DNA from: Bolinopsis microptera
Lineage: Eukaryota > Ctenophora > Tentaculata > Lobata > Bolinopsidae
Reading direction: 5' to 3'
DNA length: 64,000 bases
Assembly (NCBI RefSeq): GCF_026151205.1
Contig: NC_087072.1
Coordinates: forward strand, 16,941,669 to 17,005,668
The translations under genes were made by a program, and so were the position numbers. This document shows, in pieces, positions 1 to 64,000 of this stretch (position 1 is the first letter of the stretch; every line of letters begins with the position of its first letter). Under the pieces are notes generated by a model. It searched no databases, was not told the origin of the DNA, and saw only the letters and a list, made by a program, of their open reading frames with translations.

Positions 1-216
1 TATATGATGTGGAAGTCTGACCTTAGAAGAGGACTAAAGATCCGTCTATTTGTTGCTACTGTGGAGTCAATACTTCTTTATGGTTCTGAAACGTGGACGT
101 TGACAGAGCAATTGAAGAAACGCATTGATGGCTGCTACACTAGAATGCTAAGGATGGCACTAAATGTGGATTGGAAGCAGCGCAAAACCAACAAAGAAGT
201 CTATGGCAACCTACCA
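1..216 (+). pseudogene. LINE reverse transcriptase C-terminal fragment, 5' piece of a split copy
   Basis: An open frame from the window edge reads through ILLYGSETWTLT and a MLRMALNVDWKQRKTNKEVYGNLP-like stretch. This is the conserved region just after the reverse transcriptase of RTE/craTA-like LINEs. The similarity stops after NLP at about 216, where TCAAA-type simple sequence begins. The continuation of the same protein family (IQERRMRLAGH..., then RSRGRP) lies on the same strand at about 9,600-9,853, so this is the left half of one LINE copy split by later insertions. It is truncated at the window start and is not functional. Confidence 0.7.
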
Positions 217-336
217 AATCAAATCAAATCAAAATATAATGACACAAACATCATCACACATCATCAAAAATATATCTACTAAAATTTAAAAATTATCTTT
301 AATCTATTGGCCTAAACAACCAAGTTAAAATGAATC
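217..336 (-). mobile_element. 3' UTR end and simple-repeat tail of the minus-strand CR1-like LINE
   Basis: This AT-rich stretch lies between the plus-strand LINE fragment and the PHD-RT element. Read on the minus strand it continues the 3' UTR that starts after the stop at 8,997. The join is shown by the 15-bp direct repeat AAGTTAAAATGAATC at 322-336 and 8,983-8,997, which is the target duplication of the element in between. It ends in TTTGA-type repeats, a usual 3' tail of such LINEs. Confidence 0.55.
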
Positions 337-577
337 AACAACTTAAAATGCACAGGTGTACCATGAAAACAAGTTTCTATTGGTATATATTCTGTAAAAC
401 CCTCTGGTGTCGAGATTACTCCATCAGATCCCAAATTCGGATCCACTACTGTTAAGGAGACCCGCATCCAGTAGGGACTGTCAGCGGTAAGCTACAGCTC
501 CTGCTGGTAATCGACTCGGAAAACAGTGGTGGTCCCCGTTTTTGGGTTGGAAATGATGAAAACCAGATCTAAATCAG

Positions 578-2772
578 TTGAGAACAAAAATACCGAATCC
601 AGATCAATGTACAGACCCAGAAGAAACAAATAAAACTGTCTCTCAAGCAATCAAGGATTTGAGGACACTTACCGAGACTTGTCCAATATGCGATCTTAAA
701 GTGACTGAGTATGACGATGGCTTGCTGTGCGAAAGATGTCACTCATGGCATCATAGGACTTGCTTGAAGATCAGTAAAACAGAATACAAGAAACTGAGTG
801 AAAGCGATGATGAATATCTATGTACAAGTTGCGTAAAAACAACATCAAAGGACGCTGATACTGTGGTAGAAGAGGCAAAGGAGTGCTGTTTCCCAGATCA
901 TGAAAATGTAAGTGATCCATCTCGATTGAAATTAGGACCATGGAATAGTTGGGAAGTTCTGACAAAATGTGAGGAAATGTATGGTGTTATAGTTAAATGG
1001 AGAAGAAACATATTTTTGCTTCCCTCAGGGGCGGCAGGAAAAGCATTCATCGAAGAAATGACTAAAGTGGCCAACAATTTCACATCAGGCAGTGCTATGG
1101 AATCAGTGACCATGACCCTTTTGATGATAATGCCATCACTGCTGTTGCAGAAACCCTCAAAGAGGTCCAAAGCAAAGGAACACACTGAAGTGTTGAAGAG
1201 AAGACTTGTTTTGTGGCAGGCAGGTAAGCTAGAAGAGCTGCTGCGAGAAGGACAGGAGATTCAGAGGAGATTGGGAAAGGGGAAGCATAAACATGGCCAT
1301 GTTGAGAGAGTCTTCACTCGACTCATGATGAAAGGAAAAGTCAGTGCAGCAATGCGGTGGATTGGTGAAAATGCCACCGGGATTCTTGAACCTACTCCAG
1401 ATGTGATTAAAGTGCTGAAAGAGAAGCATCCCAAGGCATCACCTGCATCAAAGGGAAGCTGTCTGAGTGGACCAGCGAAGAGGGTAGAGCCGGTTATATT
1501 TGACAGTATTGACGGGGAATCGATAAGACAAGCAGCAAAGAGAGTACAGGGTGCTGCAGGGCCTTCAGGAATGGATGCGGATGCATGGAAGAGACTACTG
1601 TGTTCTAAACAGTTTGGTAAGAAGTGTGAGGATCTATGTAATGCCATAGCAGGGATAGCAAGGAAACTATGTGTCCGGAATTTGGATCCAACGCTGTTGA
1701 CCTCATTGACAGCATGTCGACTTGTCCCCCTGGATAAAAAGCCTGGAGTCAGGCCAGTAGGCATAGGTGAAGTCTTAAGAAGGATAATAGGGAAAACAGT
1801 AATGACCCTCCTACAGAAAGATCTGGTTGGAGCAACTGCTCCTATTCAAGTTTGTGCTGGTCTTCAGGGAGGAGTGGAAGCAGCAGTCCATGCTGCAAGG
1901 GACTGCTTTGAAGACCCTGAAACTGAAGCTATCATCTTAGTGGATGCATTCAACTTGCTGAACCGAGAGGCTGCTCTCAACAACATGAACATCGTATGTC
2001 CGGAAGTTGCTACTTACATTATGAACACCTACAGAATGCCTGCTAGACTGTTCATTGCAGGAGGAGATGAGCATCTTTTTAGTGAAGAAGGGACCACACA
2101 AGGTGATCCACCTGCCATGGGATTTTATGCCTGTGGTACAATACCATTGATTGATGCAGGAAACATTGAGAGAAATGTGACTCAGATCTGGTATGCTGAT
2201 GACTCTGCTGCTGGGGGAAAACTGGAGGAAATAAGGAAGTGGTGGGATAACCTCTGTATTAAAGGACCACTCTTTGGATACAACCCTAAATCTTCTAAAA
2301 CATGGGTGATAGTCAAGCCTGAGCACGAAGAGAAGGCAAGAACCCTATTCCCAGATGTCAATGTGACAAGCATTGGTCGACGATATCTGGGCAGCTTCAT
2401 CGGAACAGACCAAGGAAAAGAGGCTTTCATTGAGGGAAAAGTTCAAGAATGGTGTCGTGATCTTAAACAGTTAAGTGATATAGCATCAAGAGAACCTCAA
2501 ATAGCATACAGTGCATACATGTATGGGCTTAGTAAAAGATGGAACTATGTGTGCAGAACTACCCCAGGAGTTGCAGATAGGCTCACTCCTCTAGAACAAG
2601 TAACACGTGATGAGTTTATCCCAGCTATCATTAACAGGCTGTTTAGCTGCACTGATGAACTAAGGAACATAATGGCTCTACCACCAAGATATGGAGGATT
2701 GGGTATACCAGTTATGATGGAAATGGCAGACCGAGAGTACAATTTCTCATGTAGAGCCACAAAACCCCTTAA
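578..2772 (+). CDS. PHD-RT retrotransposon protein, N-terminal PHD finger and reverse transcriptase (5' half)
   Basis: A C4HC3-like PHD finger (CPIC, CERCHSWHH, LCTSC; about residues 36-85 counted from 578) is followed by a reverse transcriptase. Motif A is ILVDAFN (~453), motif B is TTQGDPP (~507) and motif C is YADDSA (~538). The frame at 578 starts with TTG and has no ATG before the PHD finger. An ATG ATG at 553-558 starts a basic peptide (MMKTRSKSV) in another frame that stops after about 26 codons, so the true N-terminus has probably suffered a small frameshift. The frame crosses the TTAA at 2,769-2,772 and then runs into the transposon, where it meets a stop at 2,786-2,788. The continuation is at 7,937-8,879. 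Confidence 0.8.
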
Positions 2773-2951
2773 AGGACCAGTTAACTGAAAAATTTGTAGT
2801 CTCCAATTTGGCTAAGATTTAAATCAGCTGTGACAAACTGGTAAAGAATCGTATCGCCGAAAGAACCAACTCTCTAGCGTACGTGTAACGCGTGTTATTA
2901 CAATAATAAGCTGTGGCCTCGTGACGTCACGAAGTCCCTCAATGCGCGCTG

Positions 2952-3462
2952 GCATAGCTCGTAATACGTTGCAAATGTTTATCGTTGTCAATAAAACACC
3001 TGTAACTCACTCAAATTTTAGAATTATGACTATTTCCCTAGTTCTCCAAAATCCTTATAGTATTGGCTATCACCTTGTTGTTGTTGTTGCTTTGTTACCG
3101 CTACTCCTACTTTTTATTAACCTCCAGAACGCACGGCATAGCGTAATACATTACAAATGTTTATCATTGTCGATTAAACACGTGTAACTCACTCAAATTT
3201 CAGAATTATGACTATTTCCCTAGTTCTCCAAAATCCTTATAGTCTTGGCTATCACCTTGTTGTTGTTGTTGCTTTGTTACCGCTACTCCTACTTTTTATT
3301 AACCTCCAGAACGCACGGCATAGCGTAATACATTACAAATGTTTATCATTGTCAATAAAACACGTGTAACTCACTCAAATTTTAGAATTATGACTATTTC
3401 CCTAGTTCTCCAAAATCCTTATAGTTTTGGCTATCACCTTGTTGTTGTTGTTGTTGCTTTCA
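2952..3462 (+). repeat. Three ~182-bp tandem repeats in the left part of the Kolobok-like element
   Basis: Copies start at GGCATAG near 2,951, 3,135 and 3,317; the third is shorter. Each contains AATACATTACAAATGTTTAT-like sequence, an ACTCACTCAAATTTTAGAAT-like block and a TTG-repeat (CACCTTGTTGTTGTTG). Short open frames here (2,921-3,187 and 3,339-3,551) are by-products of the repeat and are not called as genes. Subterminal repeats like these often carry transposase-binding sites; that role is inferred. Confidence 0.85.
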
Positions 3463-3597
3463 GCCGAGTATATGATTCAAGTAGACACTTTTATTTGAAT
3501 AAAAAACAAAACATAATATACGAATATCTAAGTGAATTGAACTATAAATAGACATTGACGATCCCTAAGTAGGGTAAGTACTACAAATGCATAGAAA

Positions 3598-4323
3598 CTA
3601 GAATTGTTGAAGTGTATTACTGTTGGATTGAGATGAAAATTCGCTTTCTTTAAAACCCACGTACTCGTTTGAAATGCTCGGATATTTGGTTCTTATTGAT
3701 TGGATTACACACGCAGGGAGCCTGTACCGATTATTTTTCCCCAGTCCATGAAACTCTAACAAATTTAGAAAGGATCTATAAGCTGTATGGCGTAGAAGTT
3801 GGTGGAAACTCTCCTGGTCATCTTTATCCGGATAACTAATAGTTTTGTGACCATATGTGGCCATTTCTAATGCGTCTCTATTTAAAATAAAATTGCAAAA
3901 TTTGCTGTGTTCAGTTATACATTGATTTTCTGTTTCCATCATGTCTCGAACAACGTTAACGTCAGAGCAACAGTAGGAAACTTCCCCTTCAGGTAGTGTT
4001 TCGCATTTCCCACAAATACACCAATCTTTTGAGTGAACACTAACGGGAGCACACAACCGATTTTCTACGTCATCGTCCTCTTCATCTGTGTCACAGTCCT
4101 GCTCCTTACAAAGTTCTTGGTCGCTATCATGGTCACTGAGATCTAGCCGATAGGGGTCAAATGCCAAACTGTACATGATGGATGTTGAATTGTTGATCAC
4201 CCCACAGTCATCCGGAATGTTCTCGTTTTCCTCCTCACTACTTGAATCAGAAGTTACTTCTGCAGAGGTTGAGTCACTTTGCACGTCATGCTCAGTGGAA
4301 TTGTTGTCCAAGTCATTAGCCAT
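3598..4323 (-). CDS. P2X7 C-terminal (ballast) domain-like protein inside the transposon
   Basis: This is a 241-residue frame, antisense to the transposase, starting at ATG 4,321-4,323. The first ~95 residues are acidic and Ser-rich (SSSEEENENIPDD, DTDEEDDDVE). The rest resembles the cytoplasmic C-terminal domain of the P2X7 receptor: WCICGKCE, then YCCSD, ECIT-like QCITEHSKF, YR.L..TAYRSFLNLLEFHGLGK, and CVIQSIRTKYPS. In P2X7 this Cys-rich domain binds zinc and a guanine nucleotide. Stand-alone versions are common in animal genomes. There is no transmembrane segment, so it is not a receptor channel. Its place between the Kolobok ends makes it transposon-encoded; its role in transposition is unknown. 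Confidence 0.65.
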   Translation of the reverse strand: MANDLDNNSTEHDVQSDSTSAEVTSDSSSEEENENIPDDCGVINNSTSIMYSLAFDPYRLDLSDHDSDQELCKEQDCDTDEEDDDVENRLCAPVSVHSKDWCICGKCETLPEGEVSYCCSDVNVVRDMMETENQCITEHSKFCNFILNRDALEMATYGHKTISYPDKDDQESFHQLLRHTAYRSFLNLLEFHGLGKNNRYRLPACVIQSIRTKYPSISNEYVGFKESEFSSQSNSNTLQQF

Positions 4324-4343
4324 TGGTAAATGTAGTACGTAAT

Positions 4344-5180
4344 CTTCCTACTACTCAGACTCTTACTCCTAAAACCAAGACATTTTCAAAATATTTTAAT
4401 TTTATTTGCTTCTTATAATTTCAAAGTCTATACAAAGGCCTAAATCTTGGATCTGTATGTACTATGTAATAATATATGAACGGATAAAAGGGTCAGGGTG
4501 TATTTCAAACTTCAACTTTTGACTTGATCAACTACACTCGCTCAATAATGTATATTAAATAGTTGAATATAAATGATCAGAGTGTAACTCTGTAATATAA
4601 TATTACAGCTGTTCGGAAGAATACGAGCAGTCGAATAGTCCGCTCTCCTAAAAGAGTTTGATCCGAGAGCAATTATATTTATTGCATAGCGGAATTTCTT
4701 ACTGTATAATCCACACGTGCTAGACAGTACAGGAGACAAGAAGTCTGGCTATTTTACGGCCGTTCCCACGGGACCATTCCGATTGGAGCTAGTAGTAGTA
4801 GCTCCTATCAGAATGGTGCCGTGGGAACCGAATTACCGCCAAAAATACCCGGGATACCAAATACCTGATTGAAGTGTACGGTATGCGGTGTGTTTTGAAT
4901 TTGACTTACCTATAGTTGTCATCCTAATTGTATTACCATAAATAAACTACTGGTAAAATTAAATACCAAGTGCAGACTGCAGTCAATCGACCCACTGAAA
5001 AACTATAGAATTTTCGAGACCCTATTATTCTTTGGCCATAATATATTACGGTGCGATTGATTCTGAGATGGCTAGATGACAAATGTTAATCTATAAAATT
5101 CTTAAACTATGATCTTTTAACATTTCACGTAAAACATTGTCGCCATAGGTTGATCATGAACACTAACAGCTTAATTTTAG
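4344..5180. other. Non-coding region between the two divergent transposon genes, with a hairpin
   Basis: The start codons of the minus-strand ballast-like gene (4,323) and the plus-strand transposase (5,192) face away from each other across this AT-rich stretch, so it probably holds both promoters. It contains an imperfect hairpin: 4,761-4,789 pairs with 4,801-4,829, with about three mismatches around a TAGTAGTAGTA loop. The stem includes TTCCCACGG and CCGTGGGAA. I see no other gene here; a short minus-strand frame at 4,542-4,739 has no recognisable features. Confidence 0.5.
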
Positions 5181-5191
5181 ATAAATGACTC

Positions 5192-7579
5192 ATGAGTTTC
5201 TGTGCCGCATACAACTGCACTAAGCGTCTTGGACGGGATGAGAGCAGTTACCGAAACTTTATTCGCTTCTATAAGTTTCCGTTGGAGAACAATAAGGCTT
5301 ATTCACGTACGAGAATGTGGGTTTCTAGAATTGACAGAGAAATGACACACATGAATTTTAAAAGCATGCGAATATGCTCTGATCATTTTTGCGATGATGA
5401 CTTTGTCCAGACCACCTTCTATCGCACCACAATCCAGGACCCCGAGCATTGGAAGGGGATTCCGATACTGCTAAAACCTGACGCTATACCCAACACGATA
5501 CGGGAGACAGGAGAGCGGCGAACACCACGGCCAGCATCAGCAGTTAGTAACACCAGCAGTATAAACACACCAGTCCTTAAAGTTAAACGTACGGGAGTTA
5601 AACGTCGGCTCACAATGACAAATCCAATCGAGCATATAGATAACTTATTGAACGTTAATAAGTCTTTGATAGATAAAAATGATCAAGCAATAGTGTCTCT
5701 AAGAACCCCTAGCAGTAGCACTTCCTCTGCCCCTACGACTCCAGTTAGTCTTGGCTTAGACGTGGTATGTCCAAGTATTTTAGATCAGGTTCAGGAGACT
5801 ACTTTGAATAAAACCCGTGTGAAATCAGTATATGTTCAGACAGAATGTTTCAGATGCAATAATTGCTGTAAAAGTAACAATGTTCGGGACATTAGAGAAA
5901 ACGAGTCCGTAGTGCAGAGTTTAGGTTCAGAGGATGAAATTGTGTTAGATGATCGTGATATAATATACACTGGTAGTGCAGATTATTCGTTTCTTCCGAC
6001 AAATAGTGCTCACAATCAAAATGCTTTGTCAATGTCAGTAAATAAAACATTTACAAGCCAAAAACGAAACATAAATAAGATAACACCCGTGAAATCTGTC
6101 ATAGTTGACGTTGAAATGCTACTGCAACTCTTTAAATACTGTCTGCATTGCAGTTCTCCAGTTGAATCTATTAAAACCAACTATTCGGGATCTGCTGTAG
6201 CAGTGGAGTGTATGTGCTTAATGGGACACAGCTTTGTTTGGCGGTCGGGTGATATGCCACATCGAATCGCACTCCTTAACGTTAGATTAAGCGCTGCTGC
6301 AACACTCAGTGGGCTAGGTTATTCGACATTTGAAACATTTTTCAAGCTTCTTGAACTTCCCCCTTTATCTAAACCTGCGTTCTACAAATTAGTCAAGACT
6401 TGGCTCTATCCAGTAATTGCGAGGGATTATGCTTTGATGAGAACTAAAACAATCGAAGACTTGAAAAAATGTGACGAAGTGACTATTTGTGGTGACGCAC
6501 AATACGATAGTCCGGGGTATAGTGCAAAATTTTGCACATACACGCTCATGCAGTGTGGAACTGATAGGATCGTGGACTTTTTACCCATCCAGAAGGGCCA
6601 GTATGAGGGGGAACTAGAGCGGAATGCGTGCGAAGAAATTCTCAAGATGTTAACAGAAGAGGACCAGTTGAAAATAACTAGTTTTGTAACGGATGCTCAT
6701 ATTGGGATCGGCAAACTAATGCGTGAAAGTTACCCCTCTGTTCAACATTCGTATGACATTTGGCATTTTGGTAAATCCCTGAGGAAGAAGTTTAAAAAAG
6801 CCAGCAAGAAAAACCCAAAAATTGCGTCATGGGAAAATTCCCTCGTAAACCACTTTTGGTGGTCAGCTCAAAACTGTAACGGTAACCCTGAACTTTTAAT
6901 GGAACTTTTTCACGCTTCACTGTTTCATGTACTCAATATTCACGCGTGGGGGAACAGAAGAAAAATCCACCAACAGTTTAAGACATTAAAGGGTACCAAA
7001 CCTTACCCTAAGCCTCCAACTTTAGACAAGCTCAACCAAAAGTGCTTGCATCAAACACTGACAAAGGGTGCGAGCAGGAAAGGGATGTGGTTTAAAATAG
7101 GCGATTCTGACTTTGAGGCCCTGTTTAAGGTTATTACTAATACTAGAATGTGTAATTCCATGAAAAAGTGCGCAAAATTCCTCCATACCGGAGCACTAGA
7201 AGCACTCCACTGTGCCAAATTGAAGTATTTGCCGAAAAGGAAAGCTTTTTCTATGGATTCTACTATCGTCCTGATGATGCTGGTCTGTATTGAGCACAAC
7301 GAAAACCTGAGAATAGGGACGACTTCAAAACCAAGGACTAAAGTTGCCTACTCAAGAGCTCAAAAACAATATGTTTTGAAAAATAACTATTTTAGAGACA
7401 ATATTTCGTACAAGAAGTCATTTTTAGAACTTGTTCAAAACCATGTTAAAAGCAATACCAAGCTTCCTATTGACCTAGGTAGATATAAGCGTAAGGTTGT
7501 GCCGAAAAGGTTTCATACTGCTGAGAAACCTAGCAAAGTGTTGTTAGAGCAGAAAAGATTGAGCAGAATGGGAAAATAG
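5192..7579 (+). CDS. THAP-domain transposase, Kolobok type
   Basis: The frame encodes 795 residues from ATG 5,192. The N-terminal C2CH THAP zinc finger shows C4, C9, C62 and H65 (in CSDHF), W43, and the closing DAIP at 97-100; it should bind the terminal repeats. A low-complexity linker follows. Cys pairs near 317-320 and 340-342 may form another zinc site. The catalytic part has GDAQYDSPGYS (D435), a TDAHIGIGKLM block (D501) with YDIWHFGKSLRKKF, and HTGALEALHC near the end, giving a plausible D-D-E triad for cut-and-paste at TTAA. The basic C-terminus (YKRKVVPKRF) may help nuclear import. The frame is uninterrupted. The superfamily call rests on THAP plus TTAA, and the triad assignment is inferred. 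Confidence 0.85.
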   Translation: MSFCAAYNCTKRLGRDESSYRNFIRFYKFPLENNKAYSRTRMWVSRIDREMTHMNFKSMRICSDHFCDDDFVQTTFYRTTIQDPEHWKGIPILLKPDAIPNTIRETGERRTPRPASAVSNTSSINTPVLKVKRTGVKRRLTMTNPIEHIDNLLNVNKSLIDKNDQAIVSLRTPSSSTSSAPTTPVSLGLDVVCPSILDQVQETTLNKTRVKSVYVQTECFRCNNCCKSNNVRDIRENESVVQSLGSEDEIVLDDRDIIYTGSADYSFLPTNSAHNQNALSMSVNKTFTSQKRNINKITPVKSVIVDVEMLLQLFKYCLHCSSPVESIKTNYSGSAVAVECMCLMGHSFVWRSGDMPHRIALLNVRLSAAATLSGLGYSTFETFFKLLELPPLSKPAFYKLVKTWLYPVIARDYALMRTKTIEDLKKCDEVTICGDAQYDSPGYSAKFCTYTLMQCGTDRIVDFLPIQKGQYEGELERNACEEILKMLTEEDQLKITSFVTDAHIGIGKLMRESYPSVQHSYDIWHFGKSLRKKFKKASKKNPKIASWENSLVNHFWWSAQNCNGNPELLMELFHASLFHVLNIHAWGNRRKIHQQFKTLKGTKPYPKPPTLDKLNQKCLHQTLTKGASRKGMWFKIGDSDFEALFKVITNTRMCNSMKKCAKFLHTGALEALHCAKLKYLPKRKAFSMDSTIVLMMLVCIEHNENLRIGTTSKPRTKVAYSRAQKQYVLKNNYFRDNISYKKSFLELVQNHVKSNTKLPIDLGRYKRKVVPKRFHTAEKPSKVLLEQKRLSRMGK

Positions 7580-7936
7580 ATCATATAGCTAGCTATATAG
7601 TGACTTTGATTATATTTTTAGGTATCTCAAGATTCTTATGATCTACTAATTTGAACCATTTGTGTCGGTTAATTAAGCTCTTTTTATTGTCTAACTCTAA
7701 AGTTGTGTATTATGTCCAATTTCTACCTGTAAAATACAGTCACGCGAGCTCCTCAGAGCCTCTGCGCGCGCAATGAGGGACTTCGTGACGTCATCACCAA
7801 AATAATACAAACGCTATTTACACGCGTTAGAGAGCAGTTAGAGATTTAGGAATTTCGACTCGTTGCTTAGTTTGCTATTTGTCACAATCTGTCAAAATAT
7901 GAGGATAACTTTTTTTTCAGTTAACTGGTCCTTTAA

Positions 7937-8879
7937 AGAAGCTATTCTCAAGCAGATAGACAACTACACAGAGGACTGGAGACACAGTAAAGGAGTGAAA
8001 ACTGAGATAACGACTGAACGAAATCTCTTCTATCAACAAAAACAAGCAGAAATACGCCAGGAGCTTGAGTCAACACCACTGGCAAAGTTGATGTTCCAAC
8101 TAGCGGCTGAGAAAGGGGCAAGTGCTTGGCTAACAGCACTACCTTTAAAAGAGTATGGATATCTGATGAATAAACAACAGTTCTCAGATGCAATAGCTCT
8201 CAGATACAACCTGAACTTAAAGGACTGCCCTAAGACATGTACGTGTGGCCAGAAATACTCAGCAAACCATGCGCTCATCTGCAAACTTGGTGGATATGTG
8301 TCACTGCGGCACAACTCGCTGAGAGACACCTTTGCAGAACTAATGAGAACTGTGAAATGCAAGGATGTGCAGACGGAGCCAGTTCTTCTACCAGTTGATG
8401 GTCTAGAATTACCAAGGGGAACAGTCCTAGGAGACCAAGCCAGGCTGGACATTTCTGCAAGATCGATTTGGAATGCTTCAGAGAGGGCATTTTTTGATGT
8501 AAGGGTATTTCATGCCCCAGCCCCCTCCAATGCAAGCAAATCGATACCAGCAATGTACCTTTCCCATGAAAATGAGAAAAAGCGATGTTACAATGCAAGG
8601 GTTCTTGAAGTGGAGAAAGGAAGCTTCACACCTTTAGTGTTCTCGACTTCTGGTGGAATGGGTGGTGAAGCTGAGAGACTGGTCAAGAAGCTGGCCAGTA
8701 AGATGGAGTACCACACTGGCCAGAGGTACTCAGACGCTGTAGGATACATCAGAAAGCGCCTTCGCTTTGAAATCCTTAGAACAACAGTGATTTCTCTCCG
8801 TGGAGACAGGGGTGCAAGAAAAAACATTGTTGATATAAACAGTCTAGATCTTAACTTGGAGCCACAAGGCCAAGGGTAA
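7937..8879 (+). CDS. PHD-RT retrotransposon protein, C-terminal nuclease-like half
   Basis: This continues the reverse transcriptase frame after the transposon: skipping the transposon and one TTAA keeps phase exactly, giving about 1,045 residues in all. It contains a Cys/His motif (CTCGQKYSANHALIC, then RHN). Next come ARLDIS, AFFDVRVFH and EVEKGSFTPLVF, which look like a PD-(D/E)xK restriction-like nuclease core. The end (MGGEAERLVKKL, then TVISLRGDRG) is a tail I associate with this group of animal reverse-transcriptase proteins. No stop or frameshift is visible, so the split is recent relative to decay. The nuclease call rests on motif spacing alone. Confidence 0.7.
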
Positions 8880-8996
8880 TTTTTGATTGTTAAGGGAATT
8901 TTTTGAATTCTTTAAGGGTTGATTTTATATAGGGTCATTGCTATATTATGTGTATATTGTTTGAATAATTTTATTACCATGAAAGTTAAAATGAAT

Positions 8997-9596
8997 CTAA
9001 TTTACATACTTTCCACTACTATATAAGTTGATAAAGCGTTTTTTAGCAACATGAGGATTACACATAAGATATTCATTGTGCTTCTCTTTATTAGTAGCAT
9101 AATTTAATCCCTCAATCTTTCCTAATACTTCGTCCGAAATATACCAAAAATGACTGTCATTTACAGATCCGTTTAAAATAGTCTCTTTTTTGAAAGCCTC
9201 TAATCTCATTTTAAAACTTAACACAGTCCCACAATTCTTGACATCCGAGGGGAGTTTGTTCCAATATGGTCTCACCCTCTCCGGAAGAAAAGAACTATGG
9301 ACTTTCTTCATTTTACTGCTACTTTTACTGCATCTACTGTTTGATACCACATTAAGACCAGATCTGCTCATACTGAACAAATCAGCTCCGTAGTTGGCCA
9401 AACCACTTATAATTTTAAAAGATTCAATGAGGTCCCCACGTATTCGCCGCTCTGCCAGCGTTGTTAAATTGAGGATTTCCAGTCGACGACTGTATGGAAG
9501 AGTACCCACCTCGTCAATCAGACGGGTAAACCGCCTCTGGACGCTCTCCAGCTCCAAGATGATCCCCCAACTTCCATGAGCCGCAACTGGACTCCA
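8997..9596 (-). pseudogene. CR1-like LINE, 5'-truncated reverse transcriptase C-terminus
   Basis: The minus-strand frame contains LESVQRRFTRLI, LPYSRRLEILNLTTL, ERRIRGDLIESFKII, then RVRPYWNKLPSDV. This is the usual C-terminal region of CR1/L2/Rex-like LINE reverse transcriptases, ending in a stop at 8,997-8,999. The 5' part is missing, which is typical of incomplete target-primed reverse transcription. Its 3' UTR continues to the left, is interrupted by the PHD-RT element, and resumes at 336 down to about 217. There it ends in a TTTGA-type repeat (read on the plus strand as AAATCAAATC...). It sits inside the plus-strand LINE. Confidence 0.7.
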
Positions 9597-9599
9597 GTG

Positions 9600-9853
9600 C
9601 AACCATGAAGATCCAAGAGCGCAGGATGCGACTAGCAGGCCATATCCACCGGCACCCAGAACTAGTCGCAAACCGCTTGCTACTCTGGGAACCAACTCAT
9701 GGGGTGCGGAGTAGGGGGAGACCATCCATGACTTATGTTGATAGCTTACGAGCTGACACGGGTCTCAACGACACTGGAGAAATGGGCGGACTTATGGAGG
9801 ATAGAGTTTTATGGAGACAGCGCATCAATACTCGGACGCTGAAGCCGCCTTAA
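9600..9853 (+). pseudogene. LINE C-terminal tail, 3' piece of the copy begun at 1-216
   Basis: The frame encodes IQERRMRLAGHIHRH, LLLWEPTHG, RSRGRPSMTYVDSL and MEDRVLWRQR. This is the C-terminal tail that normally follows the YGNLP motif in RTE/craTA-type LINEs. It is on the same strand and in the right order to complete the fragment at 1-216, so about 9.4 kb of later insertions separate the two halves. The stop codon is at 9,851-9,853. The word GCAACC occurs at both junctions (inside GGCAACCTACC on the left and GTGCAACCATG on the right) and may be a short target duplication. Confidence 0.7.
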
Positions 9854-12030
9854 GTCAAGTCAGTAAGTCATTGTTATATGGAGAGAATCCTTCATAAAGC
9901 GTTTTTTAGTTGTATTGTTGATAAAATACGAAATAAAACCACCTAATGACTAAAGGGTCATTAAAGATATCCACAAATTTCTGTTGAGTCATTAGAAACT
10001 GAGTCTTGCTAGCGGTATAAGTATAATTACCATTTTATTTATGCTACCACTTACCAGTGTCACAATTCCCATAGTACATTTAATAAATTAAAATTTCCCA
10101 GAAGGATTGTTTTGAAATCAAATTATTCCATTTGCTACAAATGTTCTTCAGACATTAATATATTATCGTATTGTTCTGTTCCAAATTCGATGGTACACTC
10201 TTTGTAAACATATTACACAGTTTTTATTATTTTATTGATTTATATTTCTTTTTAACTTGTTGACTGAATTAAATTATGGTGGAGTGAATTTTAAGTAAAG
10301 TTTAACACCCTTCCTGTTCACTGTTATAACATCGATTATTTGGCATATCATTTTCTACCGTACAATTAACACATTTTTGTATTTTAGAGATAAAGAAAGG
10401 TCATTTAAACAATATATTCATTCAATTAAATCAAGTGATACAACTGGCAGAGCACAATACATATATATACCAATTTTTTCTCCCTACTCTTGCCAATGGC
10501 AAAAAGATCGTAGGGAATAAGTAATCTGGTTTTGGATTTATGAGGTAGCCCGATGGACCTACGGTGTCGACAAAAGTCTGCTCCTTCGCAATATAGACCA
10601 CTCCCCTATAATTAAGTGTATAGGAAGCGTATGTTATGCTGCGCGCGACTCTAGCCATGTGTTAATTAATTACAGTGAAATTTCTCCTTCGCTAAGTTAT
10701 TTTCCGCAATTTTCTGGATTTATTAAATGTTGATGCAGCGCTGCATTGGTGAAATAAGTCGTCAATTTTTACCATGCACAAATCCTACTCATTTATTAAA
10801 AAAACATTGCATAGTAAGTAATTATATGGTGCACTTTTTTCCAGTCACACTTTTCACTCAAAATAATTGATGGTACAAGTAAATTGATCGTGCGTGGTTC
10901 AAGAAAACAACAAATTTCCAAGAGAGGTTTAAACGCGGCGAAATTCTTGTTGAACTTGAAACAAACAAATATATAATACACTAAATTTTGAAAAATATAT
11001 TTTACTCCATCATGGGGGCAGGGATGAAGTTGTATGAGGATTCTGATAGAGGGGTCTCATGTTTGCATTGCAAATCTTATCCTCGTTCTTACACGCCTCA
11101 CCACATCACAATAATAATGTCCTGTCATTGCCCATGATTAAGTGTTGTGCCGTGCTATAATATTAAGGTTAAATTACCGTTACAATTCCTTTAAATCTGC
11201 TACACCTGTGTTTTAATGAAAGAATAAATTATTCAATATACACATAATATAGCAATGATCTTTGTCCAGCTATAAGGTTGGACAACCCCGAAAAATAAAA
11301 ACTAATACAATAAATTCCTATTTATGAAGCGGGACGATATTTATGGGGGTTGGGCTGCAGGGTTTCTATCCATGGAAAGTTTCAAGCCATCTAGTATAGC
11401 CACTGATAAAAGACAATTTTATTATTGATTACCAATTTATTACTGTTTGATGAATTATTTTTTCAGTGAGTTCTTTCTAAGCATGTGAGGCGTGAGCAAA
11501 TGTTACAATTGCTACATATTATAACCAACATTGCTTATATTCTGCCTTGTAAACAAAGAGCAAATCTTCTTAATGCCTTCTTCCTGTCCTAAAACTAAAA
11601 CTTCATCCTATTAAAGTAAAGGCCAGTTGTTACCACAAGCTATTATACCGTCCCTCTCAAAAACATGCCTCAGCCTCCATCAAAAACAATTTTAGTTTTC
11701 AGTCCTTCTAGTTTCCAAAAATCTACCGAGCTAGTGTTCTGGTGTGCACAAAAGCCCCTAAGCCCGTGCATTCCTTGCCCCGCTAGCTGCCAGTCCTTGA
11801 CAAACTTCCAATAGCAAAGATCAACTAGTCATTTACAAATTGAGCACTATACAATTTTAATTGTTTTAAATATTTGACTTTGTAAAATGAGCTAAAACAT
11901 TGATTTATTAGTTTCATTGATTTATTAGTTTCATTGAATTTATTTTGTGTATTGTTTCTCTATATTTACCTTTCGCTTTAAAGTGTCAAACATGAGTAAC
12001 AACAAACTATTTTATAGTTAGCCTTAAAAC
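9854..12030. other. Intergenic region with no recognisable gene
   Basis: This is AT-rich DNA between the nested insertions and DAD1. Small open frames at 10,431-10,658 and 10,796-10,981 (minus) have no domain or bias that would support a gene. The last ~150 bases before 12,031 should hold the DAD1 promoter and 5' UTR; I see no clear core promoter motif. Confidence 0.5.
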
Positions 12031-12387
12031 ATGGTCAGTGCAAGTGGAGCTCCATCTATGGTTGAGGTCATCTCCCGGTTGGTCAGCGAATACGCTTCCA
12101 AGACACCTCAAAAACTTAAACTTATTGACGCCTATCTTGGTTACATTCTGTTCACTGGAATATTCCAGTTCATCTACTGCTGTTTGGTGGGTACATTCCC
12201 CTTTAACTCCTTCCTATCAGGATTTATCAGCACTGTTGCCAGCTTTATCTTGGGTGTGTGCTTACGAATCCAGACCAATCCTGCTAATGTTGCTGTATTC
12301 AAAGACATTTCAGTTGAGAGAGCTTTTGCAGATTTCGTATTTGCTCACTGTGTGCTTCATTTAGTTGTTCTTAACTTTATTGGTTAA
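12031..12387 (+). CDS. DAD1: DAD1, oligosaccharyltransferase subunit
   Basis: DAD1 (defender against cell death 1, yeast Ost2) is a small membrane subunit of the ER oligosaccharyltransferase, which moves the preassembled glycan onto Asn of nascent proteins. The frame is a single exon of 118 residues, close to the usual ~113. It shows [19 protein letters not shown], then [31 protein letters not shown], and the family's C-terminal motif ERAFADF...[10 protein letters not shown]. There are three hydrophobic segments. The start follows a short non-coding leader. No intron is needed within the coding part. The 3.6-kb foldback element begins only ~90 bp past the stop, so it may impinge on the 3' UTR. 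Confidence 0.95.
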
Positions 12388-12477
12388 TTAGAGTGACATT
12401 TTTGACTTTTGATAGCTGACATTATATCCATTATAAAATGCCTTTTTCATGAGAACATAGTATCTAGGTTTAAATAT

Positions 12478-15400
12478 TACTCCAGTAGCAGGCAGGGGTT
12501 GAGTGTGCACTTCGCTGCATAGAGTTTTTTGCTACTGAATCGGGTTAAATAGGTCATTGGTAACTCAAATCACCGAGGGGCAAATTTTGTATCGCTAGTC
12601 CCAGTCCTACAGGGCAAAATTTCTAAATTGCCCTCAGTCGCAAATTTGGGATTTTTGTATCTCGGCTTCTAAAAGACTTAGAGACTTGAATATTGGCTTA
12701 AAATAACCGCAATAGCCTTATTTAAATATACAAGTTATGAAGCAATATAAGGTCTCAAGTGCCTAGTTTTAAAGATATTCACGAAAAACTGTTTTTGGCT
12801 CATCGCAGCCTGAATTACCAGATTATTTTTATATCTCGAGCTACAAAGGTCGTAGAAACTTCTCCGATAGTGAAAAATATTCGCAATGAGCACATTTATA
12901 TAAGCTTTATGAATCATTATATGCTCTAAAATGCTTATTTGTAGAGATATTAGCAATTTTGGCTACACCAATACAAATTTGGTAATTCGTTTTGTCTTTT
13001 TGTTGCAAATTTTCACGTTGCAATTTTCAAGATGCGGTTTGTGGCTATCGATAGGGCTTTATATGCTATTGTATGGTTTTGATACAATCCTTCAGCACGG
13101 TCTGACATAGGCAATAGGGGTCACAAACCCTGAAATGTCAGGAACTGGGCAGTGGCCGAGATAAATATTTGATAATAAATTGGACTCTTGACTCACATAC
13201 ATCTTTTCAACGGTTAGTTAGACATCTTAAACCAGTATTGAACGTTGAGTAAAACTTCTGATCCATTTGTAGCTCAGGTAATGTGCCCCAGAACCTCACG
13301 CCTGAGTGACAGTGGGCCTTATCGATCATGAGCCGCAAATCACAATGACCTTGGGCCTCAGAGACTAGGGTATTCGTACTCTTGGCTTAAATTGGCTCTT
13401 CGTTAATATCATCAATCAGGTTTATAACTTCTATATTATCTGCCTGTCCAGTGTCCACCTGTCTCTTTGAGATTCATTATTACTTCGAGAAGCTCCACTA
13501 TCATGCTGACACTATACAAGTCCAAGGTACGCAGTTTAATCGAATACTGCTGCCCATTATGGAATCCATCTAAAGTGTCAGATATACAAGAACTGGAAGG
13601 AGTTCAACGGACATTCACATCTCGAATAGCAGGAACCAAATACCTTGATTACTGGGGGAGATTAAAAAACTCTCACTCATGTCTCTACAACGTCGAAGGG
13701 AACGCTATATACTGCTACACATGTGGAAGATCCTCCATGGGTCCATCAGCAACGATCTGAAGATTAACTTCACCTCAAGACCTCGAACTGGCATTAAAGC
13801 AGTTGTACCCTCCCTACGAAAGGGTGATGCTGCTTACCACCAGAGTCTCTATGACAAATTGTTCGCTGTTATTGGCCCACGTCTCTGGAATTGTCTTCCT
13901 GATTACATCAACAGGATGGAAGAATTTGAATCCTTCAAAATACAACTCACATCCTTGCTCCGGCAGATCCCTGACCAGCCTCCGGTCAAGGGATACACAT
14001 CCCTCAATACCAACTCCATCCTGGAATGGGGAAAGGATCCTGTAACATCGGAGCTATGGGGCGGTCAAGATAGTTGATGACCCTGTTGCAGTGCGCTAAA
14101 CCCAACAAAAGTAACAAAAGTAATAATAGTAAGTTCAGTCATTTCGCTTCTGTTCAACTGTAGGTGTAATGAGGGACTTCAGTCCAGCAATATCTCTAAA
14201 TTTAGCAATATCTGGTTTCGCTACTTTTAAGGTAATTGTGTTCAGCAAGCAAGTTTGTAAGTTTTCAGTCCTACTGCCCCAAAATATTGGCCCCCAGAGC
14301 ACTGGTAATGCTGGAGTACTGGTAATGCACATGGTAATGCTGATTTTTTGCTAAACATAGCTCTTTTTTAAGTTCCTTTTTCAGCAGTCTTCCCTATCAT
14401 ACTGGCATAAAAACAGATTCACCTCCTTTATCTCTAAATATAATCTTGAACCTGGGCTCTACAGGTTATCGAATGTCCATCTCAGCATTTACAACATACA
14501 TCGAGTCATAAATTAGAATTATGTGGGGCACAGAGTCACTGAGGGACAGGTATCGTTGGGCCCGAAGTTCTGGGACCCAAAGTTGCAGGTGCCAGAGGTC
14601 CTGTGGCTGACAATAATTGGGGCACGAGGTTGGTGGACATTCGATAACTTGTAGAGCCCAGGTTCAAGATTATATTTAGAGATAAAGGAGGTGAATCTGT
14701 TTTTATGCCAGTATGATAGGGAAGACTGCTGAAAAAGGAACTTAAAAAAGAGCTATGTTTAGCAAAAAATCAGCATTACCATGTGCAATGTGCATTATCA
14801 GTACTCCAGCATTACCAGTGTTCTGGGGGCCAATATTTTGGGGCAGTAGGACTGAAAACTTACAAACTTGCTTAATGCTTGCTGAACACAATTACCTTAA
14901 AAGTAGCTAAACCAGATATTGCTAAATCTAGAGACACTGCTGGACTGAAGTCCCTTATTACGCCTACAGTTGAACAGAAGCGAAATGACTGAACTTGAAG
15001 TAATAATGAATCTCAAAGAGACAGGTGGATACTGGACAGGCAGATGATATCTATATCATCTGATATAGATATAGATATAGATATATCTATATCTAACTTC
15101 TATAGAAATTATAAACCTGATTGATGATACTAACAAAGAGCCAATTTAAGCCAAGAGTACGAATACCATTGTCTCTGAGGCCCAAAGTCATTGTGATTTG
15201 CAGCTCATGATCGATAAGGCCCACTGTCACTCAGGCGTGAGGTTCTGGGACACATTACCTGAGCTACAAATGGATCAAAAGTTTTATTCAACGTTCAATA
15301 CTGGTTTAAGATGTCTAACTAACCGTTGAAAAGATGTATGTGAGTCAAGAGTCCAAGTAATTATCAAATATTTATCTCGGCCACTGCCCAGTTCCTGACA

Positions 15401-16061
15401 TTTCAGGCTTTGTGACCCCTATTGCCTATATCAGGTGCTGAAGATTGTATCAAAACCATACAATAGCATATAAAGCCCTATCGATAGCCACAAACCGCAT
15501 CTTGAAAATTGCAACGTGAAAATTTGCATCAAAAAGACAAAACGAATTACCAAATTTGTATTGGTAGCCAAAATTACCGATTTTTGCTAATATCTCTACA
15601 AATAAGTATTTTAGAGCATATAATGATTCATAAAGCTTATATAAATGTGCTCATTGCGAATATTTTTCAATGTCAGAGAAGTTTCTACGACCTTTGTAGC
15701 TCGAGATATAAAAATAATCCGGTAATTCAGGCTGTGATGAGCCAAAAAACAGTTTTTCGTGAATATCTTTAAAACTAGGCACTTGAGACCTTATATTGCT
15801 TCATAACTTGTATATAAATAAGGCTATTGCGGTTATTTTTAGCCAATATTCAAGTCTCTAAGTCTTTTAGAAGCCGAGATACAAAAATCCCAAATTTGCG
15901 ACTGAGGGCAATTTAGAAATTTTGCCCTGTAGGACTGGGACTAGCGATACAAAATTTGCCCCTCGGTGATTTGAGTTACCAATGACCTATTTAACCCGAT
16001 TCAGTAGCAAAAAACTCTATGCAGCGAAGTGCACACTCAACCCCTGCCTGCTACTGGAGTA
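12478..16061. mobile_element. Foldback element with ~1.4-kb inverted arms
   Basis: The left end TACTCCAGTAGCAGGCAGGG is matched in reverse complement at the right end (16,042-16,061). The match continues inward on both sides to about 14,484 and 14,634, leaving a ~150-bp centre. The right arm is ~1,430 bp. The left arm is the same plus a LINE piece (13,487-14,130) that the right arm lacks. The right arm also has a small ATATCT repeat expansion (~15,050-15,095). TAT may be duplicated at the ends, but this is not certain. No transposase frame is visible; open frames in the arms are mirror copies of each other. It is probably a non-autonomous DNA element. Confidence 0.85.
13487..14130 (+). pseudogene. 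CR1-like LINE C-terminal fragment inserted in the left foldback arm
   Basis: The frames encode VRSLIEYCCPLWNPSK, IQELEGVQRTFTSRIAG, then in the next frame LQRRRERYILLHMWKILHG and GPRLWNCLPDYINRMEEFESFK. This is the C-terminal end of a CR1/Rex-like LINE reverse transcriptase. One frameshift lies near 13,665-13,680. It ends in a tail with AAAAGTAA repeats. Its junctions (TTACTTC before, AAGTTCAG after) are directly continuous in the right arm at about 14,988-15,003, so it landed after the foldback formed. Confidence 0.8.
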
Positions 16062-16585
16062 TATATGTTTCAACAAAGTACTGGTCCTTTACTGGTCCCA
16101 TACTTTTATATTTTTCAACATTGAAACCTATATTTTGATGACAAGCAATAATACATAATCTAAAAGATCAAGCTAGAGACATTTTATTCTTTGAATTGTT
16201 CTTCTTAAATGCTTAGTTCAGCGTGTTTTATTTTCAGTTTAAATAATTTATGAAATCAGTATGATGATGCAAACGTTTATGCTTGTTATGATTATGTGAG
16301 AATGAATGAATGTGGGGATTATATATTAGTCAATTTGTTTGTAATTATTACAATAGATATAATATTATTGAAGTTTTCTCAGAATGGGGTTATTTCTTAA
16401 CATGATTATATCATTTCAACTAAGTGCAGTGTTGTTACTTTAAATGCGTAATATTTACCTGACATATTACATCATCTTCAGAAAGTGTAATTTTACATTA
16501 AAATTCTGTCCGTTATCCTTGGTATTAAACAATGTTCAAATACTTTTGGTTTACCGTACAGTGATATTTAACAACGTTTGACAGG
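16062..16585. other. Upstream region of the eIF2B-alpha gene
   Basis: This AT-rich interval between the foldback element and the eIF2B-alpha start has no coding signal. It ends in GTTTGACAGG directly before ATG, so a splice acceptor may sit one base before the start codon (either a 5' UTR intron or a trans-splice site). Confidence 0.4.
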
Positions 16586-19236
16586 ATGGAAGTGTTTGTC
16601 AAAGAGTTTGAACAAGAAGTGCAAAGAAATGATGAAATTCCCGAAGCTATCATCGCCATCCAATCACTGATACGATACATCGAACAAAGTAATGTAGGAA
16701 CACTTCAACAACTCATAGAGGAGCTTCAGGTTTGCTAGATTTTTAAAATGCTCTCCTTCTTTTCATCCCATTTTATTTCGATTTTGATTGCTGCATTTTT
16801 CTTATGATTGATTGTAAACCGAGACGGTGCCCGGGTGGTTCTCATGACCAATTTTAATCTTAACAAATATATAATAAAAATAGTAATAATCCCTCACAAG
16901 GGCACTGCACTCTTAATAGGAAAATGCCACACTGTGTAGATCATCACTTTACGACGGAATTTAAACCGCATCAGACAAATATTTGCGAAAACTTAAAGTT
17001 TTGTATGCTCCAACGGCCAGAAAGAATAACTCGACAAATAAAATTGTTTATCACAATGGGACGAGTCCCCATCCTCTTACAAACATTATCGACCCTAATA
17101 TATTAGCAAGACATGTATTGAAAAAATACACTCATCTCACAAAAAAATTGTCCCTTTTTTGATGTAGTGGTGCTTGTTTGGCTCAGCGTTCTTCTTCATT
17201 AGCAAGTTTTGAACAAGAAGTTTATGCATAACTCGATCCTCTGATGAGCGGTCTGGCCTAATGAATTAATGAAGACTGAGCTAAACTTCGCTGGCTGTCG
17301 CAGCTTTCAAGCTTGACTGAGTATCTGATAGGCTGTACTGGAACTGGACAGAGTAACCTTGACTAGCCGAGTAGTCTTCTCCTTCAACTTGTCAACTCTA
17401 CTGAGCTCCCTTGCTGGTTTCAGTTCAATCTCCTCAAATATGTCTCCGACAGTTCTGTTCAAGTCTTTACTGGAATCTTCAGGCAAACCGAGAATCATGA
17501 TATATATCCCCATCTCTCCATGTAGAGAATGTTTATTTTTAGTAGCAAAGTTTTAGGTAAAATCTGACTTATTGAATTGTTTTTCCCCATTTCACAGAGG
17601 AAATGTGTAAAGAAGCATATGCTGTAACCTTCATTTGAGTAAATCCTGCCACTTACAGTTCGTCCACTTTTTACTTCCTTTGGTTCTCCATGGTTTAACT
17701 TTTCAACTAGATTATATATCTGAAACTTCCTAGATCTAGTTTTTCCAATTTGGAGAAGTCTGTCACTGTAATACCGATAGTTCAGCCATTTTAAAAGATT
17801 TTTGGCTGATTTTTTTACTGAACATTACTTACAATCCGTACAAGAAGCCATTGAAAGGATTATATAATTGAACGATAAATGACGAAGTTACAGACCAAAC
17901 AAGGTCGAAAAAATAAAAATTGAAATTTTTCCCACTTCTAAAGTTGTACATTTCACCAATCACCCGGGTCAGCAGATATCGCTTCAAAAATTCTTGTGAG
18001 TGTAGCTGATGATCATATCAAACTTTTTGGAGTAGAACTTCTCTCAGATTTGAGTTTTAAGCTATGTAATGTGGCCTCAAACGACTTAGTAAAATTCATC
18101 GTAAAAAAGGGCAAAAAAGGCAGATTTAAGGCTTAAAATGCCTATAACTCAGAAAGTATCAGTTTTTTTGAAATAATTTCTACAGAATCGTAATCAGCTT
18201 GATAAGACGAATCTTTTAGGGAATATTTTTAGAAAATTTTGAAGGTGTGCAATCTTATTCTTTTTGTCTATTTAACCATAATATAAAATAAAATCGATGT
18301 TCGGAGCAAAAACGTTTTTGGTGTATCTCCCCTTAATACTTCCCCAATTAGTACCTGTTCTCTTTTTTGAATAATTTCCATTATACTGTGTAACTCTGAG
18401 ATGTGTAACTCTGAGATGTGTAATTCTGAGATTCACAATACTAACTCTGTCCCCTGCAGGAGTTGAGTAGTCTACTAAAGTCAGCAGCTGGTACCTCAAC
18501 AACCTCCGTCGTGTCCGGATGTGACCTGTTCGTTCGTTTCATCACTTTAATGAGGAACCGCAACATGGGACCTGTTGACAGTGACATATGGGAGTCCAAG
18601 AGCTTTGATCCTGTTAGACATTTCCTTTTAGACCGTGGCAACCAGTTCATGAAGAGACTGATGATGTCGCGGAAGAAGATCGCCCAGCTCGCATACCCGT
18701 TTATTACAGATGGAGTCACGGTGTTGGCTGTTAGTTTATCTCGGGTGGTTTTGGAGATTCTCTGTAAAGCTCATGATAAAATGAAGAAGTTCAATGTGCT
18801 GGTTACTATCTCTGAGCCTGATAAGGAGGGTGCTATGATGGTGAAAGCGTTGAGAGACAAAGGAATCCAAGCCACACAGATATTAGACTGTTCCATTGGG
18901 TTTGTTATGGAGAGGGTTGATTTTATTCTGGTGGGCGCAGTGGGGGTAGTGGAGAATGGTGGGTTGATCAATAAGATAGGAACTTATCCTGTTGCAGTTA
19001 TGGCCAAATCACTCAACAAACCTTTTTATGTTGCAGTTGAAAGTTTCAAGTTCTACAGAAACTATCCGCTATGTCAATTAGACTTACCCAACGATTCAAA
19101 ATATTTGAAAATTGAAGAGAAGGGCCATCCGACAGTTGATTTTACTCCTCCCAATTTGATTAATAAACTTTTTACAGATTTAGGTGTGTTGACTCCTTCA
19201 GCAGTTAGTGATGAGCTTATAAAACTGTATATTTGA
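16586..19236 (+). CDS. EIF2B1: eIF2B subunit alpha (two coding exons)
   Basis: eIF2B is the guanine exchange factor that recycles eIF2. The alpha subunit belongs to its regulatory core, which senses phosphorylated eIF2 in the integrated stress response. Exon 1 is 16,586-16,729 (48 codons, MEVFVKEFEQEV..., ending CAG|GT) and exon 2 is 18,460-19,236 (AG|GAG). They join in frame to 306 residues, matching the usual ~305. Exon 2 shows the family hallmarks: HRGNQ-like LLDRGNQFMKR, HTFIKDG-like YPFITDGVTVL, EPDKEGAMM, VGAVGVVENGGLINKIGT, NKPFYVAVESFKF and the C-terminal LFTDLGVLTPSAVSDELIKL. The intron holds a LINE ORF1 remnant. The SETD2 start lies 420 bp downstream on the same strand. Confidence 0.95.
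17195..17516 (-). pseudogene. LINE ORF1-like remnant in the eIF2B-alpha intron
   Basis: The minus-strand frame reads IMILGLPEDSSKDLNRTV, ELSRVDKLKEKTTRLVKVTL and STAYQILSQA, then a stop, then KFSSVFIN in the same neighbourhood. This is the RRM-like RNA-binding part of ORF1 proteins of CR1/L1-type LINEs (GLPE..., RLG..., PLKV..., FSNVFIS). It is broken by a stop and surrounded by non-matching sequence, so it is an old fragment. Confidence 0.55.
18387..18432 (+). repeat. Three 15-bp tandem repeats just upstream of eIF2B-alpha exon 2
   Basis: The unit TGTGTAACTCTGAGA occurs three times (the third with AATTCT) and ends 28 bp before the exon 2 start at 18,460. It lies in the branch-point/polypyrimidine zone of the intron. 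No function is shown. Confidence 0.75.
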
Positions 19237-19656
19237 GATTTATATGTGTTATGTGGTTTAAGAAATGTTTGGGAATTATGTGGTACAGTCTTACTAGTTA
19301 CTAAGCTTGCTTCAAAATCGTTTATATTCTTTAAATGTTCTATGTCTTATACACGAAATTAGATTTTTTGCAGTGCTACTGTGCAGTTTGGAAGTGATTA
19401 CGGTTTCTCAAGTATTAAGATTTGATTCTGGTCAGGGTTCACATTTCACAAGTGGTGATGATGAAATACTCATATTGATGTTTTTTTTTTCATTTTAAAT
19501 TGTAAATTATTTGAATTTCATCAAGCTGTTTTCTTGAATAGATTTACCATATCTAACCAAAACTATCCATCATGGAAAATGTTAAATGATTCATTTGGTC
19601 CGTCTGTTAATTAACTAATTAATGATCCAATTATCTAGGTACATGAGTAGTGGCAG

Positions 19657-22600
19657 ATGGAAGGTATGGACGCCTATTCGCCCTCATCGGATAACGACGA
19701 AAACATTGGTGAGCATTATTCCAATAAATTTCCAATAAAGTATCATGATAAGTAATAAAATATCTGTTTTTTAATTTTTTACACATGCATGCTTTTATTT
19801 TAAATGATTTCGAGAATTTTTACTTGAAAATGTCAATCGTCGGTTTCACTTCAAAACCACGTTAACTTTTGCACTTCATATTTAAACAGAATTTCTTTCA
19901 AGGTTTTAGTAATTAGCAGGATATGTTACATGGAAATGAAGATTTTTAAGTTATGTAATAAGTTATATATTAACTTATATATTAGTAAATTAGAGTATTG
20001 ATTGTTTTACAAATTGTGTTAATGTTCTGTAATGTATTCAAGTTTGTGTTTTTCTCTCGTCATACTTTCTCTACGATAAAAATTTTATTAACTTGAAATG
20101 CAGTGGAATTCCTAAAATACCGGTAAAATTTAATGCATTCCATTTTCGTACCACGACTGTCGAAAATTACTGGCAAAATTACTAGCAATACTGAATACAT
20201 GGACTCTCAATTAGACTCTCAATTGTGCTAATCTGGCCGTCGAAAGATTTTGGAAATTTTTGGCTTACAGCGCAGCTGTTAGACCGAATCAGAATTCTGA
20301 CTTTGGCCGGAAACAATTTGTAGCCGTTTTTTACTCTAAGACGTGAGAAAACTATTTCAATTTGGCGTGTTCGATCACTGCATTGCATTGTGCGTTCCGT
20401 TTTTCCTCTTGATAGCCATCAGAAATTACTTGCAATGTTTGGCTTACTTTGCATTATATTGCGTAACCATTTAGGGCGCCAAACTGACCGCAATTATGTT
20501 GAGTCACCGCATTGTGCAACCATTTCCACCCTCTTTAATCACTATCAAAGTTTTAAACTAGAAATTGTCCTATAAAATTGTTGGCTCCGATTTTTAAGCT
20601 GAGTACATGTTCCTCAGCGATAAAAATAAAACTATTAAAAATTTAACATTCGAAAATCATCGACACTAAAATTACATAATTTGATAAGGGTCACGTCCTA
20701 TAACCTCAAGTCTGTCATTCCTCAAAAAAGCTAACTCTCTCTCTCTCTCTCTGTTCTGGTCAACGGTTTCTGGCCTCTTACTAAAAGATGGAGGCCTTCT
20801 CACCGTGCCCACAGAATGCAACTCCTGCTAGCTGCACGCCAGGACTCCCAAAGTATATACGAAATCATAAAATAATAAATATCAATGCAACAGACCCCTG
20901 GAGTCTTGAAGCTGTCACTACCTGTCTCAGAGCAAACCCACTTCCGTTGTAGTACTTCTGCGGGCAGACAAGGGACTTCCGAGCAAGGTCAAAGCCTGGG
21001 AGATATGTCTCTATGCAGAGATGGGCCTAGGTTGAGTTCCTAGTATGGGATTTAGCGAAAGTTCCTGGCGAAGAATCCTAGGAGGTTACCCAAAAGGGTT
21101 TTCCCTATCCAGTCTTGTCGACTGTTCCACAAATTTGAAGATATGATTGTAGTTTACTGTTTTTAAGGTAGAGTTTACCAATTATCCTCATTCTGAACGT
21201 CATGATCTGGATGCACTTGCAGAGGAGGTGCTGGGATGTTTCTGCTTCCCCTGAAAAGTGTTCACAATCTTGCGTCTCGAAGTTGACGTTGTTTGCAACG
21301 TTCTGAAAATAAACTAGTGGGCTGTGACCTATCCTGAAAGCGACCATGTAAGCCATCTGATGTGAGTTCCAGAAAAATTAAAGTTCCTGTATTTATATTT
21401 GTGGAGGAACATCTCAAGTGGAATGTTCCTTTGTCACTGAGTGTGGCCTAATTGGGAGGAAGGGTTCTGGTCCTATGGGGATGTTGTTGGATTGATCGTC
21501 CCTTGCGAATTCGTCCGCTAGTTCTTTACCGTATACTCCTTCATGTCCTGGAGTTCTACTCGATGAGAATACATAGTGAGTTGAGTTGGTCTGAGATGTT
21601 CAGAACAAACCTGGAGTTAAAACTGGTGCTGTTAAGCGCTTTAAATGCAGCCTGGGAATCTGAGATCCTAAGTTATCATTAGTCCAGATACTTGCCATGT
21701 ATAACGCAAATAGCGGGTACAATTTCCTCAATGAACCTGAAGAAGGAATATCTGTCCTGAAATGATACCATGTATCGTCGAGCTAAAAAATGAATCAAAA
21801 GTTCGAGTAAATCGTTAAACGTTGTATGTCCTATTTGCATCCCCTAAGCATTGCAATGATGTTTATTCCTGGTCCGGTTAGCTTTGCGTCACAGAACTAA
21901 AGAAGTCCACTATGCTTTAGTGAGCTATGCTGTCCACCAGGGTACTGTAGATCTAAGGGTTCCCCGTGTAATGGGGCAGGCTGTGAAAAAGCATCTCTGC
22001 AGGATGTCCGAGATGAACTGTTTTCGAGTGTTGAGAACTTCCGCTGTAGAACTGAATAGAAGCAGTTGCAGTAGGGGTGTCAGTCAAACTCTGCTGCTAC
22101 TAGATGATTGTAGAGCGTCCAGTCACACTTCAATAAAGAGTGTGGCAAAGCTAACCCGGTCCCCTGAAAAGTGGTTACTGGAGGAAGAAGTGCCAGGAAT
22201 TCTCGCTATCAGTGTGTCCTCGTAGTCAGAGTTGACATCCCTAACACTGTCTTATCACGAGCCTGTGTCTAGCGTGTGTCAGCCCTAACGCATTAGCTGT
22301 CTTAACTGAAAAGACCTGAAAAGTGGTTACTGGAGGGAGAAGTGCCAAGACTACTCATTATCAGTGTGTCCTTGTAGTCAGGATGAGCGAATTGGGATCC
22401 CTAGCTCTGTGGTGGGTGACTTCGATGGGACCTGAAAGCTGAAAGAGAATTTCCTGGTGATTTAATAGCTCTTAGAGCTATGTATCTGTGTCTAACGTAT
22501 CGTCGTTTGTGTGTGTACTATCTTGTAACCTGATATCTGAAAGAGAAATTTCCTGGTGCTTGGTAGCTGTTAGTGTTGACTTCCTGGTTCCTATGGGAAC

Positions 22601-25600
22601 TTTGAGTTGGCAAGTCCCAACCTTTGTACTCAACAAGAGAGCACACCACCCGTTAGTGCCAACCAGGCCACACCACGTGGAGGTTCGGAGAGGATTTCGT
22701 GACCCCAAAAAAAGCTAACTCTCTGATAAACTCTTTAAAAATCCTCTATAAAATCCCCCAAAACCTGCTCTCCAAGAAACTATGTCACATCAAAACGTAT
22801 AATGTACTAAAAACTTGTAAACATTGTCCTGTCCTGTCATATAATAAATGTTTTGATTTTAAGATTTACTCCCAAAAAACATTTGCAATACCTCGCTATG
22901 ATATAAACTTAATTGTTAAAGTTCATATAATTTCAGTGTCCGAGGAAACATAATTCCACGTGTCACACACCATGCACACTCGCTCTCGGCTACTGGACAC
23001 AGTGCACTATGACGACACTTATCAGCACCTTCTAGTGGCTAGCTCTAAAACACAATCCTGTGAGTGCTTTCAAATTCTAGCAGCATGTTAATCACTTTTT
23101 TACATGTTTTGATTATCGTAACAAAAATTCCTATGATATACCACTTGTGTGTATAATGCAATGATTTACTCTTAAATATCATTTTTGCAATGCCTCTATA
23201 AAATTTTCTTTAGGCCGTTTAGTGGCCATTATCGATCTTCAATGAACATTCTTAAGACGATCCATAAATCAAATAGACTGGAATGCTGATTAATTGAAGC
23301 TAAAGTTTCCAAACTCCATATTTTATGGGCTACATTCCATAACTCACAGCACAGCGCTTAATTTGTTATTTACAGCACAATAATTAGTTATAATTCACAA
23401 TAATTAACAATAATTAGTAATGATCCATAGTAAATGTGTCTCCCTGATCCCGTCTTTCAGCTCTTCATAATCCATTCGTCATAATTAGTGCAGCATATTC
23501 TAGATCATTTAAATTTGTCTTTGAAGTTGTACTGTAATCTAATTTTAAATGCGTGCACAATGAATGACCATACAGCTTGCCATCTAGTTTAAAATTTAGC
23601 ATGAAATACCGCAAAATTTAAAAAGAATTAATCACCACACGATTACTTCGACAAAATTAGCTCGATTTTGATCATATTTTGGGATCATTAGTCCATATTA
23701 GAAACTAATATATAACGGCCCGCAACCAGACAGTTTTAAATTTCCTCGCAGTCCAGTGTCGTCTCCCTAACACTTTTCTTTGCCCTGGGGAAAAACGGTA
23801 AGATCTTCTAAAAATGTCCTCTCTGGCTCCAAATTTCCTTTCAAATCAAAAATTTCCTCGCAGTCAGACTGCCAGACTGCTGTTTTCTGGATGTGGGTCC
23901 AACGGGAATAATATATAATTTAACAAACTTGCCAGTAATCTCGAATGGTACACGCGATTTAAAAATTCAGATCCGTTATTTTATGACAAACGTTCAAAGG
24001 AAGCATACAAAGTTTATGATTAGACGAAACCGAATATTACACAAAACTTATTCTTAGAATCTGCAGAATGATCCCTAAATTGTCAGAGAAAGTAAGGCGT
24101 ACATTTTTAATTGAATAATGGGCTACACAATGACACAATGTAGCACATAGGCGAACAACGTTATCATTTTTGAGTTGATGAAAAAGAAAATACAATGGTG
24201 AGATGGTTGATTTAATCTGTATTTCAGAGTTGAGGTCTAACAAGGGTGGAGCTGGAGCTGTAGAGAGTCCCGAACAAACCAAGAAATCAGGAAACCTCTC
24301 CGGAGACGAGGACTCCGATGTGAACTACGACGAGGTCGTGTCACCAGAGGAACAGATCGAGTCTCATCCGGCCAGCTCTGATGAAGAACAGTTTCATGAC
24401 GTCACAGAGTTCAATGATGACGTAACAGGGCATGTTAAGCGGGACTCCAGTAACGACACGTCCATAGCTAATGGTGACGACAATTCTAACGGAGCAGAGG
24501 CAGACGACGAGGAAACATCTCGTGATGTTCCAGATCACGTGTACATGGATGAGAATTCTAACCCTGACGAGAAGAATCCAGAAGATGCGATGAGTCCCGG
24601 AGAGGATGATGAGGAAGAAGAGTTTAATAATCCTGTCAGTCCTGCGGTATCTGGCGAGGGAGATGTGACAAGTGACAGAAATGAACACCAACAATCTAGA
24701 GAAGAATATATGGAGTCTGCAAAGCACGATGCTATCAGTGAAGATGAAGATATGGAACCCGAAGAAGAAACTTGTAAGATTGAGAGTGAGGAGGCTGAGG
24801 GTGGTGTGTTTGCTCAGCATCATGAGCCTATATCTGATTATGAGAAAGAGGAAGCGAAACTAACCGGAAAAAACGAGCAGCTTCTAGAGAAGAAGGAGAC
24901 GATTTCTGAAGATGAGCGGGAACATGATGATGAGACACTTGACACTCAAGCTGAAGAAACAGAACTGGAGAGTAGGAATGAGGAAGAGAAACCAGAAGAA
25001 GATGAGGACGATCTGGATATTTCCAGACAAGAATACCTACCTGACGAGACTATCAGGTCTCCGGAAGGAGAGGTGAACGAGACGATGACATCTTACTCAC
25101 CTCGTCCTGACTACAACCCTGAGAACTTTGAACCCTGCACCCCACCAGAAAGGGAACCAGAGGAGAGAACAGAGGAAACTCCTCCTCCTGAAGATACAGT
25201 TTCTTCAGTACGGCCTACCACACCATCCTACTCAACAGATCGACCCATGACCCCAACAGAGCTTCCAAGGAGCCCAAGTGAAGGCCCCAAAACCCCAACC
25301 GGAGGCTCCAGGAGCCCAACTGAAGGCCCCAAGACCCCAACTCATGGTCCTAGGACCCCGACAGAACGCCACAGATTCCCCATCTGAAGGTCCCCGAACC
25401 CCCACAGGACCAGCTCCTGCAGACCAACCCTTCTCTCCTCGAACTCCCAGCCCTGTTTCGTCTCCTACCAAACAATCTGCTGAAATAACCAGTGTCACAT
25501 CTGCTGATCTGTCCTTTGAGTCTGTCACTTCTGAGGAGTGTGTACCTCCCTTTGATATGATGACAGAAAACGAATACGTCTCAGCTTCTAAGTAAGTTCA

Positions 25601-28600
25601 TCATCTTAATCTAGCTTATTTCTAGCTTTATTTATTTTCTTACGAATCTTAAAGTCCATTCAAAGTCCACATATCGGTCAGAATTGAATCTGATATTAAA
25701 CACATTACAAATTGGTGTGTTAACTAACAAAACTAAAGATATGTGTACAGGCAGAGATCACGCAAAGACAAGAAGATGGTCTGTTTGTGCGAGTTCAGTG
25801 CTGAAGATCCCTCTACACATTGTTCTGACAATTGTCTTAATAGAGTCCTCATGATAGAATGGTTAGTAATTGTATCTTCACGTGAGATATTGTATTTCAT
25901 GTCATATTGTAATGAATGGCTTGACTTATAGTACAGGGAAATCCGTCTGAAAAAATCGATCTGCCGACACACAAAGCTTACAAAGGATTTTTGACGTTTT
26001 TGAGTCCTAATATATGTCCTTTATGGCTGACCAACTTTTCCAAACTTTTCCACGTGTCTTAAGGCCACTTTTTGCCACTTTACCACTTTTTACCACCTTT
26101 CTTGTTTGTCAAATATCTTTAGTTGTGAACATCGTAGAAAGTTGCAGATTAATCGAGGGTGTTCATATTATCAGGAAGAAAAACTTTTGTGGAGACAATT
26201 TTTACCTCAGATAATCAATTAATTGGATAATTATCAATTAGCTAATTAGCAAAAATTTGAAATTTTTTTATTGGCTCAAAATGATCGGAAGAGCTTAAAA
26301 CACGGAGAAAAGTAGTTTTTAGAAAAACTTCGAAAATTTTTCACTCACATTTTTTTTTTCAAGACTTGGAAAAAATTTCGAATTTTCGAAATTTTTTTTC
26401 GACAAAAGTTATCAAATTGCATGAAACGTGGAGTAAAATGCTTTTAAAAAACAACTTCCTGAATTTTTGTTTTCAAGAATACTAAAATCACTTATATTTG
26501 TAGTTGGAGTTCAGTAAATCTCGGCAGATTTTAGTAATCAGGAATTACTAAATCGAAATAAATAAAAGGACTGAAACTGAAAAACTTTAACCACAGGATA
26601 TTAGAGTTTCATAATTAATTACAGTACATCCTTATCGATTTTTACAGAAACTCCACCAAATGCACATTTAAGATCGAACCGATAGCCTGCTCAATGCTCA
26701 TGCTGTACTACGATAATCGCATAATATAAATCAAGAGGCTTGCATATGAACATATTAACATATTGACATGGGTGTAGAGTTGAGCCTGTACGGAACCTAT
26801 GTAATAAATAAAACCTCTCTGAGTCTGTACCGTCAATCGTGCTAATCTGAACCGGCCTACCTTGATTACCATCTAACTCTTATTCTCTCAATAATTAGAC
26901 CGAGTTGTGCAAGAAATACGATTTATCATAGCTCATAATAATTACATTACCCACCAAATGCTATCGCATGTGGTGGGTGTGTAAATAATATCGAGCTGTT
27001 TTCAATCACACTATCACAATAAGACACAATACGTGTACATTATATGGCCCTTAATGCGGTATATGAAACGCTCTTTATCGGGGTGTTTCTATAAATCTAT
27101 AGACTATACCGTACATTTCTCGTTTCTCCCGCGAAAGGCTGGTATAGAGAGCTAGAGGTTTTACTGTATCACGAAAACTTCTACTTGTCCTCATGGCTCA
27201 TTGACAGCTCGAAGAAGGCAAGAAAAGATCAGAAAGCCTGAAATGTCAACTTGCTCATTTTAATGCTCTTCGATCCGTCCCACATTGATCCCGAGCTGAT
27301 CATCATGACCCCAAAATATTCTGCGGCTAGAACCTGTCTTTTTACTTCACAACATCAGGATTGCAAACCAACATAATTATCACCGTCTTTACTACCCCGC
27401 GGCTCTTTCCCATGCCCGACGCTTGTATCTAGATCTTACCTTTGCCCGTATCTTACTCTTTTTGATTTTAGCCGACCTTGACATATTGGAGTGATTTGAG
27501 GTATCTCACATAGCGACTGAAGCGGTATGCAGAACAATACAAAACAAGTCACAGTAGATGTTGGAAGGTGTATTTACACTGGCTTCCTACTTCCTAGCTC
27601 TTCCTTGGTATCCATCGTCTTTTCTTGCCTTCTTCGAGCTGTAAATGAGGCCAAGTAGACTTTTTCGTGATAAACTATACCGGGTCTATCGAGGTATAAA
27701 GCGTTTCATATACCGCATTAAGGGCCATTTAATACAAAAGTATGATTGAATACAGCTCGATAAGTACTTACATCACCCACTAAATGCAATATGAGCTATG
27801 ATAAATCACATTTCTTGCACATCTTGGTCTAATTATTGAGGAAAATAAGAGTTAGATTGTAGTCCAGGTAGGCCGGTTCAGATTAGCACGATTGACGGTA
27901 CAGACTCAGAGAGGTTTTATTTATTACATATTATGCGATTATCGTAGTACAGCATGAGCAGGCTATCGGTTCGATCTTAAATGTGCCTTTGGTGGAGTTT
28001 CTGTAAAAATCGATAAGGATGTACTGTAATTAATTATGAAACTCTAATATCCTGTGGTTACAGTTTTTCAGTTTCAGTCCTTTTATTTATTTCGATTTAG
28101 TAATTCCTGATTACTAAAATCTGCCGAGATTTACTGAACTCCAACTACAAATATAAGTGATTTTAGTATTCTTGAAAACAAAAATTCAGGAAGTTGTTTT
28201 TTAAAAGCATTTTACTCCACGTTTCATGCAATTTGATAACTTTTGTCGAAAAAAAAATTCGAAAATTCGAAATTTTTTCCAAGTCTTGAAAAAAAAATGT
28301 GAGTGAAAAATTTTCGAAGTTTTTCTAAAAACTACTTTTCTCCGTGTTTTAAGCTCTTCCGATCATTTTGAGCCAATAAAAAAATTTCAAATTTTTGCTA
28401 ATTAGCTAATTGATAATTATCCAATTAATTGATTATCTGAGGTAAAAATTGTCTCCACAAAAGTTTTTCTTCCTGATAATATGAACACCCTCGATTAATC
28501 TGCAACTTTCTACAATGTTCACAACTAAAGATATTTGACAAACAAGAAAGGTGGTAAAAAGTGGTAAAGTGGCAAAAAGTGGCCTTAAGACACGTGGAAA

Positions 28601-31600
28601 AGTTTGGAAAAGTTGGTCAGCCATAAAGGACATCTATTAGGACTCAAAAACGTCAAAAATCCTTTGTAAGCTTTGTGTGTCGGCAGATCGATTTTTTCAG
28701 ACGGATTTCCCTGTACTATTATCAAATTATCTAATATCCATGTACATAGTACAATTTAATGGATCACCTCATTTCTTTTCTTATGTAAGATGTGATAAAG
28801 ATAGATAATATGATGTAATTTTAATATTATAAAAGCTATAGACATAAGATTAATAGATAGTGTAGGTGTGCTCTGTTTTGACTAACAATTGATCTATTTC
28901 AGTAATTCCAGTCTATGTGTCTGTGGTGATCTGTGCAAAAATAAAAAGTTTCAAAAAGCGGAATACGCCAAATGTGAACCCTTTTACACTGGGGCCAAAG
29001 GTTGGGGGCTGAAAGCTTCTCAAGATATCATACCTGGGGACTTCATTATGGAGTACTGTGGCGAGGTAGTGAACCAGGCTGATTTTACTAAGAGGATGGA
29101 CGCGTACGGCAAAAAGAGGAACAGGCATTACTATTTCATGACTATTAGTAAAGATGAGATTATTGATGCTCAGATTAAGGGTAATCTATCTAGATTTATC
29201 AACCACAGCTGTGAACCCAACTCTGAAACACAAAAGGTAAGCATGCAACAATTCTCTTAATCGCATCTCAGCAATAGCAGCAAATCTGGGGAAACTTTGA
29301 AATACACCAATTTGAAGCATTTAACCCCCCCTTAAAAATCTAAGATTATGAATTTTAGTAATCTGATTATTTACATAGGTCCAAAAATGTCATAGCTTCA
29401 TGATAGTGCAACGAAAAAAATCTCAGAACATTATGGTGCTGAGTTAGGTGGTTAAGTAGTCGAAAAATGACTGATTTGTTAGTGGACATTTTTTATACCT
29501 CTAACACCCAAACCCTTACTACAGTGAAGATATAAGTACTACAGTTAATATTGATGGTCATTATTGAACAAAAATGGTTCATTGACACATAGTTGAAGAA
29601 GGAAATTAAAAAAATTAATAAATGTGGTCTGTGGAGTGGTTTATTTGTTTATGTTATAGTGTACGCGTGCGCGCGCGCTAGCGCGTACTTAACCATCTGT
29701 AGGCCAACATATTTAGTCTAGGCTTAAATTCTTTATATATTATGTCACCACTATGGTGCCCAATACTTTTAGTGAAGGTTTGATGTAGAACAGTTAACCA
29801 CCAACTGTGGTATATCAAAAAAACCATGTTTGTACGCGTGCGCGCGCGCTAGCGCGTACTTAACCACCTGGTATGGCACAGCATTGAAATATCACCATAA
29901 TTTCAAAAGCAGAGGTCACCATTCAGGTGCCCAAAACTTTTGACTATGGTCCCAATACCATAAAACCTTAGATGTGGCCTCAATGTGGTTAAAACATGTT
30001 TATTTTGGACTTTCGGTCAACAGAAGCCATCACAAATTAACCATTATTCAGCAACCTCCGAACTTTTTGTGCCTTATTTTGTTTTGATATTTGATTATGA
30101 GAGATAGCTGGAGGATAATAAGTGATTTTAAAGATAATGCAACAAAATGTGTGGCCGTATGGTGGTTAAAACGACCAAAAACACTGATTTTGGTCAATTT
30201 TAGACCTTTATTAACCATGATGGACACAACATAGGACTCAGCAATGTTTCTGGTCATATAAATGAGCAGGTAGTTATATCTAGATAATGTAGCATGGCCA
30301 GCTATAGCTTTACAAAGCTAATATGTGCTCTAAAAATGGTTAATTAGTGCAAATATAGGGTATTTTCGAGACATTTTAACCACCATAGCTGCACATTGAT
30401 CATAATGCATGAACTTGGGGTCAATTATGGATTTGCAAACAAATATACACTCATTTGGATAGCAAACCATTATCTGAAGTTCATATTGTGGTTACTTTTC
30501 ACTTTAATAGATGCCTTGTTCAACAGCCTAGCAAGTAATATAGCCCTTTTAACCACTTTTATGACAACATTTCTTGAAAAATTTTATCAAGACCCTTCAA
30601 ATGTCCTTTGTTGACCAGAAAATGTTGACTAAAATCATTAATAATGTTTTGATTGGTGGTTAACAACAAATTTTGACATTTTAACCATCTTTTTAGCACT
30701 TTTTACGAATATTAACCACCTCTAATCAACCATACTATTAAATTGCACATTTGTGATAAAAAATTATCATCCATGCACAAATGAACAACCACCACTATAC
30801 ATCTATAATCGGAGCAATATTTATAGCTCACCGTTCATCTTAAATTTAACCACCATTAGGACCACAAAATGCCCCCCATGAGGTTTGAAAACTTTTGTGA
30901 TAGTTGCACCATGATATGATCTCAATATAATGACTACTCAGTTCATAATATCATATCTAAAAATGGTGGTTAACCCTAAAACTGGTATTTTAACCACCAT
31001 AGTGGCCACATAGATGACCCATTAACCACAATTATTCAACATAACCATACTGTAGTGTTTTGTGCACCAGAAAAACATCACTCCAACATTGAGATTAACC
31101 ACAATGAGCTGCAACATAATGTTGAAGTCAACATACTCAAATTATGTGAAAAAAGTCAATGTCCACCAAGTTTCCCCAGATTTGCTGCTATTGCTGATCT
31201 ATAAACATTTTATATTATCTACTAATATCTGTTATTCCACATCAACACCCTTTATAATATTTATTCTAAATATGAGTGACATTTTCCTCCATTGCAGTGG
31301 CGAGTAAACGGAGTGCTGAGAATAGGATTCTTTGCTTTGAAGAGTATTAAAAAAGGAGCAGAACTTTCATTCGACTATCAATACCAAAGATACGGGTCAG
31401 TACCTGTCTATTTATAACTTCTCATCATCATATTCTTTATAAATAGTACTTACTGCATTTTGACAGCTTCTTTAAAGGATACACAATCAATTAAAGATTC
31501 TGTGAAATATGTGAAGATGTGACAATTTAGAGAGCACAATGGATCAATATATTTTAATACTTATTATATCCATTATCCAATTACAACTATTAAATACCCC

Positions 31601-34600
31601 AGAGAATAACACTACACCCCTCCCCCAGAGAATAACACTGCACCCCTCCCCCAAAGAATAACACTGCGCCCCTCCCCCAGAGAATAATACTGGACCCCTC
31701 CCCCAGAGAATAACACTGCACCCCTCCCCCAGAGAATAACACTGCACCCCTCCCCCAGAGAATAACACTGCACCCCTCCCCCAGAGAATAACACTGCACC
31801 CCTCCCCCAGAGAATAACACTGCACCCCTCCCCCAGAGAATAACACTGCACCCCTCCCCCAGAGAATAACACTACACCCCTCCCCCAGAGAATTACACTG
31901 CACCCCTCCCCCAGAGAATAACACTGCACCCCTCCCCCAGAGAATAACACTGCACCCCTCCCCCAGAGAATAACACTACACCCCTCCCCAGAGAATAATA
32001 CTGCACCCCTCCCCCAGAGAATAACACTGCACCCCTCCCCCAGAGAATAACACTACACCCCTCCCCCAGAGAATAATAGTGCACCCCTCCCCAGACAATT
32101 ACACTGCACCACTCCCCCAGAGAATAACACTACACCCCTCCCCAGAGAATAACACTGCACCCCTCCCCCAGAGAATAACACTACACCCCTCCCCAGAGAA
32201 TAACACTGCACCCCTCCCCCAGAGAATAACACTGCACCCCTCCCCCAGAGAATAACACTGCACCCCTTCCCCAGAGAATAATACTGCACCCCTCCCCCAG
32301 AGAATAATACTGCACCCCTCCCCCAGAGAATAACACTACACCCCTCCCCAGAGAATAACACTACACCCCTCCCCAGAGAATAACACTGCACCCCTCCCCC
32401 AGAGAATAACACTGCACCCCTTCCCCAGAGAATAATACTGCACCCCCCCCCCCCCCAGAGAATAATACTGCACCCCTCCCCCAGAGAATAACACTGCACC
32501 CCTCCCCCAGAGAATAACACTGCACCCCTCCCCCAGAGAATAACACTACACCCCTCCCCAGAGAATAACACTGCACCCCTCCCCCAGAGAATAACACTAC
32601 ACCCCTCCCCCAGAGAATAACACTGCACCCCTCCCCCAGAGAATAACACTGCACCCCTCCCCCAGAGAATAACACTGCACCCCTCCCCCAGAGAATAACA
32701 CTACACCCCTCCCCCAGAGAATAATAGTGCACCCCTCCCCAGACAATTACACTGCACCCCTCCCCCAGAGAATAACACTACACCCCTCCCCAGAGAATAA
32801 CACTGCACCCCTCCCCCAGAGAATAACACTACACCCCTCCCCAGAGAATATCACTGCACCCCTCCCCCAGAGAATAACACTGCACCCCTCCCCCAGAGAA
32901 TAACACTGCACCCCTCCCCAGAGAATAATACTGCACCCCTCCCCCAGAGAATAATACTGCACCCCTCCCCCAGAGAATAACACTGCACCCCTCCCCCAGA
33001 GAATAACACTGCACCCCTCCCCCAGAGAATAACACTGCACCCCTTCCCCAGAGAATAATACTGCACCCCTCCCCCAGAGAATAATACTGCACCCCTCCCC
33101 CAGAGAATAACACTACACCCCTCCCCAGAGAATAATACTGCACCCCTCCCCCAGAGAATAATACTGCACCCCTCCCCCAGAGAATAACACTACACCCCTC
33201 CCCAGAGAATAACACTACACCCCTCCCCAGAGAATAACACTGCACCCCTCCCCCAGAGAATAACACTGCACCCCTCCCCCAGAGAATAATACTGCACCCC
33301 TCCCCGGCCCCAGAGAATAACACTGCACCCCTCCCCCAGAGAATAACACTGCACCCCTCCCCCCACAGAGACGATGTTCAGAAGTGTTACTGTGGTAGTG
33401 ACAAGTGTAGGGGGACCCTGGGAGAGAAGCTATCTGAACTAGCTCCCAAACCAGAGAGAGAGAGTCCTCAGAGAGAAGACACTAGCAGTCCCACTACTAA
33501 TAGTCCCAGACCCAAGAAGAAAGAAAGTGACACGGTAAGAGTGAATTGTGCGAGCCTTGTTAGCGTTATAAGCCTATAAGGTTTTAATCTGTCAACTTGT
33601 TACTACTTACTACTATTTATTATGTCTGTAGGTACAATGTGTATAATGTGGAAGATACGCACTTTATATCATTTTATTCTCAAAGAATTTTAACTATCGA
33701 CCAAATCCTGGAGAAGATTCTATTCTATTAAATTTTGAAAGTTTGTCTGTAAATACACCAGGCCCCTCCTCTAATACTGGTCCCCTTACAGCTGGAGCAG
33801 TCACTGAACAGGATAACGCGTGATGACGGCAGCTTATCATCACCTGATAACGCGTTGCAACTTAGCAGACTAATGGTACAAACTGACAGTGTCGAGCACA
33901 GACAACTCATCCTCAAAACTATACAGGTTACCTTACTTCCTACATTCTTTGGGAAATCTTCCAGATGAATTCCGCATTTTTTACGAGAGCTCATGACACG
34001 TACTAATTTATCTTACCTAATTATCGACCGTGAAGTTTGAATTATTGTTTGAATAGAAAATTAGAATCTCACATTTTTGTTTGCAGAGTACATCAGAGGC
34101 AGCAACACTGAAGAGATTCTTAAACTATCAAGGTCTTAACATCATGTGGTCCTGGATGGTTGACGTTAACGAGTATCCTGCTTTGATACGCGGTGAAAAT
34201 AAACTAACTATTATTAGAGCGCTGCAAGGACTCCCTATATCCACCAAGAATGCAGTCGAGGACAGTAAAGTTATCAAGGTACACTAAAATTACACGATCC
34301 TGAACATTGATTTACCAACTATTCTCAAGATCTGCAGTCATTAGTACGAACTATATTATGCTCTGGATACTGGATAGTGTTACGTCCTATCACCAACGTA
34401 AAATAGGCACGATTTACAACAATAACGCCCTGTTTCCTTGTGTAGGTATTAAAAAAGTGGGTAGATAACGAACAGAGCAGTAACAGTTCCCAAGCTGACA
34501 GCAGCGAGGAGTCAGCGCCTGTTGCCGAGGAAACAGAAGAAACAGAAACAGAGAAGAGTGCCGAGGAGATTGAGACAGAGAGACAGGTTGTGGAGACAGG

Positions 34601-37600
34601 CCAGGCACTCCTCGATCAGTGGAACAGTCTCAAGGAAGTTTTCAAGATACCTAAGAAGGATAAAAAGGACACTAAACCAGTCGCTTTGAGTTCTCGTGAG
34701 TCTTTCGAACAGCTTCTTTTATTTGTAAGACTTGAATTTATTTTTGATTTTTAGCTTTATCCAAAGATGATTATAATTTGAACAGTAGGATTGTACATAC
34801 ATACATAGCCACGGTAATAATAGTACCATATTTCAGGTTCAGGGCCGGCTACATTCTCTTTAGGATCATTCTTACAGTCAGCGAACGAAATGGCTTCGGG
34901 CTCACCCCCGAGCACCTTCCCTTCTAGAACAATCTCTGTGGATCAAGCTGACTACGAGTTGCCCATGTCATTTGGCTCCACAAAACGAGAATACAGTGAC
35001 CCGTCGCGCGACAACAGGGACAACAAGAGACGACGGGATGATAGGGATATTAAACCCGGGGAAAACAAGTGGGATCAGTCGAGTGGTGGCGGGGACCGAC
35101 ATCAAGGATATGTAGTCCACGAGAGTAGGCTAAACAAGCTCAGGGGTGAAAGTAGGTGGGACTCAAATGAAGATAGTAAGAGCAAGGACAAGAGTAAGAT
35201 CGAGGATAAGGATGTCAAGTCCAGGGATGAAGGACACCGGGGCAGCAGCAGACGGGATGACCGGGGCAGGGATGATAAACGTGGCAGCAGCAGGCGGGAC
35301 GATCGTCGGGATGATCGCAGAGATGACCGCCGTGATGACCGTCGGGATAAGAGAGACTACAATCGTCGGGATGATAGGCGAGACGACAGAGGTCGACACA
35401 ACGACCGACGAGATTACAAGAAAGACTACGATACTGAATACAGCTCACGTTACTCTTCCAGAGGATCACGTGACACCTCGAGATCACGTGATGATGAGTA
35501 TAAAAGCAAGGACCGATCCTCGTCTAGGGAGAGGAAGGGGTCGAAAGAACGCGGAGATAAGCGGGAAAAAAGTGAAAATAATTCAGGTCAGGAAACTAAA
35601 CACACTCAAGAAACTAAAATGGATATTGATGACAAGCCCACACTTCCAACCACCTTACCAAAATCTCTCACACCAGCTAAACCTGAGGATCCACCGATCC
35701 GAATATCACCCGAAATTCAGAAGCAGCCGGAATTGCCAAGTTTTACACAACCTCCAGCTAGTTTACCACTTCCTGTTGGTATGCCACCTTCTCTTTCTAA
35801 CCCTCCACACAGAATGCCTGGCTATCCTCCTTTTAATCCCAGGAATGCTGGCAGTTTCCCCAGATTTGCTGGATCTTTACCCATGTTCAAGCCTCGAACG
35901 GAATCATCTGAACTATCCCGTCCTGAAAGGCCAGAACAAACCAGACCCCACCTCATGCCAGGACTATCAGATATGAATCTGCAGCAGCGGCCGCCAATGC
36001 GCATGCGCTACAGGCCTCCTACTGACATGAGCAGAATGCAGCGCCCGCCATTCGATTACAGGGGTGCTCAACAGACTTTGAGGTCCCGATTTGACCAACC
36101 TTGGAACAACGCTTTAAGATTCCAGCAGAACCGATTTACTTCACATCAGTCAGAACTCCAGACCCCAACTAGTTTATCAGATAACAGTTTACCACAACGA
36201 CCATCAGGTGTCAGAATGCCCGCCGGCAGTAGAATGCCCTCCATGCCCGCTGGTGCTAGAATGCCCTCCCACCCTGCAGGCTCTAGGATGCCAGGCATGC
36301 CTCAGACTCAACCACTCATTCCTCAACACAGGATGCACCAGCCAGGTCTTGGAATGCAGCAGTACGCTTTACCATCCCAGGGCCACAGATTCCCTGGGGT
36401 TCACGCCATGCCTCAAGAACTGTTTAAACAGATGGCTGAACACTCTCTTGCTGGTGGACTTGTCACTCCCATCGCATTTTCTCAACAAATACAGGTTTGT
36501 CAAGACCGTTAACAGATAACTTTAAAGAGAACTCTATTTTCTGGTACAAAGTTATGTGATAGAAGTGGAACCAAGAAATAATATCGAATTAGGGTGGCTA
36601 GCGGGAACTGAGATATAGCTAGTTTTTATGTCAATTTGGTGTACAAAACACGATTTCAAGAGCGCGCGTAGTGCGCACATTTCAACAATAACGACTAAGA
36701 TTTTACCATACGTATGCAACTTGGTATGTCGCGTACACATTTGGTTGTACGCAATAAATTATGTTAAAGTAAATGGTTATGACTCGTAATTACCTTTCAC
36801 TTCCCCTGACACCGACATATCTCAGGGAATGTTCCAGAGCCAAGCAGGTGGAGGTCTAGCTGCCACTCCCCCCGTCACCTCAATAGCGCCAGTTCTCCCG
36901 ACCTCCATTCCATCTTCACAAGGTAAACTAATTTCATTAGTTTAAGTGTGGCGTAATTTGCTGTAGCTACTGTTTTATGTTTAAGGAAGTTTCGAATTAA
37001 CATAATTTTTGTTATGCTCAAGTTCTACAAAATACCGTGGAACTGCTTGAAGAAAACATCTGTAAGAGTGGCTAATCCATGACATAATATGTTCATTATA
37101 TGCAAGCCTCTTGATTTATAAGCATTAAAAGGCAGCACATCATTCTTGTTGAAATATCGATCATTTTCCTGATTGGGGACTCCGACTCCTACTTTAACCG
37201 AGATTTTTTAAAATTAACGAATTCCGTAGATAAGTGAGTCCTTAGCGAAATCTGTAAAAATGTACAGGAATCAATGAATTATATACCCCGAAGTTTCGTT
37301 GCCCAGATCAATTTTCGTGAGCTTATTTGCCCTTAAATGATGCAGCAAGGATTTAGGAGAAAGTATGCAAATAAAATCCTTTAGTCGTAGACAATCGAAC
37401 GTTTTGTTAGGCCTGTCCACTGATTGATTTGAAGCGAAAGTGTAACATTCAGAAGCGGCTCCAGTGGCGTAACGAATGGCCCCGCTGACCCTGCTGTGCG
37501 GGGGGGGGGGGGGCAATCGTCGTTTGAATGTGTGACAATTTTGAAAAACTTTACTGAGGTACTAGCAAAACTACGCGTTTTGCTCTAGAAACGCTTTTTT

Positions 37601-39064
37601 AAAGATTTTACTGGCGTATCCTCTAAAACTATGATTTGTTAAATTTTAGGGGGGGGGCGCCAAAAGGGGAGAGGGCGCTTTTTCGGCGAAGGGGGGGGGG
37701 GGAGGGGGGTGCCAACAGGCAACGTTACGACATTATGCGGCTCGTGGGTTGGGTGTTATAGTGAATGTGGGTTTTAGGTCGCTTCTGAACGGGAATTTAA
37801 AATGTTCGTACGAAATCCGAATGCGCTTTGTTTCAGTTTGCTGACTTCTTTTCCCCTTAGGTATGCCTGTCTCGCAGCCTGCACTGCCCAAAGAACCGGA
37901 AGTGGAGAAGAAGCCTCAAGTTAAGCCTGCTCCTTCATCAATTACACCAGTGGTGAAGCCTGAAGAGAAAAAGCTCCCCCCTCACTGGAGAACTGCTAAG
38001 GATGCTGAAGGGAAGACTTATTACTACCATGCTATTACCAGGTTGGTTTACTTTGTTTAGTCTTTATACAATTTTGTGTCACTGTATTTGTAGTTTAAGT
38101 TGACATTCTAAATGGCCTGTAACCAGCCAAAAGCTTGTATCTGAAGACTTTACATCCACGCACCTTCATTAGTGTGGATGTTATATTATGATTAGTTATT
38201 GTTATTCTATTGATATAAGTATATCAATGTTTGTTTGTTACAGAGAGACACAGTGGGATGCACCTGTAATTGAGGAGCCAGGAGTAAGGAAGATTGAAAC
38301 ACCCTCCTCCCCTGTAGCACAACCTAAACGTCAACCTGTTGTAAAGAAAGTTAAAAGAGAGGAGTCCCCTGTTAAAGTACCCAAAGTAAGTAAACCTAAT
38401 GTATAGCCCTCACATAAACTTCCAAAAGTAGGTATCATTTAGACGATGTAACCAGTTAGCCAGTTAGTCTCGTCCTAATTGATAACTTAACTAGTTTATG
38501 TAAAGTTTCACTTTCATTATTTTATGTTTTTACTTTATTTCAGCAAGCAACTCCCGTCAAAAAGGCAGAGCCTGAGGTGGACCCAGCAACCAAGAAAGCT
38601 ATGGCAGATTTCAAGGGTTCGCTGGCTAAGTTGGTGGTAAATGTGCTGGGAAAGTACAATAAGGTGGACTGTAAAGTGGGCCGGATTATGGACAACAACG
38701 ATTTCAAATACATCGCTCGTAAGGTGAGTCTACTACAAAATGTACAATTCCTCCTTTTCTTGGCTCCCTTCAAGTTGTTAGATGATGGTATGACCTCACA
38801 GTGCACCAGTGTCTTTAAGAGTTGTGGGAATCCCGTATAGACATTTCAAATGCAGAAAACTTTCACCTGGGCCCCACTGATATGCGACTTAGGATTTTTT
38901 TCCTGAATCTTGATTTATTTCAGTTAACTCACGGATTGACAGAGAAAGAACTTGCGAGAAAAGGTGCCACCGAGCTTGCAATCACAGACAATCTCAAACA
39001 GCGAGTCAAGCAATACATCACAGCTTATATGAGTAAATTCGGGCCCATTTACCACAGAACTTAG
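19657..39064 (+). CDS. SETD2: SETD2-like histone H3 lysine-36 methyltransferase (15 coding exons)
   Basis: Exons: 19,657-19,708; 24,228-25,591; 25,751-25,861; 28,903-29,236; 31,298-31,395; 33,369-33,534; 33,792-33,926; 34,087-34,278; 34,446-34,695; 34,837-36,494; 36,826-36,922; 37,861-38,041; 38,244-38,385; 38,544-38,723; 38,924-39,064. All junctions are GT/AG and agree in phase, giving about 1,700 codons. An acidic N-terminus (to ~470) leads to the AWS zinc cluster (MVCLCEF...CLNRVLMIEC, ~480-530) and the SET domain (GWGLKA, EYCGEV, RFINHSCEPN, ELSFDYQYQRYG). A post-SET CYCGSDKCRGTLG follows. An Arg/Asp-rich then Pro/Met-rich stretch (exon 10), a WW domain (LPPHWRTAKDAEGKTYYY/ETQWDAP) and a C-terminal SRI domain (DCKVGRIMDNNDFKYIARK, which binds the phosphorylated Pol II tail) complete it. 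This order is diagnostic. Exon 2 has an apparent 1-nt frameshift near 25,365. Confidence 0.93.
20741..22707 (-). mobile_element. LINE with RNase H domain, 5'-truncated and decayed, in SETD2 intron 1
   Basis: A 17-bp direct repeat, AAAAAAGCTAACTCTCT, flanks the element (20,724-20,740 and 22,708-22,724), a typical target duplication. On the minus strand it encodes pieces of an RNase H: QAAFKALNST near 21,650, then PGHEGVYGKELADEFARDD near 21,500. This is followed by a Cys/His tail, FRIGHSPL...CEHFSGEAETSQHLLCKC, at 21,105-21,356. RNase H plus this tail is usual for I/Jockey/R1-related LINEs. Several frameshifts show that it is dead. A (CT)n run sits next to the left duplication. Confidence 0.7.
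22725..24227. other. Distal part of SETD2 intron 1, no gene seen
   Basis: AT-rich intronic sequence between the LINE and exon 2. It includes AATTA-rich clusters (e.g. 23,380-23,430) but no coding signal, RNA gene or element end that I can recognise. Confidence 0.4.
25355..25380 (+). other. SETD2: Apparent 1-nt frameshift in SETD2 exon 2
   Basis: The N-terminal frame is coherent through GPKTPTHGPRTPTE, then reads RHRFPI and stops at 25,385-25,387. The next frame is coherent from ATDSPSEGPRTPTG onward and is the one that matches the exon 3 phase. The same S/T-P repeat style continues across the break. The coding exons sum to 5,101 nt, one more than a multiple of three, so the sequence has one extra base (or lacks two) near ACAGAACGCC. 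No GT...AG intron fits here. It is an assembly error, an allele or a real lesion. Confidence 0.75.
25931..28716. mobile_element. Foldback element in SETD2 intron 3
   Basis: The ends are GTACAGGGAAATCCGTCTG at 25,931 and its reverse complement ending at 28,716, each flanked by TA (25,929-25,930 and 28,717-28,718). The arms extend to ~27,229 and from ~27,614, i.e. 1.1-1.3 kb each around a ~385-bp centre. The arms are nearly identical: a 66-codon open frame is the same in both (26,014-26,214 plus; 28,433-28,633 minus). No transposase is seen, so it is probably a non-autonomous TA-targeting element. When SETD2 is transcribed the arms can pair into a >1-kb RNA duplex. Confidence 0.88.
29269..31196. 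mobile_element. 1.9-kb terminal-inverted-repeat element in SETD2 intron 4, rich in TTAACCA
   Basis: Perfect 29-bp inverted repeats start CAGCAATAGCAGCAAATCTG (29,269) and end with the complement at 31,196. ATCT on each side (29,265-29,268; 31,197-31,200) is a likely 4-bp target duplication. The interior carries the word TTAACCA or its complement about 19 times, often as TTAACCACC. It has no coding frame. It is probably a non-autonomous DNA transposon; the superfamily is unclear. Confidence 0.8.
29661..29859. repeat. Two copies of a CG-alternating near-palindrome
   Basis: A 28-bp block occurs at 29,661-29,688 and again at 29,832-29,859, each followed directly by TTAACCA. It begins GTACGCGTGCGCGCG, ends GCTAGCGCGTAC, and alternates purine and pyrimidine almost throughout. 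Such tracts can adopt Z-DNA or cruciform structures. They stand out sharply from the AT-rich surroundings. Confidence 0.85.
31597..33368. repeat. 26-bp tandem array (about 68 units) abutting SETD2 exon 6
   Basis: The unit is AGAGAATAACACTGCACCCC followed by TCCCCC, with 25-bp variants lacking one C and point variants (ACTAC, AATAATAC). The array runs without a break into the intron 5 acceptor at 33,366-33,368 (CCCCCCACAG|AGACGATG). Each unit contains a C-rich pyrimidine tract followed by CAG|AG, like a 3' splice site. The complementary strand has G5-A-G4 runs every 26 bp. Because 26 is not a multiple of three and no unit has a minus-strand stop, all three minus frames are open; these are not genes. 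Confidence 0.97.
37499..37710 (+). repeat. Poly-G runs in SETD2 intron 11
   Basis: A run of about 14 G at 37,500-37,513, then G8 near 37,650, and G12-A-G6 near 37,691-37,709. These are good G-quadruplex candidates on the transcribed RNA and are also places where assembly length is unreliable. Confidence 0.8.
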
Positions 39065-40719
39065 CGATATATTTTATACAGTAATGATATTATAACTTCT
39101 CGAGATATCTCAATATTTATATTTTATTCGCCGGAATACATGACCTGGAAAATCTAGACAGTAATCTGTTACAAATAGATCAGCCAATCCGCATTTTAAG
39201 TTTTAACTTTCGCTTCGATAACCTTTTTACGAGTACTTGTGTCGAACAGTCTGCAAAATAAACAAATATTTGTATGTACACTATCACTTTTGAAAGTTAA
39301 CCCGAAAGAGTGCTACTTCTCTGTTTTCATTTATTGCCGCAAGTGAACCCGTATCTATCTACTGGCTCTTTATGATGTTTGAAGTTGAACTTGTGTTTAA
39401 ATTTTGATTGGTTTGCATGTATTCATTTAATTATAACTGTTTAGTGTACTACAAGATTGGTCTTTCAGTTTTATATAAATTTAAAATAGATTATATTATT
39501 TATACATTATAACACGCCTCGACATTCGCATTCGACAGTATCACACAATAGCAAATAGCTGATTTACGTACTTGTGACCAAATAAGACCTAGAAAATGCG
39601 ATACGGTTTCTTCTTCATGGTCACACATAGCACTGGTGCTAGACTTACAAACGGTATGAAGGTATTTGTTTAGCCGACACTGTCAGGTGACAAGTTTCTG
39701 GGCGGCATTCCGTCTGGGGTCCCCAGGTAAGCGACAAGGTGCACTGCACTTCTGTATTTCTTTCTGTTATTACTGAGTGTAGTGACAGTGTCGTGATGAT
39801 AGTGGCATGTTTTCTACCTAGTGCCGTCCTGGTATTATCGGGATTTCACTGCCGCAGTTTAAAAGGGTAGGAGCATTTACCCGTTGAGTCAAAACCCGCA
39901 TTAGGTGAGCAATTCTATTCGGAGTGCCCTCACGTATCCAATGGTATCTTAAACAATAGTAATAGTATCTGATTTTGATTTGAAACTTTTACAAAATAGC
40001 AAGTATACAAATGTACAGCAATTCGAACAAACATATAAAATGGGCCGAAATGTATAAATGCTAAAAAGCGTGGGTCAGTGAAACTAGTACAGAGGACATC
40101 TTAAACAATAATCAATAGAAATTAACCCTTAACACCACACCCGCCTATCATATTTGTGAACATGCATAACATTGTCGTATGAAAGTATGAACTCTCTCTC
40201 TCTCTCTCTCTGCAGTCCAAACAGTGCCCCCTCCCCTAATGAGATTATAGTATAGACAGCGAGTTACCCGGGTAACTCAATTACACTAATTATGCAGCTA
40301 CATATGCGAGCCCCGTAACTCTTACCGTTCTGCTCAAGCTATTTTATGTAACATTTGTGGTACAAAACCATCAATTAAACCACTTACCAACGACCGATTT
40401 AAAAAACCTTTATCATTTAACTTCGTCAGAGTTTTGTCGGCACTTTACCGAAAAAATCAGTCCCGCAACTATTATCGTTTTCTTGATTAAGCCGCTCGGA
40501 AATTACAAACAGACAGACAGACAGAAAACACACATTCTGGGATTATTAGTTAGATTGTGTGTCTAGCTCCATTTGTAAACCAATATATTAGTATTGGGCC
40601 GATCCTTGACGGATCTGGGATCACAAACGTCAAGGGTCGGTTTTAAAATATATACAACATACATTATGATTAAGTGTTAAGATCGACGTTGTAGCGCGAT
40701 CATGCATTTCTAAACTTGT
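39065..40719. other. Downstream of SETD2, no gene recognised
   Basis: AT-rich sequence after the SETD2 stop. It includes a (CT)n run at ~40,192-40,214, a (CAGA)n run near 40,507-40,524 and a perfect 18-bp palindrome GAGTTACCCGGGTAACTC at 40,261-40,278. A degenerate member of the local MITE family lies at 39,698-39,732. The frame at 40,357-40,566 has no supporting features. Confidence 0.5.
39698..39732 (+). mobile_element. MITE copy 1, internally deleted
   Basis: It keeps both ends of the family (CTGGGCGGC...ATTCCG and CTGGGGTCCCCAGGTAAG) but lacks the middle. Flanking GACAAGTT and GACAAGGT match at 7 of 8 positions, consistent with an 8-bp target duplication. Confidence 0.6.
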
Positions 40720-40813
40720 CTTACCTGGGGACCCCAGGCTATTATATTTATGTTCATAATCATAGAGATTCGACGGAATGACAGGCTGAGCGCCGCCCAG
40801 CAAGGTAATTGGT
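40720..40813 (-). mobile_element. MITE copy 2
   Basis: Reverse-oriented copy: CTTACCTGGGGACCCCAGGC at the left, then ATTCGACGGAATGACAGG and GCTGAGCGCCGCCCAG. It is closely similar to the copies at 41,942 and 46,275 in complement. No target duplication is evident. Confidence 0.65.
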
Positions 40814-40924
40814 AATGGGTATACAGCTCACTTAACGGGTTATACTCGTTATTGTAATGTGTATTCAATCCTCATTTGTATTGTGGCCCAGTGGCAGTAG
40901 TGGTGCATCTCACCGATCTACGGA

Positions 40925-41465
40925 TGATAATTAATCACTCTACACTCGACTGTCGTGTCTTTTTCAACCCGTTCTCTATATAGCTGGTCCTGAACGACTA
41001 TCCGAAACCCTAACCCTTTAATCTGATCACAACCCTAACCCATTACCCAATCCTTATCAAAAACATATGCTGAAACCCTAACCCTAACGAAAAATTAGAT
41101 TAACTTCCTTATATACGGTCATATCACGTGATCGAGACAGTTTTTCGCCAATATCTCGTCAGTGGAGTATCTTAACCCTATGTGATGGTGGTTATTCGGA
41201 TGATTAATCACTCGACGCGACTGTCACGTGACTTTTTCAACCCGTTCTCTACTTCTAGCTGGTCCTGAACGACTATTCGAAACCCTATCCCTCTAATCTG
41301 ATCCCAACCCTAACCCTAACCCAATCCTGGCCTTAGCAAAAGCATATGCTGAAACCCTAATATAACGAGAAATTAGACTAACTTCCTTATACGGTCATAT
41401 CACGTGATCAAGACAGTTTTTCGCCAATATTATATCTTGTCAGGGCAGGGGAGCATTTTAACCCT
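40925..41465 (+). repeat. Two ~275-bp tandem copies with telomere-like CCCTAA words
   Basis: Copy 1 (~40,922-41,195) and copy 2 (~41,196-41,465) share ATTAATCACTC, CAACCCGTTCTCTA, AGCTGGTCCTGAACGACTAT, CATATGCTGAAACCCTAA and GTCATATCACGTGATC. Each holds several CCCTAA words (complement of TTAGGG), some adjacent (AACCCTAACCCTAACCC in copy 2). They lie inside a unique-looking block, so this is interstitial and not a chromosome end. Confidence 0.8.
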
Positions 41466-41941
41466 ATACTATGATTCATGGCGTCGTCGGAATCAGCGTC
41501 CGAAAATACATTGCATCGATTGAAGTAGGTTTCAACTGTCGGGGCCCTTTTAGAACAATCTCGAAGATCGAGTACTGTGAAATGATTTTGACCATTGTTA
41601 ATGGTCTGGCCCGGCGCGCGCTACTTCGTAGCACTTGCCGTCGGGCATTTCGAGAAGAAAGCGGCGCGCGCTACTTCGAAGAAATTTAGACGAGTAACAT
41701 CCGTCAAAAATGATAATTTAGCACGCTTGAATGCTTCTCGCAACGAAATCGGCGAAATGAGCTACTGGGCCTCGCTGAGCTGCGAATAATTGACATCTTA
41801 AATCAACATAGACTCGGGGCTCATAGACGTAACCTCCTACATGACACCACCTGAAGGTTGACCTCTGGAAGCGTTTCATCTTGCTGGAGTCGTATGACGC
41901 GCGGTACACATGATGATATTCTCCATTTGAGAGAACTTGCT

Positions 41942-42025
41942 TACCGGGCCGCGCTCAGCCTGTCATTCCGCCGAATCTTTATTCTATATGTTAATGAACA
42001 TGATAGCCTGAGGTCCCCAGGTAAG
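41942..42025 (+). mobile_element. MITE copy 3, with 8-bp target duplication
   Basis: TACCGGGCCGCGCTCAGCC at the left, CATTCCGCCGAA in the middle, AGGTCCCCAGGTAAG at the right. AACTTGCT flanks both sides. The ends are short imperfect inverted repeats (TTACCGGG and TTACCTGGGG in complement). An 8-bp duplication is usual for hAT and P elements. Confidence 0.7.
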
Positions 42026-42179
42026 AACTTGCTAGTGACCGTGGTTATTGGAGTAAATTGTTCAATTTTATACTTGAGTACAAGTCAATTTGACTTTTGG
42101 GACATATAATTTTACAAAGGATCAGGTTTTGGTTTTAAATTATTTTAGGATTGTTGAAATTTGTAAGATTGACATGTTT

Positions 42180-42207
42180 GATAATAATAATAATAATAAT
42201 AATAATC
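42180..42207 (+). repeat. (TAA)n microsatellite
   Basis: About nine uninterrupted ATA/TAA units after GACATGTTTGATA. No gene is seen around it. Confidence 0.9.
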
Positions 42208-45200
42208 AATTAAGTAAAACAAAATTTTTAGTAAAACAAAATTTTTATTTACCACAAAACAATCAATACATATTTAATATTATTATACATTTACAAATAA
42301 ATCTAAATTTAATTATTCAGCTATATACATGCAATACACAGCCCGCCGCGCAGACAGCCACACATTGCTGAGAGATTCTCTGGTGCAGGTGTAAGCGCCG
42401 CGCGCGCGAGGTTTGTTATCTTACAATTACATGTCACGATATATTATTAATTATCAGAGAATTTTAGAAGCAAAATAATAATTGCATATTGGGAAAATTT
42501 TGGTCGTTAACGCAGTATAGGGCGTGGACACTGCAATGCTAATAACGGAAAATTTTGAGGCACGAGTGTAAGGAACCTCAAAATTCTCTCTAATTCCGAT
42601 ATTCCTTTTAAAAGATAGTTAAATGATTTAGATTTATAGTTAACACATTTCCATTGAAGATAATAATGAACAATTCCAGTCATTTTGAGCTTGAATAATT
42701 TTATGTTTAAGATAGGTATCGTTAAGTTTAGAAGATCATTGAAATAAGATGTGTATTTAAATTAGAGAAGAGATTACGTTTGATAAACAAAATGAAGCGT
42801 TTTGTGTTTAACTAATAGACAATTCGACACGGTTGATGACATTCCATGGAGGTGTACAATCAGAACACCACAGAAGATCACCTGATAGCAGACTGGCCTA
42901 TCGCAGTTTCAGACGAAGATCTATGAATTGTGAGAATAAATGATTAGCAGAGCATAGCAGAGTTTAAACCGTGATGAGCAATAACGATCTTGATGATTAA
43001 TTACTGATTTTGATGAACCAGACTGATAGACTCTGGGAAAGTCGGAGGGAGTTAAGAGGGAGAGAGATCGGAGATCGGATGTCTTTCTCGGGTCAGTGCA
43101 GTCTTATAAGTTTGTTTCAGAGCAGTGCTTATAACAGAGTCCAGTATGCCGGTTCCGCCCGGATACGTTAACCTTGCCAGTTATAAGTATTTCAGTAAGT
43201 TCCTTGCCTTAATTTAATGTGAGCCTTTCACATTAGTATTTTGTTTCTTATAAAGAGTCTGACGTGAAATATATATTTACAATGTTTCTAGTGTTTATTC
43301 ACGTACCCTCTAGGCATATAAATTCTATGCAGTACACTGAAAAGTACATTCTTACCAGGTTGCAGTGGATCCGATCCGTCACATCGAATAGATTCCCCCG
43401 TACATTAAAGAACAGTGACTATTAAGTAAGTGCAACATAATTAGCAGAAGATACATATACCTCCTCCAAATAATTAATATTCCATTTATCATAGATAAAT
43501 TATCCTTCATGATTGCATACCGTTCTGCCATCTTAAATCCTCTTAAGAGTAATTTGCACGATTCTTTGATTACTTTCTATCCAAGGTTTCCGGGTAGAAG
43601 TAAGCTCACGACGATAAGATTCCCGATCTCCCTCTCACTTGAAGGACCATTATACGGATTGAAGTTGTTCTTGAGGTAAAATCCTTTTCCATTAGTTTTT
43701 ACATATGAAGTAGGTTTAAGAATATAGTTGGTAATTGTAGTTTCGTGCTCTCAAAATTATATACTTTGTACAAACTTCCGTTTCAGTTCCCAGGTCAATA
43801 GACCCGAATCTTCCTACTCAGAACGTGCTGCCTTTGCCGATACCTGCTAGATTAATTGATTCTCCGTCGTCAACCGAGGTAATTAGTTCAGTCATAACGT
43901 CCGCATAAAATAAGTAGTTGTCTTAAATAGTAAATTTATTAAGTATTATATTATTGTTTATCGAGTAAGACGTGTGCAGGTTTAAAGTAGATTTCATGTT
44001 GGTTACGTAATAAATTGTTTCTATTGCCATAGTTAAAAGATATTGCTTTCAGACCATTCGTGACAGTCAAACTGTTGACGGTGAGACTCAGTCAAAGACG
44101 CGTGATATTCCAGCCCTCCTACACTATTTCTTAGAGAGAGACATATCAAAAGGTGATTGCACCAACATAGACTTAGAGTTCCTTTAAATAGGTTATGAGA
44201 AGAATTTCTACCGTTTCAATTAATTAGTATAGTATCAAAAGGTTACTTCCATTGTTATATAACCATTTTTCAATTTAAGAAGGTTTTCTCTCATTAATTA
44301 TACTACCATTAGTCGTTCTATATTTTGTTCTATATTGTCGTTTCAATTTGTGTTAACCCACCAAAATTGAAAGTCTGAATTATAATCACTAACCGCACTA
44401 AATTAAATAAGAAGTAACATGAAACTCTGAATTCTAGCAAAACTATAATTTCCCTAAAACAAAAGTTTTAAGACGCTCAATCGTGGGTTCAGAACCTTCC
44501 GAGACGGACTCTCTTGATATAACCGGGGCCTCCCATGTATAGTTCTAGCCAAGTCAAAAGGAGCTCTAAATAAATAATTTCTTGGAGGAAATAAAGTACT
44601 ACATATCATGGACATGGGAGAGGTGATTATTACCCGGTGCTAGCAACTAATACCTGTCTAATTTGGTACCGTGGTTAATAACAACGAGTTTCATTCAGCT
44701 ACCCAATTTATATGTGACATGTACTTGTATTAAATTCAAATAAATGTTAGTAACAATCGACGCCAACATTGTGCAACTGTAAACTGCAAAATGTTAACGT
44801 CGATTATCATCGTATCACGTGGTGACCCCCACGGTCGCTTCGTGACCCCCACGGTCACTTCGACGCTACAGGGGAAGCCGCGCACTTCGTGCGCGGCGGG
44901 TCATACAACATATGACAAGATTATCATTAAATCACATCTCGCAAGTTACTAATTCTTTGCACTATATTTGTTACGTCACTATAGCATATGTCATTCATAT
45001 TGTACGTTATTGGTTATATAAGATAAAAATAAACATTTTATAATTGTTTCAATGTTCAACACTGCTAAAAAACAAATACCTACTTGCCCATCGATTAAGC
45101 AGTCGCCAAAACAAGGCTCAAAGTTAATTTACCTTCACACCTCGTTTTGGAGACTGAAGGATGTCAATAAATAAATAATGGATAACATTAATACTGAATA

Positions 45201-46274
45201 TGATGGATAATCAGTAATATCAATAAAATCCACAATCACTAATCATGTTTTCGATGGGCAAGCACTCGCAACTGGATGCTGAAACAAACGGCGCAAGTCT
45301 TGCACCGTTCATGCAGCATACGTCGCGAGATATCATGAGCTCCGCTAACTCTGCGATTCTAACGGATGAATTAGGCTACCCCGACAGAAACACAGGTAAC
45401 AGGGGGTTGTGGAAGGACACGAACACTGTTCGTTAACTCGTACCCCGGGTACCCCCTATATAGATCTATGTCCCGCCGGAGACAGCCCACCACCAGTCAT
45501 ATCGAAAGCAGCTTTTAATTCTGCATTATAAATATCGCGTCGTCATAATAAATAATATACATTACCACTACACACTTGTCACTACACACTTTTATGCACA
45601 GTATAACTAAAATATTAACAAGAGACAGAAGAGTTTTACATCGGCTCAGCACCGCAAGGACTATACACGTGGTTCATAAATTAGTTTGATTTGGTTACGG
45701 TTCGACCGGGAAAGTGGTCGGGGTTAGTTCTCATAATGAGTAATCACTGTCGTCAGATATATTAGAGCGGGAACTCCCCCAGGTTCCGGACGAAACGCGC
45801 ACAGTATTTAGAGTATCAGCGCGCAATGCTGTACGCGCTCCCATATTGTTTTATCATTCGGCGATCGCGTTCAACGTGACTGGTTAGGAAGTGCTATGTT
45901 GTTTACCTAATTTCAAGCATGGTATCCATAGATAAGATTATCAGTCAGTAAGTGGGAATAACAGGCAAGTATCACTTCTCACTCAGAATTCAGTGAAATT
46001 TTTGTCACACCAATCAGTTCCATACCTGTTTTGAGCTCTTAGAAGTGACTGTTTAAGCAAATTCTTGACAGAGCTGCAAGGGGAGGTGAAATTCATCGGC
46101 CCAACTTTACGAAAGTTAACTTAACAAGTTGTTTTCTTTGCTGTTTTCTTGAATTTGATGCGCGGCGCGGCCCAGTAGTGCATCGCTTGTATTGTAGGTT
46201 TATAACTTACCAAGAAATAGAAAGGGCTCATATCAGCTGGTTAGAGCAACCGTTAATGCATCCCGCAACAACAT
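42208..46274. other. Long non-coding stretch, no gene recognised
   Basis: I find no frame with recognisable features and no consistent exon series. It contains a direct repeat of 20 bp, GTGACCCCCACGGTCGCTTC, twice in a row at about 44,822-44,861 (second copy with one change). A perfect hairpin GCCGCGCAC-TTC-GTGCGCGGC follows at 44,877-44,897. The GC-rich patch is out of keeping with the AT-rich surroundings. Decayed mobile elements are likely but I cannot name them. Confidence 0.4.
44877..44897. repeat. Perfect GC-rich hairpin
   Basis: A 9-bp stem, GCCGCGCAC with GTGCGCGGC, around a TTC loop, next to two tandem GTGACCCCCACGGTC repeats. There is no T-tract, so I do not call a terminator. Confidence 0.85.
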
Positions 46275-46362
46275 TACTGGGCGGCGCTCAGCCTGTCATT
46301 CCGCCGAAACTGTTTATATGATTATGAACATAAATATAATAGCCTGGGGTCCCCAGGTAACT
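46275..46362 (+). mobile_element. MITE copy 4, with 8-bp target duplication
   Basis: TACTGGGCGGCGCTCAGCC at the left, CATTCCGCCGAA in the middle, GCCTGGGGTCCCCAGGTAA at the right. AACAACAT flanks it on both sides. It is the best-preserved member with copy 3. Every copy ends in CCCCAGGTAA. Confidence 0.7.
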
Positions 46363-46650
46363 GGTAACAACATGCTGTACAATCACAAATAAACTGCGAC
46401 ACATTGCACATTTGACATTGGAGCCTAGCGCGCACTTCTGAAACCTAGTTTAGAATCGAGCGCTACTAAAAATTATTTAGGTACAGTTCGCTGTTGTTTA
46501 GCAGTTCATTTACTGATTTCCCCAAATATTCTCACCGATTGCCTATTATACTGCTTAATGTATAAACTACAAACAAGAGCAAGCAACTGCTATCAATATT
46601 ATTTTTGCTGTCAATACTTATCTAAAAAATTGCGGGCTACGTATATTGTA

Positions 46651-47417
46651 CAGGGTGGGCCAAAAGTCAGTGTGCAAACGTTGGGTCTTATACCTCCGCC
46701 GTGTTTTATATTTGAGAGCTGTTGCTTTGCAGATGGCATACTGTACTTACTGGTTCGAGGATCCCGTCGTCAAAATTTGAAAATTCGAATATTTTAGACC
46801 ACGCCCATTCAATATTAAAACACCTATATTGTTTTCTCTGAACATCCTAAACGCCTAATTTTTTCAGAGACGGTAGATTATCAAATGTTGCATATGATCT
46901 GAAAACATGAGGCAAAACGGATTAGAAATGACGAAGTTAACAAGCATTTTGTGTATCTCGTTAACAAAATTGACTGGGTGATTATGTGACACCGTGACAC
47001 GACACCTTAATTGGGCACCCTTAACAATTCCCATAATGTTTAACGGGGTAGTTAACGGGGTCACCTTATCACGTGATTAGGTAAACCAATCAGCTGATCA
47101 CACGTAATGAATAAACTCTTTATGCTTCATATCTCGGTCATCTGAGAAGCTACAGTTCTAATTCTTTCAGGGCAAACGTAATTCGAATGGCCAAACACAA
47201 TTCAATAACATTTAGCTTGATCCGACTATCCAAACTATCAAATAAATGCGAAAATGAACCTCCATTTGAAAAAAATGAACGCGAATATTTTTCGAGTTGA
47301 CAAATTCCTCGAACCAGTGGTGGTACTAAGTCATACCAGAAGGAAGTATTTCAATTGGGCACTCAGTGACTGAGCTATTAAGGCCAACGTTTGCACACTG
47401 ACTTTTGGCCCACCCTG
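46651..47417. mobile_element. Non-autonomous mariner-like element
   Basis: The terminal inverted repeats are about 34 bp, beginning CAGGGTGGGCCAAAAGTCAG and continuing TGTGCAAACGTTGG, with the complement ending at 47,417. TA is duplicated on each side (46,649-46,650 and 47,418-47,419). The 767-bp interior has no transposase frame. CAGGGTGG ends with a TA target are typical of Tc1/mariner. Confidence 0.88.
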
Positions 47418-47419
47418 TA

Positions 47420-49166
47420 TCTGTATGCAGTAAAAGTAAAGCCGTTCTAGAGGAAACGAGTCTGATGGTTTTTAGTTTCTCCTTGAGTATGAGGTTTTTA
47501 AAATTCATCGAGGTGTTGTATTACCCGTCAAATTGAGGTGTTGTGGGAAACAAGCTTTGAAAACTCTTTTAGCTAAAGGTATTCGATAACGCTGTTTTTT
47601 GAAGTGCGAAGTAGAAGTAAAACAACCTTATTCAGGATGACTTAAAGTCACTGAGGTAAAGATAGCATTCTGAAACAAGTTAGAACATTAATAAATTTTA
47701 ACATAAACTGAAGTAAATAAATAATAAGAATCATTACAAGGTGAGGTCTGGGGTTGGCTAGTTGAAAAAGTTAGGAGAGAGGGGTATTAAGACAGCAGGA
47801 CAAGGTTTTGATCTCTCATACATGTACCTCGACTGCATAGAAGTCCTCGATTGCATTGTAGGTTTATAACCTACCAGGACGCACGCCGAGTTGGACTCGT
47901 CGACGGTCCTGATATTTGAAACAAATATTTCACGAGTATCACCTGTTAATGATTGCATAGAAGTCCTTATCGCACACCTCTGGGATTGATGAAACAAGCG
48001 TGTCTTGCACCCATAGTCTAGGAATGATTTGATTTGATGATAGTTATGATAGATACTGATTACTGAGGCATGAGGCCTTGTTTGAAGTCTGATGGGGAAG
48101 ACATTCTGAATTAGGGGGTTTTGAGTTAGGGGATTCAGAGCTTGTTAACTTCACGAAGAGCCTGTAAGAAATTGCTCATGGCAGTTGGGGCACAGGTTGT
48201 TCTTACAGTTGTTCATCGCCCTGAATAGTCGGTAGATGTTAATCAGTTGTATTCGTTTACAATTTACATGTCATTATGGTTATTCACACATTTTCAAATC
48301 GGCATGAATAACCAAAATTAAAAACACAATAGGAAAAGTTAAGAGGAATTAAAGAATACTTGAATAAATGATGAATCTGCAGTGGGATTTGAATTTGGCA
48401 CACTTAGTATCTACACCTGGTTAACTTTTTTCAACATTACTTTTGACAGTTTCCTATGTACGTAATTTCACATATTAACCCTTTTTAGTATTAATAATCA
48501 TATTAGATTATATTGTAAGTTAGAAGCCTGTGGTCACAGAGAGGAAGCTAATAGTATTCTTTGGTAGTCAGTTTTTATCGCATCAAAAAACATCCGACAC
48601 AACCAAAGATACAATTACAGCCGATTCAAATGTAGCTCGCACTGAACACAATGTAATTACCACAAAATCGATGAAAATGTTGCTTTGCAATCTTTGCACA
48701 TGCACGTGCGCGTTCACCACCGTTACCATGGTAACTATGCAACTTCCTATTTTTCATCTAATTTGCACGTGGGCGGTCGTACATACATTCTACATACAGA
48801 CAAACATAATTCTTTGAATTAGTAGTACGTAAGTAAGATAGTGATATGTACTAATGATTAAGCTTATACAGATTCAAGGAGATTGTACGATTAAATTGTA
48901 TTAGCCCATTATAGGTTTGAGCTTTAATAACACACAGCATTTAGGTAGATACAACTTGTTTTTCTTAATAACATTCCAAAGTTCAACTGGTTAATATCAA
49001 TGGAAGATTTTGGGTTATCAGCTATCTGAGTTATCTGCATGTTATTCTTCACGAATTGAAGATTTGTGATACACTATACAGTAGTATCTGATTTATCTGA
49101 ATTTATTTCAATAATGTTGATTTCCTTGCTATGTTTATATACCTTCTCACATGATTTTCAAACAGG
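47420..49166. other. Non-coding stretch upstream of the NEPRO-like gene
   Basis: No gene is recognised. A block at ~48,575-48,730 (TCGCATCAAAAAACATCCGA, then CACGTGCGCG) resembles one at ~61,880-62,060, suggesting an old dispersed repeat. A pyrimidine-rich tract ending TTTTCAAACAG lies directly before the next start codon. Confidence 0.4.
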
Positions 49167-50206
49167 ATGTCCTGTGATTTCTGTCAGGGCACTGATGGTA
49201 ACTCAAGCAATTCTCAAACTTTGCTTAAATCCTTTCGGAAGCTCAAGAGTAAAGACATATTTGATTCTTCTTCACTGAATTCAGAAACAATTCTTTTGAA
49301 GCAGCTGTTGCAGAGAAATGCTGACCAACACCATACTCGGAAATATTTTCGATTAAGCTCCCAGCTTTCTAAGAAATGTACCAATCTTAGCATCATCCTA
49401 GAAGCATACTTGAATGATTTTGGGTCCCTATGTTTTCAGCTCAAAGATTCTTGCATCCACAATTCAGGTTGTCAGGAATTTCTTCAAAAATCTAAGAAAA
49501 TGCTTGAACATATTTCAAATATTATGAGTTTCTCCTTGAAAGTCCTTCTTGAGCTGAAGCGATACCTTGCAAATTGTGAGTTTGTCAAAGTTTTGGTGGC
49601 ACTTATAGCTGTGGTATCTAAAGTTTATGCATTGGTCAGTCAGCCCCATAAAAACATAAAAAAGATTATCAACTTGCTGTCCCATGATCAGCCATTTTTA
49701 TCAGAGGAAATTGACCATTCTACTTCACTGGTGATGGATATTGATAACAACTCCCTTTAGAATCACCTGTGCTGTCTATGAATGAAGCTGAAGAAGATCT
49801 TGGTGAAGTCATCTCTGACTCAGAATTTACACCAAATGAGAATGCAATTGTTTCCAGTTTAGAAGTAGAGCCACAAAATTCAATGGAATTAGTTTTATCC
49901 GAATCTAAAATAATTAATCAACAATGCCCTGTTGATAAAACAAAGTCATCAAACCCTAAGCAGAAAATAAATGTTCAAACTGAAACTCAGGATAACAAGG
50001 ATTTTGTTCATCGGTCTGAGAATAGAGAGTATAACACATTGAAAAACAGAAATCCAACTGCGAAGACATCAGTTACCTTAAAGCAACCTACTTACAAAGT
50101 GTACAAACAGAAACACCCATTTTTCAGAAAGTTAGCTCGCTATTCAAGTGACCTGCTACGTAGAGATCTGCCAGATTATTCTGTTTCTTTGTATTTAAGC
50201 TTATGA
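49167..50206 (+). CDS. Probable NEPRO/RMP1-like protein (RNase MRP-associated), two frames
   Basis: Frame 1 (49,167-49,760, 197 residues) has a region resembling NEPRO/Rmp1 proteins: LLQRNADQHHTRKYFRLSSQ, then a long helical hydrophobic part (FSLKVLLELKRYL, KVLVALIAVVSKVYALV, KKIINLL). The second frame (from about 49,761 to 50,206) is acidic then basic, ending QKHPFFRKLARYSSDLLRRD. Both fit one protein, but the frame changes at the stop at 49,758-49,760. CCCTTTAG there could be an acceptor, or there is a small indel. NEPRO/Rmp1 acts with RNase MRP in rRNA processing. The family call rests on pattern only. ATG is preceded by AACAGG. Confidence 0.45.
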
Positions 50207-50608
50207 TACTCTTTCTCATATTTATACTATCGTTTTAACTTGATTTTATGGTGACTATGGTATTGATGATTGATAAATTATTAGGGTTTATTCATGTATA
50301 TTTTTTTACATTTTAAATATTTCTACCCTGCATATTCATTGTTCAACCAATCTGAGTAGATAAATACATATATGCCAAATTAGTTCTTTCATTCAACCAG
50401 CATGGAGAAAATGACTAAGCAAGTTCAAATACCTAACTCTGCAGCACTTATTTACTGATGACTAGTCTTGTTAAACATTAAACCATAATGCTATTATCCA
50501 TTGTTGATATCTATTTATCAACATTGCTCATGAGATTTGCCTTTTTCCAATCTGCCTTCACCCAAACCAGCTAGTTAGTTGTCCATATTAACTACACATT
50601 CCCCAGCC

Positions 50609-50660
50609 ATGGATGTGGATAATGATGGACAGTTTGATGACTATGCCGCTCCTCCAGACG
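50609..50660 (+). CDS. Candidate first exon A (acidic N-terminus)
   Basis: ATG after CCCAGCC, encoding MDVDNDGQFDDYAAPPD plus one base, followed by a strong donor (ACG|GTGAGT). Ends in phase 1, in frame with the common exon at 59,653. If used, the intron is 9 kb. Confidence 0.5.
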
Positions 50661-53600
50661 GTGAGTAAATTCATGTTTATTCTATTACACATTATATTAT
50701 AATTGTAGTCGTACTGTCGTAGTACGACTACTTGTTGTGTAGCATAACAATAATTGTATGTACAGTAAAGCAGTAATACCCCGATTTACTGCCGAGTTTG
50801 GAACTGGGAGAAAGGAAAATGCCGCGGTAAATCGGGGTTTTGATTGTTTACATATAATGTATGTTAAGCGCTATTTGGGAGAAAGAAAATGGCCGCGGTA
50901 AATCGGGGTTCGCATTAAATCGGGGTTTGCGCTAAATCGGGGGTTTTACTAAAATTCTTGTGACCATCTAACGAATTCTGGCTGGTTATAAGTGGCGCTA
51001 CGACAAAGATCTTAAATAAATAACAGAACAGACTACCTTCAACACACTGTACATAACACTGAACATAACACACTGCACAGAGTCCTGTTCAAATAAGAAC
51101 AGGTCGAGTGATGAAAAACACAGAGTTTACGAGTTTGTCACAGTTGAACAGAATAGAACATACGTGGACTTTGGAGGCAACATATAAGTTCAAGATCTAA
51201 GAACTTACCTAAACCTGAGTTTCATCAGCTTGTTTCAAAATTAGATTTCTAAACATCATACTATATTACTATCTATCTGATACTTTTGTTTCCTTAAATA
51301 TGATATACTAATATGGCACATGAGATCCGAGATGCTTGTCAAGGCAGATGACTAGTCCCCAGTCGTGCTTCACAACATACAGCTCTACTGTAATTTTGAA
51401 GGCCTAATAGGCTACAGTAGATCTAGCTCTATATCATACGTGACGTGTCAAATATCACGTGTTATTGCTCAGCCAGCTGTTAGTGTCAGTTAAAGATGTG
51501 GATATGAGGCTGGTAACTCTTGCAACATTCGACCAGTCTAGGACACACGGTATCTGCTAATACCTAGCTTTGTCGTATCTTGAGAGGTTCATTAAACACA
51601 TAGTCAACACTCGACATGTCAGCAAGCTGGTTATGGTTGAGTTATACACAGTCGTGAACATGTTTAAATGTGCTTTGAGGTGAGTCCTAGATTTAGAACA
51701 TGGCGTTATGAATTAGTAGGACAAGTGAGTGCCGGTTGAGGTTTTGCAGGGTTGTGGGGGGGGGGGGAGACGCAGGCCGGGGGGGGGGGGGGGGGGGGGC
51801 ACTGCAATGTGATCATCTACTAGGTTATTGAAGGCAATATTAATTAAGTAAGAACAATAATAATATTGTACTTACTACCAATGTAAGATACGTAAAATAC
51901 ATTAATATGTTCCTACATTGTATTTGACTACCTTATCTGCCCAATGATATCCATAGATTATTTACCACATCTTAGAGTATGCCGCTATGTAAACTTAAGT
52001 TCTACCCAGAATTATATTCTTTGTTTCCACCGCATTACATCAATGTAAATATTTTGGACATTATAATGTTATGGTGTAGTGTTAGGTAATAAAAGAGACA
52101 TTCTTCAATAATCAATAACTCCGTTTATCTTTGTATGATTCCTGTTTGTTTACGTTGTTAAATGTAAATTCTCTGTCTTGGATATTTGATCCTATCATAC
52201 GTTTTCTTAATTAGATACAGTCTATCATTATAAGCAAATTGTACCAATGAAATGTAAGGTATGCTGGAGGGGTTCTTGAAACGTATAAATGATACGAGGT
52301 TATATTATTAGCAGGAGCTTTCGAAATACATGTGTAATGTGTATTATATATATCGTCTTCGGTATATATCGTCTTCATGCTATGTGTATTGTGTATCGAT
52401 ATAAGAATTTAAGAATATATAAAGATGAATTGATATATAAAATGTACAGTATTTACCTGGACGGGACAAGGTGGAATTGTAAGTTATAAACCTGACAGCT
52501 GCAGACTGCAGGCATGGATGAGGTACCAGGTACCTGGTACACTGTACAGGTTCTCAAATTATTGTTACTCTCTAGTGAACGTTATGGTACAATTTCAGCT
52601 CAAATAGTAGTAACAACTATACTCATGAGTCATGGTCATGTGCCAAAATACATTAACATGATGTAGACTGTAGAACCGCCATAACAGTGACAATGAAGGT
52701 CAATTGCTGTATCAACAAATCATGAAACCGTATATTAATAGTCACTAATCAAATATTTAGCTAATTAACTTATTAATTTATTAACTAATTCACTAATTAA
52801 CTAGAATAATACTCAGCAACTAGAAGTGGCATAGAAGTTCTAATTATGAGATTGTGCATTTATTCTAATTACTGTTCCGACATGACACGTCATTAATTAA
52901 ACCCCTTAAATATGATAACAAATTTGATACAACTCCAGGAAAACCACGTCTAATTAAATATTTGTAACCACCCCTGTAACTCAACTCTTACTCGCCTCCT
53001 CATTAACGCGTATAAAATGATGATCACAAGATCTCACTATCTTGCCCGTGTTGCTTATCTCGTGTTCTTATCAAGTCTAACACTTTTCATATTTGCTGTG
53101 TATTTTAAGTCTGATTTGATCGGTAAGATGGGCTCTGTTAACTCTACGTTTGTAAGAGATACGCTCTTTTGGACGTTTACAAACTTTTTTCTGTTCGTTA
53201 CCGTCATGTTCTCTATTAAGAAAGGTAAGTTTTCACGGTTTATAGTTTATTACGGACAAGTTAAACTTTACGCAGATCGACAATATTCCATAAATTAAAT
53301 GGTCGCCATGGCCATATGTTAAAATTTAGTCAGTAATTCCTGAAAGAAATTTCTGGAATTTGGCGAAACAAACTTGGTTGGTTGACGATTTTATAAAATT
53401 TGTGGTTCGAAGTTACGTGGTTTACTATGAATACAATTTGTCAAGGTGTATTACATGTTTGTCTTTTGATGATAATATTCAAAATTTGTTGGCATTTTAT
53501 GTAATTGTTACATAATTAGCTTAATCAACCAATACAATGAATACATTAACTTTGTGAGGCAAGTCATTTTGTTGGTACCGGAGTTTATTAACGTAGTAAG

Positions 53601-56600
53601 ACGGAATTACTGTTTAAACTTTAACAAATAACATTTCTCATATCCATGGGGACCATTTAATTTATGGAATATTGTCGATCTGCGTAAAGTTTAACTTGTC
53701 CGTAATAAACTATAACTTAATTTAACTTAAATCCACAAAATCTTGTGGAGCTCTTGGCTCAGACTGTAACTGTCATGTCATATTCAAGAAATATCCATCA
53801 TTACACATGCTTGCAGTAGATTTTTGACAAATTTTAGAATAGTCATGTCATTGGGCACTTAATATACATGCTGTGTGTTTGAAGCAGAGAATTGTAATTT
53901 TGACTATGTAAAATGCAAATGATGTAGGAAAAATTCTACTGGACGAATTGGCCATGCAAGTCTACAAATAGTCATCCCCCCTCGTTTTCATTCCCCCTTC
54001 CCCTTCTTAGTAGAAAGTGTTAATAATAAGAATTAGAGCGTGCTGAGTGTAACACAGTGATGTTTGTGTGCCACCTACCCAACTTAGCAACCAAAGGACA
54101 AGATACCATAGCCAGCTGTAGTAGACTTGTGTCATTTTGCAATACATTTGTTGTAAACATTAGAATAGTATGCGATCCGTTCGAATAAATAGCTTATATT
54201 ATATGAAGTTAAGATGTAGGTTTTAAATCATTTAAAATAAGTTGAGGTTACCATGGCTACTGCTACGGTAAGATTTTGTGTATTAAAACTGAATAACCAG
54301 TTGTTAAAATTAAGCTATAAGTAACATTAGATTGCAGTGCCAAAGTTTGTCGACCCACCAAACATTTGTACGTGCTCTATAGTTGGTAGTGTAGTGTGTG
54401 ATGCCCTTATAAGGGCACGGTACGAGGGACATGTTCAACATTAACATGTCAAACTTTTGCTCCAGCAAAGCGCAGTATTGTTAGTCAGTTTACACTATTA
54501 CATTGCCTAGGTTTCAACTGTGCTAACTTGTCCACAACCCCCCTTCAGTGCAAACTTGTCCAGAATCCCCCTGCTGTGCAGTGCTAACTAGTTTGCAGTT
54601 CTACCATGTATCAGTGTATCACCTCACATTCACTCTTTTGTCCATCTCAGGAATTTCACTAGGAATTTCACTAGTAACCAGTTGTTAGCAGTAACCATGT
54701 TAGTTACTAATTATCACTACAGGAGGTAGGCAAATCATTCCACATATTTCCCTTTCAGTCCAACTCTCGCACACACACACTCACATCATCTGTCATTCCT
54801 CAATTAGCTGCCAGCAGTAGTCAGTAGCTGCTTTTACCCATGTTTTCTTTTAATTCCTGCTCATGCTATTTGTAGTGTTTTGTACAGTGTACACGTATAG
54901 CTGTTCCTGTCAACACTGGTATACCTGTGTCACTCCAGCTCTAACGTTATCGCTTGTTTTGTTGACTTACGTAGTTGTGCACATGGGAAACTATATCCCT
55001 ACTGTGGAGCAGGCCACGGAGATTGCTACTGATTTTGGTGAGTTTATATCAAGTGTTAGTTAGGAAATAGGGGTAAACGGTGAAGGGTGGTTACTAAATA
55101 GCACGGTGATTGGTGGTTACTAAATAGCACTGTGAAGGGTGGTTACCAAATAGCACTGTGAAGGGTGGTTACTAAATAGCACTGTGAAGAGTGGTTACTA
55201 AATAGCACGGTGAATACTAAATAGCACGGTGATTACTTTCTAATTATTTAGTAATGAGTTAGGTTTTATTTCCTTTTAAATACTCTTCATATTGAACTCA
55301 ATTTCGTTACCAGTCAGGAAAATAGGTAAGTGAATAATGTTATAAAGTTTTTGGCAGTTCTGTTCTCAATTCAGTTACAGTTCAGGGTAGTCTTGATTTC
55401 TAGTTGTCAATTGCTTTATCAGTTGGTTGTTGGCAATGCTAGGGTTTCTTCTTATCGCCTAGTGATGTCAGTGTAATTTTTCATTTCACTTCTCCTCGTT
55501 TTTTCTGGATCACATCGTTTAAAACTCTGCAAAACGTTGTCGTTTTAAAAATTTGTAGTTCTACTCGTCTGGAATGTTTATTCAGCGAGCGTTTGAGATT
55601 TCTGCTGAGCCTATTATCTCGTTCAAACTGTTCTTAGATTGGATAAAATAGAACACAGTTTCCCACTATTACCCTACAGTGTACACGGCAAGTTGCCAGA
55701 TGCCCATAATACCCGTAACTACAGAACTACAGTATGATAACCATCTGTACACACACCATACCTCTCACTGCTACACACCCTGATAATGAATATGTTACAG
55801 TGCTACACACACCTATATATAGCACAGCTCCCACACAATCCTATACTAATCCTCCCTGTACGTACCACACTACATACTACTACTACCTGTACTATAACAT
55901 CATCCTAAATCCGCTACTTACCCTGCTATTCTGTACACTGTACTGGTATAACACACTTCTACTATAACCCTCAAACTGGCTTTCCCAAACCACAAAACCA
56001 CATAATGTGCGTCTAAAATGCCAGCAGCTGGTAAGAGATAGGTCAGGAGGAGAGAGAGAGGGTTTTTTACATGATACCAGGTTGTTAGGAAGTGTAGGTG
56101 AAGGAAGAAGAGCCAGTGATGTCATGAGACCAGGATTTTCCCGTGGCCACAACACCGGCCGTCCTGCTGACTTTTAACCTGTGTCCGTCTTGTTTTACGT
56201 CGTGTGGCCATGTTCTATAGGTTGTGTGATCTTACGATGACTTGTTAGCGAATATTCTTACTCTGTCATTATCGGAGATAATGGGTTTAGATATGTCTAA
56301 TCTGTCTGACCAGGAATCATGTAACCAATTTGCATAATCGCATGAATAAGTATTACGAATAGTAATCATTAAAATTAGATACTAATACTAAATATTAGTG
56401 AATCCATGAGGGGTAACTTTGGGTGATTTGCAACCATAACGGCAATCTCCCGAACCGTAATCTACACAGTCGCCTCAGTAAACGAGGATAATCAACCAAT
56501 AAAATTTTCTAATAACTACGTCAAAATGGGCTAGTTAAGATGGGGAAGTATTTTCGCAGGTATAATGACCACAGCTAATGCTATAATAACTATTCCTCCC

Positions 56601-59600
56601 GTAGCTAGGTTATATTTTGCATCTATCGACCGGTCTGTTTTGAACTGCTGCTGTTGCTTTGTTCTCTTATTACTGTCAATTACTTTTATTTCACCTCATC
56701 TACACCTGCAGATTATCTTATCTGGAATTAAGCATGTATAATTAATTTATAGTATTGTTAAGGTGGACTATCGAAGTAAAGAATCAATAGAATAAACACA
56801 TAGCTGGGGATGACTTGTGATATTTGTCAATATATAACATGCAGTTAATTGTAGAGACTATTTGTAGACCCATGTTTGTGTGTCCTATGAATAAAGTTCT
56901 GTGTCGTGTACATGCAACTAGTAACATGCTGCACCGTGCTAAAATACTAATCTAGAACAAACCATCTTATTTACTTCATAGTTCACTTCTAGTTGTACAA
57001 GTCTAGAACATGTTATTTCCTTCATAGTCAACTTTTAGTCGAATTAATCTAGAACATGTCGAATCTTCTTTATAATGGTTCACCCTGATTTTTCTATGCA
57101 ACTTGATTTAGAGATAGCAAATGCTGACGTTATTTGAGGGGGTAGGGAGGGGATCGCTTAATGACATTTCCTGTTGAAGGGGGTAAAAATTGGCCAAAAA
57201 CTTGCTGACGTAATAAAAGAACGCTCCCTTATCTCAATAGCTTTTGCATTAAATTTTCAGAATGAATCTAGAATCGCATTTCGACCAAGTATTTTAGTGG
57301 AATTTTGAGTTAGGCCTAATTTGGCGGCTAAATTCCAAATTTTGTCAGGCAAATTTCAGAAATCCATCAAAATTGGTGTGTATTCCTAAATATGGTCATA
57401 TAGTTTTTGGCTCATAACTCAGCCAATTTTTGTCAAATTTAGATACAATTTTATCTACATGTTCTGAAGACTAGTAGCTACAAATAAAGCACACCAAAGC
57501 TTGGTTTTGGGTGCATGTTAAGATGAAATTTGACATAATTGATCCTAAATTTGACCGGAGTGAGCGCCCGGAGTCTGTAACCACTAACCCCCTCAAAAGC
57601 TTGCTCACATGTCCTAGTTTGTTGGTCAAAACTATCTCGAAATCAAGTTTCATAGAAAAATCAGGATGAAGCCCCGTAATCTAGAACATGTTATCTACTT
57701 CATAGTTCACCAGTCTACTCGTTACGAGTAACCAAGCTTGTTATTTGTCTCTCCTTTCCCAAATTCCTAAGCATGCTTGTCCTGTGTTATTTAATTTAGA
57801 TTCCTAGTCTCGCCTAACACTCTATGTTGCTCGAATTACATCAAAATTACTTGCATATGTTTCTTTTGACAACCGTCTTCTTACTCTGCAGTAAAAACAC
57901 GCGCCTCATACCAGCCAATTGCAATATAGTCATAATATACTGCTTTCCTAAGTCACATAAACTAGCCTAATCAACAGTGTGTATTTTAAGTCTTCGCCTC
58001 GGAATTTACACGTGACTGTGTACGGTATGTAGCATATGTTAACACATAGCGCTCAGCTGTATAATAGTGCGTGTACATGACACCTAGCTTTAGTAAAGGT
58101 ACACTGTGTTGATAATGATCTGCAGGGATTGTATTGTGATCATGGTACTGACTACTGTACTGTATCACTGTTACACGGCAGGTGTCTGTATTATAATGTT
58201 AAACATGAGCTCCCTACATATTACACTGCAGCAGAGATTTCTAATTACAACCTGGGAAACCTTAGACTTGCATCACATACCGAACTCTTAGCGATTGCTG
58301 TCCCTGGGCAGGGCCGGTGTAGGAAAAGAAGACAAATTCTTAAGAGGAGGTTTACATACCTTTTCTTATAAGAGATCAGGGACTCCATAAAAATTACTGT
58401 ACAAATAGTTTACAATACCTACCCTGACCTTATAAGAGATCAGAGATTCCATTAAATTACTGTACAAATAGTTTACAATACCTACCCTGACCTTATAAGA
58501 GATCAGAGATTCCATTAAATTATCGTAACCTGTCGATTGTTTGATTTTGGGACCAAAATAAGTGTATTAAATTACTGTACAAATAAGTTACAATATCGCC
58601 TGAATTAGTAACAGGTAATCTGTCTCCCATATAATATGTGGTATTAATTACTTTTAGATAGGGTGTCATAAATCACCGGACCTCTCATTCCACCATTCTA
58701 CTGTGCCACTGTACCACTGTACAAACCTCTGTTCTTGAAAGTCATTACCCTTTATCTCTTGATATGGTGTTGTTATTTTTTTTGCTACTGTCATCAGTGT
58801 GTATCGTGTAATAATATTCGCAGACCTTTGTATTTATCGTTAATAATAACTTGTACTAGCAAATAAAGCAGCACTGGGTGGACTGAAAGGTGCACAAGAT
58901 AGGGTCATACAGTGCGCTGGGGCGCAGGGACAGCGCGCGCCCGGCAGATAACATCTTCTACCGTCTTTGTTCCTGCTGCTCATGTGTACCGCTCTTCATG
59001 CATCAGAATAACTTGGATAACGAGGAAGAGTTGGAACTAAAAGAAGAGCAGGAGAAAAAGGAGGAGGAGGGGCAAAAGGAGGAGGAGCAAAAGCGGGAGC
59101 AAAAGGAGGAGAAAAATGAGGAGGAGGAGAAAGAGGAGCCTTGGGAGGAGATAGGGGCTGTGAGACCGGATGGGTTTGTAAAAGATGAGGGGTTTGTGGA
59201 AGAGGGAGGAGAGGGGTTTGTGGAAGAGGGGGGAGAGGGGTCTGTGGAAGAGGAGAAAGTGCAGCAGGGAGAGTTTGAAGGTGTGTTTCGTCTCGTGGAA
59301 CTGAGAATCGAGAACATTTTTGATGAATTGTGAATGTGATGCTATGTTTCACTTTTACTTTGTAGTTTGTGTTACCAACTCGATGATATTTGTATGCACA
59401 CCGTGCCAAAAATATCTCATTAATCAAATCAAATCAAATTATGTACATACAATTTTCATAGTTATTCTCTCGCCAGTGAGCCAATAAGCCCAATATTTGA
59501 ACTTGTACATAACATGCTAGTGTTACATAATTCATGTTAGAATTCTCAAACAAGTGCTTGTTCGTAATATAATACGAACTCAGATGTAAAATGTATCTGA

Positions 59601-60979
59601 TTGTCGTGCATGTATCTCATTTCAGGATAAGGTAACACGTTTCTCGTTTCAGTTTTCAACAATGATTTCGACACGAACTTGCTGACTAAAATGGTTTCCT
59701 CTGATTCAACGCCTTACATCGTAAGTGTTCCTATGAATTCCAATAAGAATTGTTTAGATACCATGAATTGTTCCAATCATTAAGAAATAAAAAGACCGCC
59801 GATATTTTGCTATTTAAGCCAAACCTTGTTGCAGGCGAACGAAAACTCGGACACGATGTATGGGAACAGTAAATTCGACTCTGGGATTAAATTTGACTCT
59901 GGTACATTTGATTCTGGTACATTTGCAAGACCCAAGCGTAACTCTCAAACAATACCAGGTAAACTATATGGGACGCGATTTCAACTCGTTTTGGGCAAAT
60001 AACCCGTTCCTTCAAGCATGATTCCGATACAAGGAGCGTGCACGAAATTTGAATTCTTCCCGCATGTAATGTCATGTTTGTAAGCGGCGGAGCTAAAATT
60101 TCAACCAAAATCAATTGATCTTCGCGCTTAACGTTAGGCAATTTTCCGCGCGGCATACAATTGCCGCGCGTTTCCGCCTGCTTTGCATGATATGCATGGA
60201 ACGCGACGTTCCAAGTTATGCAATGCTTGACAATTTTAAATCTCTATACATGCCATCAATAAATATTAAAAACTTCATTTATTGGTCCACTTCTGCTTGT
60301 CTCTATCCCAATATACAGACTTATTTAACAATTTACAAAGCTATCTTCAACGAATTAGCGGTTAACCGTTAAACTTAAGTGTGTTTTACAGCGTACTAAA
60401 GATATGGTCGACAGCTAAACCAGTAAACTGCTCTGGCTCTAGAGAAGCCTAGATTAATCTAGGGGCTCCTACAACTTACGCAACAAATGTTTACTGGCCA
60501 AGACTATTTCAATGTTACAAGCTTTAACTAATTTTAAATCACTCTCCGCACATTAAACTAAAGGTTTACTACAACATAAAAGACCGGTAATGGATGACCG
60601 TACAAGTTTGTCTTGACACGTGACATCGACTCTAAACGTCGATCGCTGCACTGATAGAGTAGCTTTGTTTGAAAATACAAGTGCAGACGTAGAATTTTCC
60701 ATCAGCAATCCAGTGAGTTCCTAGGATTTGTAGGGTCTGCTGTGCTGAGAAAACGATCAAACTGGAACTATCTTCATATGTCCTTCGGTGTATTCAGGTG
60801 GTATAAATAGGTCTGAGTTGCACTCTGAGGGCACGGCGAGATTCGAGAAGGCTTACCGCAGGAGGCCAGCGACCGTCGACCTTAGTAGACTAGATAAGAG
60901 AGAGATAACTTTGTACATGATATCTGTAGACGTCACTGCAATGTTTCAAAATTGTACGGCCCTGTTCCATTTTGTTTGA
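50609..60979 (+). CDS. Unrecognised gene with several alternative first exons and common exons at 59.6-60.9 kb
   Basis: Three downstream exons join in phase: 59,653-59,720 (NNDFDTNLLTKMVSSDSTPY), 59,835-59,958 (NENSDTMYGNSKFDSG, then KFDSGTFDSGTFARPKR) and one from 60,798 (GGINRSELHSEGTARFEKAY, RRRPATVDLSRLDKRE). The last is open to 60,979, but its true donor is not clear. The first common exon needs a preceding phase-1 G. Candidate first exons at 50,609, 53,017, 54,983, 56,018 and 58,998 all end G|GT in phase 1. Only the N-terminal part of the gene seems to lie here. I do not recognise the protein: it is polar and Ser/Asp/Arg-rich with FDSG(T/I) repeats. Confidence 0.5.
50705..50731. repeat. 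Perfect hairpin just downstream of exon A
   Basis: GTAGTCGTACT pairs perfectly with AGTACGACTAC around a GTCGT loop, 44 bp after the exon A donor. No function is evident. Confidence 0.85.
50771..50951. mobile_element. Small pogo/Tigger-like MITE
   Basis: About 180 bp with imperfect inverted ends (CAGTAATACCCCGATTTACT, and in complement AGTAAAACCCCCGATTTAGC). TAAATCGGGGTT-type words are repeated inside, together with CCGCGGTAAATCGGGG twice. Ends rich in CCCCGATTTA are seen in Tigger-like MITEs. No coding capacity. Confidence 0.5.
51756..51799 (+). repeat. Poly-G tracts
   Basis: Runs of about 12 G (51,756-51,767) and 21 G (51,779-51,799) separated by AGACGCAGGCC. They could form a G-quadruplex, and the copy number is unreliable in assemblies. 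The rest of 50,952-53,016 shows no gene; CTTTGAGGTGAGT near 51,677 is a donor-like site without a convincing exon. Confidence 0.8.
53017..53224 (+). CDS. Candidate first exon B (membrane-anchored N-terminus)
   Basis: ATG ATG right after a TATAAA-like string. It encodes 69 residues with two hydrophobic segments: VAYLVFLSSLTLFIFAVYF (about 13-31) and FWTFTNFFLFVTVMFSI (about 51-67). It ends AAAG|GTAAGT in phase 1, matching the common exon. If spliced to 59,653 it would give a membrane-bound isoform. It could instead be an unrelated short gene. Confidence 0.5.
53239..53714. repeat. Inverted-repeat element directly after exon B
   Basis: Arms of about 65 bp at ~53,239-53,303 (TATAGTTTATTACGGACAAG...) and ~53,648-53,714 (complement) are almost perfect, separated by ~345 bp. 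They begin 15 bp after the exon B donor. Probably a small MITE; no coding frame. Confidence 0.8.
54983..55037 (+). CDS. Candidate first exon C (MGNYIPT...)
   Basis: Encodes MGNYIPTVEQATEIATDF plus one base, ending TTTTG|GTGAGT in phase 1. The same frame is open upstream to 54,863 and includes a hydrophobic stretch (ALTLSLVLLTYVVV), so a longer signal-anchor form is possible. MG at the start recalls N-myristoylation, but the Pro at position 6 does not fit well. Confidence 0.45.
55078..55231 (+). repeat. 26-bp tandem repeats in the intron after exon C
   Basis: About five or six units of GTGAAGGGTGGTTACTAAAT plus AGCACT with small changes, starting ~40 bp after the exon C donor. Confidence 0.85.
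56018..56030 (+). CDS. Candidate very short first exon (MPAA)
   Basis: ATGCCAGCAGCTG followed by GTAAGA. Four codons and one base, again phase 1. The donor is good, but an exon this short can arise by chance, so this is weak. Confidence 0.2.
56952..57710. mobile_element. Inverted-repeat element (57,079-57,670) inside short repeats
   Basis: Ends TTCACCCTGATTTTTCTATG (57,079) and TTCATCCTGATTTTTCTATG in complement (ending 57,670) extend as ~40-bp inverted repeats (ACTTGATTT.GAGATAG). The interior has no gene. On both sides lie copies of TCTAGAACATGTTATTTACT-like units with CTTCATAGTTCAC (56,952 onward and after 57,676), which the element seems to interrupt. Confidence 0.7.
58365..58525 (+). 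repeat. 64-bp tandem repeats
   Basis: About two and a half units starting CTTATAAGAGATCAG and containing TTACTGTACAAATAGTTTAC and CCTACCCTGAC. No coding frame. Nothing else is recognised between 57,711 and 58,880. Confidence 0.85.
58998..59280 (+). CDS. Candidate first exon D (Glu/Lys-rich N-terminus)
   Basis: From ATG 58,998 it encodes about 94 residues: MHQNNLDNEEELELKEEQ, then runs of KEEE, QKREQKEEK, GFVEEGGEG repeats and VQQGEFE. A donor GAAG|GTGTGT at 59,280 ends it in phase 1, matching the exon at 59,653 only 372 bp away. The frame is also open upstream to 58,890 with a Cys-rich patch (RLCSCCSCVPLF) but no ATG. Without splicing the frame stops at 59,331-59,333. The charge pattern suggests a disordered or coiled-coil segment. 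Confidence 0.45.
59653..59720 (+). CDS. First common exon of the multi-start gene
   Basis: Acceptor CGTTTCAG, then 68 nt encoding (V)FNNDFDTNLLTKMVSSDS and TPYI, donor ATC|GTAAGT. It begins in phase 1 and ends in phase 0, joining 59,835. Five upstream candidate exons fit its entry phase. Confidence 0.6.
59835..59958 (+). CDS. Second common exon with FDSG repeats
   Basis: Acceptor TTGTTGCAG, 124 nt, donor CCAG|GTAAAC. It encodes ANENSDTMYGNSKFDSG, then IKFDSGTFDSGTFARPKR and NSQTIP. Exits in phase 1, which fits the exon starting at 60,798. Confidence 0.6.
60798..60979 (+). CDS. Third common exon (3' boundary uncertain)
   Basis: Acceptor GTGTATTCAG, then GGINRSELHSEGTARF and EKAYRRRPATVDLSRLDK. 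The Arg-rich AYRRRPATVDLS looks like a basophilic kinase site. The frame is open to a stop at 60,977-60,979, but the last ~20 codons look non-coding and a donor (for example at GTAGAC or GTACAT) probably lies before it. Confidence 0.5.
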
Positions 60980-63051
60980 GGAGCTCAAATCGATACTCTG
61001 TGGACCTAAACATGCTGAACATTAACATTAAACATACTGTAGATTTGTTTGCAGCCGCTATGATTGTTTCATTTCTCCGTGTGTTAAATAATTGCAGATC
61101 AAAGGAGACTTTAGGAATTGAGGGAAAGAGTTTAATACAAATATAGGTGCTCAAAACGTACTCCTCGACAGCTAATGGACAAAAAAGATCTCACAAATTC
61201 CTGAAATACCAACAGATGTCAACTTTAAGAACAATAGAATCCCATATTATATCGTACCCTCTTGAAGATTAATCCCTTCAGATCCAGTTAGCATTTCTTC
61301 ATGATGTTCTCGGTGTTGTAAACTTTAAATGGATTTTATATGGATTGCACTCTCTCGACCAGGTTTTAAAGGATTCTACTTCTCTGATTGCTATTAGCTG
61401 TATACAATATACATACATTAATCGGATTATTAAATGTCGGATCTAACTCAATTTCTCACTGAGCTTCAAGTTAACATTTTAATTACTTGATATGTATTGG
61501 GGGGTTGGCAGCCGAATGGGAATCCTGTCAAACTGATTAGAAACCCTTTTGTCAGCAATGGATTGGCTGCAGTGTCCAAATATGCTGTCATACTAATTAC
61601 TATAGTAGTAATACTCCTAACTATCCTCGCGTCCTAATATGGCGTTTCTCCTGTCTTATATATTTAAATACATATAGTAGTCCTATTATAAAATCAGAAA
61701 ATAGTGGTTGCATTTATTGGCTACTAGAAACCCGCTAGTCGAAAGCTTTGTTCGAGGAAATTTTAAAAATCAGTTATGTTTTAATTTCTCTTCATCATAT
61801 AGCTCTGTTATACTGTAGACATAATGGAATTTATCTAACAATGGCGACAGCGTTGTTAGTATTCGGATTCCCAAAACGATACTTTTTACCGCATCAAAAA
61901 ATACCAATCACAACCAAAGTTATGAATATAAGTCATAGCGTGAGCGTAAATGTGAGCTAGTTTTGAAATTATGACGTAGCATACAGCATAACAACGCGCG
62001 TAGTTAAGACTTTAAGATGTTTTTGCTCGCGCACGTGCATTTTAACGTTGCTACGCAACAGCGCAGTAAACCTTTGCTAAAATAACGACATTATTCTAAC
62101 GGTTATTTTACCTCACTTCCGACGTTAATTATAAAAAATCTAAAGACTAAATCAAAATTCTAAGAATGCTATAGCCTATTCCTATCCTTTTTCTACAACC
62201 CTGCTAAAAATGGCGAGGTTTCAACTCCATTTGCGAGCTGGGTTTGATTTCACCAGAGGGTCATTTTGAGGTCGATTTTCGGTGTTTTTTCTTCTATGTC
62301 CCCGTTGCCGGGGAAATTTCGTCAAGTTTAAATTATAGTATAGATGTGTCACGCACTACATTTCATGCTGCCTACACTATCCTGTGTATTTCAACTCGAG
62401 TCGATGTGCTCATAACAAGCCGATACGTAATTTGTTCTCGGTTATGCGGTACTAATTGCCTTTTTATGTTGTGGCCTATGAAATACATTTTACCGTTTTT
62501 ATGCCATACAAATTTATAAAACTTGTACTCATCAAGGCGACCTGTTGTCTCGTACCAGGTAATGTGGTTGGGCTTATAATAGTGGGCCAAAGAAATTAAT
62601 TTGAAAGTTGCAAAGTTAAGGGGAGATTAATCTTGAACAAACGCGAACAAATCAGGAGCAACAAATGCGGGGCAAACTTTCAGGCAAGGCCCAGTAGACT
62701 ACAGGGAGCAGTGCCCGGCACTCGGCATTGCTCGCTCGCTCCATTAGTTCATTCAATACTTATATAATTAGGCTAACTAATTCTAATGCCAGGTTAATTA
62801 AATACGGTTTGTAATTTGTAGAATGCATTAGTCGACATCTGACTGCTCTGAGCGAATAAAATGTATTACTCGGTTTGCTAATTAGTACGCTAACCAAATT
62901 AACCATTTCCCCGCAGTTTGTGCTCTACTGGCTGTATTATCTAATTCCCAGTGACAAGGTTTCACTGCAGTCTATTATTTCATTTTTCCTCAAATTGACA
63001 CGTTAAGTTTGCTTTTGTTTGTGTTTCCTTGCAAGCTGGTAATTGTTCGGA
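60980..63051. other. Region before the octapeptide-repeat gene, no exon recognised
   Basis: AT-rich; it may hold further exons or the last intron of the preceding gene, but I cannot support any. A block near 61,880-62,060 resembles ~48,575-48,730. The final 50 bases contain TTTGTGTTTCCTTGCAAG, a possible acceptor 13 bases before the next start. Confidence 0.35.
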
Positions 63052-64000
63052 ATGTCAAGCAGACCAGCAGCAAAGCCCCGAGGGGCTGGGGCAGCTGGTA
63101 AAACGGGTGCTGCAAGCCGATCTAGCACTGTTAGTAAACCAGGGACCACGGGACGAGCTGGAGCAAAGGCCAGTGTATCTGGAAGGGGTGGTGCAAGGGG
63201 TGGTTCAACTGGTAGGGGTGGTAAAGCAGGGGCTGGTAAACGTGGTGGTCCGCAGAAATCTACTGCTGAGATCGCAAAACTTCCCCCTGAAGAGATCGAG
63301 AAATGTGACATTTCTGTTATTGAGAAGCTTCCTGCTAAAGTCATTGAGAAGCTCAGTCCTATTACGATTGCCAAGCTGAGTCCTGAGAAGATTGCGTCTC
63401 TTTCGCCAAATGTCATCAGCTCTTTAGATGCTACCATCATAGAATCACTTGACATTTCTGTCATTCAAACTTTAGATCCTGCCACCATCTCAAAACTTGG
63501 TCCTGACAAAGTAGAACAGTTGCCTCTAGAAACTGTGAGTAAACTGACCCCTGAATGTCTGAACACTCTACCTGTCTCCATTGTGTCTCAGCTGGAGTCC
63601 TCCGTTCTAAACACCTTGTCTCCTGATCTCCTCAACAAGTTAGAGCCAGATAAGATCAGAGAGCTGGACTCGGAGTGTGTGGCGTCTCTTGATACCAAGG
63701 TTCTCGAGTCATTAGGGACAGAATTCCTGATAGCCCAACCTGCATCAGTCCAATCAAAGCTGAGTAAAGAATTTATCCAACAGCTTAGTACTGCCAATCT
63801 CATGGTGCTGGATCCGTCGGTGTTCGATAAATGTGACATCGATTTCCTCAACGAAGCCGACCCCTCTATCTTGAACCAATTGAAGTCTTCTGTCTTAGAA
63901 AAGCTTAGTTTGAGCACTATCGAGCGTTTAGAGCCTTCAACAATCGAAAAGCTGTCTTTGGGTATCATCCAGAAGATAGACTACAGAATTATTGAGCAAC
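63052..64000 (+). CDS. Gly/Arg-rich protein with ~30 octapeptide repeats (5' part, runs off the window)
   Basis: ATG 63,052 (in-frame TAA at 63,040) opens 316 codons with no stop to the end of the window. Residues 1-70 are Gly/Arg/Ala-rich with RGG-type motifs (SGRGGARGGSTGRGGKAG) and net basic, a style often seen in RNA-binding or nuclear tails. From ~77 to 309 the chain is an uninterrupted series of 8-residue units, consensus (K/S)L(S/D)PxxIx. The Leu at position 2 recurs exactly every eight residues (77, 85 as Cys, 93, 101 ... 301) with no insertion. Examples: KLSPITIA, KLSPEKIA, SLSPNVIS. I do not recognise the family. Bacterial LTTAQIAA-type repeats and animal mesothelin/stereocilin-type repeats look partly similar. 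A solenoid fold is inferred. Confidence 0.75.
   Translation, partial: MSSRPAAKPRGAGAAGKTGAASRSSTVSKPGTTGRAGAKASVSGRGGARGGSTGRGGKAGAGKRGGPQKSTAEIAKLPPEEIEKCDISVIEKLPAKVIEKLSPITIAKLSPEKIASLSPNVISSLDATIIESLDISVIQTLDPATISKLGPDKVEQLPLETVSKLTPECLNTLPVSIVSQLESSVLNTLSPDLLNKLEPDKIRELDSECVASLDTKVLESLGTEFLIAQPASVQSKLSKEFIQQLSTANLMVLDPSVFDKCDIDFLNEADPSILNQLKSSVLEKLSLSTIERLEPSTIEKLSLGIIQKIDYRIIEQ

Follow-up and report, generated by a model that had tools for sequence, protein, structure and literature searches.

The 3' end of a 64,000-nucleotide stretch of the Bolinopsis microptera genome (the window; positions 16,941,669 to 17,005,668 of NC_087072.1, contig C1 below) contains a forward-strand open reading frame that encodes eight-residue repeats, one after another, in a single register. 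This locus raises the question of what holds the register in place, what kind of protein the repeats belong to, and what they might do there. The window part of this first coding exon runs from 63052 to 64000 (+), starting with an ATG at 63052 and still open at the window end. Since an in-frame TAA stop lies just 5' of this start codon (63040 to 63042, +), it is the first possible start in the exon. By composition, residues 1 to 68 (63052 to 63255, +) are a basic N-terminal tail rich in Gly, Arg, and Ser, with 14 Lys or Arg residues and no Asp or Glu. Residues 77 to 316 (63280 to 63999, +), as delimited by unit counts and the structure model, are 30 octads with no indel. When the frame is read through the rest of the exon in the same assembly, the array extends to 198 consecutive units (residues 77 to 1660) with zero indels.

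The consensus of the 198 units is LDPSVIEK. Leu is found at position 1 in 166 units, compared to a maximum of 53 in 1,000 shuffles, and within the window the Leu phase count is 25 of 30, compared to a maximum of 14 in 10,000 shuffles. Hydrophobic residues (LIVMF) account for 97% of position 1, 98% of position 6, and 73% of position 5, while position 3 holds Pro in 35% of units and one of LIVMF in 32%, and the remaining positions are mostly polar and vary widely in residue. Residue identity is 0.30 at a lag of 8, versus 0.04 to 0.08 at the lags from 2 to 19 that are not multiples of 8; a 3-unit superperiod is weak (z of +1.5 to +2.1). The net charge per 33 octads along the array is -17, -19, -15, -15, -5, and +7. 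MAFFT alignment of blocks of 12 units produced gaps in multiples of eight, so the unit counts were made on ungapped units; the gapped alignment is the profile used for the PDB search described below.

An earlier reading of the window, made from its letters alone (the sequence-only reading), had placed Leu at every eighth residue from 77 to 301. This is the case at 25 of those 29 positions, the exceptions being C85, Q229, C261, and A269. The (S/D)P motif that it assigned to the units was overstated, as only 7 of the 30 window units contain it, and even a lone Pro stands at position 2 or 3 in just 16. Our counts agree with its two other observations, an Ile, Val, or Leu after the Pro motif (position 6 is hydrophobic in 29 of the 30 window units) and a register in which no residue is gained or lost, which is true of the 30 window octads and likewise of all 198.

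Regular repeats of this kind can reflect either recent duplication or long-term constraint on the protein. All 198 octads differ from one another, and the mean DNA identity of adjacent octads is 0.415 in the whole array and 0.42 within the window, in line with the divergence noted previously. After a random redraw of codons that left the residues the same, adjacent-octad identity was 0.414 (standard deviation, 0.006). All six Leu codons are in use at position 1, and neighbors with the same residue have different codons in 348 of 479 cases, compared to 337 expected. Synonymous sites are saturated between octads, while the register and the core positions are kept. Because all units differ and the DNA identity of neighbors is at the random-codon level, we conclude that the array is old and that its register is kept by selection and not by recent duplication, as the sequence-only reading had proposed.

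A different account would be that the array is a translated minisatellite, a 24-bp repeat that is open by chance and without function, and the genome does contain other open 24-bp arrays. When the 264.65-Mb assembly (232 contigs) was searched with the window protein, 26 matches were found, 14 in the octad gene and 12 elsewhere. Nine of these 12 are on eight stretches, all of which are young tandem arrays with 88 to 96% matches and a repeat unit of 24 bp in seven and 12 bp in one; the other three (two on contig C10 and one on contig C2) have at least 15 stops each. However, no two of the 198 units of the octad array are alike, neighbors match in DNA no better than randomly chosen codons would, positions 1 and 6 are hydrophobic in 97 to 98% of them, and no stop or frameshift occurs in 5.2 kb. 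Tandem Repeats Finder, at a minimum score of 40, barely detects the array, reporting no more than 1.9 copies of a 24-bp unit there. A chance-open minisatellite is thus almost inconceivable as the source of this frame. One of the eight stretches, on contig C12, contains a gene-like acidic frame of 614 amino acids (L011; G000:C12:8906600-8909500, minus strand) made of near-identical EEVSPAAV octads. Its array (24-bp unit, 25 copies, 92% matches) is recent-looking and has no clear relation to the array analyzed here.

The sequence-only reading was right that the gene runs past the window: the octads continue to residue 1660 and are followed by a TACC_C domain, which lies outside the window and was therefore missed. 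Our gene model has 10 exons and encodes a protein of 1,987 amino acids (220 kDa, pI 4.9). Its nine introns are all GT-AG, their phases match, and there is one frame with one final stop. In contig coordinates (G000:C1), exon 1 spans 17004720-17009730 (5,011 nt) and is followed by exons 2 (17009889-17010055), 3 (17010527-17010576), 4 (17012605-17012656), 5 (17013445-17013507), 6 (17014210-17014308), 7 (17014814-17015026), 8 (17015164-17015270), 9 (17015445-17015565), and 10 (17015685-17015765). The C-terminal 317 residues match TACC_C (PF05010) with 63.4 bits, compared to a cut-off of 29.9 (E = 3.2e-17), over profile positions 43 to 200 of 201, and the next family on this end, GAS, reaches 17.4 bits, under its cut-off of 32.3. 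The best PDB match of the same end is TACC3 (5lxn; E = 0.0022), with which it has in common a terminal EL-x-x-ICD-x-L pattern. We named the gene as a TACC gene because of this downstream domain. Between the octads and TACC_C is a short, acidic linker that contains GSRIPAPARS (SRIP at residues 1710 to 1713), which we take to resemble the EB-binding SxIP motif; a relaxed form of this motif, [ST]x[IL]P, has six other sites in the 1,987-residue protein.

The splice that joins the array to the TACC exons deserves scrutiny, since the donor chosen for exon 1 (CAG|gtctgg) is weak and others in the same phase fit too (e.g., ATA|gtagag), as does a phase-0 donor-acceptor pair. In addition, the octad frame remains open for 1,724 codons (1,724 amino acids) when read past the presumed splice, and the TACC frame has an upstream ATG, within the sequence FYMCYHGNK. 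These features would fit two neighboring genes, one encoding octads only and ending at a TGA at about 17009893 and the other a separate TACC gene beginning from the next exon. On the other hand, the octad frame's own stop overlaps that next exon, so there is little room for a terminator and a promoter. There is also no AATAAA or ATTAAA between the octads and the TACC exons, from the array end to 17011363, inside intron 3, and the frame stays in phase through nine further exons to one stop. We consider two genes quite unlikely; judged from splice phase, the TACC gene very probably carries the octad array.

TACC proteins, which assist microtubule assembly at centrosomes, are usually recognized by their C-terminal domain, and their N-terminal parts are variable. 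Like members of this family (TACC1-3, maskin, D-TACC, TAC-1, and Alp7; PF05010), the ctenophore protein is acidic and has an above-cut-off TACC_C domain at its very C terminus; unlike in those proteins, this domain is preceded by a 1,584-residue, gap-free octad array. In a protein search of the genome with the TACC end (17 candidates scored), five rows had an E value of 1 or less, four of which are the gene's own TACC_C exons and the fifth a match on contig C6 (E = 0.42). When run against the genome exon by exon, the PF05010 profile gave no match, not even at the known TACC locus, so a second, divergent TACC gene may be present. With one TACC-family gene detected in the genome, the sequence comparisons indicate that the octad gene is most likely the ctenophore TACC orthologue. 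No octad-bearing TACC protein was found in the open-licence literature among the matches listed, and while this does not prove absence, a TACC protein with an N-terminal octad array is apparently an undescribed architecture.

In single-sequence AlphaFold2 predictions for residues 70 to 316, the best model had a mean pLDDT of 75 and the other four 55 to 59. The best model has one helix of 4 to 6 residues per octad and no strand, with confidence that drops after residue 170. For a bacterial control (30 octads from the Rhizobium locus L024), the pLDDT was 94.6 and the helix pattern was the same. The models make it highly likely that the octad array is a short-helix solenoid, with one predicted helix per octad, as the sequence-only reading had expected of a structure prediction.

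When the ctenophore model was used in a Foldseek search, eight matches had an E value of 0.001 or less, the first six of which are mesothelin chains (E = 7.4e-5 to 3.9e-4); for the bacterial control model, mesothelin accounts for all seven of the matches at this threshold. The global fit of the ctenophore model to the top six mesothelin chains is poor (TM of 0.25 to 0.37, rmsd of about 10 to 13 Å). VIA-align placed an engineered protein (4rv1) and the ARM repeats of importin-alpha first for the ctenophore model (Z of 8.3), with beta-catenin from 7.4 down, and a Clostridioides difficile phage receptor-binding protein (7qlr) first for the bacterial control (Z of 9.3, rmsd of 5.0), all Z values within what the tool describes as common for repeats. 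The best 50 VIA-align rows for either model do not include mesothelin. At the sequence level, the mesothelin profile (PF06060) was not among the Pfam families with an E value of 10 or less for the octad array, and mesothelin matched in a single-sequence PDB search at E values of 0.43 to 0.82 and was absent from the best 60 of 61 PDB rows for the octad profile. In excerpts of PMC10035497, mesothelin is described as a compact, right-handed, GPI-anchored solenoid whose 24 short helices form nine layers. The octad models resemble the mesothelin/stereocilin/otoancorin superfamily in that mesothelin is a right-handed spiral of short helices and the top Foldseek match of both models, and they differ in that mesothelin is GPI-anchored and has nine layers, while the ctenophore array lacks a PF06060 match and overlays only loosely. 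From the models, we suggest that the two have a common kind of fold, and we do not claim homology.

These comparisons also bear on the absence of a known animal family defined by this unit, which the sequence-only reading had noted. That view stands insofar as the Pfam matches over cut-off are not credible; it needs amendment in that the best Foldseek match is an animal protein, mesothelin, and that HeliScrew4 and, to a lesser degree, bacterial ALTTAQ repeats have similar units. Two Pfam candidates were rejected. With a 1,626-residue query, Phage_TAC_7 (PF10109) reached 47.1 bits when summed (cut-off of 25), with no stretch that passes alone and a best stretch of 29 residues, and RPAP1_N (PF08621) reached 25.7 bits, 0.4 over its cut-off of 25.3, with a best stretch of 37 residues. 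Since the HeliScrew4 sequence matches both families too (25.5 and 25.4 bits, respectively), we regard both as matches that the repeat pattern produces by chance. In NCBIfam, two families were returned, both far under cut-off.

Of the solved structures, HeliScrew4 (9zem) matches best in sequence (E = 7.4e-9); by profile, its E value is 2.6e-12, with leucine-rich repeat (LRR) proteins close behind. The octad profile matches designed LRRs and VLRs with E values down to 5.5e-12, and single-sequence PDB searches give several weak LRR matches, as would be expected if the protein were an LRR protein with 24-residue units read as three times eight. In contrast, the period is 8 and not 24, with only a small 3-unit excess; the octads have no conserved Asn; and there is no LRR family among the Pfam matches. 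The model is all helix, with no strands, and LRRs are missing from the best 50 Foldseek rows. We take the LRR profile matches to reflect Leu spacing and hold out very little prospect for an LRR protein at this locus. Because LRRs score almost like HeliScrew4, PDB sequence E values were not used as proof of homology. HeliScrew4 itself is like the ctenophore array in having octads in the same register, and in sequence comparison the 103 residues seen match PF20080; it is unlike it in being a 120-residue chain of near-ideal ALTPEQIA units. It was not among the best 50 Foldseek rows for either the ctenophore or the bacterial model.

The unit length is that of the bacterial LTTAQIAA repeats, as pointed out in the sequence-only reading, and the likeness of the unit to ALTTAQ (PF20080) is loose. 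A search with the HeliScrew4 sequence led to at least 27 bacterial loci. Among the matches listed, a regular expression that fixes positions 1, 2, and 6 found arrays in 26 of 27 loci (842 units), and the profile of these pattern-picked units had a correlation of 0.656 with that of the ctenophore units. Because the pattern itself fixed those positions, the comparison was repeated with an unfiltered cut of the matched stretches from all 27 loci (460 units, again among the matches listed). With these units, the correlation was 0.593 in register and 0.367 or less in the other seven registers; without positions 1 and 6, it was 0.501 in register, and the next best was 0.414. Position 5 is Gln in the bacterial units versus Val or Ile in the ctenophore (correlation of -0.2), and positions 7 and 8 are Ala or Gly versus Glu and Lys.

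These numbers speak to the possibility that the array belongs to the bacterial ALTTAQ family and was transferred horizontally into the TACC gene. Such an origin would account for the same unit length, for the in-register correlation across the 460 units, and for the way the 316-residue window piece matches PF20080 below threshold (15.6 bits, E = 0.013). Bacterial arrays are also very long, and one from Candidatus Marinimicrobia (L029), a 1,808-residue open frame that runs off both ends of its stretch and is largely made of ALTTAQ-like octads, is as long as the ctenophore array. However, the match is under the family cut-off of 26.4 and PF20080 is not among the Pfam matches for the 1,626-residue query, whereas the positive controls scored 257.9 bits (the Rhizobium L024 array) and 128.1 bits. 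The residues at positions 5, 7, and 8 differ, the register barely stands out without positions 1 and 6, and there is no sign of recent arrival. Transfer of an ALTTAQ array therefore seems improbable to us. In features other than descent, the two sets of repeats are alike in their eight-residue unit (Leu at position 1, a polar residue at 2, often Pro at 3, and Ile, Leu, or Val at 6), their very long arrays, and the same predicted helix per unit; they are unlike in that the ctenophore array is under the family cut-off, has Val or Ile at 5 and Glu-Lys at 7 and 8 in place of Gln and Ala or Gly, and is in a eukaryotic gene with introns. Because of the sub-cut-off score and the differing unit, we did not file the array as ALTTAQ; the ctenophore octads probably work structurally much like it.

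The protein would thus be laid out as a basic, Gly/Arg-rich tail, 198 octads, an acidic linker with an SxIP-like motif, and a TACC coiled coil at the C terminus. The prediction is of one short helix per octad; the mostly hydrophobic positions 1, 5, and 6 would face the core, and positions 2 and 3 (Asp, Ser, or Pro) would mark the boundary between one helix and the next. The octads may then stack into one unbroken screw of the mesothelin or HeliScrew kind, right-handed if it is like mesothelin. Assuming about three octads per turn, a guess based on the three short helices in five of mesothelin's seven repeats and not supported by the weak 3-unit superperiod, and a rise of about 1 nm for each turn, the rod formed by the array would measure an estimated 60 nm or so.

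In excerpts of PMC11921806 and PMC4200520, TACC domains are described as parallel dimeric coiled coils, and their association with XMAP215-type polymerases as a feature conserved in organisms from yeast to frog. By analogy with other TACC proteins, this domain could dimerize the ctenophore protein in parallel and bind the XMAP215/ch-TOG polymerase. The genome contains a TOG-domain sequence (XMAP215 or CLASP) on contig C3 and an EB1 match on contig C11 (17 of 41 profile positions), which on sequence grounds are possible partners of the ctenophore TACC protein. Two TOG matches of equal score, length, and profile range lie about 59 kb apart (G000:C3:2008791-2009354 and 2067440-2068003), and this pair either arose by recent duplication at the locus or is a segment duplicated in the assembly.

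The screw might then serve as a long spacer or scaffold that sets the distance between the microtubule-end module and a partner of the basic tail or of the screw surface, at centrosomes, spindle poles, or basal bodies; we give this role an even chance. Alternatively, the octads could fold in the same way and act mainly through their surface, as an extended, mostly acidic, multivalent array and not as a ruler of fixed length. It could act on tubulin, on the gamma-tubulin complex, or in scaffold condensation, and such a role would fit a net negative charge over most of the array and polar positions that vary widely, as well as excerpts of PMC11921806 in which a liquid-like scaffold is attributed to D-TACC. 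Nevertheless, a gap-free register over 1,584 residues argues for mechanical continuity, which multivalency alone would not need, and we see the surface role as a possible but less likely one. We favor, with some reserve, the reading as a whole in which this is an octad-screw TACC protein whose array is a helical spacer or scaffold tied to the XMAP215 polymerase. A stronger form, in which the array is a molecular ruler that holds the polymerase module off the centrosome or basal body and belongs to an octad-screw class common to ALTTAQ, with mesothelin as a decayed relative, strikes us as doubtful; if true, it would mean a single-chain, indel-intolerant screw of 198 octads that is tens of nanometers long.

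What the locus would offer is a strikingly regular N-terminal array in a centrosomal protein that is itself conserved, and this in an animal lineage close to the root. If its fold is confirmed, it would place a natural eukaryotic octad screw beside ALTTAQ arrays, HeliScrew4, and mesothelin and provide a test case for a protein in which length is under selection more than surface sequence.

Several other features were observed around this gene and in the genome. A glutamate receptor of this genome has, as its best three PDB matches, chains named ML032222a iGluR, a receptor of Mnemiopsis. Upstream in the window, there are two mobile-element-like frames, a 742-residue PHD-finger open reading frame (560 to 2785, +) and a 796-residue frame with THAP and Mutator-like transposase sequences (5189 to 7576, +), as well as an initiation factor 2B-like exon (18445 to 19233, +; PF01008, E = 1.5e-53). 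A putative SETD2-like gene, the parts of which we joined by inference, spans 24182 to 38837 (+), with a SET domain at 28886 to 29257, an SRI match at 38460 to 38837 (22.5 bits versus a cut-off of 23.5), and acidic and Ser/Pro-rich frames between the two. Several antisense frames are open in a minisatellite of this region (31597 to 33363; 26-bp unit, 68 copies, 93% matches). A large fold-back element lies downstream of the TACC gene (L018:4865-7434; G000:C1, about 17018364-17020933) and has inverted arms of 723 nt (98% complementarity) and 186 nt (97%). Also downstream, on the same strand as the TACC gene, is a gene-like frame for a rhodopsin-type GPCR (L018:8548-9672, +; 7tm_1, E = 3.4e-15).
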